A stretch of DNA of 64,000 bases from Sycon ciliatum (Eukaryota > Porifera > Calcarea > Leucosolenida > Sycettidae): NCBI RefSeq assembly GCF_964019385.1, contig NW_027044937.1, positions 1 through 64,000 of the forward strand, read 5' to 3'. The notes beneath the pieces are model-generated. The model saw only the letters and a program-made list of their open reading frames with translations. It searched no databases and was not told the origin of the DNA. Numbering within the stretch: the stretch's first letter is position 1; every line of letters starts with the position of its first letter. This document shows, one piece after another, positions 1 through 64,000 of the stretch. The position numbers were made by a program, and so were the translations under genes.

Positions 1-2
1 CT

Positions 3-545
3 CAGACTGGCCCGTCATCCCTCATAAAAACTATCATTGATCGGCCGGCGTTCACCACTCCTGCAACCAGATGGGGGATTGATCATGAAGAAGAGGCACG
101 ATGTGCCTACGTAGCCCACCAAGCCAAGTCTGGCAAGCTGATAGATGTTGTTGCATGTGGCTTATTTGTGCATGCTGATGAATGCTGGTTTGGTGCCAGT
201 CCCGATGGCATTGTTAGGGATGGAGATACATCACTTTTGCTCGAGATTAAATGCCCGTTTGTTGCTAGAGACCAAAGTCTAGCAGAGGTAGCTGGGTCTA
301 CTGCATCATTTTGTTTGTCCAACAAGGATGGTGTGCTTTCTCTCAAAACAACACATGCCTACTATACACAAGTGCAAATGCAGCTCTTTGCTGCAGGCCT
401 TCAATTTTGTGACTTTGTAGTGTGGTCTCCCTGCAATGATCTTTTTGTTGAGCGCATTTCATTTTGTGAAGTGCATGTCAAGAAAACTCTCGCAGCTTGC
501 CGAACATTTTATTTTGATCATGTTCTCCCGAAACTGGCTCTGTGA
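3..545 (+). CDS. YqaJ-like nuclease of an ISL2EU-type DNA transposon, 5' truncated by the window edge
   Basis: The frame is open from base 3 to the stop at 543-545, so the true start lies left of the window. The protein has the signature of the YqaJ/lambda-exonuclease-like fold: an early WGIDHEEEAR segment, then WFGASPDGIV, then LLEIKCPF, then YYTQVQMQLFAAG and a WSP block. In this family the Asp of SPDG and the E-x-K of LEIKCP bind metal. Animal ISL2EU/IS4EU transposons encode such a nuclease beside a THAP/DDE transposase. That is the arrangement here, with the transposase convergent on the minus strand at 1292-3217. The visible part shows no frameshift. The role in transposition is inferred from family context. 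A host YqaJ-domain gene is possible but less likely given the neighbour. Confidence 0.82.
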   Translation, partial: QTGPSSLIKTIIDRPAFTTPATRWGIDHEEEARCAYVAHQAKSGKLIDVVACGLFVHADECWFGASPDGIVRDGDTSLLLEIKCPFVARDQSLAEVAGSTASFCLSNKDGVLSLKTTHAYYTQVQMQLFAAGLQFCDFVVWSPCNDLFVERISFCEVHVKKTLAACRTFYFDHVLPKLAL

Positions 546-1291
546 TCAAGTTTCTTGGTAATAGATATATTCCTCGTCATCTGAGATGACCATTGCTCAC
601 TTTGCTCCAGTTCCTGTAGTCTTGACTGTTTACATTCTTCCCTGATTTGTGGCAATCTTTTCTTCTGTAAGTGTGTCTGAACTGTTCTATACGCTGCACT
701 CTATGTTCTTTATTATAGCTTTTTCTGTTCTGCCCTGTTCTGTAGCTCCTTCTTGATATAAACGCCGTGATTAGATGGTGGATAGTTCCATCAGCAACCG
801 GCTTCCTGCATTTGTACATGATTAGGTAGTGTTGTATACATGTACCCAAGACAGTGGAACTCTGCTGTAAACAGTGCGTTATAGTAAATTATACTGCCAT
901 TACTGGTAACCACTACAAAAAACGGCACGTACAACTGGTTTACAATAGCTCGCCATTCCGTGTTACAACGGAGTTCAAAAAGGCATGAACGTTACATGAG
1001 TATTCGTATTTACTTCAAAGTAAGCGGCACTTGCAGCAGTCACAGGCCACATTTCCTACCTGGTGAACAGCACAAACAGACAAATAGGAGCATCACTACT
1101 TCTACTTCGAAGTACGAAGTCCTGAGTGAAATAAGCATCATTGTGTAGGGGCACCATTACTCACAACATAACACAAAGAAAAGAGGGGAAGAAAATACCG
1201 AGGCCACGTAGGAATATCGGCATGCGCAAAAAGCTTTCAACAGAGCGGCCTGGTCATAAAGCAAGAATTACATAGACGCCCATCTTCATCA
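546..1291. other. Spacer between two convergent transposon ORFs
   Basis: This 0.75-kb stretch separates the stops of the YqaJ ORF (+) and the transposase ORF (-). It should hold both 3' untranslated regions. No convincing ORF, RNA or repeat was seen in it. Confidence 0.5.
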
Positions 1292-3217
1292 TCATTCTGA
1301 CACAATCATATGGTGGTAGCGTGAGTTACAAGACCTACAAACTCTAAGAAGTGGGCCATCTGAGCGCTTGCAAAACAAACATACGGGAGTGGTCACATAG
1401 GCAGCAGCGGCTACAGAAGAAGATGGCACGCTGATAGCAGCAGCAGTAGCAATTACAGGAGATGGCACGTTCGTAGCAGCAGAAGTAGCAGCTACAGCAG
1501 ATGACAACTTGGTAGCAGCGGAAGCAGCAGCAGAAGCAGTAATGGCAGGTGAAAGAAATGTGCCAGCTGAAACAGCCACTGCGGAAATGTTTGCATCTGG
1601 TGATATCTGGGCAACTTCTGCAGCAGAGGAAAAGTGTGCAGACTGTGTCGATGGCTTACTAACAGGCGGAGGTACCAGGGGCTCCATGTAGTTAGTGAGG
1701 AATGCACACACAAATATGATCTGCTCAGCCAAAGGGCACAACACGGAAGATAAGAAGTGAGTTATCCTGAAGTTCTTGATCCTTTCCATTGCTCTCTCCA
1801 CATGAATACGCACGCTAGCAATACGCCGAGTTTCGATCACCTCTTCTTCATCAAGCTGATCTCGAGAACCAAGAAACGGGGGTATGTTGAGATCGACACC
1901 CTCCGGTAGCAGATCGGCAATGTCGAAACCACGGTCGGCCATGATGCCATCACCCTTCTCCATCAACTTCATTAGCCCACTTCGCTTTGTCAGTTTCTTA
2001 TCAGAAATGCGCCCGCCATAAAGAGGAGACAGAAACGATATTGCACCGGTAGGTGTCACACCAACTAACAGTTTGAAAGTGTTCCTGTTTTTGTAATTCG
2101 ACCAGGTGGCTGCTTGTACAGTTGGGTTGGCTGGCTTCTCAATGGGAAACTCTGTTGCGTCAATAATTACCCGGGTGCGTGGGTACTTGTCTTTGAAGAC
2201 GTCGGGCATGTAGCGATCAATCAGAGCCCGGCTCGGCCAAATGTCCACTTCTTTCATAGAGAAGTACATGCAACGAATGTACGTTGAAAATATTCGGGAC
2301 ACCGTGGATTGATCTATTCCGAATCGCAGTGCTAAATCTGACTCAGGGAAAGCATGCCGAAGTTTGACAAGGGTCAATAGCAACTCGTCTTCATACGCCA
2401 ATGCTCTTCGTCTGCCACGGCTGTCCTGGCCAAGGAAATCAGCTGGCACTTTAGTAGCAAAGCACATGTCTTGACATCCACACCGCAACTGATCCAGCAA
2501 CAAGTCAAACGCCAGAGAACTCAGGCCCGTGTAAAACAGTACAATCTTGTTGTCATGTCGGATGTTCGAGTAATGGAGTTGGCATTTCCGCAAAGCTTCT
2601 TCCGATTCATCCAAATTGTACAAGGCCTGCTCCAACTGGGACCGCAACTTAGCCACTTGTGCTTCCAAAGTCTTTATTTTGTTCTCTTGGAGAACGGGAA
2701 CTTCACCATAATCATGGTCAGCTAAAAGTGTTGCAGCCTCAGGCACCGATTCATCTGTGACTGGTAAATCAACATCGTCATCAATATCAATCGCTTCAAC
2801 GGGTCGACTGACTTCGCCTGTCGAAACACGGCTCTTCCTCTTCACTACGACGGCTTTGTCCAAGAAACGGGAAGGTGGCTCGTCCTCCGTCACAGGTCGA
2901 CCACCAGGAAAGTGCACCCCACAGACATACGAGTTTCCAGAAAGAGGAGTGTTGACTCTTGGTATTTTGGCAAGCCACTCGGCCCTGATATGCCGGCGTC
3001 GATCCGAATCTTTAGGCAAACGATGAAAAGATACAGCTTTACAGACCTCTGCTGTTCCTCCGCAGCCAACACGAGCCAGGTCTGATCCACATAGACGACG
3101 CTTCACAAACACTTTTCGTCCTTGCGAGTTCGCATCATCAGACTCAAACAAACCAAACTTGCAGCTGCTTTTACGATTTGAGCAGCCAGGGACGATACAA
3201 TGAGCGTTGCTTGGCAT
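1292..3217 (-). CDS. THAP-domain DDE transposase (ISL2EU/IS4EU type, DDE_Tnp_4 family)
   Basis: This 641-residue uninterrupted ORF encodes a DNA transposase. The N-terminus is a C2CH THAP zinc finger: Cys7 and Cys12 in the CIVPGC motif, then the CGVH pair near residues 99-102. A coiled-coil stretch follows at about 170-215 (VAKLRSQLEQALYNLDESEE). Next comes a helix-turn-helix at about 273-315 (FGIDQSTVSRIF). The catalytic core has D353 in IIDATEF, D428 in GIMADRGFD and E474 in HVERAMERIKN. An Ala-rich linker leads to a C-terminal CxxC zinc motif (CLFC...CRSC). The ATG at 3217 directly precedes the THAP cysteines, as is usual in the family. The intact frame suggests a young copy. THAP plus this DDE family plus a neighbouring YqaJ ORF identifies the ISL2EU-type group. 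Terminal inverted repeats were not pinned down. Confidence 0.88.
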   Translation of the reverse strand: MPSNAHCIVPGCSNRKSSCKFGLFESDDANSQGRKVFVKRRLCGSDLARVGCGGTAEVCKAVSFHRLPKDSDRRRHIRAEWLAKIPRVNTPLSGNSYVCGVHFPGGRPVTEDEPPSRFLDKAVVVKRKSRVSTGEVSRPVEAIDIDDDVDLPVTDESVPEAATLLADHDYGEVPVLQENKIKTLEAQVAKLRSQLEQALYNLDESEEALRKCQLHYSNIRHDNKIVLFYTGLSSLAFDLLLDQLRCGCQDMCFATKVPADFLGQDSRGRRRALAYEDELLLTLVKLRHAFPESDLALRFGIDQSTVSRIFSTYIRCMYFSMKEVDIWPSRALIDRYMPDVFKDKYPRTRVIIDATEFPIEKPANPTVQAATWSNYKNRNTFKLLVGVTPTGAISFLSPLYGGRISDKKLTKRSGLMKLMEKGDGIMADRGFDIADLLPEGVDLNIPPFLGSRDQLDEEEVIETRRIASVRIHVERAMERIKNFRITHFLSSVLCPLAEQIIFVCAFLTNYMEPLVPPPVSKPSTQSAHFSSAAEVAQISPDANISAVAVSAGTFLSPAITASAAASAATKLSSAVAATSAATNVPSPVIATAAAISVPSSSVAAAAYVTTPVCLFCKRSDGPLLRVCRSCNSRYHHMIVSE

Positions 3218-4450
3218 GATTGTGTCAGCTGCTTACTGATCTCTAACTAACTTGCTACTTATACACAACAGCAAACTGTGACAACCCTTGCCTTCCAAGA
3301 AGGAAATAAATGTCTTGCTTTGAGTTTGATTCTTCACCAACACAAAGGAAAAAAATTGTACATTGTACTTCAGCCTCAGCAAACGCGAAGCAGGTACGTA
3401 GGGCTCTACGATCATCAGAGTTTCCACGCGTGCATGCATGAGACTGCATGCTGCGCTGCGTGGTGCAAGTACAGTGTCGAGGTCGTGAAGTTGCCCCGCA
3501 CAAAAAACCGCGGGAAAATTATGCATAGGTGCCATTGGGTATTCCCTCCCCAGTGTACGTTGAGCTGCGGGACCACGACGGGAAATTTCGTGCAGTTGCA
3601 CCAACGTTGGATAGAAAGTTGAAGAACTAGGTCTTTTTAAAGGAGCGTCTGCATAAGCTGGACAGACTCGCGAACGCTGTGGAGCATTGTGAAGGATTAT
3701 TAGCTTGGTTTCTATGCATATAGTGTTCAACGCTTTGCTCTCGACTGGCAGATTTTTATGCCTGTTCAAACTTGCTAATGTGTTTCCTTTGTTCGTGGGC
3801 GGTAGCTTCGACCATGGTCAAGCTGTTTCTTATCGGCTGATAAATCTTCTGCCTATTGAATCTCGTCTACTGGAGAAACAAGTGAAGGCTCAACTCATGA
3901 CAAACAAAATGGAAAACCGTCTCCTCCCCAGTTACTAGTAAAATCAGCTCATGCGATAATATTGCACGACACTGACCGACGGTACCGACGTTCTACATCT
4001 AACTGCCGATGAGCTCTAGCACTTGGATGCACACTCCAACAGCATCCCAACCTGGAAGGTTGTATTTTACAGAAAAAACATGGGAGGTGAAGGTGAGCGC
4101 AGCCAAGCCAAGCACGAGCTGAAAGTCACAGCTGTGAAGAACGTTGGCGGATGAACATGTATGTCGAAGACTACACTAGCAAGACCATGGGACAATACGG
4201 GAAAACCACAATCCAAGGACGCATAGCAACATACCACTCGACTTGTGTAGGTTTTTGAAATGTTCAAAGATCAATTGGAGGGGAAGATCAGCGAACTTGA
4301 ATTGTGTCGAACTGAACGCCTCAGTACTACATGTACTGCAATTCGACGAACACAATTTAGATGGACAAATAGGCAGCAGTTTCAGTCGACGATCGTTTTA
4401 CCGTACAGTTAGGGTCAGCAGCGTTGATCAGTACCGCACAATTATGTTAT
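3218..4450. other. Upstream region of the transposase, with a segment related to a MITE at 50.3 kb
   Basis: No coding region is supported; ORFs of up to 178 codons here have no recognisable features. The stretch around 3931-4140 contains CTCATGCGATAA followed by TTGCACGACACTGA and CTCCAACA, which recurs at 50.33-50.43 kb. The two share a dispersed element, possibly the non-autonomous relative of the transposon. Promoter elements were not identified. Confidence 0.4.
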
Positions 4451-4554
4451 CACATGAGCTAATCACATGAGGTAATCACATGAGCTAATCACATGAGCTA
4501 ATCGCATGAGCTAATCGCATGAGCTAATCACATGAGCTAATCGCATGAGCTAAT
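4451..4554. repeat. 13-bp tandem repeat, eight copies
   Basis: Eight head-to-tail copies of CACATGAGCTAAT (variants CGCATGAGCTAAT and CACATGAGGTAAT) fill 104 bp exactly. The CATGAGCT core is related to the CTCATGCGATAA motif at 3.94 kb and to GCATGAGCT at 50.59 kb. These may be subterminal transposase-binding repeats of the ISL2EU-type element; that role is inferred. Confidence 0.85.
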
Positions 4555-5010
4555 CGCCCAGTAACTGGTGGAGTGAGTGGACATCATAGATGTCCCTAAT
4601 TCACAGTTTGTTCACAGGAAGCGACGCCGCACTGAGGACGCACTTGTACTAGCGGTAAACCGATGGTTAATAGCAAAGTTCGAGCGGAAAGAAACAGGCA
4701 TAGAATTTGTGGACATGTACAAAGCGACTCCGTCAAGTGCAAATTGCTGCTAGAAGAACTCTCCAACAATAATTGTGTGACAAGCATGGAGATATCCTGG
4801 CTTGCTAGTTAGTTCAGCAACCCATACCAGCCTATTGGCGGGACTATGTCAAGTTTCGCACAGTGCAGCGTGACTCGTTTGTAGACGCATTAATTAATAA
4901 TGTGATATTTCGGCCATTTTTGAGGGGTATGTAACAGGTTTTCTGTTCACGCTCTGTTACATGATTACATGTACATGTATGCCCAGATTTTTGCATGTGT
5001 TGCAAATAAG
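4555..5010. other. Unassigned stretch
   Basis: No gene, RNA or clear repeat was recognised. The start (GTAACTGGTGGAGTGAGTGGA) resembles the flank at 50.61 kb, so the ISL2EU-type or MITE end may lie near here. Confidence 0.3.
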
Positions 5011-5138
5011 CATATTGAGTATTTCGCTCCTGTTCTTGTGGTGGTTGACCTTCCTCTTGTGGGGTAGGACCTGGTTTAAATCTGGCTTTGGAAAAGTTAT
5101 CTTTCATTGGTATCAGGTTTGGCCTCATTTTCTCTGTG

Positions 5139-5182
5139 TGGCGCTGATGAGTCCACAGAGGACGAACCAGTTCTGTTCGCTG
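5139..5182 (+). ncRNA. Hammerhead ribozyme, degenerate (monomer 1)
   Basis: The conserved core CTGATGA sits at 5144. Stem II is GTCC/GGAC with a 5-nt loop. GAAC replaces the usual GAAA. Stem I pairs TGGCG with CGCTG. The changed base next to stem III and a TT at the cleavage site suggest weak or lost activity. Confidence 0.55.
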
Positions 5183-5371
5183 ATTGAGTATTTCGCTCCT
5201 GCTCTTGTGGTGGTTTAGCATTATTATATGGGGTAATGTCTTTGGTGTTTGCGGCATGCAAAGCTCACTGACTCGTCAGATTGAGCATTCTGGCAAGGTA
5301 CGCTCGGGCCTGGTTTTAATCTGGCTTTGGATTTTGTTCCATTTTTATCAGGTTCGGGCGCATTTTCTCGT

Positions 5372-5416
5372 TGCGGAGCTGATGAGTCCACAAAGGACGA
5401 AACAGTTCTGTCCGCA
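5372..5416 (+). ncRNA. Hammerhead ribozyme (monomer 2)
   Basis: The core is complete: CTGATGA at 5379, stem II GTCC/GGAC with loop ACAAA, then GAAA and a GTC cleavage site. Stem III is very short (ACAG/CTGT). Stem I can form TGCGG/CCGCA, with two unpaired bases next to the core, so folding is not perfect. Confidence 0.65.
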
Positions 5417-5573
5417 GATTGTGTATGTGCCACATTTAATATTCTGCATTCACACTAAAACCTAAAACAAGTAGCGCCTTACTCGTCAACGAGCTTTCTC
5501 CTTATCTACGTTCTAATCTTTCACCTGTCCTCGCCACTCATGTTGATTGGAAGCTGAGTTGTGTTGCTCCTAT

Positions 5574-5830
5574 ATAGTTCAATGCTTAGCTCAGTTTGGT
5601 TGTCTTCTTCTAAAATTCAACAAATACTGTAACAGGGTATTCCAGTTTCTAGGTTCCCTTCATAAATATTTTGAAGGGCTTTGCACAGTTGATCTACACC
5701 TGCAAATGTTGAGCGAAATCGGAGAGATCGATTTGCACGCATTGGTTGGTATTCTCCGACCTCCTCTCTTAGGTACATACATGTACATGTAGTTTGCACA
5801 CGAGAATGGCCTTCATTTATCCAAATACTC
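5574..5830. repeat. Intronic segment duplicated with an LRR exon (copy at 27658-27900)
   Basis: The sequence from TTAGCTCAGTTTGGTTGTC through GGCCTTCATTTAT is shared at high similarity with 27658-27890. There it lies directly downstream (on the minus strand) of an LRR exon. Here about 600 bp of other sequence separates it from the 6451-6522 exon. It shows that intron flanks were copied along with the exon. Confidence 0.75.
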
Positions 5831-6450
5831 CAAGTATGAAACGAAGGAAAATCTTGAAAAGCTATGTTTTCTAGAGTCTTTGAAGTATATGAGGCAAAAA
5901 ATCTCTCCTGTCCTTCTCTTCAAGTACGTTAATGTCTATCCCCAGTTCCCCACTACCTATATGTATCTAATTTTGGTATATACATGTATCTCAACCTGTG
6001 CACGACGTCATAATAAGCTGATATTGGTTAAGCGAATTTAAGCAAGAACTGCGCAAACCATTCTACGAGATTTGGTTTCACTTCAGCGGACTTCCTCTGA
6101 ATAAGTAGCGTCACATCGCATATCGTTTTCTTTAGAAGCTTATCTCTGGCACACTTTTAATCATTAAATTTTATTATCCCAGTTCTGCACGCTTACAATA
6201 ATATGTTCAATAGCAGAGCTCTGCTCTACCCCATGTCTTTGTCGCTTTCTTTGCTCATCTATTGCTCATCACTTTTTTTACAGGAATGGATTCGGATGGT
6301 GTTAGTGGACAGTATAGCGTAACTTGTAGTTCCTTGGTCCTTCCACTTTTTATTTTACAGATGTGGTATTATGAAACATTTGGAAACCCCCTCGATAGTT
6401 GCGGAATCCTTAAACAATAATAAATTACAAATTACAAAACATGTACTCAC
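5831..6450. other. Intron sequence downstream of the last visible LRR exon
   Basis: No ORF or RNA is supported. The 6290-6350 part (GTTAGTGGACAGTATAGCGTAAC) resembles 50.62 kb and may be the end of a dispersed element inserted into the duplicated intron. Confidence 0.4.
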
Positions 6451-6522
6451 AAGTGCTGAAGGTTTCTGAGACTTGCAAATGCTCCCTCTGGTAAAGATGT
6501 TAAATTATTTCTGTTCAAGTAC
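6451..6522 (-). CDS. LRR receptor gene, LRR exon 9 (72 nt)
   Basis: A TTAACAG acceptor precedes and a GTGAGTAC donor follows. The exon encodes one leucine-rich repeat, LYLNRNNLTSLPEGAF then ASLRNLQHL, matching LxLxxNxLxxLPxxxF. Phase matches the other eight LRR exons (one base carried in, two out). It is nearly identical to the 27.9-kb exon. It is the last exon of this gene visible in the window; the donor shows that the gene continues leftward. Confidence 0.85.
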
Positions 6523-6662
6523 CTGTTAACAAGAATAGCAGAAGTTATAGTGTGCATCAATGATCCGTAGTATGCGTGATTGGCATGACAACTATTGGTG
6601 AGGATTCATTTATCATAATACAAAGGTACACAAAACGAGGGTAACCTACAGAGCTGCACAAG
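6523..6662. repeat. Intron flank duplicated with LRR exons
   Basis: The 3' end of the preceding intron (minus sense) is shared with the flanks of the 22.4, 27.9, 44.5 and 45.0 kb exons. Shared blocks include GCGTGATTGGCATGACAAC and a TCATTTATCATAATACAAAGG block. Confidence 0.75.
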
Positions 6663-7105
6663 CAAAAGGCGCTATTTCTCACCTGGCGATGCATCCACGG
6701 CATTGCGGGGAACCGGCTCTGTGCACTGATTTCAAGGTCACCAGATTGGCGTACCCGCTTGCAGAAGGACATCGGAGCGCACGTACCACCCGCCGCAAGC
6801 CGCGCTGGTCAGGCTAGGTTCTCTGTTGCCGCTCCCAAGCTGTGGAACGCACTACCCAGCGACATCCGCACCATCCCCCAACGCAGTGTGTTCAAGCTGT
6901 CAGTCATCCCCCATACGCTCGTTCCATGAAACGTATCACCCATTATTCCAGTCACTGTTGCTGTTGCATCCTCTCGTATTTCGCATCCACTCGTAGTCCA
7001 TGTCCACTGATGTCGACCGAGGTAGCTCTCTTGCTACTGTGCTGCTCTGTAATAGTGACATGTACCCAGCTAATGTCTCTGCTTCGTTCAGGGAATTCAG
7101 AATAG
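6663..7105 (+). pseudogene. LINE ORF2 C-terminal remnant and 3' end
   Basis: The plus frame around 6810-6905 reads GQARFSVAAPKLWNALPSDI then RTIPQRSVFKLS. This is the conserved C-terminal block of CR1/L2-like LINE reverse transcriptases. Upstream reading is broken. Only the 3' tail of the LINE was inserted, as is usual for 5'-truncated copies. Confidence 0.7.
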
Positions 7106-7984
7106 GAGGACTGCTGTACCACCCGCTCTTTTCTTTTTACTTTTAAAAGCGATTATTTGTAACATGGAAATTTGTTCCTTGGCTCACCATCTGAGTTCTG
7201 AAAAGCTATTATTCATTTTATGCTGCCCCGGTTATATCTTTTCCGAATTATTATTATTTTCTTTGCCTTCGCTTTCTTGTTATTGGGCAACTTGCCCGTT
7301 AGAATCTGCGAAGTAAAATAAACAACAACAACTAGGGACAGTACGACAGATTTATCGGTCATGTTCGCGTTTGGATCACCAAGCAAGTTTGGCTAGTCTT
7401 CGCATATGCCAAATGAACAAAAGTAACGAGGAACGAGCGAGGCCATGAGGTGAGCACACGCGTGCAACTGCAGAATAGGCAAAAGGAATATCATAAGATA
7501 ATGACAGTGCTAAAACACACGAAATGGTGCTGTTGTATTCTTTTATTTCAATTCGCTCAGGGCACAGGCAATACTGCCTTCTCACCAGAGAGAGGATTCT
7601 CCGATTCCTACCAAAAAACGAGAAATCTGCGATATGAATAATTATGTATGAGAAAGATATGAGAAAAATGAATAATGATGATGTCGGATTACGATAGTTT
7701 AGTTGTTATGTGAGATTTCCCTGACGATTACAGATAAAGCATTTCTGGAGGCAGATGTCCAGAAAGGATGCGAGAACAAAATACAGCGTTCCTGAAGGCA
7801 ATGGTGCACATAAATAGAACATAACGCAATGGTGCAGAAAAGAGGTGAGAACTTACAAACAAGGCAATCGTGCAGAAAAGAGGAAACTGAAGAACTAGCG
7901 GTTCTAGAGACACAAAGAGGTAGTAGGGACAAGCGAATCAATACAGTGTCAGATGGTGCTCTTGAATTCATCCTTTTGTGATAT
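7106..7984. other. LINE 3' tail and unassigned intron sequence
   Basis: The LINE 3' untranslated tail appears to continue to about 7330, ending in AACAACAACAAC after a TATTGGGCAACTTGCCCG hairpin-like block. From 7340 to 7984 no coding sequence, RNA or repeat was recognised. Confidence 0.4.
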
Positions 7985-9220
7985 ACATCTAACTTAAGGC
8001 AGCAGCTTATTCCAGAGAATGGCACCTTGGAAACGGATGAAGGACCCTCCAGCAGGACCCGGAAGGTAGGGGACACGTAAGAGCCATGTCACCTGTCCGC
8101 GAGTGGCCCTTCGGTCATAATCTTCTTGCGAAGGTGCAGTTGGGGTGAAAAAAACGAAAACAAGTGACTTGACAGAGAGTGCAGGCAACGGAATACAAAC
8201 ATGAGGAGCTTTCGCTAAAACAATCTCTCAATGGTGGACAATGAGAGTCTCCCTCATAGCGGCTGAGTCGTGATCGGGTTCTGCAGTCGAAGGATTGCTC
8301 GAACCCCGTCGCCGATCTTTCCAGCCGAGTGAGGCCAGCGGCAGACAGCGAGGGGAAGAAGGCGTTTGCGGCGTAGCACAGCTTGGCTTGTATCATGGCA
8401 ACATACCATATCCAGCAGGCCGTGATGCTAAGTGCATCTCCGTGTCGCCATAGACGACTTACGGCCTTCCCTGTCTGGCTAGCAAGGTGTTGGATGTGGG
8501 ACCGCCAGCTCAGGTCGTCGTCGAAATTGACACTAATGTATTTTGCGGATGACACTGTGGCAAGCTCATCTCCATTTCAGCGGACGCGATCGATTGGATC
8601 TTGTTGCCCTTGAGGCTTCAAAAACATTACGTGGGTCTTCTTCTTGTTCAGAAGAAGACCAATGTCTCCAAGCCATTCCGCTAGCGTGGTTACTGCGTTC
8701 GAGAGGAACTGCACAACAATGCTACATTTGCGTGTGAAAATTCTATTACGATGTCGTCAGCAAACTCCTGATGGGCGATAGCGGCTGGTAGGATGTCGCT
8801 AATTGCTCTAGTGTATAATACGAAGAGGAGGGGGCCAAGGACACTCCCTTGCCTTGGCTGCAAGCTGTTGCGGGCGATAACTCGGCTCCAACCTTTATCC
8901 GCTGATGCCGACCGGACAGGTAGCTCACGAGCCACTCCAGAACCTTGCCGTGAAAACCCAGTGAGTGTAGGTCTATAACGAGACGTTCGTGTTGGAGTCG
9001 GTCGAACACTTTAGACATGTCGACCATCACAACACCGACAGTTTTTCGCTGGGACTGTGCATCTTTCCATCTGTCCACCGCTAAAACCAGCGCATCCTCA
9101 GTAGAGTGGGCTCGGCGGTAATCAAACTTGCCGACCTTGTTCGCTCAAGTACCGACCCAGCCCGATCTTTCAACAGCTCCTCCTCAACACCCTGAAGACA
9201 TGTTTAACATCAAGCTCCTC
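7985..9220 (-). pseudogene. LINE reverse-transcriptase remnant, frameshifted
   Basis: Read on the minus strand in three broken frames. 9078-8750 has VVMVDMSKVFDRLQHERLV (RT motif with the first catalytic Asp). 8935-8690 has GSVLGPLLFVLYTRAISDIL and the FADD catalytic box. 8555-8115 has YISVNFDDDLSWRSHIQHL, the post-RT thumb region. 8070-7990 carries the FQGAILWNKLLP tail. The breaks mark a dead copy of a Jockey-superfamily LINE, a different family from the intact one at 24.4 kb. Confidence 0.82.
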
Positions 9221-9365
9221 ATTTTTGTCCGTCGTTGTCTGTTCTCTTGAGCTAGCTTCCCCTTGACCAGCTTCTTCCTGAGGGTTACTGGTGACCGCAC
9301 TGGGGGAGCAGCACATCACTTTCTACAAGTACCATTTTGGCTCGGTCCTGCGGGTCAAGCGACTA

Positions 9366-10203
9366 CAGTCAACTTCGCTAATAACGACTGTGGATATAAC
9401 GACAATTCGCGAATAACAACAGAATTTCCATGCCCAGAGCAAAGTCCCATCTAACTGTATACATTTTACTTCGGATATAACGACTATCTGAATAACGACA
9501 ATTCGCGTATAGCGACATGCTTTTAGTGCGCCGAGGTCATATTCACTGCTTGAATAACGACTTTCTGGGCTTTTGACAGCTATTGAAGTACCTGTCAGTC
9601 AAGTACAATCATGTACCTGTCATGCAGAAGTACCAGAACCTATGGTGATGGATAAAGGCACACATGCAAGAAAATGCAGCCAGGCCCAAGGCCTGGGGGC
9701 CGGGGCCGGGGGAGGCTTTTTCTTCCTTTTTTATTTTGGTTTCAAAATTGTTGGATTTACCAGCACACCTACAGTGTATTATGTATACATGTACAGTGTA
9801 CACACAAAAGGCACAATGGACCCTCTCCGCTGGCAGAAGGAAGTTTTCCTCATTACATGTGCAGTGTACATGTACAATCTGTAGTTGTACATGTACACTG
9901 CACATGTAATCATCATACAATGTACATGTACATGTCCCTGGCCCTGTAGATGGCTCAAAAAGGCATATTTTTCAATTGGTTTCCCTTGGATATTGAATTT
10001 TTAGTTCCTTTCAACTGCAATAAGAAAAATAAAGTACACATTGACATAGAGCAAGAAAAGAGCTTGATTTTGATATGCATGTCATACTATACAAAATATG
10101 GGTTCACATACATTCAAATGGGACTTCGGTTATAAGGACACTTCGCGAATAACGACACTTTTTCTGATGCCCCGCCGAATGTCGTTATTCGCGAAGTTGA
10201 CTG
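9366..10203. mobile_element. Non-autonomous pogo/Tigger-like element with TA target duplication
   Basis: The ends are inverted: CAGTCAACTTCGCTAATAAC at left and the complement of CAGTCAACTTCGCGAATAAC at right. Both are flanked by TA (9364-9365 and 10204-10205). CAGT-start termini with a TA duplication are typical of pogo-like elements. Subterminal TAACGACAATTCGCG motifs repeat inside. The middle has several TGTACATGTACA palindromes and no transposase frame. Confidence 0.75.
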
Positions 10204-10205
10204 TA

Positions 10206-10380
10206 TACAGTTCATCGGGGCAGTCCTGTGGAACCAGCTCCCACCTGATCTCCGTTCCGCGCCCAGCCACCTTGAATTCTATCCCTGCTGAAAGTGCATC
10301 ATGGCTCCGTTTAAATGCTTTTCGGCTAGCATTTTGCTGCAGACTAAAGAATAGGAAATGTGTTTCGCAATTATAGCATG
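10206..10380 (+). pseudogene. LINE C-terminal tail fragment
   Basis: The plus frame at 10219-10250 reads AVLWNQLPPDLRS, the conserved C-terminal motif of CR1/L2-like LINE proteins, followed by a short broken frame. It directly abuts the pogo-like element, which therefore inserted into an older LINE tail. Confidence 0.55.
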
Positions 10381-10557
10381 ATGCTATTTTGTATATAGAA
10401 TTCCCATTCCGTTTTTATTTAGTGTAGCCCTGAGGTCGACTTGCTGATTTATTTTTTAGCCTTCCCCTCTCCGTATTTCTGCCCCTCCCTCTCTCTCTCA
10501 TTCCCTCTGTCGTCCACATGTATCAAAGGAGTAAAAACCGCTTGTTTGTGGTTCATT

Positions 10558-10812
10558 GGCTAGTTATAAATATGAATAAATTGAAGAACGCAATAAATAG
10601 AGTAAGCTGCGCACTCAGTACAAACACCATAAGCAAAACTTGTTTTCATGTAAATAAAGAAGCTTGTTCCTAAACGTGTTCGTCGCCATCTCATCAGAGG
10701 ATTACTGGCAAATCAACAATAGCTCTTAACTCAATATATATACGCACAATGCAAGTAATAATTTAGACCCTAACATTACGTTACATTACATTTTTATCTC
10801 CACGGAAGCTTT
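10558..10812 (-). repeat. Penelope-like terminal-repeat remnant
   Basis: On the minus strand this begins with CCGTGGAGATAAAAATGTAAT and ends in TGCGTTCTTCAATTTATTC. The same blocks occur at 43561-43660 (ACGTGGAGATAAAAATGTAA and the GTACTGAGTGCGCAGCTTAC stretch). At 43.6 kb it stands between (TAA)n tracts. It is a pLTR-like piece without coding sequence. Confidence 0.5.
10668..10701 (-). ncRNA. Degenerate hammerhead-like motif
   Basis: The minus strand has CTGATGA followed nine bases later by GAAC and then ACGTTT. TCCT and AGGA form a 4-bp stem I. Stem II barely pairs and the GAAA box is altered. It sits inside a Penelope-like terminal-repeat remnant, which makes a decayed ribozyme plausible. 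Confidence 0.3.
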
Positions 10813-10857
10813 TTAAATTAAAAAAAATTAAAAAATTAAACAGGCATCCTAACTCAC

Positions 10858-10929
10858 AAAACCCGAAGAATGGATTGCCCTGCAAATATTTCGTTTGGTA
10901 GTGATGATAGAGAATTGTCGTAGAGCGAT
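10858..10929 (-). CDS. LRR receptor gene, LRR exon 8 (72 nt)
   Basis: Flanked by a CTGTTTACAG acceptor and a GTGAGTT donor. It encodes LSLYDNSLSSLPNEIF then AGQSILRVL, one LRR of 24 residues, in the common phase. It belongs to a more diverged subgroup with the 15.9-kb exon (IFA core rather than AFA). Confidence 0.82.
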
Positions 10930-11729
10930 CTGTAAACAGCAATCACATGCAGGACATAGATGAAAAGACCTAAGTATTTACAGTCATATACAATTATCCC
11001 TTGACTGTGCATAGTTCAAAACTCCTGCCCTCCCCCCCCCCCCCCCACACACACACATAATGGTTGCCTCTTTGCTTTGTCATACCACAATCATTCAAGG
11101 CGGTGAACCCCTTTGATAGGCGATTTATTTATTTATTTTTATTTATTTTTATTCCACGATGGCGTGACGCCAATAAGGATGATTAATAAGTGCGATAGAA
11201 CTGGTACTAGCCAGAAACAGCTAGATGGAAATTAACCGGGAGGCAAGAAGCAATGGATCGTGAAAAACAAGCGGGGGCAATAATGTTAGCAGGGGTGATC
11301 GAGATAGTTAAGTACACGTTCGAGATATCAGAAACCAGGGGGATGCGCGGAGCAGGAGCAGGTACTGCTCAAAAAAAGATTTGCCTTTGCGTCATCCTAA
11401 TAAAGCTATTTTACAATATGCGATCGGCAAGGCCAATTCTACCAGAGAATTAATGTACACATCCACAAATCCAAGAGAAAGGATAAGTGAACACTCCTTC
11501 CATCTTCCTCCCACCGTTCTCATGTTGAAAATATTCGCCCAATTAAAGTCTCTGTGATGTGATGTGGTCTTTTCGCTTCAAATGTCCGATACATAGAGCC
11601 AATAATTCAAATGTTGACTGCACACAAACAGTGCAGGCCGAGTCAGCTCGATGCACACAAGTGCCGAGCCTTTATTGTTTGTGCAAAGCGTTGAACGCAA
11701 TAAGTACGAGGAGTTGCGCACTCAGCACG

Positions 11730-11737
11730 CACACACA

Positions 11738-11774
<37 letters not shown>
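11730..11774. repeat. (CA)n microsatellite
   Basis: About 45 bp of nearly pure CA dinucleotides, followed by three CAGACT units. Confidence 0.95.
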
Positions 11775-11776
<2 letters not shown>

Positions 11777-11969
11777 AGACTCAGACTCAGACATGCCCAT
11801 CGCTGTAGCGATAATAGCGGACAGCCATGTTATACATAGCAACTTGTGCTGGGATTACACCATTCAACAGCTTGCAAGGCTGATGAATTGACCGCCACTA
11901 ATTTTAGCCTGGTATCCACCACACAGCTGATTGAAGTGAGTTTTTCTGGCCAGTGAATCCCTATTTTTC

Positions 11970-12009
11970 ACACACACACACACACACACAGACACACACA
12001 CACACACAC

Positions 12010-12075
<66 letters not shown>
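11970..12075. repeat. (CA)n microsatellite
   Basis: About 105 bp of CA dinucleotides with rare GA, GC and TA interruptions. Confidence 0.95.
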
Positions 12076-12076
<1 letters not shown>

Positions 12077-12912
12077 ATTGGCTATAGTTGGGCGCGTTCC
12101 TGTCACTCGATTTGAACCTTGGTGTGAAAATTGTAGCCTGCAGCCTGCAAGCATGGTGACCAGTTGACTGGTGTACGCATCACGTAACTGCTTATTCAAC
12201 CATGTTCGATTGGGCATAAGGGCCAAACGCGGCATCGCTGCCTTCTAGGACCAAAACCTGTTGACTCAGCGTCCAAAACATTATAGCACATGGTCCATTA
12301 GCGGTTATCCGTGCTTTTATAAGAATGAAATGGCGCTTTTAGCGACATTTTGCCTACAAATCCCATCTAGTAGGGCTTAGTCACCCAGTTCAGTGGAAGT
12401 GGCGAGTTTGATTGTAAACAAAGGAGGAAGCTTCCTCCGAACCAAGAGTCCCATTCTACTCAGCACCCCGACGTCTTCAACATGTGAAATTTGATTTTAG
12501 GCTTTACTCCCCCTTTAATGTTGAATAGTCGAGACTTTTTGAAGAACGGACAAACATTATGTGTTGTATGGAGATTGTTCCTTCCTTACCCCTATACGCC
12601 TCATTCATGTTTATAATTATTTTTATTATTATTATGTTTTATGTGTGAGTCAATCATTTTTTTCATGTGTTTGTGTGTGAGTTTTGTATTGCTGATATGG
12701 AGCCCCCCCCCCCCGCCCCCCAGACAGCCCTTCAAGCTTCTGGGCGTCCAGAAATAAATAAATTACAAATTACCCAAGAGGCACACAAAAAGAAGTAAAA
12801 TGGGGCTGTTTCATTGTTACTCAGAGTTTCATGGCAAATACCAATAATCAGCCAACAAATTACCAACTGTGGATGGAAGAAACATTTTTGTTTCTATAAA
12901 TTCAAAACTCAC

Positions 12913-12984
12913 AGCACTTGAAGTTTGGGAAGATTGTGAAAGATTCCCGGCGGTAAAGATGTGAGAGAATTGCGATTCAGCCGT
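12913..12984 (-). CDS. LRR receptor gene, LRR exon 7 (72 nt)
   Basis: TTGTTTACAG acceptor and GTGAGTTT donor. It encodes LRLNRNSLTSLPPGIF then HNLPKLQVL, a full LRR with consensus Leu and Asn positions, in the shared phase. Confidence 0.85.
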
Positions 12985-13240
12985 CTGTAAACAAGATGCA
13001 TATACACGGTATGAATCGCACATATCCGACCCAAGCCCATTTTGTTGGCCGATATCTCAGTCAGAAACAACACATGGTCATTGTCATCAGACGCTTTTCT
13101 GTGGGGTTTTCCCGATCCCCTCAGGAAACTAACATCTGTCTCTTCTTATTGCGAGTGCCCTTAGAAAATCGGCCAAAGCAAGATGCAACATGTTTTTAGC
13201 AAGCAAAACACATGAAACTTAATCGATTTATCTTCTGCTA

Positions 13241-13640
13241 CCACGACACCCATCATTGTTGGAGCATTTCTCTTATTCCGTATCCCGTAGTAGTCGCCAT
13301 CCATTTTCTATGATTCTCCCTAAGTCTGGTACATACCTCACTGAATCCCTTCTATTTCGTCTCAGTGTTGCCTGGAATAAGCTGCCAGAACAAATCCGCT
13401 GTCTGACATCCGCTAGCCGATTTACTGTTGCTGTGCGTAGACACTATCTGCACCACAAGTATTCTGTCACGGCAAGGTATACCGATTTTTTGCAAGTAGC
13501 TTCTGCTGTTCCTGTTTGTATTATCTTTATTTGTTCATCTTGTTATGTCCCTTCCTCCATCTCCCATAACAGCAACCTTCACTTCCTTTCCCCAGGAGAA
13601 TTCCTTTGATAGGCCTCCATTTGCCTCTGGAGAATCCTGT
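13241..13640 (+). pseudogene. LINE 3' fragment
   Basis: The plus frame reads SGTYLTESLLFRLSVAWNKL then PEQIRCLTSASRF, the C-terminal domain of a CR1/L2-like LINE. A tail with TTTGATAGGCCTCCATTTGC resembles the 3' end of the intact LINE (CTCGATAGGCACATTGCC). The rest is missing. Confidence 0.65.
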
Positions 13641-13697
13641 TAAATTATAATATCAAATCATACACTACAGAACAACAAGGACAATCAAGGCTTGTTT

Positions 13698-13739
13698 GCT
13701 GCTACTTTAAGTTTCATGCTTACGCAATCATCAGGCAGT
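13698..13739 (-). ncRNA. Hammerhead ribozyme (left arm, minus strand)
   Basis: Same core as its partner on the plus strand: CTGATGA, stem II TGC/GCA with a GUAA loop closed by U-U, GAAA, stem III ACT/AGT and a GTA cleavage site. Stem I is CTGC/GCAG. Confidence 0.7.
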
Positions 13740-13779
13740 TGCCTGATGATTGCGTAAGCATGAAACTTAAAGTAGCAGC
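13738..13779 (+). ncRNA. Hammerhead ribozyme (right arm, plus strand)
   Basis: CTGATGA at 13743. Stem II is TGC-GTAA-GCA with a U-U closing pair instead of the usual G-C. GAAA follows, then stem III ACT/AGT and cleavage after GTA at 13774. Stem I is GTTGC/GCAGC with one G-U pair. All core bases are present. Confidence 0.72.
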
Positions 13780-13817
13780 AAACAAGCCTTGATTGTCCTT
13801 GTTGTTCTGTAGTGTAT

Positions 13818-14479
13818 TACGCTCTGCCTTTGTGGTGTTGAGCACTGTCAAGCACTCTGGGTACATCCTTCGGGTAATATCAAATCATAGAAAATGTGGA
13901 AGACCACATTTACAAACCAAAACCTAGGAGACGGGGAAGCTGGAGTGAGAAAAGCAACTGACAGCAATACTGGAGGAGATGCAGCTGAAGGTACAGTTAA
14001 CATCGCACCTGCTACAGCCAGTGCCAAGAACCATGGCAAGCCACGAAAAAAGGCAGAGACAGGTACTGGTGATGTCGCGCAGAGGAAACAAATTCTCCAG
14101 ATCCCTGACGCCCCTAATACGGGCACGTCCGTCTACGAGGCACCGTTCTGACTAATCTACAAGTTGTGGAGACACAATACCGCTTGGCTGCTAGTGAAAT
14201 TCGAGTCGCTCAGCAAAAGAAACACTTGCTGTTTGGAGTGACAAGGGTTGCCAGTGCAAATTTCTTGTCAGACTCGGTAGAGGTGACTACGATGCAGTGT
14301 TTGGCGTACTGGTGTCTGGAGCGGTGGATGGTGTCGGAGGTCGAGGAGGCGCCTTCTGTCGACGGGTAGAGACATGGCCATGTTCCAATGTGGTGAAGTG
14401 AAGATTGGCGGCGCGGAGACAATCACTTTCTTATAGCGATCAGCAGAATGGGCGAAACGGATATTGGATGTAGGAACTA
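13818..14479. other. Unassigned intron stretch with an 85-codon plus-strand ORF
   Basis: The ORF at 13894-14151 (hydrophilic, rich in Gly, Thr and Lys) has no recognised domain and no adjacent splice consensus. It may be a transposon ORF1 fragment or chance. Nothing else was seen. Confidence 0.3.
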
Positions 14480-15574
14480 CAGTAAAACCTGTAACTAACG
14501 ACCACCCCTTGGTGCCCGGAAAAGTGGTCGTTAGTGGTAGGTGGTCTTTAGTTAGAGGTTTGCACTGCGCGACCATATATGGATCCCATTATAATGATAT
14601 GTATGTCAAAATGCAGATAATACAATCCCCCACCACTTGCGCACTGACATTCTTCTTTCAGATCATACAACACTTGGAGAGAGAGAAAATCAAGTTTTTT
14701 ATACACCGGAAGCGATACGAGCTTTTGACACGTATGTTGACTCACTGGGTTTCCAGAGCAGCGCTGGCGCCTGGCCAGGCAGTGGACTAGTCACTATCGA
14801 CTCCATCCTCATCTGTGTGCGACCACTCCATGTACACTGGCAACTGGTATCAGTGTGTAGATCTACAGTACAGTGGAAACTCAGTCGCTCCGACTTGGAT
14901 GTAGTGTAGCGTAAACTCACTAAACTGTATTGGTGTGTACCAGTACGACCGTGATGCGGCGATGTTGCGAGTTTTCGCACCTTCACTGTAGACTAATCCG
15001 CCATCGTATCCTGGCCTGTGTTCCGTACACATGGTACAGGTGAGTACCGTAGCATGCTAGCTAGCCAGCACAGACTGTCAGTGTGACCTGGTCACGTGGT
15101 GACTGAGCTGTGTGATTGCACTTCGACAGAGAGCCGCTCGGTCTTTACTTTAGTTTCTCCTTCGAGTAGTAACATCGATCAAAGAGCGCTTTGGATGCGC
15201 TCTCCAAGACGTTTCCTATCATGTTTGTTCTTGACAGCACTTGAAATTATGACAGGTGTAGTGTAGTCCACACTGATTCCACAGTAAAAATGAGACTGCG
15301 CTGATTTGTCCAGCTGTAGTATCGAAACGACCATGGAAAATCATCAAATTTGTCGAGAAGGAGCTTCAAGCAATGTTTGATTTGCTACATCGCGGTCGCT
15401 AGTTACGGGTCAAAATTCGACATTGGGACAAGAAAAGGCGGTCGCTGGTCGCGTTCAGCAGGTAGTCGCTAGTCACAGTGCATTTTGAATGTGAGACCGT
15501 CCGTGCCTGACAAAGTCGTCGGTAGTACCAGGCCGGTCGCTAGTCACGGTGGTCGTTAGTTACAGGTTTTACTG
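14480..15574. mobile_element. Non-autonomous pogo/Tigger-like element (family of 32.56 kb)
   Basis: Terminal inverted repeats start CAGTAAAACCTGTAACTAAC, with TA duplications at 14478-14479 and 15575-15576. Near both ends the motif GGTCGCTAGT or GACCAC recurs, as in tandem subterminal repeats. The interior shares blocks with the 32562-33931 copy, for example the complement of TTGACAGAGCGTGAAATTTG. No transposase frame. Confidence 0.82.
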
Positions 15575-15861
15575 TAGAACTACTTGCTGCTGTGGAGTGT
15601 CCCTGGTGAACAGTTCGTGCTGGTGTTCACAAGCGTCGTGTGGTCTCATCTGATCGAAAAAAAGAACCTCTTTCTACTTATGTTATGAATCCACGGACCA
15701 AATGAAAATGGCATCATCGAATTATCACTGGTTCTGATAAATCGCGGATTTAGTGATGCAAATATTGAGCTGTTCACAGTGTACATTTTGGTAATTTTTG
15801 AATCAAGGACTGGCTAAAATTAAGTGATGGTTCATTCTTCAAGTATGTAGCATGTACTCAC

Positions 15862-15933
15862 AACGACATCAGATTGACTTGATTTGCAAATATTTCCATG
15901 GGTAGTGATTCTAGATTGTTAACATTCAACCAT
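15862..15933 (-). CDS. LRR receptor gene, LRR exon 6 (72 nt)
   Basis: CTCGTTTGCAG acceptor and GTGAGTACA donor. It encodes LWLNVNNLESLPMEIF then ANQVNLMSL. Phase and length match the other repeats. Confidence 0.85.
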
Positions 15934-16547
15934 CTGCAAACGAGAACAATGTACATGATACTGGTACTTAGTAAACTAAATCCACGACCCTTTGCATTTG
16001 ATACTATTTTTTATCACAGTGCACGTAACTAAGGAAGAAGGGGAAACAAAAAAAACAAAAACAAAACAAAAATTAAAAAATACGATGTTGAGCCAACAAT
16101 ATTATGTAAAGAAAAAGGACCTATAAGTTACGAGTTATGACTAATGGGGTACTCACACGACAGGCACTTGCATGTTTTACAGGGAGTGACATACGAGAAA
16201 AGTGACTGTGTGGATTCACACAGCTGCACTCGACGACAGGCACGTTTGCATTTTTGAATGCTTCACCGACCAGTAGCCATGGATATTTCAAACTTTCAAA
16301 ACACGCATACAATAATTATCATGCTCTAAAGAGCCGCGTAAAAAATCAAGTCTTGCTTCGCGTTTTTTGGTGTATATGTACTCGTGCACGCCACGATTAT
16401 CGTGAAAGTGGGCCCCTAGCTCGCTTGCACCTTTCAGCCACTTTCAGCCAGTTTTCTCGTTCACAGTTAAAATGCCATAGCAACTTTCCGGTGCACGTGG
16501 ATTTGCTTGTCGTGTGAATACCCCATAACAGTCCACCATGGTAACGA
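15934..16547. other. LRR gene intron, unassigned
   Basis: The stretch is A-rich near 16045-16080. An inverted pair (GACAGGCACTTGC and GACAGGCACGTTTGC) sits near 16160-16245. No coding sequence or named repeat was recognised. Confidence 0.35.
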
Positions 16548-18240
16548 GATAATGTACAGTCTGATAGTGCGACAACTAGGGTCCAGCGGATAATGCCGGC
16601 ATTATATTCGGCATTATAAGACTATCATAGCATTAGAGCATTATGGAGCATTAGGAAGGAACAAGACGAGCATTATGTGAGGTTTGAGTGGCACAACGAG
16701 TTTTATAGTGGATAATGTCGGGAAATCTCATGGTTTTTGTCAACAATCGGCTAAAGCCATGACTGCATGAGGTGCAACGCCATCATAATTATTGTACCGG
16801 CACATGACTTTGTGAGTGTAGACACCGTCACACGTAACACCTTTAGCGCTACATTTACCTGACTACATGCAGTATGTCATTGCTACATAAAGTCTTTATG
16901 AGTCTTTATGTAGCAATGTCAGGTAAATGTACATGTGATGTAGCATGCCCAACGTTGCAACTGAGGCTGCTTATGCTTCGAAGTGCACACAATCCATAAC
17001 GATCATTTGCGAGGATTTTTTTAGAAATCATGGAGAGCCATGGATGATGGAGGAGACTACGTAGATCTATGCGAAGTGAATATCAAACAGAGGAAGAGGA
17101 GTTTCCTGTTAATAAAAAAAATGTTATGCCATAGGCTCTGGCCATAGCATGTCTAGCGATACTGAAGTAAACACTAATCCTTTGATAAAAATTTGGACCT
17201 GCATGAAGGAGCGGCTATAAACGGATAGAGCTTACTCCAAAATTAATAACGGCCTTTGCCGAGTCCAGCTCAGCAGGCTCGAAAAGAACTAGAATTTCTC
17301 ATGGACGCAGCACCAAGTCGATTTGAGTGGTCAGCAGCGCATGTTTTACTTTCCTGTAAAGCATGTACAGTTCGTCGTGGACGATTGTAATGCAAGGCCT
17401 ATAGTCAAGTGCTATCAGAAAAGAAGAGTATTGTGGCCAACCATTTGTCTCCACGCAACCTCAGGAGAAGAAGACAGCCAGCGGGAAGCAGAGGGTGTAG
17501 AGCGGCAAAATAACTTCTGACCACGTGTGTTCAGGATTTCCGCAAATCCGGGGAGGGATCTCGATCTGAGATCGTCACTCAGGAACTTGCCTCACGTAAG
17601 CTGTTTCAGATGAAGACATTTTTCACAGAGTGGAAGCAGTGACATCTTGTCTGCAGGCAGGAATATCACTTCCCATGATTAGCTTCCAGCATCCAATTGA
17701 TCACCGGCAATAATGGTCTCACATCCCACTTCATGGATAAGCAAGGGAAAAGATTTGATACACCCACTATTCAGCCACAGCCCTGAATCAAAGTTGCAAT
17801 GGAGAGCAGCCAATGGAGACGCGATCATGTCTTATAGTGCTAAGAAGTAGCGGAGCTCGTGAGAGATATTGCAGCAGCTGCAGAGACAGATTGACTATAT
17901 GCATCCTTCCCTGGAAGTTTGACAATGTGCAGCCTTTCTTCCATTTTTGTTCCAAACCAAGAGCATTATAGCCCTTGTTGGAGCATTACAATCAGCATTA
18001 TCAGGTAGCTTTTGGAGCAGTATGATTAGCATTTTACGAACATTTTCGGAGCATTATCCGCTGTACCCTAGCGACAACAAGGCACAAAACTGACAGGGAT
18101 ATTAAAGGACATTCGATGACGTGTCAGTATTTTAACTGTTTTTCGCCTTTCTGACAGTATACTAATCTCGTTTCCTTCGTGGACTGTTAGTCATAACCCG
18201 TAACGTATACATTATATCTTCAAAAGTATATAAGGTCCCA
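16548..18240. repeat. Decayed copy of the 591-bp ribozyme unit, split by a hAT-like insertion
   Basis: 16550-16576 (GTACAGTCTGATAGTGCGACAAC) and 18079-18110 (AAGGCACAAAACTGACAGGG) join to match the unit segment ACAGTCAGAAAGTGCAACAAC plus TAGGCACAAAACTGACAGAG found at 35.3 kb. Sequence to about 18230 matches inverted unit pieces such as CTTTCTGACAGTATACT. The ribozyme part is missing here. Confidence 0.65.
16577..18070. mobile_element. Non-autonomous hAT-like transposon, 1494 bp, with 8-bp target duplication
   Basis: The ends are TAGGGTCCAGCGGATAATGC and its near-complement (TAGGGTACAGCGGATAATGC). An exact 8-bp duplication GCGACAAC flanks them (16569-16576 and 18071-18078). Clusters of GAGCATTA repeats lie just inside both ends, as expected for transposase-binding subterminal sites. 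The interior has no intact transposase. Confidence 0.88.
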
Positions 18241-18540
18241 CGGGAGTAGGCTCTGGCAAATTTTGCTCGCGAAATCATGGATTTATGCTTTCATGGATTC
18301 TCGCGTTATGCTCGCAAATCCTCATAATTACTATGCTTCGGCATGCGGGGATACTACATATTCACTTTGTTGTACTTATGGAGCCTCAAAAAGTTCGGAA
18401 AACTGTACCTTTTTCGTACTTACAAGTGGCCATCAGTACGACAAAATACATGAGTATCCCCATACTGAGGGCAAAAAGCCTCACCATCACTATGCTCCCA
18501 CTATGCAATTTTTTGTCTTTGCCTGGGAGCTGTCATCAAG
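18241..18540. other. Unassigned intron sequence
   Basis: The reading frames here overlap a palindrome and show no domain. No feature supported. Confidence 0.3.
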
Positions 18541-18735
18541 TAAAGAACTCTTCTTCTCCTCTCCTCCATGCGCTCTCACAGCCGACTCACTGCTACCCTC
18601 GGTAGCCATTACACACCAACAGCCAGACAGGGAAGGGTTGCAGGTATCTACCTGCAACCCTTCCTGTGGCTACCGAGGGTTGCAGTGAGTCGGCTGTGAG
18701 AGCGCATGGAGGAGAGGAGAAGAAGAGTTCTTCAC
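18536..18735. repeat. Long inverted repeat
   Basis: Arms of about 70 bp (AAGAACTCTTCTTCTCCTCT through CTCGGTAGCCA) are inverted at 18666-18735. The centre is a second inverted pair, GGGAAGGGTTGCAGGTA/TACCTGCAACCCTTCC. No hammerhead core is present. Confidence 0.85.
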
Positions 18736-19854
18736 ATTTTATTGGCCGAATAGTACCGTTCAAGATTTGAAATTGCAACTGTGATCATTGTAAAGAAAAA
18801 GAAAAAAAGTGTCCATTCTTGCTAGAGATCAACATCGAAAAGAGAAAACATGACTACTTCTATTCATTTCACTATATTGTTGTTGACTTCTTTCGTAAAA
18901 AGATTTTTCATTGCCAAATTACATGTAGTTTGAGTTACCTTTGAAAAATTATCATGTTCAACTTTCTTCGTAATCTCCATACTCATCCAACCGATGTCAC
19001 CCTCACCCAGCGAATAAACAGCTCATTTCTTCCGTAGCTCCACCTCTCCTTCCATCATGACCGAACATCAACTATAATTATTATCTCAATGATTTATAAT
19101 TACTCTGAAGTACTTGAAGTATTAGAGCAATACCAAGAGTATTTTATTTATTACAACCCCACCCCACCCCCAGGGGAGGGGGGGGGGAGGGGGTTATACT
19201 CTTGGCAATACCTATAGCCTGCACACTGTGTGCAGTTATGGCTGCTAACCTCCACGGGGCTCCAGAGGTCATGACTTTGTAACATGCATAATAATGTACA
19301 TGTACGCGGAGTTTTGCAGACTATCCGTCAGTATCTCGTCCGCCCCGGGATATCTGATAAAGGCTGATTCACTCGCCTCTTCTGCTACATGTACTGTGCC
19401 AGTGTGAGAAAGAACTTTGAAGGAGACGAGTTCTAGCATAAAATAATGGATTGCCATGATTTCTTCCCTGCTCTTCTTTAAAAATACTATCTGCATGACC
19501 TCCGAACCCTTTTACTATGCAGACCACCAGCACTGATCCGGTGCATTGTACACAATTGTATAGCCTACATACTAGAACTGTGGTACAATCATGTAGTTAT
19601 GTTCTTACCTCCGACAGGATGCCAAATTATGCTCCAAATTTTCAACCACCAAATTATGCCAATAATTTTGCCAATAATTATGCCGGCATAATCCGCCGGT
19701 GCCTACACGGGAGCCTATAGGTTCATCCATACAAGAAAACATGATGAGGCTTGTACATAATTTTCATTTGCTTCAATCGCATGATTTCCTTAGTTTTGCG
19801 TTTTCTACCACCATCGGAACGCTATGAACATCAATTTGGTATGCCTCTTATTAG
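18736..19854. other. Intron sequence with a G/C-tract hairpin and ATTATGCC repeats
   Basis: At 19132-19210 ACCAAGAGTAT and ATACTCTTGG flank C-rich and G-rich runs, forming a hairpin. At 19620-19700 AAATTATGCC repeats end in GGCATAATCCGCCGGTGCC, resembling the right end of the 48.6-kb hAT-like element; its left end was not located. No genes. Confidence 0.4.
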
Positions 19855-20335
19855 GGTCAAAGCGATGTACCGGGTACCCGACCGTTAATCTCAGGTTCCG
19901 TTAGTGGAAGGGTACCCGTTTGGATTTTGATGGACCAGTCAGTACGGAGCAACACTGCTGGGATTTGTTGTATTTTTTTGTATTGTATTTTATTATTCTA
20001 CTTGGGCATTCCCAACAGATCCTAAGGTCTTTTTACAGGGTGCCCAAGGGATCGGTTATTCCAGGCGGGAGTCAAATATTTACAACTCCATGCTGGATGT
20101 CTGCATTGTGGTTGCATTTTCGCACCTAGTAGATCTACTCCTGCGACTATCAGACACCAATCGATTTGCGAATCACAATGTGATATCAAAATGCAACCCG
20201 AGAACAGATGAATTAAAATCTTGATTTATGTGAAAATTGCGCAAAAAATTAAACATGGCTGCTAAAGGGTACCCGTTAACCCGCCCGTTAAGATAATTAC
20301 CCGTTCGTTAGTTAAAGGTACACCCGTGTGACCCC
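19855..20335. repeat. Dispersed element with GGGTACCCG repeats
   Basis: GGGTACCCG and ACCCGTTAAC motifs cluster near both ends (19868-19920 and 20268-20330). Related motifs recur at 22.93-23.37 kb. This looks like a short TIR element, but its exact ends and target duplication were not resolved. Confidence 0.45.
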
Positions 20336-20344
20336 TACCTCTAA

Positions 20345-20632
20345 TACACCTAACGCTTTCTGCCGAACTTTACACTTCGCTATCTCACGTCTGCCATTAA
20401 GAGCACACGAAAAGCCCGTTGCACCTTCCACCCGGAACACCTGCAAGCAAGCAACGCTCCCTGCTCAATACACAGTGTTTCGAGTGATCCATCCCTCATC
20501 AGTTGAGCTTGAGTAGGCTAAGGAATGTTGTGCCTGAAAACTCTAAATGATCACTTATAGAATGCGGACTTTTCGTGTGCTCTAAATGGCAGACGCGAGT
20601 TAGCGAAGTATAATGTTCGGCAGAAAGCTTTT
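20345..20632. repeat. Inverted-repeat element around a hammerhead (family of 42.3 kb)
   Basis: CTTTCTGCCGAAC and CACTTCGCTA with GAGCACACGAAAAG form the left arm. They are mirrored by CTTTTCGTGTGCTCTAAATGG and TTAGCGAAGT ending GTTCGGCAGAAAG. Between the arms lies a minus-strand hammerhead. Flanking blocks TGAGCTTGAGTAGGCT and CACAGTGTTTCG are shared with the plus-strand copy near 42.3 kb. Confidence 0.7.
20463..20508 (-). ncRNA. Hammerhead ribozyme
   Basis: The minus strand has a perfect 6-bp stem I (GCTCAA/TTGAGC), CTGATGA, GAAA, stem III ACA/TGT and a GTA cleavage site. All match the 42.3-kb copy. Stem II has decayed from GGGG/CCCC to a weak GGG/CTC pairing, so activity may be reduced. 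Confidence 0.68.
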
Positions 20633-20754
20633 GCTCCACATACATGTAGGAACAGCCAACTTCATATCTCAGGAGTTACACCCTTCATTTCACATCCATC
20701 TGTCATTGGCAGTCCTTTGACGAGCCAGGAAATGCTGAATAAATGAAAAAAATA

Positions 20755-21262
20755 CAAATACAAACGAGAGAGCTTGGAAGCTCAGGGCCCTACGCTATGC
20801 TTTTTGCCTAGCTCATCATGCATGTTATTAGAACTGATGGAAATGTTTTTTTTCCATTGATTGGATACATCATTGTCGTCTACCACCTTAATGACTTAGG
20901 CAAAAAAGCATAGGCCAAGGGATGTTATAAATGTTTCATTTCTCTTATTTGTTTCAAGACAACTGTAACCTGGGATTCAAACCCGCACTATCGCCCTCCA
21001 TGCATTCCCCCGATACACTTCGCATACATACTTATTCCTCCAAGTTGCTTCACGTTATGATCTTGCATTTGAAAGCCCTATTTGAATTTTGTGGCCAGCT
21101 GCAGCTGTCTTTGATGGTACGGTACTGGACAGGTACGGGATAGCACCGGGCATGCCAATGGCGCAAACAAACAAACAGACAAACACGCAATTACAGCTGT
21201 GTGGACCCTGGCTAGCGCCAGACGTTCCTGAAGCAACGTCTTTTGCATAGCTACGGGAATAA
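20755..21262. repeat. Dispersed repeat also found at 52.3-53.3 kb
   Basis: Blocks AAGCTCAGGGCCCTACGCTA, TTTGTGGCCAGCTGCAGCTG, the TACGGTACTGGACAGGTACG stretch and TGTGGACCCTGGCTAGCGCC recur in inverse order and orientation at 52330-52680 and 53030-53320. The GGGATTCAAACCCGCACTAT segment resembles a tRNA T-arm, so a tRNA-derived SINE is likely. Confidence 0.6.
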
Positions 21263-21288
21263 AGAAACATTTTCCCGTAATTACTCAC

Positions 21289-21360
21289 AGACGTTGAAGT
21301 TGAGTGGTATTTCCAAATGTTCCTGGCTGGAGAGTTGTAAGGAAATTGGTGTTGAGATCG
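21289..21360 (-). CDS. LRR receptor gene, LRR exon 5 (72 nt)
   Basis: TGTGCGCAG acceptor and GTGAGTAA donor. It encodes LDLNTNFLTTLQPGTF then GNTTQLQRL. The LP dipeptide is replaced by LQ, but the leucine and asparagine scaffold is intact. Confidence 0.82.
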
Positions 21361-22200
21361 CTGCGCACAGACCATAGATATTAAATTTGGCGGTGTCCCA
21401 TTCAAGCGCACGTGACTGAACCGGAATGGATCAAAGTGCGTTTACACCAACTCCCCTATACTTTGCTTTTTCTTACCTACAAAATTGGAACTTTTCCATA
21501 CTCGGAGGCTCCACTGAAGCCAATCAAACATCTCTTCAACACCTACAACGCTTCGGTCTTTCACTGGAATTGAAATATTATTTCTAAGTAGTCTGCAAGT
21601 AGTGTTGGAGTAGAAATTGCCGAGGAAACGTCATGGAGGGGCGAGGTCTCCTGCGCAGGTATGAGTTTTGCCGTACTTCAGCAAGAATTCAAGAAGGTTT
21701 ATTTCAAGAATATCCGAAAAGGAAGATGGCGGAAATGTCCCCAGTTCACCTTTGTTGAGCTGACAACACTTCCACATAGGTGAGAAATGATTAAAGTGCT
21801 AAAACTCAAAGATAGAAGTTGCAAGTTGTAGACAAACACGTTGAACACATCAGGCAACACTGGCCACACTTTCACGACGTGTGACATGAAACAACTCCAA
21901 CGATAACACATTCTCCTTCTGTTCAACATAGTTCTGGATCTAATTAAAAATCATACATAGATCCTAACATAGTGAGATGTAACTTAGACCTTCCACGAGT
22001 TAAAATCGAAAATATATCATCATTATACCACTTACGAAACGTTTGATAGACGAAGGAAGTATGCATTTGATTTGTGGATTTGTGGCTTTGCGTGCAAAGT
22101 TATAAATTGCGAAACTATATTGACCGCCTCCAAACTACCATATAAAAATTCGTTATAAGTACCTACATTTACTTGAAGTACATAATTAACGTGTGCACAA
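21361..22200. repeat. Intron with a dispersed repeat shared with 34.7-35.2 kb
   Basis: 21828-22005 (AGACAAACACGTTGAACACA to CTTCCACGAGTTAAAATCG) and 22040-22150 (GAAACGTTTGATAGA to GACCGCCTCCAAACT) match 34719-34900 and 35067-35170. The element is unclassified. 21361-21827 holds nothing recognisable. Confidence 0.55.
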
Positions 22201-22436
22201 GAGATTGTAACATGGAAAAATGTGGGCATAAGTTATGCGATCGATTCCACCAACTAAACCAGATTTTTGAACAGTCAGACGAGCACAATCTAGCACAAAC
22301 CTGACAAGGAGTACTCTCGTGCCCACAATTTTCCATGTTACAATTAGCCTAGTTACAATGTTTTCCTTGGCTCACCATCTGAGTTCTTTTATATGCACAG
22401 GAGATTGTTCTACATTTATCAAAAATATGAACTCAC

Positions 22437-22508
22437 AGGTCTCGAAGGCTGAAGAGGTTTGCAAATGCTCTCTCCGGTAAAGATGTAAGAGAATTACTGC
22501 TCAGGTTC
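22437..22508 (-). CDS. LRR receptor gene, LRR exon 4 (72 nt)
   Basis: CTTGTCCACAG acceptor and GTGAGTTC donor. It encodes LNLSSNSLTSLPERAF then ANLFSLRDL. It is close to the 44.9-kb exon, in line with recent duplication. Confidence 0.86.
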
Positions 22509-22900
22509 CTGTGGACAAGAATAGCAGAATTTATGATGTACATCAAAGACCCGTATTATACATGGTTGTCATTGACAATTACTGTTGATGAGTCATTGAA
22601 CATAGTGCAAAGGTACTCAAAACAAGGCTGACCCAATATGGACAGTATATCGGATTTTTCGGTCAAAACTGTGCAGCGCATGGTGGTAACACTCGATTTC
22701 CCTTTCCCATATGTAGCATTAAGTACTCTCCTCAGGATACTTAGTAGAAACTGAATCTTCCCCGGATTGAACAGGAGATCTCTACCACTACTAGACAGAA
22801 AGCGGTCAATCTTGCTGAGATCGGAATTGAGTTTGGCGGTGAGATCCATAATTTCATTGGCGGTGAGATCCAAAATTTCATTGCCGGTTCGATAGTGCGT
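22509..22900. repeat. Duplicated intron flank, including a paralogous empty site
   Basis: The sequence upstream of this exon matches the flanks of the 44.5- and 45.0-kb exons. At 22680-22720 it reads GCATGGTGGTAACACTC then TTTCCCTTTCCCATATGTAG. That is the uninterrupted version of the site occupied by the piggyBac-like element at 45.2-46.2 kb. Confidence 0.7.
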
Positions 22901-22924
22901 GAGCTCATCTGAGTACTGTACTGC

Positions 22925-23378
22925 CGATATTTGGAGTAGGGCTGAGTCGGGTAGCATTTTCTTTGGGTATGGGGTTCGGGTAGTTTTCCACGGGTAGCTC
23001 GGGTACCCGATCTGGTAATGTTTCCATCGTAATACCACAATGCACCCCTTCCCTTATACACTGGGTAGACAATGGACAACAACCCTACTACGACCGTCAC
23101 TATTCACTCTTCTATAAAACATATTTTTAGTTTTGACATAGTTTTGACATCCATGTGTACATGATTGAGCAACATTGTTTTTTGAGTTTTGCCCGCACAA
23201 GAGGCTTTTCTCTCTCTGGACCATGGCATGGTATACATGCGGAGTATTATATGAATTTGTACATGTGCACTGTATATGATGTCATCTGCGACTTCGGGTT
23301 TTCGGGTACAATTCTGCACCCGTCTACCCGAGGTCCTCACGTGTAGCATGGGTACCCGACTACCGCCGTGCACACCAC
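22925..23378. repeat. Dispersed element with TCGGGTA/TACCCGA repeats
   Basis: TCGGGTAG, GTTCGGGTAG, CTCGGGTACCCGA on the left and CTACCCGA, GGGTACCCGACTACC on the right form an imperfect inverted arrangement. It is related to 19.86-20.33 kb. No coding content. Confidence 0.45.
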
Positions 23379-23463
23379 TGATTTGGAGTGCTGGAATAGA
23401 GAGGGGCTCTCACGAATATACACACAGAAAAGCACTAGTCCTAGGATCGTCCCCTGCGGCGTT

Positions 23464-23790
23464 AGGGAGGTTTAGTCCCACGTTTTCTGATTCACGACAT
23501 ACCGTGTATGGAGGCTCACCCACGTTCCGCCAGAACGTGGGTGAAAATCAGAATGGAGCGCATTGTGCAAGCTGTGAGGGTGCTCAGCTGAAGAAGTTTC
23601 CGAAGCACGAAATCAAAATATTCGATGAGCTTCGAAACTTCGTCTTTGCCCAAGTTTGGGCCTTTTGTTTCATGCTTTTGTTTGTTCAGTGTGACTAAAG
23701 ACAACATTGCCAACGTGGGTGCATTGCAGGAACTTTACGTGTATCACCCACGTTCCCGTATCGGTTACGTGGGACTAAACCTTCCTATTC
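23464..23790. mobile_element. Small TIR element (MITE-like)
   Basis: The left end GGGAGGTTTAGTCCCACGTT and the right end (complement of GGAAGGTTTAGTCCCACGTA) are inverted. An inner pair CACCCACGTTC/GAACGTGGGTG also occurs. Length is about 325 bp. The superfamily is undetermined. Confidence 0.6.
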
Positions 23791-23948
23791 CCATTGAGCA
23801 ACGGAATGCTGCATCAGATTCTCCAACAACAATGACCTGCTGTTGTCGACCTGCCAGGTAGATCCAAAACGATCACAGAGCTATGCCAGGTATTCAGATG
23901 GCTTGCAGGGCAAGGGGAAGCCGGATGCGTTGAACCTGATCGGACGAC

Positions 23949-24320
23949 TTGGACATATCCTGTTGTATTGCTCCTATAGTTCAACACCACCAACACCAGC
24001 AACACGACGAACAATGGACTACAGTTACCAGCCGCAAACTGAGAGGTTCTCTTGGCTCCCTGCGGAAAGTATACTTTGTTGGCAATATTGATGACAGTTG
24101 CGACGCAGACTCCATAACGTCCCACTGTGTCCAGAATGGCATCACACCCACAGCTTGCCGCACCTTTCCTTCTCGCAAGCATGTAGGCACAAAAGCTGCA
24201 AGGCTTACAGTCCGTGAAGACCAATGTGCAGCCATCGAGGCAGATGGGTTTTGGCCAGCGCCCATTCAGGTTCGGCCATGGGACTTCAGCGAGGCAAATA
24301 GGCCCACAGCCACCAACTAA
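23949..24320 (+). CDS. LINE ORF1 protein, C-terminal domain (probably 5' truncated)
   Basis: The frame contains KVYFVGNIDDSCDADSITSH, then CRTFPSRKHVGTKAARLTV and GFWPAPIQVRPWDF. This V-GN...FPS...GTKAARL...FWP...RPWDF layout is the conserved ORF1p domain of CR1/L2-like LINEs. The ORF lies just upstream of the intact ORF2, as in two-ORF LINEs. The first methionine at 23949 is arbitrary; the zone upstream (from about 23800) may also belong to ORF1. It ends at 24320, where an in-frame repeat region begins. Confidence 0.65.
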   Translation: MDISCCIAPIVQHHQHQQHDEQWTTVTSRKLRGSLGSLRKVYFVGNIDDSCDADSITSHCVQNGITPTACRTFPSRKHVGTKAARLTVREDQCAAIEADGFWPAPIQVRPWDFSEANRPTATN

Positions 24321-24324
24321 TCGA

Positions 24325-24567
24325 CCGTGTTCCCACTCAATCCCCATGCACCAGTCTTCTTACCTCGCATCTATCGTGCCCAACCCTGCTCAACAGCAGC
24401 CACGACCTTGTTCCCACTCAACCCCCATGCACCAGTCTTCATACCTTGCACCTATCGTGCCCAACCCCGCTCAACACCAGCCACGACCGTGTTCCCACTC
24501 AATCCCCATGCCCAGTTTTCATGCCTCGCACCTATCGTGCCCAACCCCACTCAACGTTTGTAAGAGA
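24325..24567 (+). repeat. 81-bp tandem repeat, three copies, between LINE ORFs
   Basis: Three copies of about 81 bp begin at GTTCCCACTCAA (24328, 24409, 24490). The length is a multiple of three, so overlapping frames stay open across it. One reads TYRAQP-type Pro-rich units. It lies at the ORF1-ORF2 junction and may tune ORF2 initiation; that is inference. Confidence 0.8.
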
Positions 24568-27532
24568 ACAACCTCCACCTGATACCACACCAGTAAACGC
24601 ATCCCCCCACAACAATAACAATAATTCTTGCATTCGGATATGTACCCTGAACTGTCGTAGTATGAAACATAAACTGGCTGATATTACAGACCTCCTTGAC
24701 CACCATAAAGTAGACATTTTGTGTATAACGGAAACGTGGCTAAATTCGTGTATCCCAGACGAGATCATTAAGATACCGGGTTACGACCTGTTCCGTCGTG
24801 ACCGGTCCCAGTGCAGCACTACATGGAGCGACTTGGGTGGTGGTGGGGTAGCAGTCTTCTCTTCGTCCGCTCTTTGTGCTATGCGCCGCCGGGATCTAGA
24901 GTGCAACAATTCAGAGATGATAACTGTCGAAACAGGAGCTACAATCATTTCCTGTATGTACCGTCCTCCAAGACACGATAGTCTTGCATTCTGCAACTCA
25001 TTCAGTCCTCTTCACCCCCTCGTTGACAACCGTCCAGTAATTGTCGTGGGAGACTTTAACTCCAAGAACAATGAGTGGAACAACGCAGACCCTACGAACA
25101 CTGCAGGTAGACACATGCAGTCCGCCTTTGACGACTATGGCTTCACTATGGTCTCCAAGAACCATGGAACGAGGCCAACTAAAGATTCTAATCCGTCCCT
25201 AGACCTGATTTTAACTAATATGCCCCATCTTGTCACTTCATGTTACACATCCATGCCCATTGCAGACCACTGTCCTCTATTTTGCGCATATTCTCCACCA
25301 GAGAAACGCCACTCTAGAAGTACTGTCAACGCAGCCGCAGTCTCCAGAAAGGTTGACATGCACCTCCTCAGGCAGAAACTGAGCACACTACCATTGACCG
25401 AATGCATGCAGGGCACCAACGTGCACATCAGTTTCAGATGCATGGCCTACTCTGCACTGCTGGACCAGGCAATTCAGGCAGCAACGACCATCACACGCCA
25501 GAAAAACACCCAGTCGAACCAACCATGGTTCACAAAAAAACTTAAGACGCAACGTCAGCGAACTAACCGCCTCTATGTGCTCCACCGAAAGGAGCCACTC
25601 AACGATTCCTTACGAGCTGCATACAAACTCTCGCGCAACCTGTACCACCGGTCATTAAGAGCCGCCAAGGACACATACTTGTCAACGCTCGGATACACAA
25701 TGCTTGGCAAGGAAAGAAAGGGTGGCTATGCGTGGTGGAAACGTGCCAAAGCAATATGCAATATTGACCAAACAAATAAAAAGGCAATTCCAGACCTGCA
25801 GAACGGCAATGAAATTCACAAAACAGATCAAGCGAAGGCCGAAACGCTGTGTACCTTCTTTGCCCGCCAATGCACCACTCAGCCAACGCCGCCGAATACT
25901 GTAGCAACTAGTATAACAATCAATGAAGCCGACGTCGATGGAAACAAATTTGGATTCGGAAACATACACCCTGTTGAAGTCTTCGATGCAGCAAAGAGGC
26001 TGCAACAACATAAATCATCATCAGACATCAACCTGACAAACCGTATACTAAAGCAATTCGCAGATATCCTTTCCCAATCACTATCAGTATTGTTCAACTA
26101 CAGCCTTGATGATGGTGTGTTCCCGTCCTCCTGGAAATCATCCACTGTAATACCGGTGTACAAGAATAGAGGTTGCGCCAAAGAACCTACCAATTACAGA
26201 CCTATATCCCTTCTCCCATGCATAGCGAAACTAATGGAAAAGATTCTCTCGGAACGTCTACTTCGATACTTGATGACCCAGGGTGTAATTTGTAAAGGTC
26301 AATTCGCATATGTATGCAACAAGTCTGTAACGGACCAACTTATCTTGCTAACCCAATCAATGGCTGTAAATATTGATAATGGCACTAATTTTGACCTGAT
26401 ATCTCTAGATTTCAGGAAAGCTTTCGACCGGGTCGACCACTCTATACTCCTAAAGAAATTCGGTAAGATTGCTACAGCTTCGTCAGTAAAATGGCTGAAG
26501 AGCTTCTTAGGGGATCGACAAATTGAAGTGAAGGTACATAGCACTAAATCGAAGAAGCGGAGCATCAACTGCGGAGTGCCTCAAGGTTCCCACCTTTCAC
26601 CACTCCTATTCCTACTCTATATAAATGACCTGCCCAACGCTATGCAACATTGCACGCAATATCTATTTGCAGATGATGTCACCCTCCTACTGGCTTACAA
26701 ACCTGAAGACACCCTCGCCAGTAGAGCGAACATGCAGTCTGATCTCGATGCATGTCAAACATGGGGCAGGAACAATGGAGGTGAATTCTCAGCAAGCAAG
26801 ACATCCGTGCTGTGCCATAGAGCTATCAATGATACACCTACTGCAGGAATGCAATACCAAATGTACAATGAGCCATTAACGGTGGTTTCTGAACTGCAAC
26901 ATCTTGGCATCACCTTGACCGACAACCTGGATTTCCGCAAACATGTCGCCTCAATAACTTCGAAGTTCCGATATCGAGTGCACCTACTGTCAATTATGTC
27001 CCAGCAACTTACGCCTTCGGCAATGATCATACTGTACAAAGGGTTCGTAAGACCTGTGATCGAATATAGCTGTACGGTGTGGTCGTTTGGATCTAATAAG
27101 AAACCCATGACCACTCTTGATCAATTACAGGCAAGGTTTGCTAGAGCTCTACTGAAAAAGAAAAAAATTGCATTTGATTACACTTCTTCCAAATCTGTCT
27201 TAAATTCTAAATGCTCCCTAGAGTCACTAGCCTATCGTCGTCAAATCATCAGTCTCACAACTTTTCACAGATATGTTTTCCATCATCGTGATTACCTTGC
27301 TGATTTCCATTTCAAGATTACGAATAGTGAGCGACGACCAAATAAAATCATTCTTCCCAAATTTAAATCATTGTCTAAGTCTCTCTTCATGTTCCGAACT
27401 GCTATTCTATGGAACTGTTTACCCCCCAGTCTAACATCGGAAGCCTCGCTCTATAAGTTCAAAGCTGCCCTCAGGAAATTTACAGCTGACTATGCTTATG
27501 CAATCAACGGAATTCCGCCACCTTGCAGTTGA
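24446..27532 (+). CDS. Intact LINE ORF2: APE endonuclease plus reverse transcriptase (CR1/L2-like, Jockey superfamily)
   Basis: The ORF has 1028 codons without a break. Residues about 63-285 form an APE-type endonuclease: N69 in LNCRSM, E96 in CITETW, GDFN at 202-205, SLDLILTN near 251 and IADHCP with D274 and H275. The RT follows: NYRPISLLP near 585, LISLDFRKAFDRVDHS near 651 (catalytic Asp), GVPQGSHLSPLLFLLYINDL near 710 and the FADD box at about 741. The C-terminus has RPVIEYSCTVWSF and a FRTAILWNCLPPSL tail typical of this superfamily. The first roughly 55 residues come from the tandem-repeat zone, so the true start may be internal. The element sits in sense orientation to the plus strand, opposite to the host LRR gene. 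It could be recently active. Confidence 0.93.
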   Translation: MHLSCPTPLNTSHDRVPTQSPCPVFMPRTYRAQPHSTFVREQPPPDTTPVNASPHNNNNNSCIRICTLNCRSMKHKLADITDLLDHHKVDILCITETWLNSCIPDEIIKIPGYDLFRRDRSQCSTTWSDLGGGGVAVFSSSALCAMRRRDLECNNSEMITVETGATIISCMYRPPRHDSLAFCNSFSPLHPLVDNRPVIVVGDFNSKNNEWNNADPTNTAGRHMQSAFDDYGFTMVSKNHGTRPTKDSNPSLDLILTNMPHLVTSCYTSMPIADHCPLFCAYSPPEKRHSRSTVNAAAVSRKVDMHLLRQKLSTLPLTECMQGTNVHISFRCMAYSALLDQAIQAATTITRQKNTQSNQPWFTKKLKTQRQRTNRLYVLHRKEPLNDSLRAAYKLSRNLYHRSLRAAKDTYLSTLGYTMLGKERKGGYAWWKRAKAICNIDQTNKKAIPDLQNGNEIHKTDQAKAETLCTFFARQCTTQPTPPNTVATSITINEADVDGNKFGFGNIHPVEVFDAAKRLQQHKSSSDINLTNRILKQFADILSQSLSVLFNYSLDDGVFPSSWKSSTVIPVYKNRGCAKEPTNYRPISLLPCIAKLMEKILSERLLRYLMTQGVICKGQFAYVCNKSVTDQLILLTQSMAVNIDNGTNFDLISLDFRKAFDRVDHSILLKKFGKIATASSVKWLKSFLGDRQIEVKVHSTKSKKRSINCGVPQGSHLSPLLFLLYINDLPNAMQHCTQYLFADDVTLLLAYKPEDTLASRANMQSDLDACQTWGRNNGGEFSASKTSVLCHRAINDTPTAGMQYQMYNEPLTVVSELQHLGITLTDNLDFRKHVASITSKFRYRVHLLSIMSQQLTPSAMIILYKGFVRPVIEYSCTVWSFGSNKKPMTTLDQLQARFARALLKKKKIAFDYTSSKSVLNSKCSLESLAYRRQIISLTTFHRYVFHHRDYLADFHFKITNSERRPNKIILPKFKSLSKSLFMFRTAILWNCLPPSLTSEASLYKFKAALRKFTADYAYAINGIPPPCS

Positions 27533-27658
27533 TTTTCCCCATTTCTCTCCTCATCAATCCCTACTTCTCTTTGTACATACATCTACATCTACTGTTCTTT
27601 CAATCAAATGAACCCCTCGATAGGCACATTGCCTTTGGGTCATTTCATAATAATAATA
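27533..27658 (+). other. LINE 3' untranslated tail ending in (TAA)n
   Basis: A short 3' UTR contains ATGAACCCCTCGATAGGCAC, then CATTGCCTTTGGGTCATTT and TCATAATAATAAT. The GGCACATTGCC hairpin and short TAA tail are typical LINE 3' ends. Similar tails occur at 11.1 and 13.6 kb. Confidence 0.7.
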
Positions 27659-27904
27659 CTTAGCTCAGTTTGGTTGTCTTCTTCTAACATTCAATCAATA
27701 ATGTAACAGGGTATGCCAGTGTCTAGATTCCCTTCAGAATATTGTGAAAGGCTTTGCACAGTTGATCTACACCTGCAATTTTTGAGCGAAATCGGAAAGA
27801 TCGACTTGCACACGTACTTTGTTATTATCGGACATGCTCTCTTAGGTACACACATGTAGTTTACACAGGCGAATGGCCTTCATTTATTCAAACTATGTAC
27901 TCAC
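27659..27904. repeat. Duplicated intron segment next to an LRR exon
   Basis: Matches 5574-5830 over about 240 bp. The intact LINE's TAA tail abuts it exactly at its left boundary. Confidence 0.75.
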
Positions 27905-27976
27905 AATCGCTGAAGGTTGGAGAGATTTGCAAATGCTCCATCCGGTAAAGATGTTAAATTATTTCTGCTCAAGTAC
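27905..27976 (-). CDS. LRR receptor gene, LRR exon 3 (72 nt)
   Basis: TTGTTAACAG acceptor and GTGAGTAC donor. It encodes LYLSRNNLTSLPDGAF then ANLSNLQRL. It differs from the 6.5-kb exon at few positions, as expected for a recent exon duplication. Confidence 0.87.
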
Positions 27977-28368
27977 CTGTTAACAAGAATAGCAGAATTG
28001 ATGGTGTGCATCAATGATTCGTAGTATGCGTGATTGGCATGACAACTATTGGTGAGGAGTCATTTATCATAATACAAAGGTACCCAAAACAAGGTTAACC
28101 TATTAGGGTCACCTATGCCCACATCCTTTGCATTTTCTCCAACTCGAAATTGGATCTGCCAAAAAGTCAACGTCGTAGATTTTTCTTGTGGGTGGTACTC
28201 TTTCACGTTATGTCCCTCTCCTTTGGGTTTCCGGATCAACGTCTATAATTACCGAATATAACCGAATATGGCCACATTAACTATGTTGTGAATAGGTTTT
28301 TCCCCAAATCGGCCACCCGAAAAATTCGCCGAAAACGAGACTTATCGAAAAATTGCTAGGCTTGTTAA
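27977..28368. other. Duplicated intron flank followed by a dispersed repeat
   Basis: 27977-28105 matches the flank of the 6.5-kb exon. 28305-28368 (AAAAATTCGCCGAAAACGAG and following) matches 32402-32460 and continues after the inserted element at 29228. Confidence 0.55.
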
Positions 28369-29227
28369 GTGTTGTGGTTCTAGGTCAGTGGTGTCCCGAC
28401 ATATCACCGAACAACAGTTCACCGAGTGACAGTTCACCGACCGATAGCTCACCGAATACCCAGTTCACAGAATGCCCATTTAACGGAATGCACAACTCAC
28501 AGAATGACAGTTCACCGAGCGGCCAATTCGCCGAACAGACATTTCACCGAAAGAAAGAAAAAATACAGAAGGACGGAGAGAATTTTGAATTTTAATATAC
28601 TTCGAGGTAATTAGTTCAAGCAAGAGTACATAACCCCCCAGATTGTGCAACGCCTGATCCAGCTCTGCATAGGGTCTGGTTTTTTTTGTACATATCCAGT
28701 ACCACCAGTGCGCCCAAGTTAGCTGCGTTCTGTTCGCTTCAGAGCTACGGATGATGGTAAGTTCACCACAGCTCACCCTTTTTCCCAGTGAACCCGGGAC
28801 GATCTGGTGGGAAGAGTCCTGACTCGTCGCGGCTTTTTTTGTCTTCACGCAGCCTCTGCAGGACAGCTCGTCTCTCTTTCGCAGCTCCATTCAACAGTCT
28901 CGTTTCTTCCTCTATTGTATTGCACGTAGGCATATACCCATCCTTGACTAGTTTGGGTTTGCCTCGCAAAGTGAGGCAGGTAAAATCGGGATACGTGTCC
29001 ATGGTTGAGTCACCAAAATAAAGGATTCCGTACCCAACGCTTACAGTTTTTCATTGAAATTCGGCAACAGGGCCGGCGGTGAAAATATAATATTTTCGTC
29101 GAAATGTAACACATTCGGCGAAAAAATCAAGCTGCGAAACAGCACAGTTGCGAAATGTCATTCGATGAATTGACCACCTCGAAATGTCTCTCGACGAAAT
29201 GTCACAGGCCTAACTGACCGGATACCG
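28369..29227. mobile_element. Putative DNA transposon with TTCGGTGAA-type subterminal repeats
   Basis: Arrays of CAGTTCACCGA-like units (28401-28555) and of TTCGNCGAAATGTC units (29085-29210) face each other. Imperfect ends GGTCAGTGGTGTCCCGACAT and the complement of GGTCAGTTAGGCCTGTGACA are inverted. The element splits a dispersed repeat whose uninterrupted form is seen at 32.43 kb, with GCTTGT on both sides as a possible target duplication. Exact ends are approximate. Confidence 0.5.
28777..29002 (-). CDS. Unidentified ORF/first exon with a splice donor inside the TTCGGTGAA element
   Basis: An ATG at 29002 opens 75 codons ending at a good donor (AAAAAGG|GTGAGC). The peptide includes MDTYPDFTCLTLRGKPKLV, TCNTIEEETRLLNGAAKERR and DESGLFPPDRPGFTGKK. 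It is charged with a helical middle. I do not recognise the family. Downstream exons on the minus strand were not found, so it may be a captured gene piece or a transposon ORF. Confidence 0.35.
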
Positions 29228-29423
29228 CTTGTCACCGATTTTGAAAGGGTTCCCTCGAGAATCGCCGAAAATATAACAAAATGTTGTTGCAAAGTGCGTT
29301 TACGAACGAACGATGTTGCTGCAAACATGACTGCTCCAGCTCACTATTTCAGTATTTGCAGTACCGGTGCGTGGATGGTTGAGGTCGTATAACTAGTGTC
29401 TAGGCCTCGACCAAATATGCTAA

Positions 29424-29570
29424 AAAAAACATATTATACGTATAGGATATTGACCAAGATGAGGTCTATATGGGAAATATAGGCCGAGTAAATGACCTCG
29501 GCGGACCTCGGTCTTTTACTCGGACTATATTTCCCATATAGACCTCGTCTTGGTCAATATCCTATTTATC
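29424..29570. repeat. Inverted repeat inside the hAT-like element
   Basis: ATAGGATATTGACCAAGATG and GAGGTCTATATGGGAAATAT are mirrored by ATATTTCCCATATAGACCTC and CTTGGTCAATATCCTAT. Arms are about 60 bp. Confidence 0.85.
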
Positions 29571-29944
29571 ACGATTCTTTTGCCATAACCCCAGAATTTG
29601 AACCTTTAGGAGCCATTTAACCTTTTTAGGGGTCGTCGCAAAAGTTTTTTGTCGTCCCTGAAACGAACATGATTCGTTTGGGGGGGAGGGGGTGCGAGCC
29701 AAAATCGCAAGTCAACCGACACTGTACATATGACATGTACATGCATGCGATTTTCGTCGTCCAGCATAGCAAGCTGTGTTCGTTTCAGAGGGAGGGGAGG
29801 GGGTCCAAGTACGAAATGAACGATGTTCGTTTCAGGGACGACAGAAAACTTTTGCGACGACCCCTTAGTATAGCATTTGTACTATAGTGTACATAGGATG
29901 TTGCCTATTTTGGGTACAAGACTGTAAGAACACAGGGTTCAGCA

Positions 29945-30018
29945 TCTGCAGCACAGTGGCTGGGTGGTATAAGGGGTTGCTTGAGATTCATACTATTGTG
30001 GGTTCAAATCCTGCTTGT
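29945..30018 (+). repeat. tRNA-like sequence (SINE head or tRNA pseudogene)
   Basis: AGTGGCTGGGTGGTATAAGG resembles an A box and GGGTTCAAATCCTGC a B box/T-arm. The acceptor stem does not pair well. It is best read as a tRNA-derived SINE fragment. Confidence 0.4.
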
Positions 30019-30724
30019 TCTCTTCCTTTGTCTTCTTTCTTTCAAATTTTCTTTTTGAAGTGGAGAGAAATTTTTTAAGTCCCTCCAAAGTCGAAAGATT
30101 ACAATGCCTAAGTGGTCGATACAAGCGGTCGATATTACGGCGATATGGGAAATATAGGACCAGTCAAGGATCACGAGAATTAGTGGAGGTCGATATAGAA
30201 GAGTGATAATCGTCGCATATCAGGGAAAACGTCCATATTTAGTCCATCAGCCAGTGGTGCCAAAGTGAGTCCCCTGTTGCACTTATAAATCGAACACCTG
30301 GAACTGACATCAATCGACAGCAAAAGCATCACTGAATCCGACCAGCCTACTTTCCCTGGCGAAACTCTTGCACGCCTTTTGCAGTGCGCCTTGGAAGTTC
30401 GACAAATTTCTTCTTCTTCATCAGGCATTACGAGGTTTTCCAACCGTTTTATCAGGACATCCAATGCGTCTTCAGTGAAAAACATGGAGTTTTGTCAACG
30501 TTTGGTGTGGTTTTCCGTGGCGATCGACCTAAAATCGCGAAATAAATCGCCGTCGATTTGAGCAGAGGTGAGTTGGCTTGGAGCACGTACAGATTCAAAA
30601 AATATGTGTACATGCGCACCGGGAAGAAGATGAAGATGCTCACCATTTTCAAATAACTAATTCAAAAAATTACATGACTATTGTACTGCAATTGTTGTAG
30701 TTACTTGTTTGCAGCTACAATGGT

Positions 30725-30845
30725 ATCAAGTAGATAATCAATCGAGGTACAGAGGGATTGATGGCTGATCAAAGCCCAAGGGACCAGCCCGAGGGCTTTG
30801 ATCACGGTCATCAAGCCCGACTGTACCTCGCTTGAATATGCTTCA
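30725..30845. repeat. Imperfect inverted repeat
   Basis: Arms around TCGAGGTACAG...GATCAAAGCCC and GGGCTTTGATCACGG...CTGTACCTCG pair with a short loop. No core motif of a ribozyme is present. Confidence 0.7.
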
Positions 30846-31002
30846 GACGATCCCGAACAATTTTTTTGATTTTGAATTCAATCGCTTTATTCTTTTGGTG
30901 ATCTCGAGTGTGGTAGATAGTACTCCGAAGTAGTAGTACAACTGTAACTGTACTACTACCTGGTTGCAACATGTTCAAAGCAGCCTTGCCTTTATTTCAA
31001 TT

Positions 31003-31220
31003 CTGCGGCGATGGATGTTGTACATCGAGTGAATGCCCTGCAGTTCTCTTATCCATTACGACCAACTAGCAAATGCCATGGCTCTGGATGCTGACAGCAA
31101 ACAGTTGAATTTCAACTGTTTGCTGTCAGCATCCAGAGCCATGGCATTTGCTAGTTGGTCGTAATGGAGAAGAGAACTGCAGGGCATTCACTCGATGTAC
31201 AACATCCATCGCCGCAGATT
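31003..31220. repeat. Near-perfect 218-bp palindrome without spacer
   Basis: Arms of about 108 bp (CTGCGGCGATGGATGTTGTA to GCTGACAGCAAACAGTTGAA) are inverted with one or two mismatches and meet at TTGAATTTCAA. Both arms would fold into one long hairpin. Confidence 0.9.
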
Positions 31221-32559
31221 CCTTACTTTTAGCTCTCCACGTTCCTTATTTTCCAGGAATCAGGACCTTCCCGGGGTGATTCCATTCAGAGTGGAAGCGT
31301 AGATCACTTTTGCCAAACAGTAAAAACTACGCTTCAAACCTGCTTGACATGACTCGGGGTGCATACTTCGGAAACCCGAAGGTGGATGATGTTCAATACT
31401 AGCTCATTGTAATCTTCCTGAAGGTATGTATTCGGATGCTCAATTAAATAGAACAGTGAAAGAGATGTGTAATGGAACAACACTCTACAAGTAGGCAAAC
31501 AACAATTTTATTGTAATTTGAATCCAGGCACACGTGTAATACGGAAACTGCAATGGTTTACACTGCAAATCTTCTCGATTTGCAAGATTTTTCCCGTAAT
31601 TCACAAAAATCTGAAAGTTCATTCCTGAAACGCGCATGGTACTGATTGGAGATTGGGTTTAGGTCACAACAATGGCTGTCGATGAAATGCCAAAAATGGT
31701 CACTTTGTCGGCTTCCCCCTGCAGAGCGTGCAAGTCGTTTACTCTTTTTATTTGCGGATTCGGTGTACAGGGTACCTAAACTCCCCATTGAGGCCAAAAT
31801 CAAGTATTCGATTTCTAAGTGCAACAGGGTGCTTGAATTTGACGACTTCTGAGTTCTTGGCTGATGGACTAATTATGCCAAAGGCTTAGCAAGATATCCA
31901 AAAAGATATGCCAAAATATGCCAAAAAATGCTCGACATAAGCAGAAAGTATAGATCATTTCAGTAAAATTACAACCTTGGAATATTCATTGGCTTAGTAT
32001 CATGCTTATGCCAAGTAACTTATGGTGCAAATAAAAACACATGCGGAATAGTATGGCTGGGGTGTGTGCCCAGCAACCGTAGCGATAGTGTTCATCCATG
32101 GGGAAATGCAGCAAATGCCTCAACCATTCCAAATTCATCCGTAAAAGGCATTTCTGAACGCATTTTTGTCCATAATATGAATGTTTTGTCCTCATTTTCT
32201 TCACACTATTTGAATTATATGTTGGCTTCATTCCAATATTCCCTTTGTCGCTCAATATTATTATGAACTGTCTCACAAAATATGCGGAAATATGCGCAAG
32301 CATATTTGGTCGAGGCCTACTAGTGTCCTTTGACCTACTCTCAAACACACTTTAGCCATTAGGAAGATCGTTTCTGGTACAATCTCCAAATCGGCCTGCC
32401 AAAAAAATTCGCCGAAAACAAGACTTATCGAGAAATCGCTTAGCTTTTCGCTGATTTTGGAGGGTTCCTTTGAGAATCGCCGAAAATCTACCAAATTTTC
32501 CAATATCTCACCAATTTTGAAGCCAATATGTCAACAATTCGTTTAGCCGATTTTCCATA

Positions 32560-33933
32560 TACAGAAAAACCTGTAACTAAAGACCACCGTGACTAGCGAC
32601 CAGCCTGGTTCTACCGACCACTTCGCCAGGCACGGACGGTCTCATATTCAAAATTCACTGTGACTAGCGACTACCTGCTGAACGCGACCAGCGACCGCCT
32701 TTTCTTGCCCCAAAGACGATTATTGACCCGTAACTAGCTACGGCAATGTTTGAAGTCAAATGTTGCTCGAAGCTCCTTCTTGAAAATTTGCTGATTTTCC
32801 ATACAGCTGAACAAATGAACACAGGTCATTTTGACTGTGGAATCGGTGTGGACTGCACTACACCTGTCCAAATTTCACGCTCTGTCAAGAATAAACACGA
32901 TAGGAACCGTCTTGGAGAGCGCACCGAAAGCGCCCTCTCATCGATGTGATTACTCGGAGGAGAAACGAAGACAGAGCGGCTCTGACACCCCAGTCATACA
33001 GACGAATCGACGATGGCATCAAAGAATCCAGAACAAAGCAGCACCGCAAGGTCCTGATGCCGCGTTCAAGCAATCGAGAAGTTACAACAAGGACAGTCGG
33101 TACGATTGATCACATGAACAAATTTGAAGCCCAGCGTAAAACGAAACTTCTACAGGGAACGTTTGACTCTTGGTTTCAGAAGTAGCAGCTGAATTTGATG
33201 TCTGCAAAAAGTAATCTTCTACCTCTGTCTCTCTCCGTCTCTCTCTCTCTCCAAGTGTTGTTTGACCTGAAATAAGAATGGCATTGCGCAAGTCCTGGGA
33301 ATCATATTAGCTGCATTTTGACATACATTATCATATACGGGATCCATATATGGTCGCGCAGTGCAAACCTCTAACTAAAGACCACCTGCCACTAAAATAG
33401 GCCTTGACAGATTATGCTAGCATCATTTTTCGCATAATTCCTACCAAAATCGAATAATCGCATAATTCGAGGCAAATTGCATACGAATAGCATAAAATTG
33501 GAATATTCCGCCTGTTCGCATCAAAGTCCATGCAGTTGTACATGTTCTACAAGTACACGTACAAGCAGATGCACTAGGAAATCGTAGGTTTACGACTCCC
33601 TTGAGAACATGACCAGTCCACTGCAATCAGTGACGGTCGTAGCTAGGTCGAACGGTGCGTTGACCCCGTTGAACTTTTGCTACTACAGTACAACGCCCTC
33701 TACAAAAATCCCCTGTTATTTTGCACAGAGCAATTCTACATTAGCAGCATATGTGAGCATAAATGCGGCATAATAATGATAACTTTTAGCATAAAATAGC
33801 ATAATTCTGCAATTTTTTCAGCAATGCGAAAAGCATAATTTCACGAAAATATTAGCATAATCTGTCAAGGCCTACACTAAAGACCGCTTTTGCTGGCACC
33901 AAGGGGTGGTCGTTTGTTACAGGTTTTACTGTA
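32560..33933. mobile_element. Non-autonomous pogo/Tigger-like element with TA duplication (contains a hAT MITE)
   Basis: Ends CAGAAAAACCTGTAACTAAA and the complement of CAGTAAAACCTGTAACAAAC lie between TA dinucleotides at 32560-32561 and 33932-33933. It is the same family as 14480-15574, sharing the CACGGACGGTCTCA and GTGACTAGCGAC blocks. Small ORFs have no domains. A 477-bp hAT MITE interrupts the right part. Confidence 0.82.
33398..33874. mobile_element. 477-bp hAT-like MITE, copy 1
   Basis: Ends are TAGGCCTTGACAGATTATGC and its inverse. The target duplication is CACTAAAA/CACTAAAG (33390-33397 and 33875-33882). It is the same length as the copy at 37725 and in opposite orientation. GCATAAT motifs repeat inside the termini. 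Confidence 0.9.
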
Positions 33934-33934
33934 T

Positions 33935-34720
33935 TCCAATTTTGCAGCCGATTTTCAAACAATCAGCTGATTTTGCAGCCGAATCTAATGTATTTTGGAG
34001 CCGAGGGAAAAGTCGAAACCATTTTGCTGCGGAGGATCAACAAGGACGTCAACAACTTCGTAGCACAGACACAGAGTGGTTTCCGCTCCAGCAGAAGCAC
34101 CACAGACGTTGTGTGGTCATACCGATGGTTGGCTTGATGCCAACGCTATCGCTGTGCGCTGGATACCCTAGGCATTGATATGTCAAAAGCGTTTGACTGT
34201 ATAAGCAGGCCACGGCTCATCTCGGTGATGGGATCGTTCTTGCAGCCGGATGAAATCCAAATGATCACTTACCTCCTCCAGGACACCATACTGCGGGTTG
34301 TACTCCCATCCGCTAAGGGCCCGTAATTCCCTCCGCGGCACACCCCAAGGTGACTCGTTGCCTCCTGTTCTTTTCATTGTGTACCTTGATGGTGCGCTGC
34401 GTGATGTTCGGCCTCTTCTTCTTCCACGTCCCCCTGCTGATATCTCCCTAGGATTACCAACTGAAACTGCCTACGCCGACGATGTGGATTTCGTGACTAC
34501 TGATGGTGAGAGGCTGAGGACCCTCCTGCCAACCATATCCAACAAGCTCCTCGAATGGGATTTGAAAGTGAATGAGACAAAAACAGAGCACACGCATATC
34601 GAACGGCACACTGATCGCATCGAGGAGGAGTGGCGAACCACAAAGAAACTCGTATCTCTATTAGGTGATGCCGAGGATATGCTACGACGACAGCAACTGG
34701 CAACTGTTGCCTTTGTAGAC
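33935..34720 (+). pseudogene. LINE reverse-transcriptase remnant, frameshifted
   Basis: Pieces in shifting frames: LLRRINKDVNNFVAQTQSGF (34020-34080), IDMSKAFDCISRPRL (34178), NSLRGTPQGDSLPPVLFIVY (34325) and TAYADDVDFVTTDGERL (34468), then TKKLVSLLGDAEDMLRRQQL (34640). The SKAFD, TPQGD and YADD boxes are RT catalytic motifs. This YADD-type RT differs from the FADD families elsewhere in the window. At least one stop or frameshift at about 34325 kills it. Confidence 0.82.
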
Positions 34721-35180
34721 AAACACGTTGAACACATCAAGGAACACTTGTCACACTTTCACGAGGTGTGACACCAAACAACTGCAACGATAACACATTC
34801 TTCTTCTGGACACATAGTTCTGGATCTAGTTTACGAATATACAGAGCTTCTAACACAGCAAGATGTAACTTAGACCTTCCACGAGTTAAAACCGAAAAGA
34901 TAGATAGATTTGTCTACAACTTGCAGCTTTTGTTTTCGAGTTTTTAACACTTTAGCCATTTTATCGCCTATGTTGAACTGTTGACTTCTTCTCTATTTTT
35001 CTATTATAGTTATGTGTTTTTCCAAATTTCCAACATTCCCAGTACTATCCTGAAGAGAAGGGAAAGAAAACGTTTGATAGAAAAGAAGTGTCTACTGAAT
35101 TGTGTGGATTTGCGTCGTTGCATGCGAATACTGATTACGAAACTGTTTTTGTCCACCGCCTCCAAACTCCCGTTCGAATA
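34720..35180. repeat. Dispersed repeat (family of 21.8-22.2 kb), ending at (AAT)n
   Basis: Matches 21828-22150. Inside, TTTGTCTACAACTTGCAGC (34908) is the inverse of sequence joined to 21.82 kb. It ends against the first TAA tract of the mosaic region at 35178. Confidence 0.55.
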
Positions 35181-35199
35181 ATAATAATAATAATATTAG

Positions 35200-35797
35200 T
35201 AGAAAGGAAAAGGACATAATTATGGAAACGAGTTAAGAGTAACTCTCCACCACTGTAACTAGATACTATATACAGTCAGAAAGTGCAACAACTAGGCACA
35301 AAACTGACAGAGTACTGAGACATTCGACGTCCTGACACCTAGCTTCAACACATCTCCGTAGCGCTAACCGACAGCCTTCCAACTTGGAAGGTTCAAGGTT
35401 ATGGAAAGACCAAAGAGGGGAAGGCAAGCGAAACGAAAACGAGCACAAGCTACAGTCTCAACGGAACAAAGAATGTCGATTGTCACTGGACGATGACGAG
35501 ACCAGTAGGCGATTTGACACAGCGGTCTAACTACAATTCGAAGCAGCAAAGCAGCACACCACCCAACTTGGGTGGGTCAAAAATATCAAAGATAAGTAAG
35601 AAGGGGGAAGCTTTGCGAGAACGAATTGTACAAGCCGAAGTCTAAACTCCTACAGTACTCCTCATGCATGACATTGTGATGGACTAGTTGACTACAAAAC
35701 AAGTTGTTTCACACGACGTACGTTTCGCCGTATGGTTCGTGACGGCTCATCAGGTGTGCAATTTGAAACTCGGGTATTGAGCCAATAATAAAAGTAG
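35200..35797 (-). mobile_element. Ribozyme-bearing repeat unit (591-bp family), full copy
   Basis: From TAGAAAGGAAAAGGACAT to GTATTGAGCCAATAATAAAA this matches the tandem units at 62-64 kb, including the hammerhead at its right end. It is slightly diverged, for example an ATACGAG/AAACGAG difference. It is followed at 35803 by an inverted partial copy. Confidence 0.85.
35710..35758 (-). ncRNA. Hammerhead ribozyme (591-bp family)
   Basis: Minus strand: stem I CACAC/GTGTG, CTGATGA, stem II GCCGT/ACGGC with a 10-nt loop, GAAA, palindromic stem III ACGTACGT and a GTC cleavage site. Identical in all core parts to the array copies at 62-64 kb. Confidence 0.88.
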
Positions 35798-35802
35798 AAA
35801 GG

Positions 35803-36192
35803 AACCCCCCAAGTTGGGTGGTGTGCTGCTTTGCTGCTTCGAATTGTAGTTAGACCGCTGTGTCAAATCGCCTACTGGTCTCGTCATCGTCCAGTGACAA
35901 TCGACATTCTTTGTTCCGTTGAGACTGTAGCTTGTGCTCGTTTTCGTTTCGCTTGCCTTCCCCTCTTTGGTCTTTCCATAACCTTGAACCTTCCAAGTTG
36001 AAAGGCTGTCGGTTAGCGCTACGGAGATGTGTTGAAGCTAGGTGTCAGGACGTCGAATGTCTCAGTACTCTGTCAGTTTTGTGCCTAGTTGTTGCACTTT
36101 CTGACTGTATATAGTATCTAGTTACAGTGGTGGAGAGTTACTCTTAACTCGTTTCCATAATTATGTCCTTTTCCTTTCTACTTTTATTATTG
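35803..36192 (+). repeat. Inverted partial copy of the 591-bp unit
   Basis: Begins inside the unit at CCACCCAACTTGGG (inverse) and runs back to its GTAGAAAGG end. With 35200-35797 it forms a head-to-head dimer with arms of about 390 bp. The ribozyme part is not included. Confidence 0.88.
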
Positions 36193-36213
36193 GCTCAATA
36201 CCCGAGTTTCAAA

Positions 36214-36990
36214 TAATATTAGTGTGGCAACGTTGTTGCCACTTGTGCCTACATGTGTTTTGTCACCTTCTTGTTTAATATTGTTATTATTATCATTCGT
36301 TCTCACTTTTTTGTTTTTGTTGCTGATACACACTTGTCACGCTTAGTTCTTACTTGTATACCCTTGTGTTCTGCACGCTTTTGTGAGAAATCGCACCTCG
36401 ATATTCCAGTGCTGTCATTGTATCGTGTCACCCTACCTTGATTGCTATTATTATTTCCTTTGTTCTCATTTTGTTCTTTAGTACAACGGTGATTCCTGAA
36501 GAGTGTTGTACGAAAACTTGTTCGAATCATCTTTTTTTCCATTGCCCTTTTTCTTCTTACATGTATTTTCCTTACCCTTTAGATTGTTTCTTGCATCGTC
36601 TCCATCGCTTACATTGTTAATAAAGTAGTCCACATGTCGCTTCAGCTCGTCCTACTTATTGCCATATTAAAATTATTGTCTCCTCGTCGAATTTTTAAAT
36701 AATAATAATAACTTGAATAACGACTGATAAAGACTGATATTTCCTTTGTTACTACTCCCTTCATTGCCTGTCGCTGCAAATTCTTTATTACTGTTTTGAT
36801 GTTGGAGTTCGGATTGAGTTTCTTTCCTTTCTTCCTCTTCCTTCAACTATTTCTTGTCCCTTTGGTTTTTAGGTTTTATTTATTTATTTATTTTTGTTTT
36901 TTCACTTTCGTTTTGCTGTCCCACCCATGGAAATATTTCCCGGTGGGTCTGGCTTATCGCCTTCGAAAGAAGCGAATAAAGGAGAGATAA
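36214..36990 (+). repeat. Two LINE-like 3' ends with (TAA)n tails
   Basis: 36214-36704 carries GTGTTGTACGAAAACTTG and AATAAAGTAGTCCACATGTC, shared with 48.55-48.98 kb. 36712-36983 ends in GGTGGGTCTGGCTTATCGCC, then GAAGCGAATAAAGG and TAA repeats. Both look like 5'-truncated retroelement tails without coding sequence. Confidence 0.5.
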
Positions 36991-36991
36991 T

Positions 36992-37640
36992 AATAATTTG
37001 AAACTCGGATGTTGAGCCATAAATAAATGTAGAAAGGAAAAGACATTATGGATACGAGTTAAGAGTAACTCTCCATCACTGTAACATGATACTTTATACA
37101 GTCAGAAAGTGCAATAACTAGGCACAAAACTGACAGAGTACTGAGACATTCGACGTCCTGACACCTAGCTTCAACACATCTCCGTAGCGCTAACCGACAG
37201 CCTTCCAACTGGGAAGGTTCAAGGTTATGGAAAAGACCAAAGAGGGGAAGGCAAGCGCAACGAAAACGAGCAAAAGCTACAGTCCCAACGGAACAAAGAA
37301 TGTCGATTGTTACTGGACGATGACGAGACCAGTACGATATTTGACAAAGCGGTCTAACTACAATTCGAAGCAGCAAAGCAACACACCACCCAACTTGGGT
37401 GGGTCATAAAATATCAAAGATAAGTAAAGAAATGGGAAGCTTTGCGAAAACGAATTGTACAAGCCGAAAGCCAAACTCCTACAGTACTCCTCATGCATGA
37501 CATTGTGATGGACTAGTTGACTACAAAACAAGTTGTTTCACACGACGTACGTTTCGCCGTATGGTTCGTGACGGCTCATCAGGTTTGCAATTTGAAACTC
37601 GAATGTTGAGCCATAAATAAATGTAGAAAGGAAAAAGACA
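36992..37640 (-). mobile_element. Ribozyme-bearing repeat unit (591-bp family), copy 2
   Basis: Starts with TTGAAACTCGGATGTTGAGC, the unit end that follows the ribozyme. It continues through a whole unit and its hammerhead, then repeats the same end. The extra end shows it derives from more than one unit, as in a tandem or circular template. Confidence 0.85.
37539..37587 (-). ncRNA. Hammerhead ribozyme (591-bp family), stem I variant
   Basis: Same core as at 62-64 kb. The 5' strand of stem I reads CAAAC instead of CACAC, giving one mismatch in the 5-bp stem. Confidence 0.82.
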
Positions 37641-38251
37641 TGTCTCAGTACTCTGTCAGTTTTGTGCTTAGTTATTGCACTTTCTGACTGTATAAAGTAT
37701 CATGATTGTTACAGTGATGGAGAGTAGGCCTTGACAGATTATGCTAATATTTTCGTGAAATTATGCTTTTCGCATTGCTGAAAAAATTGCAGAATTATGC
37801 TATTTTTATGCTAAAAGTTATCATATTATGCCGCATTTATGCTCACATATGCTGCTAATGTAGAATTGCTCTGTGCAAAATAACAGGGGATTTTTGTAGA
37901 GGGCGTTGTACTGTAGTAGCAAAAGTTCAACGGGGTCAACGCACCATTTGACCAAGCTACGACCGTCACTGATTGCAGTGGACTGGTCATGTTATCAAGG
38001 GAGTCGTAAACCTACGATTTCCTGGTGCATCTACTTGTACGTGTACTTGTAGAACATGTACAACTGCATGGACTTTGATGCGAACAGGCGGATTATTCCA
38101 ATTTTATGCTATTCGTATGCAATTTGCCTCGAATTATGCGATTATTCGATTTTGGTAGGAATTATGCGAAAAATGATGCTAGCATAATCTGTCAAGGCCT
38201 AATGGAGAGTTATTCTTAACTCGTATCCATAATGTCTTTTTCCTTTCTACA
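37641..38251 (+). repeat. Inverted partial copy of the 591-bp unit, interrupted by a hAT MITE
   Basis: 37643-37724 and 38210-38251 are the inverse of the unit start (GTCTCAGTACTCTGTCAG to CTTTTTCCTTTCTAC), joined across the MITE target duplication. It forms a head-to-head partner to copy 2. Confidence 0.87.
37725..38201. mobile_element. 477-bp hAT-like MITE, copy 2
   Basis: Ends are TAGGCCTTGACAGATTATGC and its inverse, with an exact target duplication ATGGAGAG at 37717-37724 and 38202-38209. It is inserted into the ribozyme-unit copy, so it is younger than that copy. Confidence 0.93.
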
Positions 38252-38366
38252 ATAATAATAATAATACAGAGGCAATATGCTTTGGTTCTGCAAGAGTGCT
38301 CAATGCCTGATTCAGGCAGAGCGGCGTACACAAAGGCACACAATGAAAACCTTGGCAAATTTATTC

Positions 38367-38411
38367 CGTTGTGACTCCGAGTTTCATGGCTGAACCAATC
38401 ATCAGACAACG
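38367..38411 (-). ncRNA. Hammerhead ribozyme of the Penelope-like element, sense copy
   Basis: Minus strand: perfect 6-bp stem I CGTTGT/ACAACG, CTGATGA, stem II TGG/CCA (U-U closing) with loop TTCAG, GAAA, stem III ACT/AGT around CGG, and a GTC cleavage site. It lies downstream of the nuclease ORF in the same sense. Confidence 0.88.
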
Positions 38412-38539
38412 ATAATGGAATAGGAGGCAGCGCTGGTATATCTAAGTGGAGAGAGGTGTGATAATATGATAGCGAGAGGAGTAATCGCGTGAATGTATAC
38501 AGGGACGGGCTATTTCAGAGGCAGATGCAGTAGGCGCAG

Positions 38540-38760
38540 GTCTAGCACTAACAAGTACTAACACGCACACACATAGTAACACCCACACACACATACACAC
38601 ATGCACGCACACACTAACACACACATACACCCACCCACAACACCCTAACTTGCACACGGGCGCACGCACACACAGGACACCCACCCACCCACAACACCCT
38701 AACTCGCACACGCACAAACACACGCACACACGCATCTACACACACCTATAGACACATGTC
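38540..38760. repeat. (CA)n-rich tract, inverted copy at 39540-39760
   Basis: Imperfect CA repeats with internal CACCCACCCACAACACCCTA duplications. They belong to the inverted arms of the Penelope-like element. Confidence 0.9.
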
Positions 38761-38858
38761 CACACGTATACACAGGCATCTGCGTTCGTATGACAAATCT
38801 AAGCGCACACAAACTCCTGCAATCACGCGTCAAAAAAACCCGCAGCGGTCATAGCTGT

Positions 38859-39368
38859 CTATGTAATAGGGGTGGCCAGCAGAAACTTGCGCTGGTGAGG
38901 GCATTTAGATACCAGCTCACTTCTCTTGTTTAGGGAGGTAGCTTTTGAAGCTTTCAGGATGTGGAACTTTTCGGTTAAGCATAGGCCACACTTCTTGCTG
39001 ATGTTACTGTACGAAGGTGCTCTATCCTTGATCTCCCATGTGATGTCGAATCCGCGGTTCTCGTTTTTCAGATCCCAGATGTGCTTGGACAACTTAGTCG
39101 ATGCGGCGTACTTTTCATGGCGGAAGTCCGAAGTGTGTTTGTTGTAGCGCTGCTTGAATGTGGTAGCAGTCATGCCGACGTAGGTCTTGACTTCGTTGGA
39201 TGCTACATGCGCCTCGTACACGACGTCGGAAGACTGGCAGTCACCGTTGAGGGGGCACGACGCCTTGACCCGACATGGCACAACTGGCGGTCGCGAGTGA
39301 AGTTTTGCAGCATTGTGCCCTTTGATAATCGACGCTACGTTCTTCATACTCCTATGCTCCCTAAACAA
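38859..39368 (-). CDS. Penelope-like element GIY-YIG endonuclease, C-terminal part of a truncated polyprotein
   Basis: The 169-residue frame matches the linker plus endonuclease of Penelope-like retroelements. It has MKNVASIIKGHNA and CRVKASCPLNGDCQ (Cys motif), then VVYEAHV and TYVGMTATTFKQRYNKHTSD (GIY-YIG core with the conserved Arg and His). Next come LSKHIWDLK, a KKCGLCLTEKFHIL stretch with the catalytic Glu, and LNKRSELVSKCPHQRKFLL. The reverse transcriptase that should precede is absent because the copy is 5' truncated at the junction with the inverted repeat. The methionine at 39368 is therefore not a native start. The last residues lie in the inverted arm. Confidence 0.92.
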   Translation of the reverse strand: MFREHRSMKNVASIIKGHNAAKLHSRPPVVPCRVKASCPLNGDCQSSDVVYEAHVASNEVKTYVGMTATTFKQRYNKHTSDFRHEKYAASTKLSKHIWDLKNENRGFDITWEIKDRAPSYSNISKKCGLCLTEKFHILKASKATSLNKRSELVSKCPHQRKFLLATPIT

Positions 39369-39884
39369 GAGAAGTGAGCTGGTATCTAAATGCCCTCACC
39401 AGCGCAAGTTTCTGCTGGCCACCCCTATTACATAGACAGCTATGACCGCTGCGGGTTTTTTTGACGCGTGATTGCAGGAGTTTGTGTGCGCTTAGATTTG
39501 TCATACGAACGCAGATGCCTGTGTATACGTGTGGACATGTGTCTATAGGTGTGTGTAGATGCGTGTGTGCGTGTGTTTGTGCGTGTGCGAGTTAGGGTGT
39601 TGTGGGTGGGTGGGTGTCCTGTGTGTGCGTGCGCCCGTGTGCAAGTTAGGGTGTTGTGGGTGGGTGTATGTGTGTGTTAGTGTGTGCGTGCATGTGTGTA
39701 TGTGTGTGTGGGTGTGTTACTATGTGTGTGCGTGTTAGTACTTGTTAGTGCTAGACCTGCGCCTACTGCATCTGCCTCTGAAATAGCCCGTCCCTGTATA
39801 CATTCACGCGATTACTCCTCTCGCTATCATATTATCACACCTCTCTCCACTTAGATATACCAGCGCTGCCTCCTATTCCATTAT

Positions 39885-39929
39885 CGTTGTCTGATGATTG
39901 GTTCAGCCATGAAACTCGGAGTCACAACG
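39885..39929 (+). ncRNA. Hammerhead ribozyme of the Penelope-like element, inverted copy
   Basis: Mirror of the 38.4-kb ribozyme with identical core and stems, on the opposite strand in the upstream arm. Confidence 0.88.
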
Positions 39930-39968
39930 GAATAAATTTGCCAAGGTTTTCATTGTGTGCCTTTGTGT

Positions 39969-40380
39969 AATAATAATAATAATAATTTTTGAAAGGATTG
40001 GGAGAACTTCAAATACAAAGGATCAGATGGGGAAGGGAACTGCCTGAAAAGAGAAAAAACCGCCAGACCCACCAGGACTCGAACCTGGGACCCTGCTTGT
40101 CATGAGCAATGCTCTAACCACTGAGCTATGGGACCAGGCTGAACCTATAAGGCGCTGACAAGTTGTTCACTCCAAAGGCAGTTCACAACACGTGCCACAC
40201 ATACTGATGGCACTTGGGTCTTTCTCCCTCCCCCAGGGGACCGACCACGGTCAGTTTCTGGACCCTACCAGAAGTGAAAGAAAAGTGATTAATTTTTGAA
40301 AGGATTGGGAGAACTTCAAATACAAAGGATCAGATGGGGATGTGAACTGCCTGAAAAGAGAAAAAACCGCCAGACCCATC
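39969..40380 (-). mobile_element. tRNA-derived SINE family A, minus orientation, with a second partial copy
   Basis: Starts at (AAT)n, then body TTTTTGAAAGGATTGGGAGA, the complement of a TTTTTT pol III stop, then a tRNA-like head and a tail with GGGTCTTTCTCCCTCCCCCA. A second body begins at 40291 and is cut at the CAGACCCATC junction by the next TAA tract. Confidence 0.75.
40064..40135 (-). tRNA. tRNA-like head of SINE A
   Basis: A 72-nt cloverleaf forms: D stem GCTC/GAGC, anticodon stem TTGCT/AGCAG, T stem CCAGG/CCTGG around TTCGAGT. The acceptor stem has a mismatch and the anticodon loop CATGACA lacks U33. A box AGCTCAGTGGTTAGAGC and B box GGTTCGAGTCC are intact. It is a SINE promoter rather than a working tRNA. 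Confidence 0.65.
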
Positions 40381-40496
40381 AATAATAATAATTTTAATAT
40401 AGCTAGGAATAGGATGAAGGCCGCAGACATCACGCAACTAAGTTACTTGTTTGACATGTATTTACTGTGTATTTTATAACAAAAATATTATTGAAA

Positions 40497-40534
40497 ACCC
40501 ATAATCGATTTTCTTGTTCCTATCATCAGTGGGA
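40497..40534 (-). ncRNA. Degenerate hammerhead ribozyme
   Basis: Minus strand: CCCA/TGGG stem I, CTGATGA, weak stem II, GAAA and stem III AATCGATT. It aligns with the better copies at 42.74 and 43.23 kb. Confidence 0.45.
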
Positions 40535-40685
40535 AAAAATACGGAACTAAGGATACAACCAAAGAAACTGAAGTTAAGTACTGTAAATAGAAAGGTGTTA
40601 GAAATAACAACAAGATACAAGAGCAATAAAACCACTAGAGGAAACGGAGAAAGGTAACAAGATTGCGTAACCAAAGGCGAGAAGT

Positions 40686-40856
40686 TTTCTGTACTGTGTC
40701 GTGCGCGTTATGTCCAACAGTTGAAAGTCCTTGAGGCAGTTTGTATACGTATTCATAAGCCTGTTTTGTGTACGCAGAAGGAGCACGTTGTTGCACTGAA
40801 GTTGTATTCGTGGGTTGATACTTCGTTTAGCGCCTTCTCGCCTTTGGTTACGTAAT
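40686..40856 (+). pseudogene. Penelope-like endonuclease C-terminal tail
   Basis: The plus frame reads FSVLCRARYVQQLKVLEAVC then IRIHKPVLCTQKEHVVALKL and ends at TAA 40854-40856. A partner with nearly the same residues lies at 42.95 kb. The (I/V)LEA-x-x-I-x-x-x-KP-x-L block is the end of the GIY-YIG nuclease in Neptune-like Penelope elements. No upstream RT remains. Confidence 0.72.
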
Positions 40857-40968
40857 CTTGTTACCTTTTTACGTTTCCTCTAGTGGTTTTATTGCTCTTG
40901 TATCTTGTTGTTATTTCTAACACCTTTCTAACTTCATATTCAAAGGATCAGTCTTCTACGTTCAGCCT

Positions 40969-41040
40969 GGTCCCATAGCTCAGTGGTTCGAGCATCACTC
41001 ATGACAAGCAGGGTCCCAGGTTCGAGTCCTGGTGGGTCTG
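40969..41040 (+). tRNA. tRNA-like head of SINE A
   Basis: Same cloverleaf as 40064-40135, with GGTTCGAGC in the D arm. Followed by a T7 pol III stop. Probably non-functional as a tRNA. Confidence 0.65.
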
Positions 41041-41274
41041 GCGTTTTTTTCTCTTTTTAGGCAGTTCACTTCCCCGACTGATCCTTTGAATATGAAGTTC
41101 TCCCAATCCTTTCCAAATTTAATCACTTTCCTTCACCTCTGGTAGTTTCCAGAAACTGACCGTGGTTGGTCCCCTGGGGGAGGGAAAAAGACCCAAGTGC
41201 CATCAGTATGTGTGGCACGTGTTGTGAGCTGCCTTTGGAGTGAAAAACTTGTCAGCGCCTTCTAGGTTCAGCCT

Positions 41275-41346
41275 GGTCCCATAGCTCAGTGGTTAGAGCA
41301 TTACTCATGACAAGCAGGGTCCCAGGTTCGAGTCCTGGTGGGTCTG
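41275..41346 (+). tRNA. tRNA-like head of SINE A
   Basis: D arm GCTCAGTGGTTAGAGC and T arm CCAGGTTCGAGTCCTGG are intact. The anticodon stem carries a TTACT change that weakens pairing. A T7 run follows. Confidence 0.65.
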
Positions 41347-41423
41347 GCGTTTTTTTCTCTTTTCAGGCAGTTCACTTCCCCGACTGATCCTTTGAATATG
41401 AAGTTCTCCCAATCCTTTCCAAA

Positions 41424-41612
41424 TAATAATAATAATAATAATAATAATATTAACTGGTTTGAGGGAAAGAGACAAACGGGAAAAGTCTGAAGAAAAAATT
41501 GACTGTCACCACCAGGACTCGAACCAGGGACCCTCGCTTGTAGCCAGCGATGCTCAAACCACTGAGCTATGGTGTAGTGGTGTAATAATAATAATAATAA
41601 TAATAATAATAT
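41424..41612 (-). mobile_element. tRNA-derived SINE family B, copy 1
   Basis: Lies between (AAT)n tracts. On the minus strand: tRNA-like head, TTTTTT stop, body CTTCAGACTTTTCCCGTTTG then TCTCTTTCCCTCAAACC, and an (ATT)n tail. It is the shortest complete copy. Confidence 0.75.
41505..41576 (-). tRNA. tRNA-like head of SINE B
   Basis: D stem GCTC/GAGC, anticodon stem TCGCT/AGCGA with loop GGCTACA, T loop TTCGAGT with one T-T mismatch in the stem. The acceptor stem pairs at five of seven positions. Not a functional tRNA by inspection. Confidence 0.6.
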
Positions 41613-41900
41613 TAACTGGTTTGAGGGAAAGAGACAAACGGGAAAAGTCTGAAGAAAAAATTGACTGTCACCACCAGGACTCGAACCAGGGACCCTCGCT
41701 TGTAGCCAGCGATGCTCTTACCACTGAGCTATGGTGTAGTCGTCATCCCAGCAGAGGCCGTTCAATATTTTCTTCAGACTTCGTAACTCACACTTCCTGT
41801 GAATCCACACAGGCGGGTGGGACGCAGCCCTCACTGTAACCCACACACTTCACGTACAAACTAGCACGCGGGGAGCCCCAAGTCATAAAATAATAATAAT
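41613..41900 (-). mobile_element. tRNA-derived SINE family B, copy 2, with longer 5' part
   Basis: Same body and head as copy 1, then an extra 150 bp containing AGCAGAGGCCGTTCAATATT and CTTCCTGTGAATCCACACAG. A (TAA)n tract follows. Confidence 0.72.
41667..41738 (-). tRNA. tRNA-like head of SINE B
   Basis: Identical to the copy-1 head except at one D-arm position (TCTTACCA). A and B boxes are recognisable. Confidence 0.6.
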
Positions 41901-41912
41901 AATAATAATACG

Positions 41913-42490
41913 AAGTAGTGGTTGCGACTTCGGCGATGATTTGTAAGAAATGGTTTGCTCCCCACACCGGAGCTCGCGCTATTCCGCCGACTTTGGTAAC
42001 CCTTTCTTACAAATCATCGCCGAAGTCGCAACCACTACTTCGTACTGTTGTGCCCAGCGCGGGCTTGCGACTAGTTGGTTTGGAGGTGACAGCGTTGCGA
42101 ATGACCGAGGGTCCTCGACGTCTGTCTCACCGTCCAGGAGCGACACTGACTCACGCTCCTATCTGGTGTTCACGAGGTGTTTGTCGCGCTTGAAACGGAG
42201 CGTCTCTGTAAGTTTGTATCCCTGGTGATGTTTGTGCCTGGAGAGCACTATATAAGTGGTGCTCTTCAGGCACAATCTTCCTCAGCCTACTCAAGCTCAA
42301 CTGATGAGGGGTGAATTCCCCGAAACACTGTGTATTGAGCAGGGAGTGGTGCTTTCTTGCAGGTTTGCCGAGTCGAAGGTTCGATGGACTTCTCGTGTGC
42401 TCTGGATGGCAGTCGTGAGTCAGTCAAGTGTCAAGTAAAGTCGGCGGAATAGCGCGAGCTCCGGTGTGGGGAGCAAACCATTTCTTACAA
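41913..42490 (+). mobile_element. Hammerhead-bearing element with inverted ends (family of 20.3 kb)
   Basis: 41913-41948 and 41998-42045 form an inner palindrome (CGAAGTAGTGGTTGCGACTT). 41948-41995 (GAAATGGTTTGCTCCCCACA to CCGCCGACTTT) is inverted again at 42437-42485. A plus-strand hammerhead lies at 42.3 kb. No nuclease frame was recognised between. Confidence 0.7.
42295..42340 (+). ncRNA. Hammerhead ribozyme
   Basis: Textbook copy: stem I GCTCAA/TTGAGC (6 bp), CTGATGA, stem II GGGG/CCCC with loop TGAATT, GAAA, stem III ACA/TGT and a GTA cleavage site. All conserved core bases are present. Confidence 0.92.
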
Positions 42491-42520
42491 ATAATAATAA
42501 TAATAATAATAATAATAATT

Positions 42521-42622
42521 GTGAGTCAGTCAAGTGTCAAGTAAAGTCGGCGGAATAGCGCGAGCTCCGGTGTGGGGAGCAAACCCTTTCTTACAAATCA
42601 TCGCCGAAGTCGCAACCGCTAC
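42521..42622 (-). repeat. Partial repeat of the preceding element's end
   Basis: GTGAGTCAGTCAAGTGTCAA through GTCGCAACCGCTACT repeats 42414-42486 plus the 42.0-kb palindrome arm, between two TAA tracts. Confidence 0.75.
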
Positions 42623-42738
42623 TTAATAATAATAATAATCTACGTGGAGATAAAAGTTTAATAATAGCTATGAAAAGTATGAATGCCGCAGACATCACCA
42701 CGCAACATGACAATTTGTTCAAGGTTTGGGTTTGTGTG

Positions 42739-42778
42739 TTTCCAAAATCGATTTTCACGCTCCGATCATCAGTGGAAA
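42739..42778 (-). ncRNA. Hammerhead ribozyme of Penelope-like element 3, sense copy
   Basis: Stem I TTTCCA/TGGAAA (6 bp), CTGATGA, minimal stem II CG/CG (U-U closing), GAAA, stem III AATCGATT (palindromic), cleavage after TTT. Core bases are intact but stem II is only two pairs. Confidence 0.68.
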
Positions 42779-42949
42779 TACGGAACTAAAGAGATCAAGG
42801 GAAAAACAAAGGTTAAAAATCCAAAGAAGTGTGACACATGACAGGTAACTTGTGGTAAGTATTACAAAAAGTGAGAACTAAAATAAAGAGTAAGTGTGAC
42901 AAACGGGCATGAACAGTGCAGAAACAACTCATGAACACGGGGTGCAAAC

Positions 42950-43160
42950 TCACGAAAATAACCTAAGTGCTAAAACATGTTCTTTTTGCTTACACAAATC
43001 GGGCTTATGCGTACGAATACAAACAGCTTCAAGGACCTTCAACTGCTGGACATAACGGGCACGACACAGTACAGAGAAGTGGTCATACACACTAAAACAA
43101 TCGGGACGAGATAACAAATGCAAGTACACAGCTGACTTCTTACGAATTTCACCCTCATCA
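42950..43160 (-). pseudogene. Penelope-like endonuclease C-terminal tail
   Basis: The minus frame includes HFSVLCRARYVQQLKVLEAV then CIRTHKPDLCKQKEHVLALR, almost the same as the 40.7-kb fragment. It ends LFS before a TAG stop. Upstream nuclease and RT parts are gone, replaced by an acidic, unrecognised stretch (KTDEEESGGREGDG). Confidence 0.72.
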
Positions 43161-43228
43161 GCTCCATCACCTTCCCTGCCACCTGACTCCTCCTCGTCCG
43201 TTTTTCCCTTGATCTCTTTAGTTCCGTA

Positions 43229-43268
43229 TTTCCACTGATGATCGGAGCGTGAAAATCGATTTTGGAAA
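43229..43268 (+). ncRNA. Hammerhead ribozyme of Penelope-like element 3, inverted copy
   Basis: Mirror image of the 42.74-kb ribozyme with the same stems and core. Confidence 0.68.
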
Positions 43269-43359
43269 CACACAAACCCAAACCTTGAACAAATTGTCAT
43301 GTTGCGTGGTGATGTCTGCGGCATTCATACTTTTCATAGCTATTAATAATAATAATAAT

Positions 43360-43530
43360 TACCTGGTTTTGAGGGAAAGAGACAAACGGGAAAAGTCTGA
43401 AGAAAAAATCGACTGTCACCACCAGGACTCGAACCAGGGACCCTCGCTTGTAGCCAGCGATGCTCTAACCACTGAGCTATGGTGTAGTCGTCATCCAAGC
43501 AGAGACCGTTCAATGGTTCCTTCAGACTAA
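43360..43530 (-). mobile_element. tRNA-derived SINE family B, copy 3
   Basis: Same body, TTTTTT stop and head as the 41.5- and 41.7-kb copies, between (TAA)n tracts. Confidence 0.75.
43415..43486 (-). tRNA. tRNA-like head of SINE B
   Basis: D arm GCTCAGTGGTTAGAGC and anticodon stem TCGCT/AGCGA are intact. The T stem has the same T-T mismatch as the other copies. Confidence 0.6.
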
Positions 43531-43560
43531 TAATAATAGTAATAATAATAATAATTAAAA

Positions 43561-43660
43561 AAGCTTACGTGGAGATAAAAATGTAATCAGCGCAATAAAA
43601 CTTGTTTTCTGGCTTATGGTGTTTGTACTGAGTGCGCAGCTTACTCTATTTATTGCGTTG
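43561..43660 (+). repeat. Penelope-like terminal-repeat piece (family of 10.6 kb)
   Basis: TACGTGGAGATAAAAATGTA and GCGCAGCTTACTCTATTTAT match 10558-10812 inverted. Flanked by TAA tracts. Confidence 0.55.
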
Positions 43661-43683
43661 AATAATAATAATAATAATAATAA

Positions 43684-43951
43684 TGTAGAAGAGAAAAGGA
43701 CATATGGATACGAGTTAAGAGTAACTCTCCATCACTGTAACATGATACTTTATACAGTCAGAAAGTGCAATAACTAGGCACAAAACTGACAGAGTACTGA
43801 AACATTCAACGTCCTGACACCTGTCAGTTTTGTGCCTAGTTATTGCACTTTCTGACTGTATAAAGTATCATGTTACAGTGATGGAGAGTTACTCTTAACT
43901 CGTATCCATATGTCCTTTTCTCTTCTACATTTATTTATGGCTCAACATCCG

Positions 43952-43953
<2 letters not shown>
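43684..43953. repeat. Short hairpin copy of the 591-bp unit
   Basis: The first 130 bp of the unit (GTAGAAGAGAAAAGGACATA to CGTCCTGACACC) are followed directly by their inverse, running back to the same end plus GGCTCAACATCCG. Arms of about 125 bp meet with almost no spacer. No ribozyme is left. Confidence 0.9.
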
Positions 43954-43983
<30 letters not shown>

Positions 43984-43991
43984 TAATAATG

Positions 43992-44463
43992 GTCCTACAT
44001 GTGCATGTATTTGTACTGTCGCTAATGGCTTTAGTTTCCGTCAATTCTATCATTTCATTGTGTCTTCGTGTTGTTCTTCAGACATCAATCCTGAATGGCA
44101 TAAGCGAAAGTGACACCCCCCGCCCCCTTCCCCCCCCCCCCCAAGAATAATAAGCGCGATCTAATGTTGTGCTGAAGTTATAAATTAGTTGCAAGCTTTA
44201 TTGCCTACGCTTGGCTACGCAGTATAGCACAACTAATCCTCCTGTGTAGCTTCGCCTTAGGACATCTGATATTGAGGTGTGTGCCGAGCAAACTAAAGAG
44301 TGCCATCATTAAGCCTACATCCCCTTTATACTTTGGACATTACCCCCCCCCACACACACACTTCATTTCGATTCTACTCAAAAACATGATTTTCCTTATT
44401 TTTCAGCTAATGACCACTTATATACTGGAGACTGTTCTTCATGTGTCCCAACTATGCACTCAC
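43992..44463. other. Intron sequence with poly-C and CA tracts
   Basis: Poly-C runs occur near 44117-44142 and 44344-44350, the latter with (CA)n. No exon or known element was recognised. Confidence 0.4.
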
Positions 44464-44535
44464 AAGTTCTGAAGGCTGACGAGATCTGAAAACGCTCCCT
44501 CCGGTAAAGATGTTAAAGAATTAATGCTCAGGTCC
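44464..44535 (-). CDS. LRR receptor gene, LRR exon 2 (72 nt)
   Basis: TTGTTGACAG acceptor and GTGAGTGC donor. It encodes LDLSINSLTSLPEGAF then SDLVSLQNL. Confidence 0.87.
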
Positions 44536-44744
44536 CTGTCAACAAGAATAACAGAATTTCTGATGTACATCAAAGACCCGTCGTATACATGTACATGATT
44601 GTCATGACAATATTTTTTACTATTGTTCATGAGTCATTGAACATAGTACAAAGGTACACAACAAAATGTTAACCCAATATGGACGGTATATCGGATATTT
44701 CAGTCATGGCTGTGCTTATTTACCGCCTAGTCTGGCTTCAGCCC

Positions 44745-44870
44745 ATTGCCTCCTCAACGCGTAGAAGTGAACGGAACCGCTAGTGACTGTAGAACCTGCA
44801 CTAGGGGCGTTCCTCAGGGTTCCGTCCTAGGCCCTATCCTTTTCCAGCATCTACACTCGACTTGTCCCCA
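44745..44870 (+). pseudogene. Short LINE reverse-transcriptase fragment
   Basis: The plus frame reads CTRGVPQGSVLGPILFQHLH, the RT motif around the PQG turn. Only about 100 bp of a LINE remain, inside the intron between LRR exons 1 and 2. Confidence 0.6.
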
Positions 44871-44947
44871 CTATGCCATTGCGCTCCAATGAAATAAATG
44901 TAGTTGCACAGGAGATTGTTCTTCATTAATCCAAAATATGTACTCAC

Positions 44948-45019
44948 AAAATCCGAAGGCTGAAGAGCTCTGCAAAAGCTCTCTCCGGTAAAGATGTTAC
45001 ATTACTAAAGCTCAGGTCC
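44948..45019 (-). CDS. LRR receptor gene, LRR exon 1 (72 nt)
   Basis: TTGTTAACAG acceptor and GTGAGTACA donor. It encodes MDLSFSNVTSLPERAF then AELFSLRIL, the Met codon being split with the LRRNT exon (AT|G). The consensus Asn is displaced (FSN), usual for the first repeat after a cap. Confidence 0.86.
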
Positions 45020-45210
45020 CTGTTAACAAAAATAGCAGAAGTGATGATGTACATCAAGGCCCCTAGCATACGTGATTGGCATGACAACTACTGCTGATGA
45101 CTCATTGAACATAATACATGTACAATGGTAAAAAGAAAGGAAAAAAGGTTAAACCAATATGGACGGTATGAGGGATTTATCCGTCAGGACTGTGCAGTGC
45201 ATGCTGTTAA

Positions 45211-46180
45211 AGGGGAAGTACATCGATTTTTCGAGTGTGGTCCAGAAGAAAGACAATTTGATATCTGTTCGAATGGCATATCTCTCGCTTCCATACGATA
45301 AGCCAAACTTGCCAAATCGCCAATTGTGTACTCACGTTGCCAAAGCGACCAGCGTAGTGATGACGTACGAAAGGCTTAGCTCCACCACAGAGAAGGTAGA
45401 TCACTGCAGAATTTGGTCATTTTCAATTGGTTTATTGTGTTCACGAAGTGAAAGAAGGGCTATGTTCAATGCTGTTAGTGCAGTGAACTGTTTGTTAGTA
45501 GTCCTCTCGGTTATGTACTGGGACGTGACACCGACAGGAGAAAGCTGGAGTGCGGAGACACCAGCAGACAAGCGAAAATAGTGACGAACAAAATGCTGAA
45601 ATCTTGGTTGGGACAAATCAGACGTTCAGCATTTGCCCCAACCAAGGACCATGCCGTTTGCTCTTTCCAATTCCTGAAGATGAATGTGATGCTTCCTGGC
45701 GACTTTATTATCTCTCGTAACATCTTCTGAAGCCAGGTGAGACGACGGGTGGTGGAGATTGACGAATGAAATAATGTAGAAGGTTTGATAGTTTGCTAAA
45801 AATGTCTCAGGAGAGATGGCGAATTCCAAGCATCTTGTCCTGGAGGAAACCATTTCCTAGGCACAGTCAGCCTAGGGAAATGCATGAGAAGAGCGATAAA
45901 TAGTTCACGGCACTAACAGCATTGAACACAGCCCTTCTTTCACATCGTGAATACAATAAGAAAATTGAAAATGACCAATTTCTGCAGTCATCGACCTTCT
46001 CTGTGGAGGAGCTAAGCCTTTCATACGTCATCACTGCGCTGGTCGCTATGGCAACGTGAGCATACAATTGACGATTTGGCAAGTTTGGCTTATCGTATGG
46101 AAGCGAGAGATACGCCATTCGAACCGATATCAAATTGTCTTTCTTCTGGACCCTACCCGAAAAATCGATGCACTTCCCCT
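45211..46180. mobile_element. piggyBac-like foldback element, 970 bp, TTAA target duplication
   Basis: Ends AGGGGAAGTACATCGATTTT and the complement of AGGGGAAGTGCATCGATTTT are flanked by TTAA at 45207-45210 and 46181-46184. The arms are about 285 bp and roughly 88% alike by eye. Both arms keep an open frame with KKDNLISVRMAYLSLPYDKP and KPNLPNRQL. The middle 400 bp is unrecognised. The site is empty at the paralogous intron position at 22.69 kb. Confidence 0.85.
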
Positions 46181-46189
46181 TTAACACTC

Positions 46190-46489
46190 ACATCTTCATT
46201 GGTCTGGTTTCCCTTTCCCAAATGTAGCATGAGGTAAACCTGATGAGGGCTAGATAAAGGGGTAAATTCAGCATCACTTGGCTCCCGTACAGATTTTCAT
46301 CAACCACCACAGCACAATTGCGCTCTACAGTCGACCGACAAACGACGCTGCTACAGCACGCCATCAGCAAAGCGACACATCCCTTGGTACTGAATTCCCT
46401 CATATAGCTGTTTCGAGTATAAAACTCTCGTCAGTTTAGGTAGATATTATAGAAGGGCTGAGATAGTGAAAAGCACACATCACCCACCT
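46190..46489. repeat. Dispersed-element piece with a hammerhead-like core
   Basis: The duplicated intron flank runs to about 46225. The rest, up to TCTCGTCAGTTTAGG at 46440, looks like a terminal-repeat piece carrying the motif listed next. No coding sequence was recognised. Confidence 0.4.
46398..46440 (-). ncRNA. Degenerate hammerhead-like motif
   Basis: Minus strand: CTGACGA, a good 4-bp stem II (GAGT/ACTC, loop TTTAT), GAAA. Stems I and III pair poorly (CCTAAA against TGAGGG), so it is probably inactive. Confidence 0.4.
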
Positions 46490-47125
46490 CCACACCGACT
46501 GTCGCCATGTTATTCACACATCTTACATTCTGCCTATTTTTGATTACTGCTGCATAATTTGGGCTGGCATTTCTAAAACACTGATTGCTCGACTCGAAGT
46601 TATGCATAGGCGTCTTTTGAAAATATTATTTCGGCTTCCTCGCCTGACTCCAAGCGCAGACTTATACCGCCTTGCTTCTGCTGTGCCGCTCTCGGTCCGC
46701 GTGCGTTTTTTGGCATGCCAGACAATTCATAAAATTAAGCTGGGCATTGCTCCTCTTCATGCTCTCTCCTGCCTAAGCTGGCTTGCTCAATCTCAAGACA
46801 TGCGCACCAGAAACTCTCTCCGCTTCCCTATTGCGCGGTCTGCCTCTATGCAAACATCTCCTCTCTTCCTTGCTTACCGCCATTGGTCTCTCCTCCCACA
46901 ACATCTAAAACCCTGCCAATGTTACAATACATTCACACAGCTACTGCAGAATGCAACATACTAGTTGATATCCAGCCCTGCCCTAGCTTCTCTTGCTTTT
47001 CAGTTCCCCTTTCATTCTTTTTCTTTCTCCCCTCTAGCTCTATTAACGCCATGGCTGGCTATCGCCCACATCACCTTTTCATTGGCTAGTGCCACGTGAT
47101 TGTGAATAAATGAATAAATAAATAA
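46490..47125 (+). pseudogene. LINE ORF2 C-terminal remnant and 3' end
   Basis: The plus frame includes SYILPIFDYCCIIWAGISKT, VMHRRLLKILFRLPRLTPSA and FLAYRHWSLLPQHLKPC. This is the post-RT region of Jockey-superfamily LINEs. It ends in AATAAATGAATAAATAAATA. The RT core is missing. Confidence 0.75.
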
Positions 47126-47844
47126 GCGCAATGTTGTACTGAGAGGGGCAAGAAAAATGCGCGCACATGAAGACTAGTGATGAGCAAGAGATACAAGTGC
47201 AAAACACTGTGAACAATAAACTGGTGATAAGTAAAAACGTGATGCTAATTACCAGGTGTGAATTTGGTAAACAGCACAGCTTTTTCAAAACTGTTTTGTA
47301 ACACTTCATTTCTAAGCTACTGTATCATTGAACAAAGAATGCCTGTAATATGACCGTGACGATGGTGAGGTCCTGTGTGGGGAATGAGTACACCGAGTGA
47401 ATTCCCCAGGAGCCTCCAGCGTGGCTACTTGCTAAGCTGTGCTGTCTGCCTCAATTCACACCTGGTTCCTAATAATTATCACGTTTTCACATTTTCACAA
47501 GTTAATTTTTCCCCGTCTTTTGCACTCGTATCTTCTGCTTTGCCCTAATGTTCGCGCCTCCTCCCGCGCAATACGCTTACCCTTTCAACCTTTCACTATC
47601 TTACCCATTCTACAATATCTACCTTCATTGAAGAGAGTTTATACTCAAAACAGCTGCTTGAAGGAATTCAGTGCCAAACGGATGGGGAGCGCAGGTTAAG
47701 GTGTGGTGGTTGATGACAAATCCGATAGCTATAGTGACCATTCCAGGAATCGTCCTCATACCTGCAGTTGCAGCATTGCCAGCAATACCGGAATTCCGAC
47801 GTTACAGCAGCACTGCCAGCAGACACCTAACTCCGGCTGGCTGT
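47126..47844. other. Intron sequence with an imperfect inverted repeat
   Basis: AAAACGTGATGCTAATTACC at 47232 and AATAATTATCACGTTTTCAC at 47470 with CACACCTGG blocks are inverted. No gene recognised. Confidence 0.4.
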
Positions 47845-47847
47845 CAC

Positions 47848-48030
47848 AGCAGTAACAGAACTGGCAGCAATAGCAGAACTGGCAGCAGTAACAGAACTGG
47901 CAGCAGTAACAGAACTGGCAGCAGTAACAGAACTGGCAGCAGTAACAGAACTGGCAGCAGTAGCAGAACTGGCAGCAGTAACAGAACTGGCAGCAGTAAC
48001 AGAACTGGCAGCAGTAGCAGAACTGGCAGG
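47848..48030. repeat. 18-bp minisatellite, about ten copies
   Basis: Units of AGCAGTAACAGAACTGGC with AATAGC or AGTAGC variants. Because 18 is divisible by three, open frames cross it on both strands; they are repeat artefacts. Confidence 0.93.
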
Positions 48031-48080
48031 AACCACACTCTTAGTACTCGGACTCATTGTAGGTGAGGCAGTTAGACTGC

Positions 48081-48428
48081 TCAGCAAGAGCGCTGCTTCA
48101 CACGTCCCTGGTACGACTCCCGCTCTGGTACAGTATGCTTACATTTATCCTTTTCTTCTTTGTATAGTGCACTTCTTTTATTCACATCATCAGTCTCAGC
48201 AACGATCACCGAACTTTTCAACATCTTCCGTACTTCCTGCGTGATCGTGGATCTGGACCTGCCCGCTTGAGTCAGTGGAGATCTCCCTCCCCGACTGGGC
48301 TGTGCTGAGCAGATCTCGGCGAGCACTTCGCTTGTCCGCTCCAACACGTCGTCGTACTTTCTCTGGAGCTCGTCCAGCTCATCGTGAATGCCCTCAGTTG
48401 GCAGACCTGCCGCTTTCAGAAGCATCAA
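48081..48428 (-). CDS. Unidentified ORF, 115 codons
   Basis: The minus-strand frame has a helical, charged N-part (GIHDELDELQRKYDDVLERT) and a basic C-part. No family was recognised and no splice signals fit it to the LRR gene. It may be a retroelement ORF1 coiled-coil fragment or chance. Confidence 0.25.
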   Translation of the reverse strand: MMLLKAAGLPTEGIHDELDELQRKYDDVLERTSEVLAEICSAQPSRGGRSPLTQAGRSRSTITQEVRKMLKSSVIVAETDDVNKRSALYKEEKDKCKHTVPERESYQGRVKQRSC

Positions 48429-48641
48429 CCAAACTGCCTCTTCCGCCGCATAGTTAACTTAAGCGCATCTAACTCTGCGTTCAGCTCTTATGCATCGCCG
48501 GGACTGGTGTCACTGTGCAGTTCGTGAGGATCGCTCTGTGCGTATTGAGTGTTGTACGAAAACTTGCTTTGAATCCTTAGTTGTCTCTACAAATTTTTAT
48601 CGTTTTATTGCACATTGTCTCCACCGTTTTACATTGCATGA

Positions 48642-48946
48642 TAGCCATTGGCGGACTATGCTCGGCCAATCGCCAAATTATGCTTATGATTATGCCACAA
48701 TTATGCCAACAAATATGCTGAATTATGCTGAATTATGCTCGGTTCCACTATGTATTCACGCTGCACATAGAGGATTGAGAAACCACGCATACACACACGG
48801 CCATGCCCTAAGCATAATTTTTGTCTAAACCGAAAGATTATGCCGACCTTACACGTTGGAATCCGTATATTATGCCGGAGCATATTTTTTGGACGAAATC
48901 CCAAGATTATGCCAAATATTATGCCGGCATAATCCGACAAGGGCTA
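48642..48946. mobile_element. hAT-like MITE, 305 bp, exact 8-bp target duplication
   Basis: Ends TAGCCATTGGCGGACTATGC and the complement of TAGCCCTTGTCGGATTATGC, flanked by TTGCATGA at 48634-48641 and 48947-48954. AATTATGCC/ATTATGCT motifs repeat inside. The flanks rejoin to a LINE-like 3' end also seen at 36.5 kb. Confidence 0.88.
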
Positions 48947-49125
48947 TTGCATGAATAAAGTGTACACAAATGTCGATTCAGCTTGTCTTATTGTTGCGGT
49001 TATCAAAATAAATTTATCAGCAACATTCAATCAGTCCGAATACATGTGCAATGCTGCAGTCATTACTACTGACATACATACTATTGAGTATTTATAATCA
49101 ATAGCTATCAGTTTATCATACTTAC

Positions 49126-49310
49126 ATTTTATTTATATTAACAGGAAACGATGCCGGAAGACCATTGCAGGTAACTCCCCCTGTTGTCTCACAGGTACAC
49201 CGGAGAGTATCACATTGTGAGCTTGCCCGGTGAGAAGAGATTGCCAGCATCAACAGCAAAAAATGGAACATCCTTCGCCTGCCAGTTGTCATTGCTTGGG
49301 CTTGAATCAA
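49126..49310 (-). CDS. LRR receptor gene, first coding exon: signal peptide and LRRNT cap
   Basis: The ATG at 49310 opens a frame with a basic n-region (GRRRM), a hydrophobic core (FHFLLLMLAISSHR) and a probable cleavage before CDTLRC. The LRR N-terminal cap follows, CDTLRCTCETTGGVTCNGLP, with four cysteines in the usual C-x4-C-x-C-x7-C spacing and a SFPVNI end. A good donor (AAAAT|GTAAGTAT) splits a Met codon, in phase with the first LRR exon at 45.0 kb. Together with nine 72-nt exons it encodes an extracellular LRR domain of at least nine repeats. What follows (membrane anchor, Ig, GPCR) is outside the window. An alternative start at residue 7 or 14 would keep the signal peptide. Confidence 0.87.
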
Positions 49311-50177
49311 ATTGTTAGTGGCGGATTCACTTCAAGGAAAATAGTCGACAGCTTTATCCACAACACTCCCAGCTCCTTCCCCCACTTTCAAGACAAATTT
49401 AGCCGGCGCGAATGTCTCAAAGAGCTATGCAGAGAATGTCTCACAGAGGTCTGCAGAAACTAGCACTGGCCGGCTAAGCTCATTTCAATTTTCCACTTTT
49501 GTTACTAAATTCACTATGCTTGCCTTCACCATCAACAGTCATTCAAGCACGTTACCTGATTTGGGCAGTCACACCCACAAACACATTCAAACGGTACACA
49601 AAAAACATAAACTTACATTTACACGTACCATACACACGGAAACACACACATACACACACTTACTTGAACGCACAACCATGCGCACACACAGGCACTTACA
49701 ACGTACACAGACACTCTCATGTGTACTAGCATGTAGGTGTACATGTAAACACGTTGATGTGCAGAACCAGTGGCCGATATTATCTATTGTATTTGACAAT
49801 TGTTTTTGTTGCTGAGGAAGTCATGAACAACTGCCCAATTGCAATCAGCAGACGGCATCTGCCAATATCGTCACGTTTCTCAAGATTATTAACATCCGCG
49901 GGCCGTCCTATATTGCCTTTTTGTCCGGTTTCTAAGTTCCGAAATATCTAGCATCAGTGAACATGGCAGTTGCTGGTATGGCGATACGTGAATTTAGAAG
50001 TGGATATCAGCTGACCCCGTCTGACGGTCTTGGTAGGAACACTAACAGCTGAGTCACAAGGATGTGATTCCTATTTGTTGTGACAGCGAAGGGATTGAAT
50101 GAATAGCTTGCTCATGCACGGATGTTTTGTTTATGAACTTGAAAGATTCCTCGCATCATCTGATAATATCACAGATA
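49311..50177. other. Upstream region of the LRR gene
   Basis: No TATA box or CpG-rich promoter could be identified. 49590-49710 holds CA-rich sequence. No coding features were recognised, and any 5' untranslated exon is not visible by eye. Confidence 0.35.
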
Positions 50178-50222
50178 ATCTCTGCACGTATTTGAGTATA
50201 TTATACTCAAATACGTGCAGAT
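50178..50222. repeat. Perfect short palindrome
   Basis: CTGCACGTATTTGAGTATA meets its inverse TATACTCAAATACGTGCAG with no spacer, giving a 19-bp-arm hairpin. Confidence 0.9.
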
Positions 50223-50324
50223 ATTTGTCAGTGCTTGAAGTTCACAGTACGTATGACTATACCAGAGTACACCAGAGTCAAAGAGCTACAAGTTATGCTA
50301 CAATATCCACATACATCGCTAGTT

Positions 50325-50615
50325 ACTTTACAATCAACTCACGCGATAACTTTGCACGACACTGAGCAGCTGTACTGGCAATCAGCTCAGCTCTAGCACA
50401 TCTGCGATGCGCACTCCAACATCCGTATAAATTGGAAGGTTCTAAGTTATAACGTTAGAAATTACATAAAGAGGAGAAGTTGGGCGCAAGCAGGACAAGC
50501 ACGAGCTGAAAGTCAAGATGTGCTAGGCCTGATTGCCAGTTAGGTGTAGAATGTCTGTACCGTTGGTTAGTGTCCTGCACTGTTATCGCATGAGCTATTT
50601 GTCAAGTAACTGGTG
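50325..50615. mobile_element. MITE-like hairpin element related to 3.93-4.14 kb
   Basis: AACTCACGCGATAACTTTGC with CACGACACTGA at left is mirrored by TTAGTGTCCTGCACTGTTAT with CGCATGAGCT at right, in a 290-bp unit. The left half matches the region upstream of the ISL2EU-type transposase, so it may be that element's non-autonomous derivative. Confidence 0.55.
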
Positions 50616-50954
50616 GTGCTAGTGGATAGTATAGCGTAACATGTAGCTCCCTGGTCCACTTTTCTTCTGAAAATTAATCCTTGGCTCTCTCCCCCCCTCG
50701 TCTAATAAAACAAAGCGTGTGTAATTTCACCTTCATACAAAACGAAATGCACAACTCATCTTACATGTACTCCTACATTCGCATCGTTCGACGCTAAAGC
50801 TAGCCGTTTACACACAAGCAAGGGCTAATAACTTTATTACTATTATTCTGATCATCGCTCATTAGGTGACACTTGAATTAGCAACGAGCACGAAATCGCC
50901 CTGCTGGTCGTATTTTTTTCTCAGAATGTCACGTTTTTCGTCAGTGTTTATGAA

Positions 50955-51300
50955 AAAAAAAAAAAAAATTCACGGTTCGCGTGAGACTCGGCTGGAAGCC
51001 GGGTTTTCCACATCAGTAGGAACGCCACCACCCTTCAAGGATCAAGGCGCAGATGCAGCTCCTAAAGCGGTGGGAGGTGAGTAGATCAGCTCACCAGCAA
51101 GTGGTCAAAGACCGAAAATCCCATTCACTGCATCCATGTTTTCCTCGTGCCAGGCCACGAGTTCCCAATTAACTGTGGGTCGCAGCACGGCTGGACAAAA
51201 TCCTTCCGCTTCCAAGCAGGACTTGAACCTGGTACCCTTTGTTTCTCAATCATGGTCTTAGACCATCCCACTATGCCTGCCTGCTCAGTGTTTATGAAAA
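50955..51300 (-). mobile_element. tRNA-derived SINE-like repeat (related copy at 61.26 kb)
   Basis: On the minus strand 51290-51215 has GGCATAGTGGGATGGTCTAA (A-box-like) and GGTTCAAGTCCTGC (B box). The following body, with CCTCCCACCGCTTTAGGAGC and ATCCTTGAAGGGTGGTGGCG, is shared with 61258-61428. Confidence 0.6.
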
Positions 51301-51309
51301 CGACGTTCA

Positions 51310-51780
51310 AATCTTATAATAATATTGTTCCATTGCGTTGATATCATTCTTATCTCCACAGAAACATTTTACTTATACACAATATTTCGGGAGCAGCACG
51401 GTCTTTAATATTTTTCATCAGCTCTTACGTAGTACGCAATGTCTTATGTCTCATGAACATGAATTCTGCCCATTGACCATTGACCGTGCATTTGCCATTG
51501 ATCACCATCTGTTTGTCTCCGGCCGTGAGCCACATAGTAGTTCTCGTCTTCCATTTAGCGTTACGACGTCCATGCAATATCAAACAGACTGTCTTATGTC
51601 AGTGATTATTAGAAGCTGCAGGTTTGACAGTACACTGTCAGATGGGTCATGCTGGTCTCTTGCACTAGCGAGTACAACTTACTTACCTGGTTTTATGATG
51701 TGTAGATCTACCTGTTTAACGTAAAAGGATGTAACTGGTGCACACAGCACGAATAAGCCGTAATTATGCCCTTCAGTAGT
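51310..51780. other. Possible Penelope-like terminal-repeat piece and unassigned sequence
   Basis: 51345-51430, read on the minus strand, has AGAGCTGATGAAAAATATTA, GTGCTGCTCCCGAAATATTG and TCTGTGGAGATAAGAATGAT, similar in style to the terminal repeats at 10.7 and 43.6 kb. No foldable hammerhead. The rest is unassigned. Confidence 0.35.
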
Positions 51781-52168
51781 ACTGCTTTTTAGTTCGAGTG
51801 GACGAGTAACGGAACGTCTTCTGAGAAGCCTTACTAACAGGTGGTAGTAACAAGTTGTTCTCAGTGGTGAGGACGCGAGGCTTGGCAAGGAAGTCAGCAA
51901 CCCCGCCATTGTTCAAGTCTTCCTGGAAGAGAAAGCGTAGTTGGAACACGTGGTTATAAGTGTTGAGGATACGAGGTTTGGCAAGGAAGCCAGCTACCTG
52001 TGCATCGCTATTTCTCAATTCTGTCTGGAAGAGAAGTGTTCTTGTTAGACTTCGGCCAGCGAGGAAGTGCAACTTGACGGTAGCTTCCGCGGTTCCCCGC
52101 ATTGGGTATGGCTCCGACAGCCTTGACCACGATGACGAGAAATCCAATGCTGGTATGGGTCTCAGCAA
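51773..52168 (-). CDS. Unidentified ORF with an internal repeat
   Basis: The 131-codon frame repeats FLAKPRILNT / FLAKPRVLTT / FLAGRSLTRT about every 30 residues, with FQ(T/E)(E/D)L in between. The repeat is visible in the DNA too (ACGAGGTTTGGCAAGGAAG). No family is recognised. It may be a retroelement piece or an exon of an unknown gene. Confidence 0.25.
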   Translation of the reverse strand: MLRPIPALDFSSSWSRLSEPYPMRGTAEATVKLHFLAGRSLTRTLLFQTELRNSDAQVAGFLAKPRILNTYNHVFQLRFLFQEDLNNGGVADFLAKPRVLTTENNLLLPPVSKASQKTFRYSSTRTKKQYY

Positions 52169-52329
52169 TGGGTATTGCTGTGTCGCCGGTCCGTACGAGC
52201 TCTCAATGTCCTGCGGTTTGCATGTGTTATTATAGGGATAAGGCGCGTGTGGTGATCTGCTCGTCTCTGAAGACAGCTAATCCTACCAACACCTGAATTT
52301 CTTGTTATCACGGCTATAATCCGTCTTTA

Positions 52330-53325
52330 ATTCCCGTAGCTATGCAGAAGACGTTACTTCAGTAACGTCTGGCGCTAGCCAGGGTCCACACAGCTTTAAT
52401 TTGGTATTTGTGTGTTTGTTTGTTTGTGTGTTTGTCACGCCTGGCGCTATCCCGTATCTGTCCCGTACCGTACCGTACCATCAAACACAGCTGGCCACAT
52501 ACAGCTGGCCGCAATATTCAAATAGGGCTTTCAAACGCAAGATCATAACGTGAAGCAACTTGGAAGAATGGGTATGAATGCGAAGTGTATGGGGAATGCA
52601 TGAAGGGCGATAGTGCGGGTTCAAATCCCAGGATATGCCTGAAAAAAGTAGGAGAATTGAAAAATTTATAATATCCCTATGCTTTTTGCTGACATCAATC
52701 TCGTGGCCAGGATACAGCTGCCTTAGTATTACCTACTGCATGTACATCTATTGGGTATGGACTGCGCTCATTTTCTTTTCTGGCTGCAGGTCCGTGGAAC
52801 ACTCTTCCTACAAACTGTCGTCAGGCACAATCTGCTGGTACTTTTGCTCACCTCACAAAGATTCACCTAGGGTTCCCTGTAACAAGGCCATGCCTGTTGG
52901 GACTCCCCTAGTCAAATAATAAATACTACTACTACTACTACCAAGAGTGCATAAACAGTGTTTATGGACTCTTGCTACTACTACTACTACTATCAAGGCG
53001 GTAGACGGTGTCGCCTTACCCACGATCGTACCTTTCCCGTACCTATCCCGTACCGTACCGTACCATCAAAGACGGCTGGCCACAATGCATATTCAAATAG
53101 GGCTTTCAAATGCAAGATCATAACGTGAAGCAACTTGGAAGAATTAGTAGTTTATCGGGGGAGGCATGCAGGGCGCGCGATAGTGCGGGTTCGAATCCCA
53201 GGTTATGTCTAAAAAAAGGATTTTTTTAAAGAATTTATAACATCCCTATGCTTTTTTTTGTCTAGGTCATCAAGGCAAAAAAGCATAGCGTAGGGCCCTG
53301 AGCTTCCAAGCTCTCTCGTTGATTC
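52330..53325. repeat. Two copies of the dispersed repeat seen at 20.8-21.3 kb, joined by CTA repeats
   Basis: 52345-52680 and 53035-53325 share TCCCGTACCGTACCGTACCA, GCAAGATCATAACGTGAAGC and GATAGTGCGGGTTCAAATCC blocks with 20755-21262. Between them (52920-53000) are CTACTACTA runs around CAAGAGTGCATAAACAGTGT with its inverse. Confidence 0.65.
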
Positions 53326-53831
53326 TGCTTACACTCGGCAAGACCCCAATGTGAAACGCCCCAAATGGCTGTGGCACCACGTGGGAAAACGAGAAAAAAT
53401 TCTACGAAATCGTCCCAGGGGAGTTTTCTTGTTTATAATACGGACAACTGTGACCTTACGTAAAACGAGCGTTAGAACATTGCATGTCCCATTAGTTAGT
53501 ACATGTTTGTGTTCGTTATTGTTTGCTTCAATCCCTTGTTATAATTAGACTCGGTGGCGTCCTAGGTCCTCTTATTATAGAAATATTAAATAAAGTTCAC
53601 ACATGTGTAATGGGTAGCCGAGTGGTAGGCGCGGTGAAATCAACAAAAAATTAGTTTTATTCTACTTCTCTCAGGTACACACCTGAGATATAATTATTAG
53701 TGAAAGAAGAAGCGGCAAATAAATAACTTTCTCTCCGGTGCTCACCTAGAGGCTGATTTCTTCTTCTTCGAGTTAGCTTTCGTTGCTATCTAATCTTATC
53801 TAATTAAAACAGAAAAACGCAGCTGCTTTTA
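53326..53831. other. Unassigned sequence
   Basis: Contains a tRNA-like TGGGTAGCCGAGTGGTAGGC at 53610 without a matching T-arm, and a short inverted pair around TCTCAGGTACACACCTGAGA (53678-53697). No genes. Confidence 0.35.
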
Positions 53832-53929
53832 TGCAGCAGGCGCCGTACGCTTATATGCGGAGATACAACATAAGGTCGTTCCGTATTAGTTCCGTACTCC
53901 TTCCGTATTGGTCGGGCAGGGATACTACA
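53832..53929 (-). repeat. LTR-like direct repeat, downstream copy
   Basis: 98 bp, TG...CA bounded on the minus strand. Contains CGCCGTACGCTTATATGCGG and repeated TTCCGTA motifs. Confidence 0.65.
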
Positions 53930-54132
53930 CCCTACCTTCCTACAGATAATCACGCCCTCGTGATTTTCAAAAAATTAGTGAAGTGTTACGAACACAGCGT
54001 CAACCGGAAGATGGTAAATTATATCGGAAATGATAACGTTTAGAGTAGACAGAAGAAATGAACTGATGACAAATCATAAAGTAGAAGCACACCAGGTTCA
54101 CACGATCTCTCGGGGTCAAAAGGGAAAGATTA

Positions 54133-54491
54133 GAGAGGTTAAGTTTCACGTAAAAGTCTTACGTCCGTGAACTTTTACGTCAAAAAGTGAAAAAACTCAC
54201 GTAAAATTTGACGTGTTTTACGTGAGTTGACTGTCCCGCACGTAAGTTCATGACGTGAGTTTTTGGAAGTTTCGCTTGGTTATCCCGACCGAATTTGTGT
54301 GAGTTTCCTGAATTTTATCGAGATTTATCGAGTTTGTTGGAAGATTTGATATTTGTGCGAACTAACCCGAATCCTGCCAGGCAAAATTTCACGTCACGTC
54401 ACACGTGTAACTTAACCTCTAAAAATTACACGTAACGTGAGATTTGCACCACGTTTTGAAAAAGGGCAAAAAACGTGTAACTTAACCTCTC
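54133..54491. mobile_element. TIR element (MITE) nested in the miniature LTR element
   Basis: Ends TAGAGAGGTTAAGTTTCACG and the complement of TTAGAGAGGTTAAGTTACAC. The interior is dense in ACGTAA/TTACGT palindromic motifs. TTA flanks would suit a Harbinger-type insertion, but the superfamily is uncertain. Confidence 0.6.
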
Positions 54492-54791
54492 TAATGGTCC
54501 TCCAAACCGGACGTGAAAGACAGCCAAATTTCTGCACATCGCGAGCTCAAACTGCCAGGAAATTCACAATTTCAAAAAAATGCATTGCATCTTGGGAACT
54601 TACTCCGGTACACACCTGGAGTGTAAAAGGGGATTCTCACACACTTCTCTCACCAGGTTACTTAGGTAAACCGTGGCTCACCATGATCAGACGCCTACCA
54701 AACTAAACTGGATTCACACACTCGCATAAAGGAAGACTGAAGAGAATAGGGAGACTGAAGGAAGACAGGAAAGAAAATGCCATACCTGGAA

Positions 54792-54978
54792 TCAGCGTTA
54801 GTAACCACCGCGGCGGCTGGAGCTACGGCGGAGGGCAAGCCAGGTTTTATCTTCATCTTGGTTGAGCCGGTCACTCAGAGCGGCTAGCTCGGCGTCAGAC
54901 AAATGACCTCCCTCCTCGTCTTGAATCGTGGTCTTCACATTGTCAATAGCATCGCTTTGCGCGACGCAAAGAGTGATG
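54792..54978 (-). CDS. Possible second exon of the small secreted protein
   Basis: After a CTGGCTAG acceptor the minus frame reads TITLCVAQSDAIDNVKTTIQ, DEEGGHLSDAELAALSDRLN, QDEDKTWLALRRSSSRRGGY and stops. The acidic style fits the upstream ORF at 55018. A donor near 55030 would give a very short intron. Joining the two is inference. Confidence 0.4.
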
Positions 54979-55017
54979 GTCTAGCCAGGAAGAGTGATGA
55001 CGAAAATCTGCATCCCA

Positions 55018-55323
55018 CTACGGAGGCGAAGTACCAAGTGAAGAGTGGGCTCCTGCTTCCGACTGCGTGAAGGCGAAAATCAAACGCTGCTGGTCTTGGG
55101 GACTACCCTCCTTGTCTTGGGCAGCAGACTGCCTGTTGTCGTCCTCATCAGCGTCGCCATCACCACCGGTAGTATACATGTAGGTAGCGGGTCGCTTGGA
55201 ATCGCCATCGGAGTCTCCAGTGGATGCCATGCGGAGGGAAGGGTGATCCACGCTAGCACCCTGACTGTGCTGCAAGCTAATAAGCAGGGCCAGGCCCAGG
55301 AAGGCAAGAAACATGATTCTCAT
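55018..55323 (-). CDS. Small secreted acidic protein (signal peptide) inside the miniature LTR element
   Basis: The ATG at 55323 starts MRIMFLAFLGLALLISLQHS, a clear signal peptide with probable cleavage after QG. An acidic, low-complexity region follows (GDSDGDSKRP, GGDGDADEDDNRQSAAQDKE). It ends QSEAGAHSSLGTSPP, or is spliced to 54978. The frame begins 94 bp inside the upstream LTR-like repeat. A short upstream ORF (MAQPAAAPCDESI) precedes it. No capsid or protease features are seen, so it looks like a host-type secreted peptide precursor, perhaps captured by the element. Family unknown. Confidence 0.5.
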   Translation of the reverse strand: MRIMFLAFLGLALLISLQHSQGASVDHPSLRMASTGDSDGDSKRPATYMYTTGGDGDADEDDNRQSAAQDKEGSPQDQQRLIFAFTQSEAGAHSSLGTSPP

Positions 55324-55416
55324 ATTGATTCGTCGCAGGGAGCTGCAGCGGGTTGAGCCATGGGGGTCTGGGGTCGAATCACGTTGTTTTATTTAAAACT
55401 ACACCGCTGCCACCAA

Positions 55417-55514
55417 TGTAACAGGCGCCGTACGCTTATATGCGGAGATACAACATAAGGTCGTTCCGTATTAGTTCCGTACTGCTTCCGTATTGGTCGG
55501 GCAGGGATACTACA
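55417..55514 (-). repeat. LTR-like direct repeat, upstream copy
   Basis: 98 bp matching 53832-53929. The primer-binding-site-like TGGTGGCAGCGGTG follows directly on the minus strand. Confidence 0.65.
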
Positions 55515-55820
55515 CATGCCCGTTACCACTTTCTGACTCAAATGTTTTGAAGAACACAAACAGCTTAGGAAGTTTCGCTGGCGTCAGGCCACCAAATGCC
55601 TGGTATACCAAGGTGGCAGATGCAGCGGTGAGGGTGAGTTGGTAACTCTCACAACCAATGCCCAACAAGGCTGCGAACCTTGTTAGCTCCATCCATGTTA
55701 CCCTCACTCCGAGCAGTGAGTAGATCTACCCAGTTGACCATGGGTGCCGGCACAGTTCATTGCATGTAAAGTGGTTCACGCATGCATCACCGCATTTGTT
55801 AGCACAGTACACGCTTCCTG
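55515..55820. other. Unassigned sequence with a 65-codon minus-strand ORF
   Basis: The ORF at 55510-55707 contains YQLTLTAASATLVYQAFGGL and PKLFVFFKTF. It could be part of a host exon cut by the LTR-like element at 55514, but no splice sites are convincing. Family not recognised. Confidence 0.3.
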
Positions 55821-55824
55821 CTCC

Positions 55825-55895
55825 CAGACGGGGTCACGAACTCGGGACCTTGTGATTCGCAAGCAAGCCCACAACCACTCGACCAAAGCGATAAT
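55825..55895 (-). repeat. tRNA-like sequence
   Basis: Minus strand GCTTTGGTCGAGTGGTTGTG (A box) and GGTCCCGAGTTCGTGACCCC (T-arm-like, B box GAGTTCGTGAC). The acceptor ends do not pair well. A SINE head or tRNA pseudogene. Confidence 0.45.
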
Positions 55896-56029
55896 TATAT
55901 TGATGATTGTGCTCTTTACGCAAAGAACTAGCCGATAGACAGATTCAGTAGGGGTAAAGTTGTACACTGGAAAGTGTACAATATGTGCCGGTATTTACTT
56001 TCAAAATTAATGATTTTCTTATCAGATTA

Positions 56030-56160
56030 AAATGGTCGCTGTATCCAGTGCAGTTGCTGTATAGAACTGTCCGTGCATGGAAAGACGACATTAAAAGCAG
56101 ATGGTCGCTAAACACAGAGGTCGCTAAACACAGAGGTCGCTTACACCAGGTTCTACTGTA
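56030..56160. repeat. Right end of a pogo/Tigger-like element
   Basis: Repeated GGTCGCTAAACACAGA units lead to GGTCGCTTACACCAGGTTCT and ACTGTA, matching the inner repeats and CAGTA-type ends of the 14.5- and 32.6-kb elements. The left end was not located. Confidence 0.55.
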
Positions 56161-56629
56161 CATGTTCGTACTAGGCGAGTTCCACTGGATAAACAAAGCT
56201 AACAGCATCTGCGGTAGTCCACAACTTTTTACATAATGTAGTGTCTTGTATAACCATGATAACCGCCTGTCTTGTATAGAAGCTTGTTTTAGAACACAAG
56301 CCTGATGTTTAAGATACACTGTCAGCACGTAAGCCTAGTTTAGTGTTGACATACATAGAGATACGTGGTTTGAATAGAAGACTGACTTGAATAGAAGACT
56401 AGCACTGACATCGGTTTATACGGCTGTAAGCATCTGCCTTTATACACGACATTACAGAAAGCAATCGTTACACAGGAAAGTCATCCGAGGCTAGCAAAGC
56501 GGACATGAAGTAAGAAGGATCGCGGTTTTTTGTGGGGCATCAGCCTCCGCAAAAAAGAGAAACAGAAAGAACAGAATCAAAGATAAAGGGGTGGGGAGAG
56601 AGCGATATATATAAATAGAGAGAGAGACA

Positions 56630-56840
56630 CACACAAACGCACACGCACGCGCACACACACACACATAAACAGACAGAGATAGACACAATTATAGACATGC
56701 ATACACACATACGCACACATGCACACACACACACACATGTATACCCGGACGCGTGTGCATGTACACACACATACCTACACATAATATTCTGTACACAACC
56801 CCCCCCCCCCCACACACACACATACACACACACACACGAA
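56630..56840. repeat. (CA)n-rich region
   Basis: Imperfect CA/GA repeats with a poly-C run at 56800-56810. Open frames here are low-complexity artefacts. It lies just downstream of the GPCR stop codon, presumably in its 3' region. Confidence 0.9.
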
Positions 56841-56889
56841 TACAGAGGTAGCAGAGAAGAATCGGTGATGGAAATGTATCATCTCAGCG

Positions 56890-57628
56890 TTACACAATGT
56901 CTTCTTCTTCATCTTCTTCTCTCTGACCCATACTTCCTTCTTCCTGGGTTTCTGAGAGTTCCAGCATTTCGCCTGTGCTTCTGAGACGGAATGTAGTGGT
57001 TTGTAGGGACCCTGTATCAGAAATTCCAACCAAAGGAGTTAGACTGGTGATGCTGGATAATTGCTGACTACTCAGCTGCCTATCCTCTTCCGAAAGCTGT
57101 CGATCCTCCAGGTTTCTTCCCTCTGCAGCAGGATTTTCAATGGTGGGGTTCCTTTCACTTCTGCTGCCCGGCCGGTGGGTCGAGGCGTTCGGTATAGATC
57201 CTGCGCTACCTGTTACGTTGGTCGAGCGCTGGGAAGTGCTTGTGAGCCTGGGGAAATGCAGCAGCACTGATGCAATGGATGCTCGCCAGGTGGTACGCAC
57301 GTCTACGTCACGTGACACGTGTAGAAAGATTCCCAGTCCCTGCAGAGTGTTGGTGATGGCAAAGATGAATTGAAGAGCGAGGTGATCATAGACGGCTACC
57401 AGGGCACCAAACAGCCAGGAAATTCCTAGCAGAACTGACAATGCAACGACGACTCGAAGTAGATACGACACACTGGACGTGTCTTTTGCCTTTCCTGTTA
57501 TCGCACTGCTTCTGTGATGGCGCAACAAGACTACTACTCGTACGATTACTGCTATATTTGAGAGCAGCCAGACACACATCGGAGCGATGAACGCTACGTA
57601 GAACACAGTATCGTTGGCAATCCAACAA
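56890..57628 (-). CDS. Adhesion-type GPCR, last exon: TM5-TM7 and cytoplasmic tail
   Basis: A CTGATTCCTGCAG acceptor at 57629 opens the exon. It completes a Tyr codon and continues CWIANDTVFYVAFIAPMCVW (start of TM5 with the conserved CW). TM5 ends near SNIAVIVRVVVLL. VVVALSVLLGISWLFGALVA is TM6 with the family B2 WLFG motif. LQFIFAITNTLQGLGIFLHV is TM7 with N-x-LQG. The 130-residue tail is Ser/Thr- and Glu-rich and ends EEDEEEDIV before the stop at 56890-56892. Adhesion GPCRs signal from the plasma membrane after GAIN-domain autoproteolysis; that domain is not in the window. Phase fits the TM4 exon at 58.8 kb exactly. Confidence 0.9.
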
Positions 57629-58777
57629 CTGCAGGAATCAGAAACACGAACAAACATCACAGTTCAGGATCCTAAGTGGTGTGTTACTGCGTGTTATGTG
57701 TGTACCATTGTACAGTGCTACCAAGTGCCCTCTACCCCGATGCGTACTGCCCCGTGCCATTTGGCAGAAATTTTCAGAGATTTGCGGCGTTGTTTTTCTC
57801 TTCAGGACAAATTTTTGACTGATTTAGTGAAATTTGGAAAAAAAAACGATACTGTACAACCTTTCCAGCTACAGGCTTCACGTCTTGTGAAGCCTACGAA
57901 TACAATTTTCAACTTCGCCAGGTCATTACTTTGGTCTACTTTGCTTGATTTGCACAATTTAGGGCTCGTTGGAAAGCGCTTCGCAGGAGCAACGCTAGGA
58001 TGCCAAGCTCCATTATGAAGCCGGTACAAATCAGGCGCGGTAGCACAGCAAAATCGTCTCTAAGCCTAATATGCAAGCAAATTCGCCCCATCAACGCCAT
58101 TCCACTCTCCTTCATCGCAGAACGCTCAACTTTTTTCTAGGCGATTCAAACCTCAGTCGGCTACATCATTATAAAGTGCTCGGTCGCTCAAAGAGCACAC
58201 AAAACGGGATTTCGCCCCAAAACGGCGAAGAGATCGATCAAACATTTGATTTTCCGTGGTAAGAATACCTGAATACGGAGCGCAATATCTGTGAAGTCCG
58301 ACATCGTATCTCTTCAGTGATTATTGCATTGGACAGCTTGCATTTGTTGCTACAACGTAGACCCTTCGATTGTTGCATTTGAACAAGGAACTATGGAGCT
58401 ACGAAGGTTTTAGTAATCGACTATACATGCACGTGAACGTTTGCGGGATATTCGATTGAAATCTGTACCGCGGATAAACTTCGTTTTTCCGTAAAAAATA
58501 TGGACAAATACGGGCGGTTGGCAACACGGTTTTGTATGTGTTTTGGTTTGCATCGCCAGTGTCATCTGACTTATCTTGCATGGAAAGCCCAGCATAGACA
58601 ATACGCAAGTCCAAAGTTGTGCCACTAGAAGAAAGAGAGAGGGAGACAGAGAGAGATGCTGAGAGAGAGAGATAAAGACAGCCAGACACAAAGACAGACA
58701 GAGAGACAGATATGGAGGGAGAGAAAGACATAAAGCGAGAGAGGGATACGCTAAAGGAATTCACATCATCGTCTTAC
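57629..58777. other. GPCR intron
   Basis: Contains GA-rich simple repeats at 58625-58745 and no other recognised feature. Confidence 0.5.
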
Positions 58778-58847
58778 TATATTCCGCTGCCATACAAGTC
58801 GAAGCTTCCAATTCCTCCTGAGATGGCAACAATGAATAGTGGCATAC
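58778..58847 (-). CDS. Adhesion-type GPCR, TM4 exon (70 nt)
   Basis: TTTTTCTAG acceptor and GTAAGACG donor. It encodes GMPLFIVAISGGIGSFDLYG then SGIY with split codons at both ends that match the neighbours (G|GT and TA|T). PLFIVAISGG is TM4 of adhesion receptors. The exon is too short to appear as an ORF. Confidence 0.87.
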
Positions 58848-60542
58848 CTAGAAAAACACACATTGAAATCAACTATAACCTTTGGAAAATGCGTGCACTT
58901 GAGGTGATATTTTTGAGAGGAACCTTTTTTAAAGTCTTATATGTTAGAATAACGTTTTACAGCAAATACAATGCAACTTCAGTACATCACTTTTACACCG
59001 TTAAACACTGGAAATCCATGTCCAGATCAAGAAAGTGTGGCACTTGCACATATGGGGTGAGACGCAATTTTTTGTTCCACAGCTAAAATTGAAGTCACGC
59101 GTTTGACAATGCGTTCTTTCCAGAAGGCCGAAAAGCAAAAAATCCACCGCCACTTTGTTTCTAGTAGGCATCCACGTCAGGTTTGTCTTAGACAGTGTGA
59201 GAGAAACATCGGGTTTTATAGTACATTTCAAAAAGATTTACAATCAGGTTTTGGTCTTAAAAAGTATGAAGATGAGGGAAATTTGGACAACAAAGTACAA
59301 AGAATGGCTTGTTAGGACACGGCAAATTGTTCTGTGAAGGTCTTGGAGTAATTGGACTAGCCGTTAAGGAGTTAGAATTTCGGCCAGGTTTCCGGCCTTT
59401 CCCATGGTTTACAATTTGCCCTGGAAACCATTATCGATTTTTGAATAAAAAAACCACGATTTATCCTTTCCTTTTTGGCCTTGTGGTTATGAATGCTGTC
59501 TGCTGACCATGAAGTTGTGAGTTCAAATCCCAAACTATCTTCGAGTCAAACTGTTTTTTCATTGTTTTGGTGATCTACAAGACAAAATTTAATCCAAACG
59601 ATGGGCGGATTCCCACCCCATATCATACTAAAGACCAAGGGGGGGGGCATTTCCCTGGTGACTGGATCACGCCATGTGATTCTGAACACACCCACAACAC
59701 TGAAACAGTGTGAGTGAACACGGAAGTCATTGCGCTGTAGCTACGCGTTGTTAAATACACCAGCACATCGATCCATCGATTTATTTTTGAGAGTTATTTT
59801 AATATTTCAAGATCGCCAATATATTTGAATTTAGGAGTCAACGCCGTCTTCTATCAGCTATCACAGGCGCCTGCTTTTCTCAAGATGTTGTCGAAGTCAC
59901 ACGGATAGCTTTGCCAAATCATAGCCTTGGGAATGAGTCTGTGTCGATGTCATTTTCGTCACATGGTGAGAGTAAATTGCATCACAGCTCAAAGAAACTA
60001 TTTGAGCACAAAACGAATTGGGACCCATCCCGCTCGTCAACATTTACCACACATTCGACATGTCCCCTCTGACTCCATATCAATACGAGGAAGAACTCGT
60101 TTGTTGTAAATCAGACGTACGTGTACCGACGTGAGTGAGTTGTCATTTTCATGCATTCGCGCGGAATATTTCTTCGGGTTCACAGTGAGTTTTTCGAGGC
60201 AGCGCTCGAGGGCTCATACGGTAAGACGGCAAACTCCCCGGGCGATCACCAGGATTGCAAATCTTTTTGAAACAGACTGTAAGTTCTGCTTGGAAGTGAT
60301 TCTGACGACTGATTATGGGGTGGTGGCGTCCCACGAAGCGAAAAGGTGGTTCTTGACCAGGGAGTTGTACGACTCCTTGTTCTTGACCTGCCCGGTACGC
60401 GAACCCGTCGATTTTTTGGAAGTGATTGAGTTTTTTTTCGACCGTGCTACGACTTACAGTGAGTTGGAAATATGTGTCTCAACTATCAAGAGAGTGATAA
60501 ACAGAAAACAGTTCCCAATTTCTTGCCATGCATTTGACTTAC
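58848..60542. other. GPCR intron
   Basis: Contains a tRNA-like segment at 59480-59545 (GCCTTGTGGTTATGAATGCT with GAGTTCAAATCCC) and otherwise no recognised feature. The plus-strand frame at 60131-60787 is antisense shadow of the next exon. Confidence 0.45.
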
Positions 60543-60805
60543 CTGCAGTCACCACATACGCTACTTTCACAGTGGACTGGTTGACAGCAGTTAGCAGATT
60601 CACCAGTTGTTTGTACAGCAAGAAGGCATCCAACGAGGTCAGCGCAAATGCCAGCAGAAATAGGAAGTGCAGCAACATGGCAATGGCTGTGCATGCTGCT
60701 CTGTTGGCCGTTGCACGTACTCCCAATGTGAACAGTAACAGCGCTAGCAGCAAGCTGGTACTCAGGCAGAAGACGATACGGTGGTGACGACGATTACGTA
60801 TTGAC
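60543..60805 (-). CDS. Adhesion-type GPCR, TM2-TM3 exon (263 nt)
   Basis: TGTTTTCAG acceptor at 60806 and CAG|GTAAGT donor. The frame reads RSIRNRRHHRIVFCLSTSLL (first loop into TM2), LLALLLFTLGV, ACTAIAMLLHFLFLLAFALT (TM3 with the conserved Cys and the HF/FxLxxF pattern), SLDAFLLYKQLVN and a VAYVVTAG end joining TM4. The conserved first-loop Arg/His cluster and TM3 fit family B2. The exon carrying TM1 and the GAIN domain lies upstream and was not found before the N gap. Confidence 0.87.
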
Positions 60806-61740
60806 CTGAAAACAAAATTGTAATAGTGATGGGAGATCAATGTTGTCACCATCCACAGAGAGATAGGGATACAGATGGAAAAATGCATAAGAACATGAAG
60901 AGATATGTGGACACAGAGACGTGTACGCAACTGGACACACATGGCACACTTGCGCGTACGCAGTCACAAAATAGACGTATAAACAGACTTCGGACCTTGG
61001 GCGCCCATCGCTAGTGCGATGAGACCATGCACAAACACACACACATACACATGCACACACATACACATACACATACGCACACACTCACACATACACACAC
61101 ACACATGCAAGGGCGCATGTGTATAGGAAGAAAACCGGACTAGCAGACGGAAAGAAAAACAGACAGAAGCACCTTAAATACAGATATTATCAAGAGCAGT
61201 TGTTGATCACTTGACACATTGGAAGACAATAAGGTCTACATGCGTGGTCAAATTGTTTCTCACGGTTCTCATGAGACTCGGCCAAAGGCCGAGTTGTCCG
61301 CGTCTGCAGGGACGCCACCACCCTCTTGGATCAAGGCGCAGATGCAGCTCCTAAGCTGTGGGAGGTGAGTAGATCAGACCCACCACAAAGAGGTAAAAGA
61401 CCGACAATCCCATTCGCCACATCCATGCATGCCCAACTCTACACAGAATCATCATGCAGGGCTCTTCACCCTTTCAGTCAGTCTACGCCGTTACGATAAA
61501 TTCATTTGTACCAATCTACAACATGTTTTGGAATATCGACCTTCCCCCCTCCCCCCCCCCCCCCCCCTCTCCCCACATGCTCTTGCTGGCATTGTTCATG
61601 AAAGAACGAAATTGAAGTGTCTCATTCTTGATTGTGTTTTCCCTTTGTTGAAGCCCCTGAAACCACTTACGGCTATGGGTCCTACATACTATCATAAACA
61701 CACACCGTGACCGGTTGGTACATGCAGTCGTGGTCTGCCA
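60806..61740. other. GPCR intron or upstream sequence with CA tracts and a SINE-like copy
   Basis: (CA)n tracts at 61030-61110. 61258-61428 repeats the SINE-like body of 50.96-51.15 kb (ATCAAGGCGCAGATGCAGCT). Poly-C at 61545-61567. No TM1 exon could be recognised. Confidence 0.5.
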
Positions 61741-61779
61741 GAGAATATATGTTCGACTCAGTAGAGCGTCCAGCCCCTA

Positions 61780-61996
61780 TATGATGTCCAACCCCTATAT
61801 AGAGTCCATTGGTCCAAAATCCACTGTACAGAGTCCAAACTTGTGAGCTCAAAGTTTAGATGGACATCACTCCCTGTATAGAGTCCAGCCAATTGGCTTC
61901 ACCCTATATAGAGTCCATTGGTCCACAATCAACTGTACGGAGTCCAAACTTTGAAATCAACTATAAAGAGTCTTTATGTGGACAACACTCCCTGTA
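61780..61996. repeat. Tandem repeat of about 108 bp, cut by the gap
   Basis: TATAGAGTCCATTGGTCCA starts at 61798 and again at 61907. ACTCCCTGTATAGAGTCC and CTGTACAGAGTCCAAACTT recur too. Two units are visible before the N run; more may be missing. Confidence 0.75.
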
Positions 61997-62196
61997 NNNN
62001 NNNNNNNNNNNNNNNNNNNNNNNNNNNNNNNNNNNNNNNNNNNNNNNNNNNNNNNNNNNNNNNNNNNNNNNNNNNNNNNNNNNNNNNNNNNNNNNNNNNN
62101 NNNNNNNNNNNNNNNNNNNNNNNNNNNNNNNNNNNNNNNNNNNNNNNNNNNNNNNNNNNNNNNNNNNNNNNNNNNNNNNNNNNNNNNNNNNNNNNN
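61997..62196. other. Assembly gap (200 N)
   Basis: A round-number run of N between two tandem arrays, so the true missing length is unknown. Confidence 0.99.
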
Positions 62197-62214
62197 TGTC
62201 TTTTTCTCTTCCAC

Positions 62215-62215
<1 letters not shown>

Positions 62216-62247
<32 letters not shown>
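62216..62247. repeat. (AAT)n tract bordering the ribozyme array
   Basis: About ten AAT units immediately before the first 591-bp unit. The sequence before it (GTCTTTTTCTCTTCCACAAT) is the inverse of the unit start, so an inverted copy probably lay in the gap. Confidence 0.9.
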
Positions 62248-62248
<1 letters not shown>

Positions 62249-62754
62249 TAAAAGAGAAAAGGACATATGGATACGAGTTAAGAGTAACTCTCCATCACTG
62301 TAACATGATACTATATACAGTCAGAAAGTGCAATAACTAGGCACAAAACTGACAGAGTACTGAGACATTCGACGTCCTGACACCTAACTTCAACACATCT
62401 CCGTAGCGCTAACCGACAGCCTTCCAACTTGGAAGGTTCAAGGTTATGGAAAGACCAAAGAGGGGAAGGCAAGCGCAACGAAAACGAGCAAAAGCTACAG
62501 TCCCAACGGAACAAAGAATGTCGATTGTTACTGGACGATGACGAGACCAGTACGATATTTGACAAAGCGGTCTAACTACAATTCGAAGCAGCAAAGCAGC
62601 ACACCACCCAACTTGGGTGGGTCATAAATATCAAAGATAAGTAAAGAAAGGGAAGCTTTGCGAAAACGAATTGTACAAGCCGAAAGCCAAAATCCTACAG
62701 TACTCCTCATGCATGACATTGTGATGGACTAGTTGACTACAAAACAAGTTGTTT

Positions 62755-62803
62755 CACACGACGTACGTTTCGCCGTATGGTTCGTGACGGCTCATCAGGT
62801 GTG
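62755..62803 (-). ncRNA. Hammerhead ribozyme, array unit 1
   Basis: Stem I CACAC/GTGTG, CTGATGA, stem II GCCGT/ACGGC with a 10-nt loop (CACGAACCAT), GAAA, self-complementary stem III ACGTACGT and cleavage after GTC. Every conserved core base is present. GTTT and AAAC can extend stem I beyond an internal loop. Confidence 0.93.
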
Positions 62804-63345
62804 CAATTTGAAACTCGGATGTTGAGCCATAAATAAATGTAAAAGAGAAAAGGACATATGGATACGAGTTAAGAGTAACTCTCCATCACTGTAACATGAT
62901 ACTATATACAGTCAGAAAGTGCAATAACTAGGCACAAAACTGACAGAGTACTGAGACATTCGACGTCCTGACACCTAACTTCAACACATCTCCGTAGCGC
63001 TAACCGACAGCCTTCCAACTTGGAAGGTTCAAGGTTATGGAAAGACCAAAGAGGGGAAGGCAAGCGCAACGAAAACGAGCAAAAGCTACAGTCCCAACGG
63101 AACAAAGAATGTCGATTGTTACTGGACGATGACGAGACCAGTACGATATTTGACAAAGCGGTCTAACTACAATTCGAAGCAGCAAAGCAGCACACCACCC
63201 AACTTGGGTGGGTCATAAATATCAAAGATAAGTAAAGAAAGGGAAGCTTTGCGAAAACGAATTGTACAAGCCGAAAGCCAAAATCCTACAGTACTCCTCA
63301 TGCATGACATTGTGATGGACTAGTTGACTACAAAACAAGTTGTTT

Positions 63346-63394
63346 CACACGACGTACGTTTCGCCGTATGGTTCGTGACGGCTCATCAGGTGTG
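63346..63394 (-). ncRNA. Hammerhead ribozyme, array unit 2
   Basis: Identical to unit 1, exactly 591 bp further. Cleavage at both would release a 591-nt RNA. Confidence 0.93.
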
Positions 63395-63936
63395 CAATTT
63401 GAAACTCGGATGTTGAGCCATAAATAAATGTAAAAGAGAAAAGGACATATGGATACGAGTTAAGAGTAACTCTCCATCACTGTAACATGATACTATATAC
63501 AGTCAGAAAGTGCAATAACTAGGCACAAAACTGACAGAGTACTGAGACATTCGACGTCCTGACACCTAACTTCAACACATCTCCGTAGCGCTAACCGACA
63601 GCCTTCCAACTTGGAAGGTTCAAGGTTATGGAAAGACCAAAGAGGGGAAGGCAAGCGCAACGAAAACGAGCAAAAGCTACAGTCCCAACGGAACAAAGAA
63701 TGTCGATTGTTACTGGACGATGACGAGACCAGTACGATATTTGACAAAGCGGTCTAACTACAATTCGAAGCAGCAAAGCAGCACACCACCCAACTTGGGT
63801 GGGTCATAAATATCAAAGATAAGTAAAGAAAGGGAAGCTTTGCGAAAACGAATTGTACAAGCCGAAAGCCAAAATCCTACAGTACTCCTCATGCATGACA
63901 TTGTGATGGACTAGTTGACTACAAAACAAGTTGTTT

Positions 63937-63985
63937 CACACGACGTACGTTTCGCCGTATGGTTCGTGACGGCTCATCAGGTGTG
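63937..63985 (-). ncRNA. Hammerhead ribozyme, array unit 3
   Basis: Identical to units 1 and 2. The unit continues beyond the window edge. Confidence 0.92.
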
Positions 63986-64000
63986 CAATTTGAAACTCGG

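Follow-up and report, generated by a model that had tools for sequence, protein, structure and literature searches.

At the downstream end of a 64,000-nt stretch of the Sycon ciliatum genome (hereafter the window; C257:1-64000 of an assembly of 538 Mb in 313 contigs) lies a run of direct repeats, each bearing a hammerhead ribozyme motif. This arrangement raises the question of what type of element the repeated unit represents, and by what route such a unit returns from RNA to DNA.

Hammerhead-bearing units in a tandem array

Comparison of the sequence with itself revealed units that begin 591 and again 591 bp apart, of which the first two are alike at 591/591 bases and the third is identical to them over the 570 bases up to the window end (Table 1). 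The tandem of identical units reported in the initial annotation is thus confirmed, although its start at 62209 was placed slightly early, as an (AAT)11 tract precedes the units. Beyond the window the array extends over C257:62245-68070, amounting to 9.86 units, and is followed by a 180-nt inverted arm and then by (AAT)n; of the nine full units that it contains, six are identical to the query and three differ by a few bases. The units were correctly described as non-coding, the longest ATG-initiated ORF on the circularized unit being 47 aa, and their GC content is 43.1%.

A full hammerhead resides on the minus strand of each unit, as had also been proposed, with cores at 62760-62798, 63351-63389 and 63942-63980. 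Each unit matches the Rfam type I hammerhead model with 26.8 bits (E = 8.4e-4 for the 2.1 kb searched, 0.025 for the whole window), and because the curated cut-off, 34 bits, is higher, these hammerheads are absent from a search at the gathering cut-off. A strict geometric scan, demanding the core together with at least 4 bp in stem I, at least 4 in stem II and at least 2 in stem III, returned five matches in the window versus none in 60 simulated windows generated by a first-order Markov model with the same base-step frequencies. These five comprise the three array copies, an older copy at 35715-35753 and a copy at 42301 belonging to a second family; in another older copy (37544-37582) stem I is changed, and it fails the scan. 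The self-complementary stem III was originally presented as a distinctive trait, a view that we reject: the Rfam type I consensus has a palindromic stem III without a loop (ACGcgCGU), and the accessible text of PMC7229834 describes axolotl and invertebrate hammerheads having a one-pair stem with a palindromic tetraloop and a two-pair stem III, which makes a loop-less palindromic stem III ordinary. Over the insertions that we fetched from the genome (see below), the 39-nt hammerhead core contains 2 minor calls in 1833, versus 104 in 26352 elsewhere (Fisher p = 0.048), and this segment ranks only 185th of 591 for low variation, so that the evidence for constraint is weak.

Other traces of hammerheads occur in the window. 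Behind the diverged relative of the unit, a decayed hammerhead (4327-4460) retains a self-complementary stem III, ACGATCGT in place of ACGTACGT (by eye). Two hammerhead-like motifs on the plus strand (5144-5180 and 5379-5415) lie 235 bp apart inside an 82% direct repeat, and are perhaps an old classical retrozyme dimer of ~235 bp; a further hammerhead-like motif is found on the minus strand near 46427. The hammerhead pattern was also sought in viral contigs, and none was found. The gene and transposon content (Table 1) fits an animal genome.

Table 1. Positions of features in the 64,000-nt window
Feature	Position	Strand	Remark
YqaJ domain	3-545		
THAP/DDE transposase frame	1292-3232		
Diverged relative of the 591-bp unit	4036..4337	-	65.6%
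LINE with endonuclease and RT	24302-27532		
Older 591 insertion	35203..36214	+ arm 35203-35799, - arm 35802-36214	apparent TSD ATAATATTAG
Older 591 insertion	36995..38251	+ arm 36995-37641, - arm 37640-37725 and 38202-38251	split by ~480-bp repeat
Putative Penelope-like element fragment, two-armed	38266..39968	-	tail end 38266, no-tail end 39968; GIY-YIG-type ORF 38859-39395 on minus
RZ2, 478-bp unit, two-armed	41909..42495	+	(AAT)n at both ends; hammerhead 42295-42340 on +
Short two-armed 591 insertion	43682..43952	.	(AAT)n tract on each side
Secretin-type receptor fragment	56890-57663		
End of a second 591-type copy, opposite orientation	62197..62214	+	enters N gap 61997-62196; by eye
(AAT)11 tract, left border of 591 array	62215-62247	.	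precedes units
Retrozyme unit 1, 591 bp	62249..62839	-	RNA sense = minus strand
Type I hammerhead, unit 1	62754..62804	-	predicted cut between 62760 and 62759, after GTC
Site B (unit 557-558)	62805..62806	-	second insertion start point of 591 family; A-B interval ~31-33 nt
Site A (unit 588-591)	62836..62839	-	one of two insertion start points of 591 family
Retrozyme unit 2	62840..63430	-	identical to unit 1
Type I hammerhead, unit 2	63345..63395	-	Rfam match
Retrozyme unit 3	63431..64000	-	clipped by window end; array continues to C257:68070
Type I hammerhead, unit 3	63936..63986	-	Rfam match

Two-armed insertions dispersed through the genome

The initial annotation had suggested a genome-wide search for the unit and a sizing of the array. 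Querying the genome with a single unit yielded 231 matches. As scoring was confined to the best 40 of 526 candidates and the listing of matches is incomplete, the sample favours young, intact copies. Among the matches listed are at least 39 loci including the window array, and 37 of the 38 further ones reside on contigs of 28-98 Mb, which speaks against assembly duplication. The loci were fetched with their flanks as 40 stretches (L009-L048, of which L009 holds the window array and L048 adjoins L011). When 94 outer flanks were compared, no two loci matched each other on both sides, and the one-sided matches, by our reading, involve neighbouring repeat families.

Alignment of these loci and of the window to the circular unit revealed 49 head-to-head two-armed insertions sharing a common plan, in which an AT-rich flank, usually (AAT)n, is followed by tandem units running one way, tandem units running the other way and the opposite flank. 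One arm starts at unit position ~590 and the other at ~557, an interval of ~31-33 nt, and we accordingly assigned outer ends to class A (unit 584-5) or class B (unit 555-568). All 39 insertions with both ends classed have one A and one B end, with no instance of AA or BB. The remaining ten have at least one end outside these classes. The window insertion at 36995 is split by a repeat of ~480 bp, and ends at unit 590 beyond it; the missing end of L048 is the L011 array, which starts at B; L047 and L034 have ends at 581 and 580, near A; L019 and L035 are cut by an N gap or by the end of the fetched stretch; and four end elsewhere (two in L012 and one each in L040 and L041). The ~480-bp repeat itself (37721-38201; a second copy, 97.9% alike, lies at 33398-33878) has inverted ends (by eye) and looks like a non-autonomous DNA transposon.

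Tracts of (AAT)n or (ATT)n with at least three repeats occur on both sides of 35 of the 49 insertions, on one side of nine and on neither side of five. Where the tract is clear (36 A/B insertions), the AAT-ending strand carries the A arm 19 times and the ATT-ending strand 17 times, which amounts to no strand preference. Target site duplications (TSDs) of 7-10 bp are readable in three insertions located outside or at the edge of microsatellites: AATAAAC in L024, TTCAAATTTA in L036 and ATAATATTAG at window position 35203. The inner joints of the 49 insertions display overlaps of 1-16 nt in 26 cases, are blunt in 12 and contain extra bases in 11; the overlaps of only 1-2 nt (14/26) may be due to chance. 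The smallest insertion spans 0.46 units in total and the largest 10.2, with a median of 2.3; the longest complete arm contains 9.9 units, and the longest single run (L011) measures 11.2 units. More than one unit is present in 59 of the 99 arms that have at least 95% identity and are longer than 80 nt. Matches without a partner arm are truncated where a fetched stretch or the window stops, belong to a split copy, or are short or older pieces; one of them, 43 nt long in L025 (864-906), appears one-armed.

An ordinary satellite expanded by unequal crossing over, or a duplication in the assembly, with the hammerhead carried as a passenger, could explain why the arrays are long and nearly identical and why an N gap adjoins the array in the window. 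The 38 further dispersed loci, the fixed start sites, the TSDs, the inverted arms of unequal lengths and the unlike flanks argue so strongly against both versions that we reject them, and consider such an origin highly improbable. In combination, the fixed start sites, the dispersed copies and the TSDs, where readable, support retrotransposition of the unit.

The unit is best classed as an animal non-LTR retrozyme. In common with the metazoan non-LTR retrozymes described in the accessible text of PMC7229834, it contains one type I hammerhead per unit, forms dispersed non-coding tandem repeats that range from dimers to long multimers, has a GC content below 50% (43.1%) and is flanked by TSDs longer than 4 bp (7-10 bp). 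The units described there measure 170-400 nt, compared with 591 nt here and 478 nt in the second hammerhead family of the window (RZ2); because the same source calls retrozyme sizes species-specific, we treat these figures as a range rather than as a criterion. The earlier proposal of an element of the animal retrozyme kind, longer than those described, therefore stands as far as this range is concerned, although the size is not unique, since the hammerhead-containing tandem repeat pDo500 of Dolichopoda is ~500 bp long (PMC2837043); in the accessible text, pDo500 is described as satellite DNA with no insertion structure. Plant LTR retrozymes (PMC7229834, PMC7761336, as far as accessible) resemble the 591 family in unit size, in tandem hammerheads and in a circRNA intermediate, which for the 591 family would be presumed, but they are distinguished by a type III hammerhead, LTRs, TSDs of 4 bp and a proposed mobilisation by Ty3-Gypsy elements, as opposed to the type I hammerhead and 7-10 bp TSDs found here.

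Resident elements and probable Penelope-type integration

The architecture of the insertions is strongly reminiscent of Penelope-like elements. According to the accessible text of PMC11167929, the Penelope (Poseidon) protein of Anolis cuts and extends both DNA strands and prefers ATT, and initiates reverse transcription internally, at two neighbouring sites whose intervening segment becomes a tail of 30-40 bp. In Adineta, Penelope elements have an inverted pLTR, and one of the inverted ends bears a tail of 31 bp; their TSDs, which some copies lack, measure 8-10 bp (PMC3846280, accessible text). These elements, as portrayed in the two sources, share with the 591 family the partial tandems, a head-to-head inverted copy, a hammerhead, a tail of ~30-40 bp at one inverted end (here the tail-like interval of ~31-33 nt), an ATT or AT-rich target and short TSDs. 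Unlike them, the 591 unit encodes no protein, and hence lacks the ORF with RT and GIY-YIG domains that defines the group, and its type I hammerhead is complete; its role would be that of a passenger, and it is not a Penelope-like element in its own right. A Penelope partner was proposed in PMC7229834 from shared hammerheads, tandem copies and co-existence, and PMC7761336 considers Penelope/Terminon elements likely partners from their co-occurrence, with no conserved motif in the repeats that would reveal the partner, whereas PMC11722881 (December 2024) still lists both LINEs and Penelope-like elements (each source as far as accessible).

A candidate partner is present in the window itself. The two-armed fragment listed in Table 1 contains an ORF (38859-39395) with 86 relatives, of which 3 of 16 aligned members match GIY-YIG (best E 7.7e-4); the window copy itself scores below the cut-off, and a relative from Solemya velum (P0089) passes it. 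Searches of Pfam, NCBIfam and PDB, and a profile comparison with the LINE in the window, called no RT domain in the ORF of this element, for which the motifs FYPSI and YRDDG suggest a putative reverse transcriptase. One member of the family (L060) has an open frame of 688 aa. Relatives of the ORF were also looked for in viral contigs, where none was confirmed. A genome search with the element gave 54 matches (the best 40 of 2366 candidates being scored), and the loci examined comprise 17 that were fetched, L049 and L050 from the search, and six end pieces of three more. A 61-nt tail at one end and none at the other was found in 8/8 two-armed copies with both ends readable, of which about six are independent because two pairs share flanks; this count excludes L065, L067 and the end pieces from C14 and C9. 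TSDs of 11-12 bp occur in L051, L053 and L063.

RZ2 exhibits a similar organization. Its genome search gave 188 matches (best 40 of 218 candidates scored), from which 17 loci were picked because the listing showed two arms, and their ends were fetched. One A and one B end were found in 15 of these 17 picked copies (one AA, one BB) and in all three further copies (window 41909, L028 and L045), 18/20 in total, with start sites ~33 nt apart. Two pieces look one-armed (window 42521-42624 and L027 725-966). A diverged RZ2-like hammerhead (82%) lies on the minus strand near 20495, in the region 20354-20538. For all three families, the 591 unit, RZ2 and the putative Penelope-like element, the outer ends are consistent with a template corresponding to the strand that bears the hammerhead or the coding sequence.

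Insertion at (AAT)n tracts is wider than the retrozymes. A tRNA-Ser-like unit of ~306 bp (T306) forms (AAT)n-flanked head-to-tail arrays at window positions 39983-40381 and 40953-41424 and in L021 (5-925), L027 (2438-3401) and L048 (2106-3197), the L021 copy having two arms, which start at unit 305 and 27. A second tRNA-like tandem family of 281 bp (T281) is found within (AAT)n at 41441-41581, 41603-41896 and 43358-43528, and in L023, L038, L016 and L014. Since both families share the siting and the tandem structure, these two traits extend beyond retrozymes. A total of 19 of the 25 AAT/ATT tracts in the window fall within 8.8 kb (35177-43990), many of them bordering nested retrozyme, Penelope-like or tRNA-like insertions, a pattern that would arise if every insertion brought further landing sites with it.

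These tRNA-like arrays bear on another possibility, namely that LINE-type machinery with a preference for (AAT)n mobilises the retrozyme by twin priming. T281 sits in (AAT)n in a single orientation, with no joined head-to-head pair among the 17 pieces found (in L016 a short inverted piece lies beyond an AAT tract), so that more than one machinery may use such tracts, and open LINE frames are present in the window. Twin priming by LINEs is an occasional event, whereas the complete young 591 insertions in our sample are two-armed, bar the 43-nt piece in L025. Moreover, two fixed start sites, used once each, match the Penelope tail, a feature that PMC11167929 calls "unique" to Penelope-like elements in its accessible text. 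We consequently regard mobilisation by LINEs as improbable. It appears likely instead, judging from the structure of the insertions, that Penelope-type machinery copies the retrozyme RNA, which is probably circular, from both strands of the target. Speaking against this reading are the Rfam score under the curated threshold, the RZ2 copies with AA or BB ends, the one-armed pieces of RZ2 and of the 591 family, the four 591 insertions with ends elsewhere, the sub-threshold GIY-YIG score of the window copy and the lack of an RT call for the resident ORF.

The RNA template of an insertion

The sequences of the arms bear on the nature of the template. Across 312 unit pieces, the difference is 0.132% within an arm and 0.129% between the arms of one insertion, compared with 0.828% between insertions. 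At 13 informative sites, each with the minor base in at least three insertions, the two arms agree 507 times and disagree once, whereas randomly chosen insertions are discordant in 20.8% of comparisons. Among 593 insertion-site cases with at least two units, 585 are homogeneous and eight mixed, six of the latter in L032; this homogeneity suggests that each move would pass through a single-unit bottleneck. In the 65 arms with an identity of 96% or more, the predicted cut site is crossed 130 times, and an indel within 10 nt occurs at none of these crossings. The use of one A and one B site and the shared sequence of the arms are thus shown, from which we infer that both arms would be copied from one RNA molecule. 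The arm concordance and the clean crossings would fit a single-unit template, and hence a circle, without constituting proof.

Alternatively, the template of this machinery might be linear, either a multimer read from a pre-existing array and left uncleaved, or monomers connected through jumps from one template to the next. The Penelope protein of Anolis accepts uncleaved, unprocessed RNA in vitro and does not need an active hammerhead (PMC11167929, accessible text), which counts against a circular template. Tandem arrays of tRNA-like units with no known ribozyme occur in the same genome: in the four loci scanned (three T281 arrays and the T306 array in L021), Rfam called no ribozyme besides the 591 hammerheads, and tandemness alone is therefore no proof of a ribozyme-made circle. 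Furthermore, units within one array are alike, so a multimer derived from a single array would likewise yield similar units. Template jumps, by contrast, would be expected to leave some indels at the 130 crossings of the cut site, and a linear multimer is difficult to reconcile with the preponderance of homogeneous over mixed cases, which suggests passage through a single unit, and with complete arms of up to 9.9 units, hard to obtain from an actively self-cutting RNA. Linear templates therefore seem to us unlikely.

Folding predictions do not favour formation of the hammerhead. The circle of 591 nt has a predicted MFE of -175.2 (z -5.3 versus 60 dinucleotide shuffles), and in this fold the tail between sites A and B pairs with the ribozyme core, AUGGCUCA with UGAGCCGU, at pairing probabilities of 0.8-1.0. 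Forcing the hammerhead in this fold costs ~10 kcal/mol, and the 64-nt motif by itself is predicted to fold otherwise (z -0.76). The model, which ignores tertiary contacts, thus predicts that the hammerhead would be masked by the tail in the circle. The corresponding pairing was looked for in the RZ2 fold and not seen, and for this reason we dropped a general RNA switch, retaining it as an idea specific to the 591 family.

These considerations suggest the following route for Penelope-type copying of a circular retrozyme RNA. Minus-strand transcripts would cut themselves at the predicted site in the hammerhead and would then be ligated into 591-nt circles. Penelope-type machinery, for which the resident GIY-YIG element is a candidate, would bind the RNA around the two start sites, separated by ~31-33 nt and lying immediately 5′ of the ribozyme. 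It would nick the target, which is AT-rich and in most cases an (AAT)n microsatellite, on both strands, and each of the two DNA 3′ ends would prime synthesis on RNA of the same sequence, one from site A and the other from site B. The two cDNAs would run 0.06 to ~11 units along the template, and the joining of their free ends would generate the head-to-head tandem arms. In its most specific form, which we put forward tentatively, this would be a two-headed rolling-circle version of target-primed reverse transcription: a dimer of Penelope-type RT may copy one circular ribozyme RNA simultaneously from both nicked strands, with one RT always at A and the other at B, such that each insertion would be the record of a single circle, and the duplicated (AAT)n landing pad might seed more insertions.

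Retrozymes of this kind are already known, and what is new here is the structure of their insertions, two-armed, mostly sited at (AAT)n and begun at two start sites. This structure is undescribed for metazoan retrozymes in the accessible text of PMC7229834, and we recognised no report of it in a search of titles and abstracts that lay mostly outside the subscription literature. The scars left by the 591 family provide structural evidence on how animal retrozymes return to DNA, and the rule that they reveal, one A end, one B end and arms of one sequence, is checkable in any animal genome that bears retrozymes. They also bear on the question of why Penelope elements themselves are tandem and inverted.
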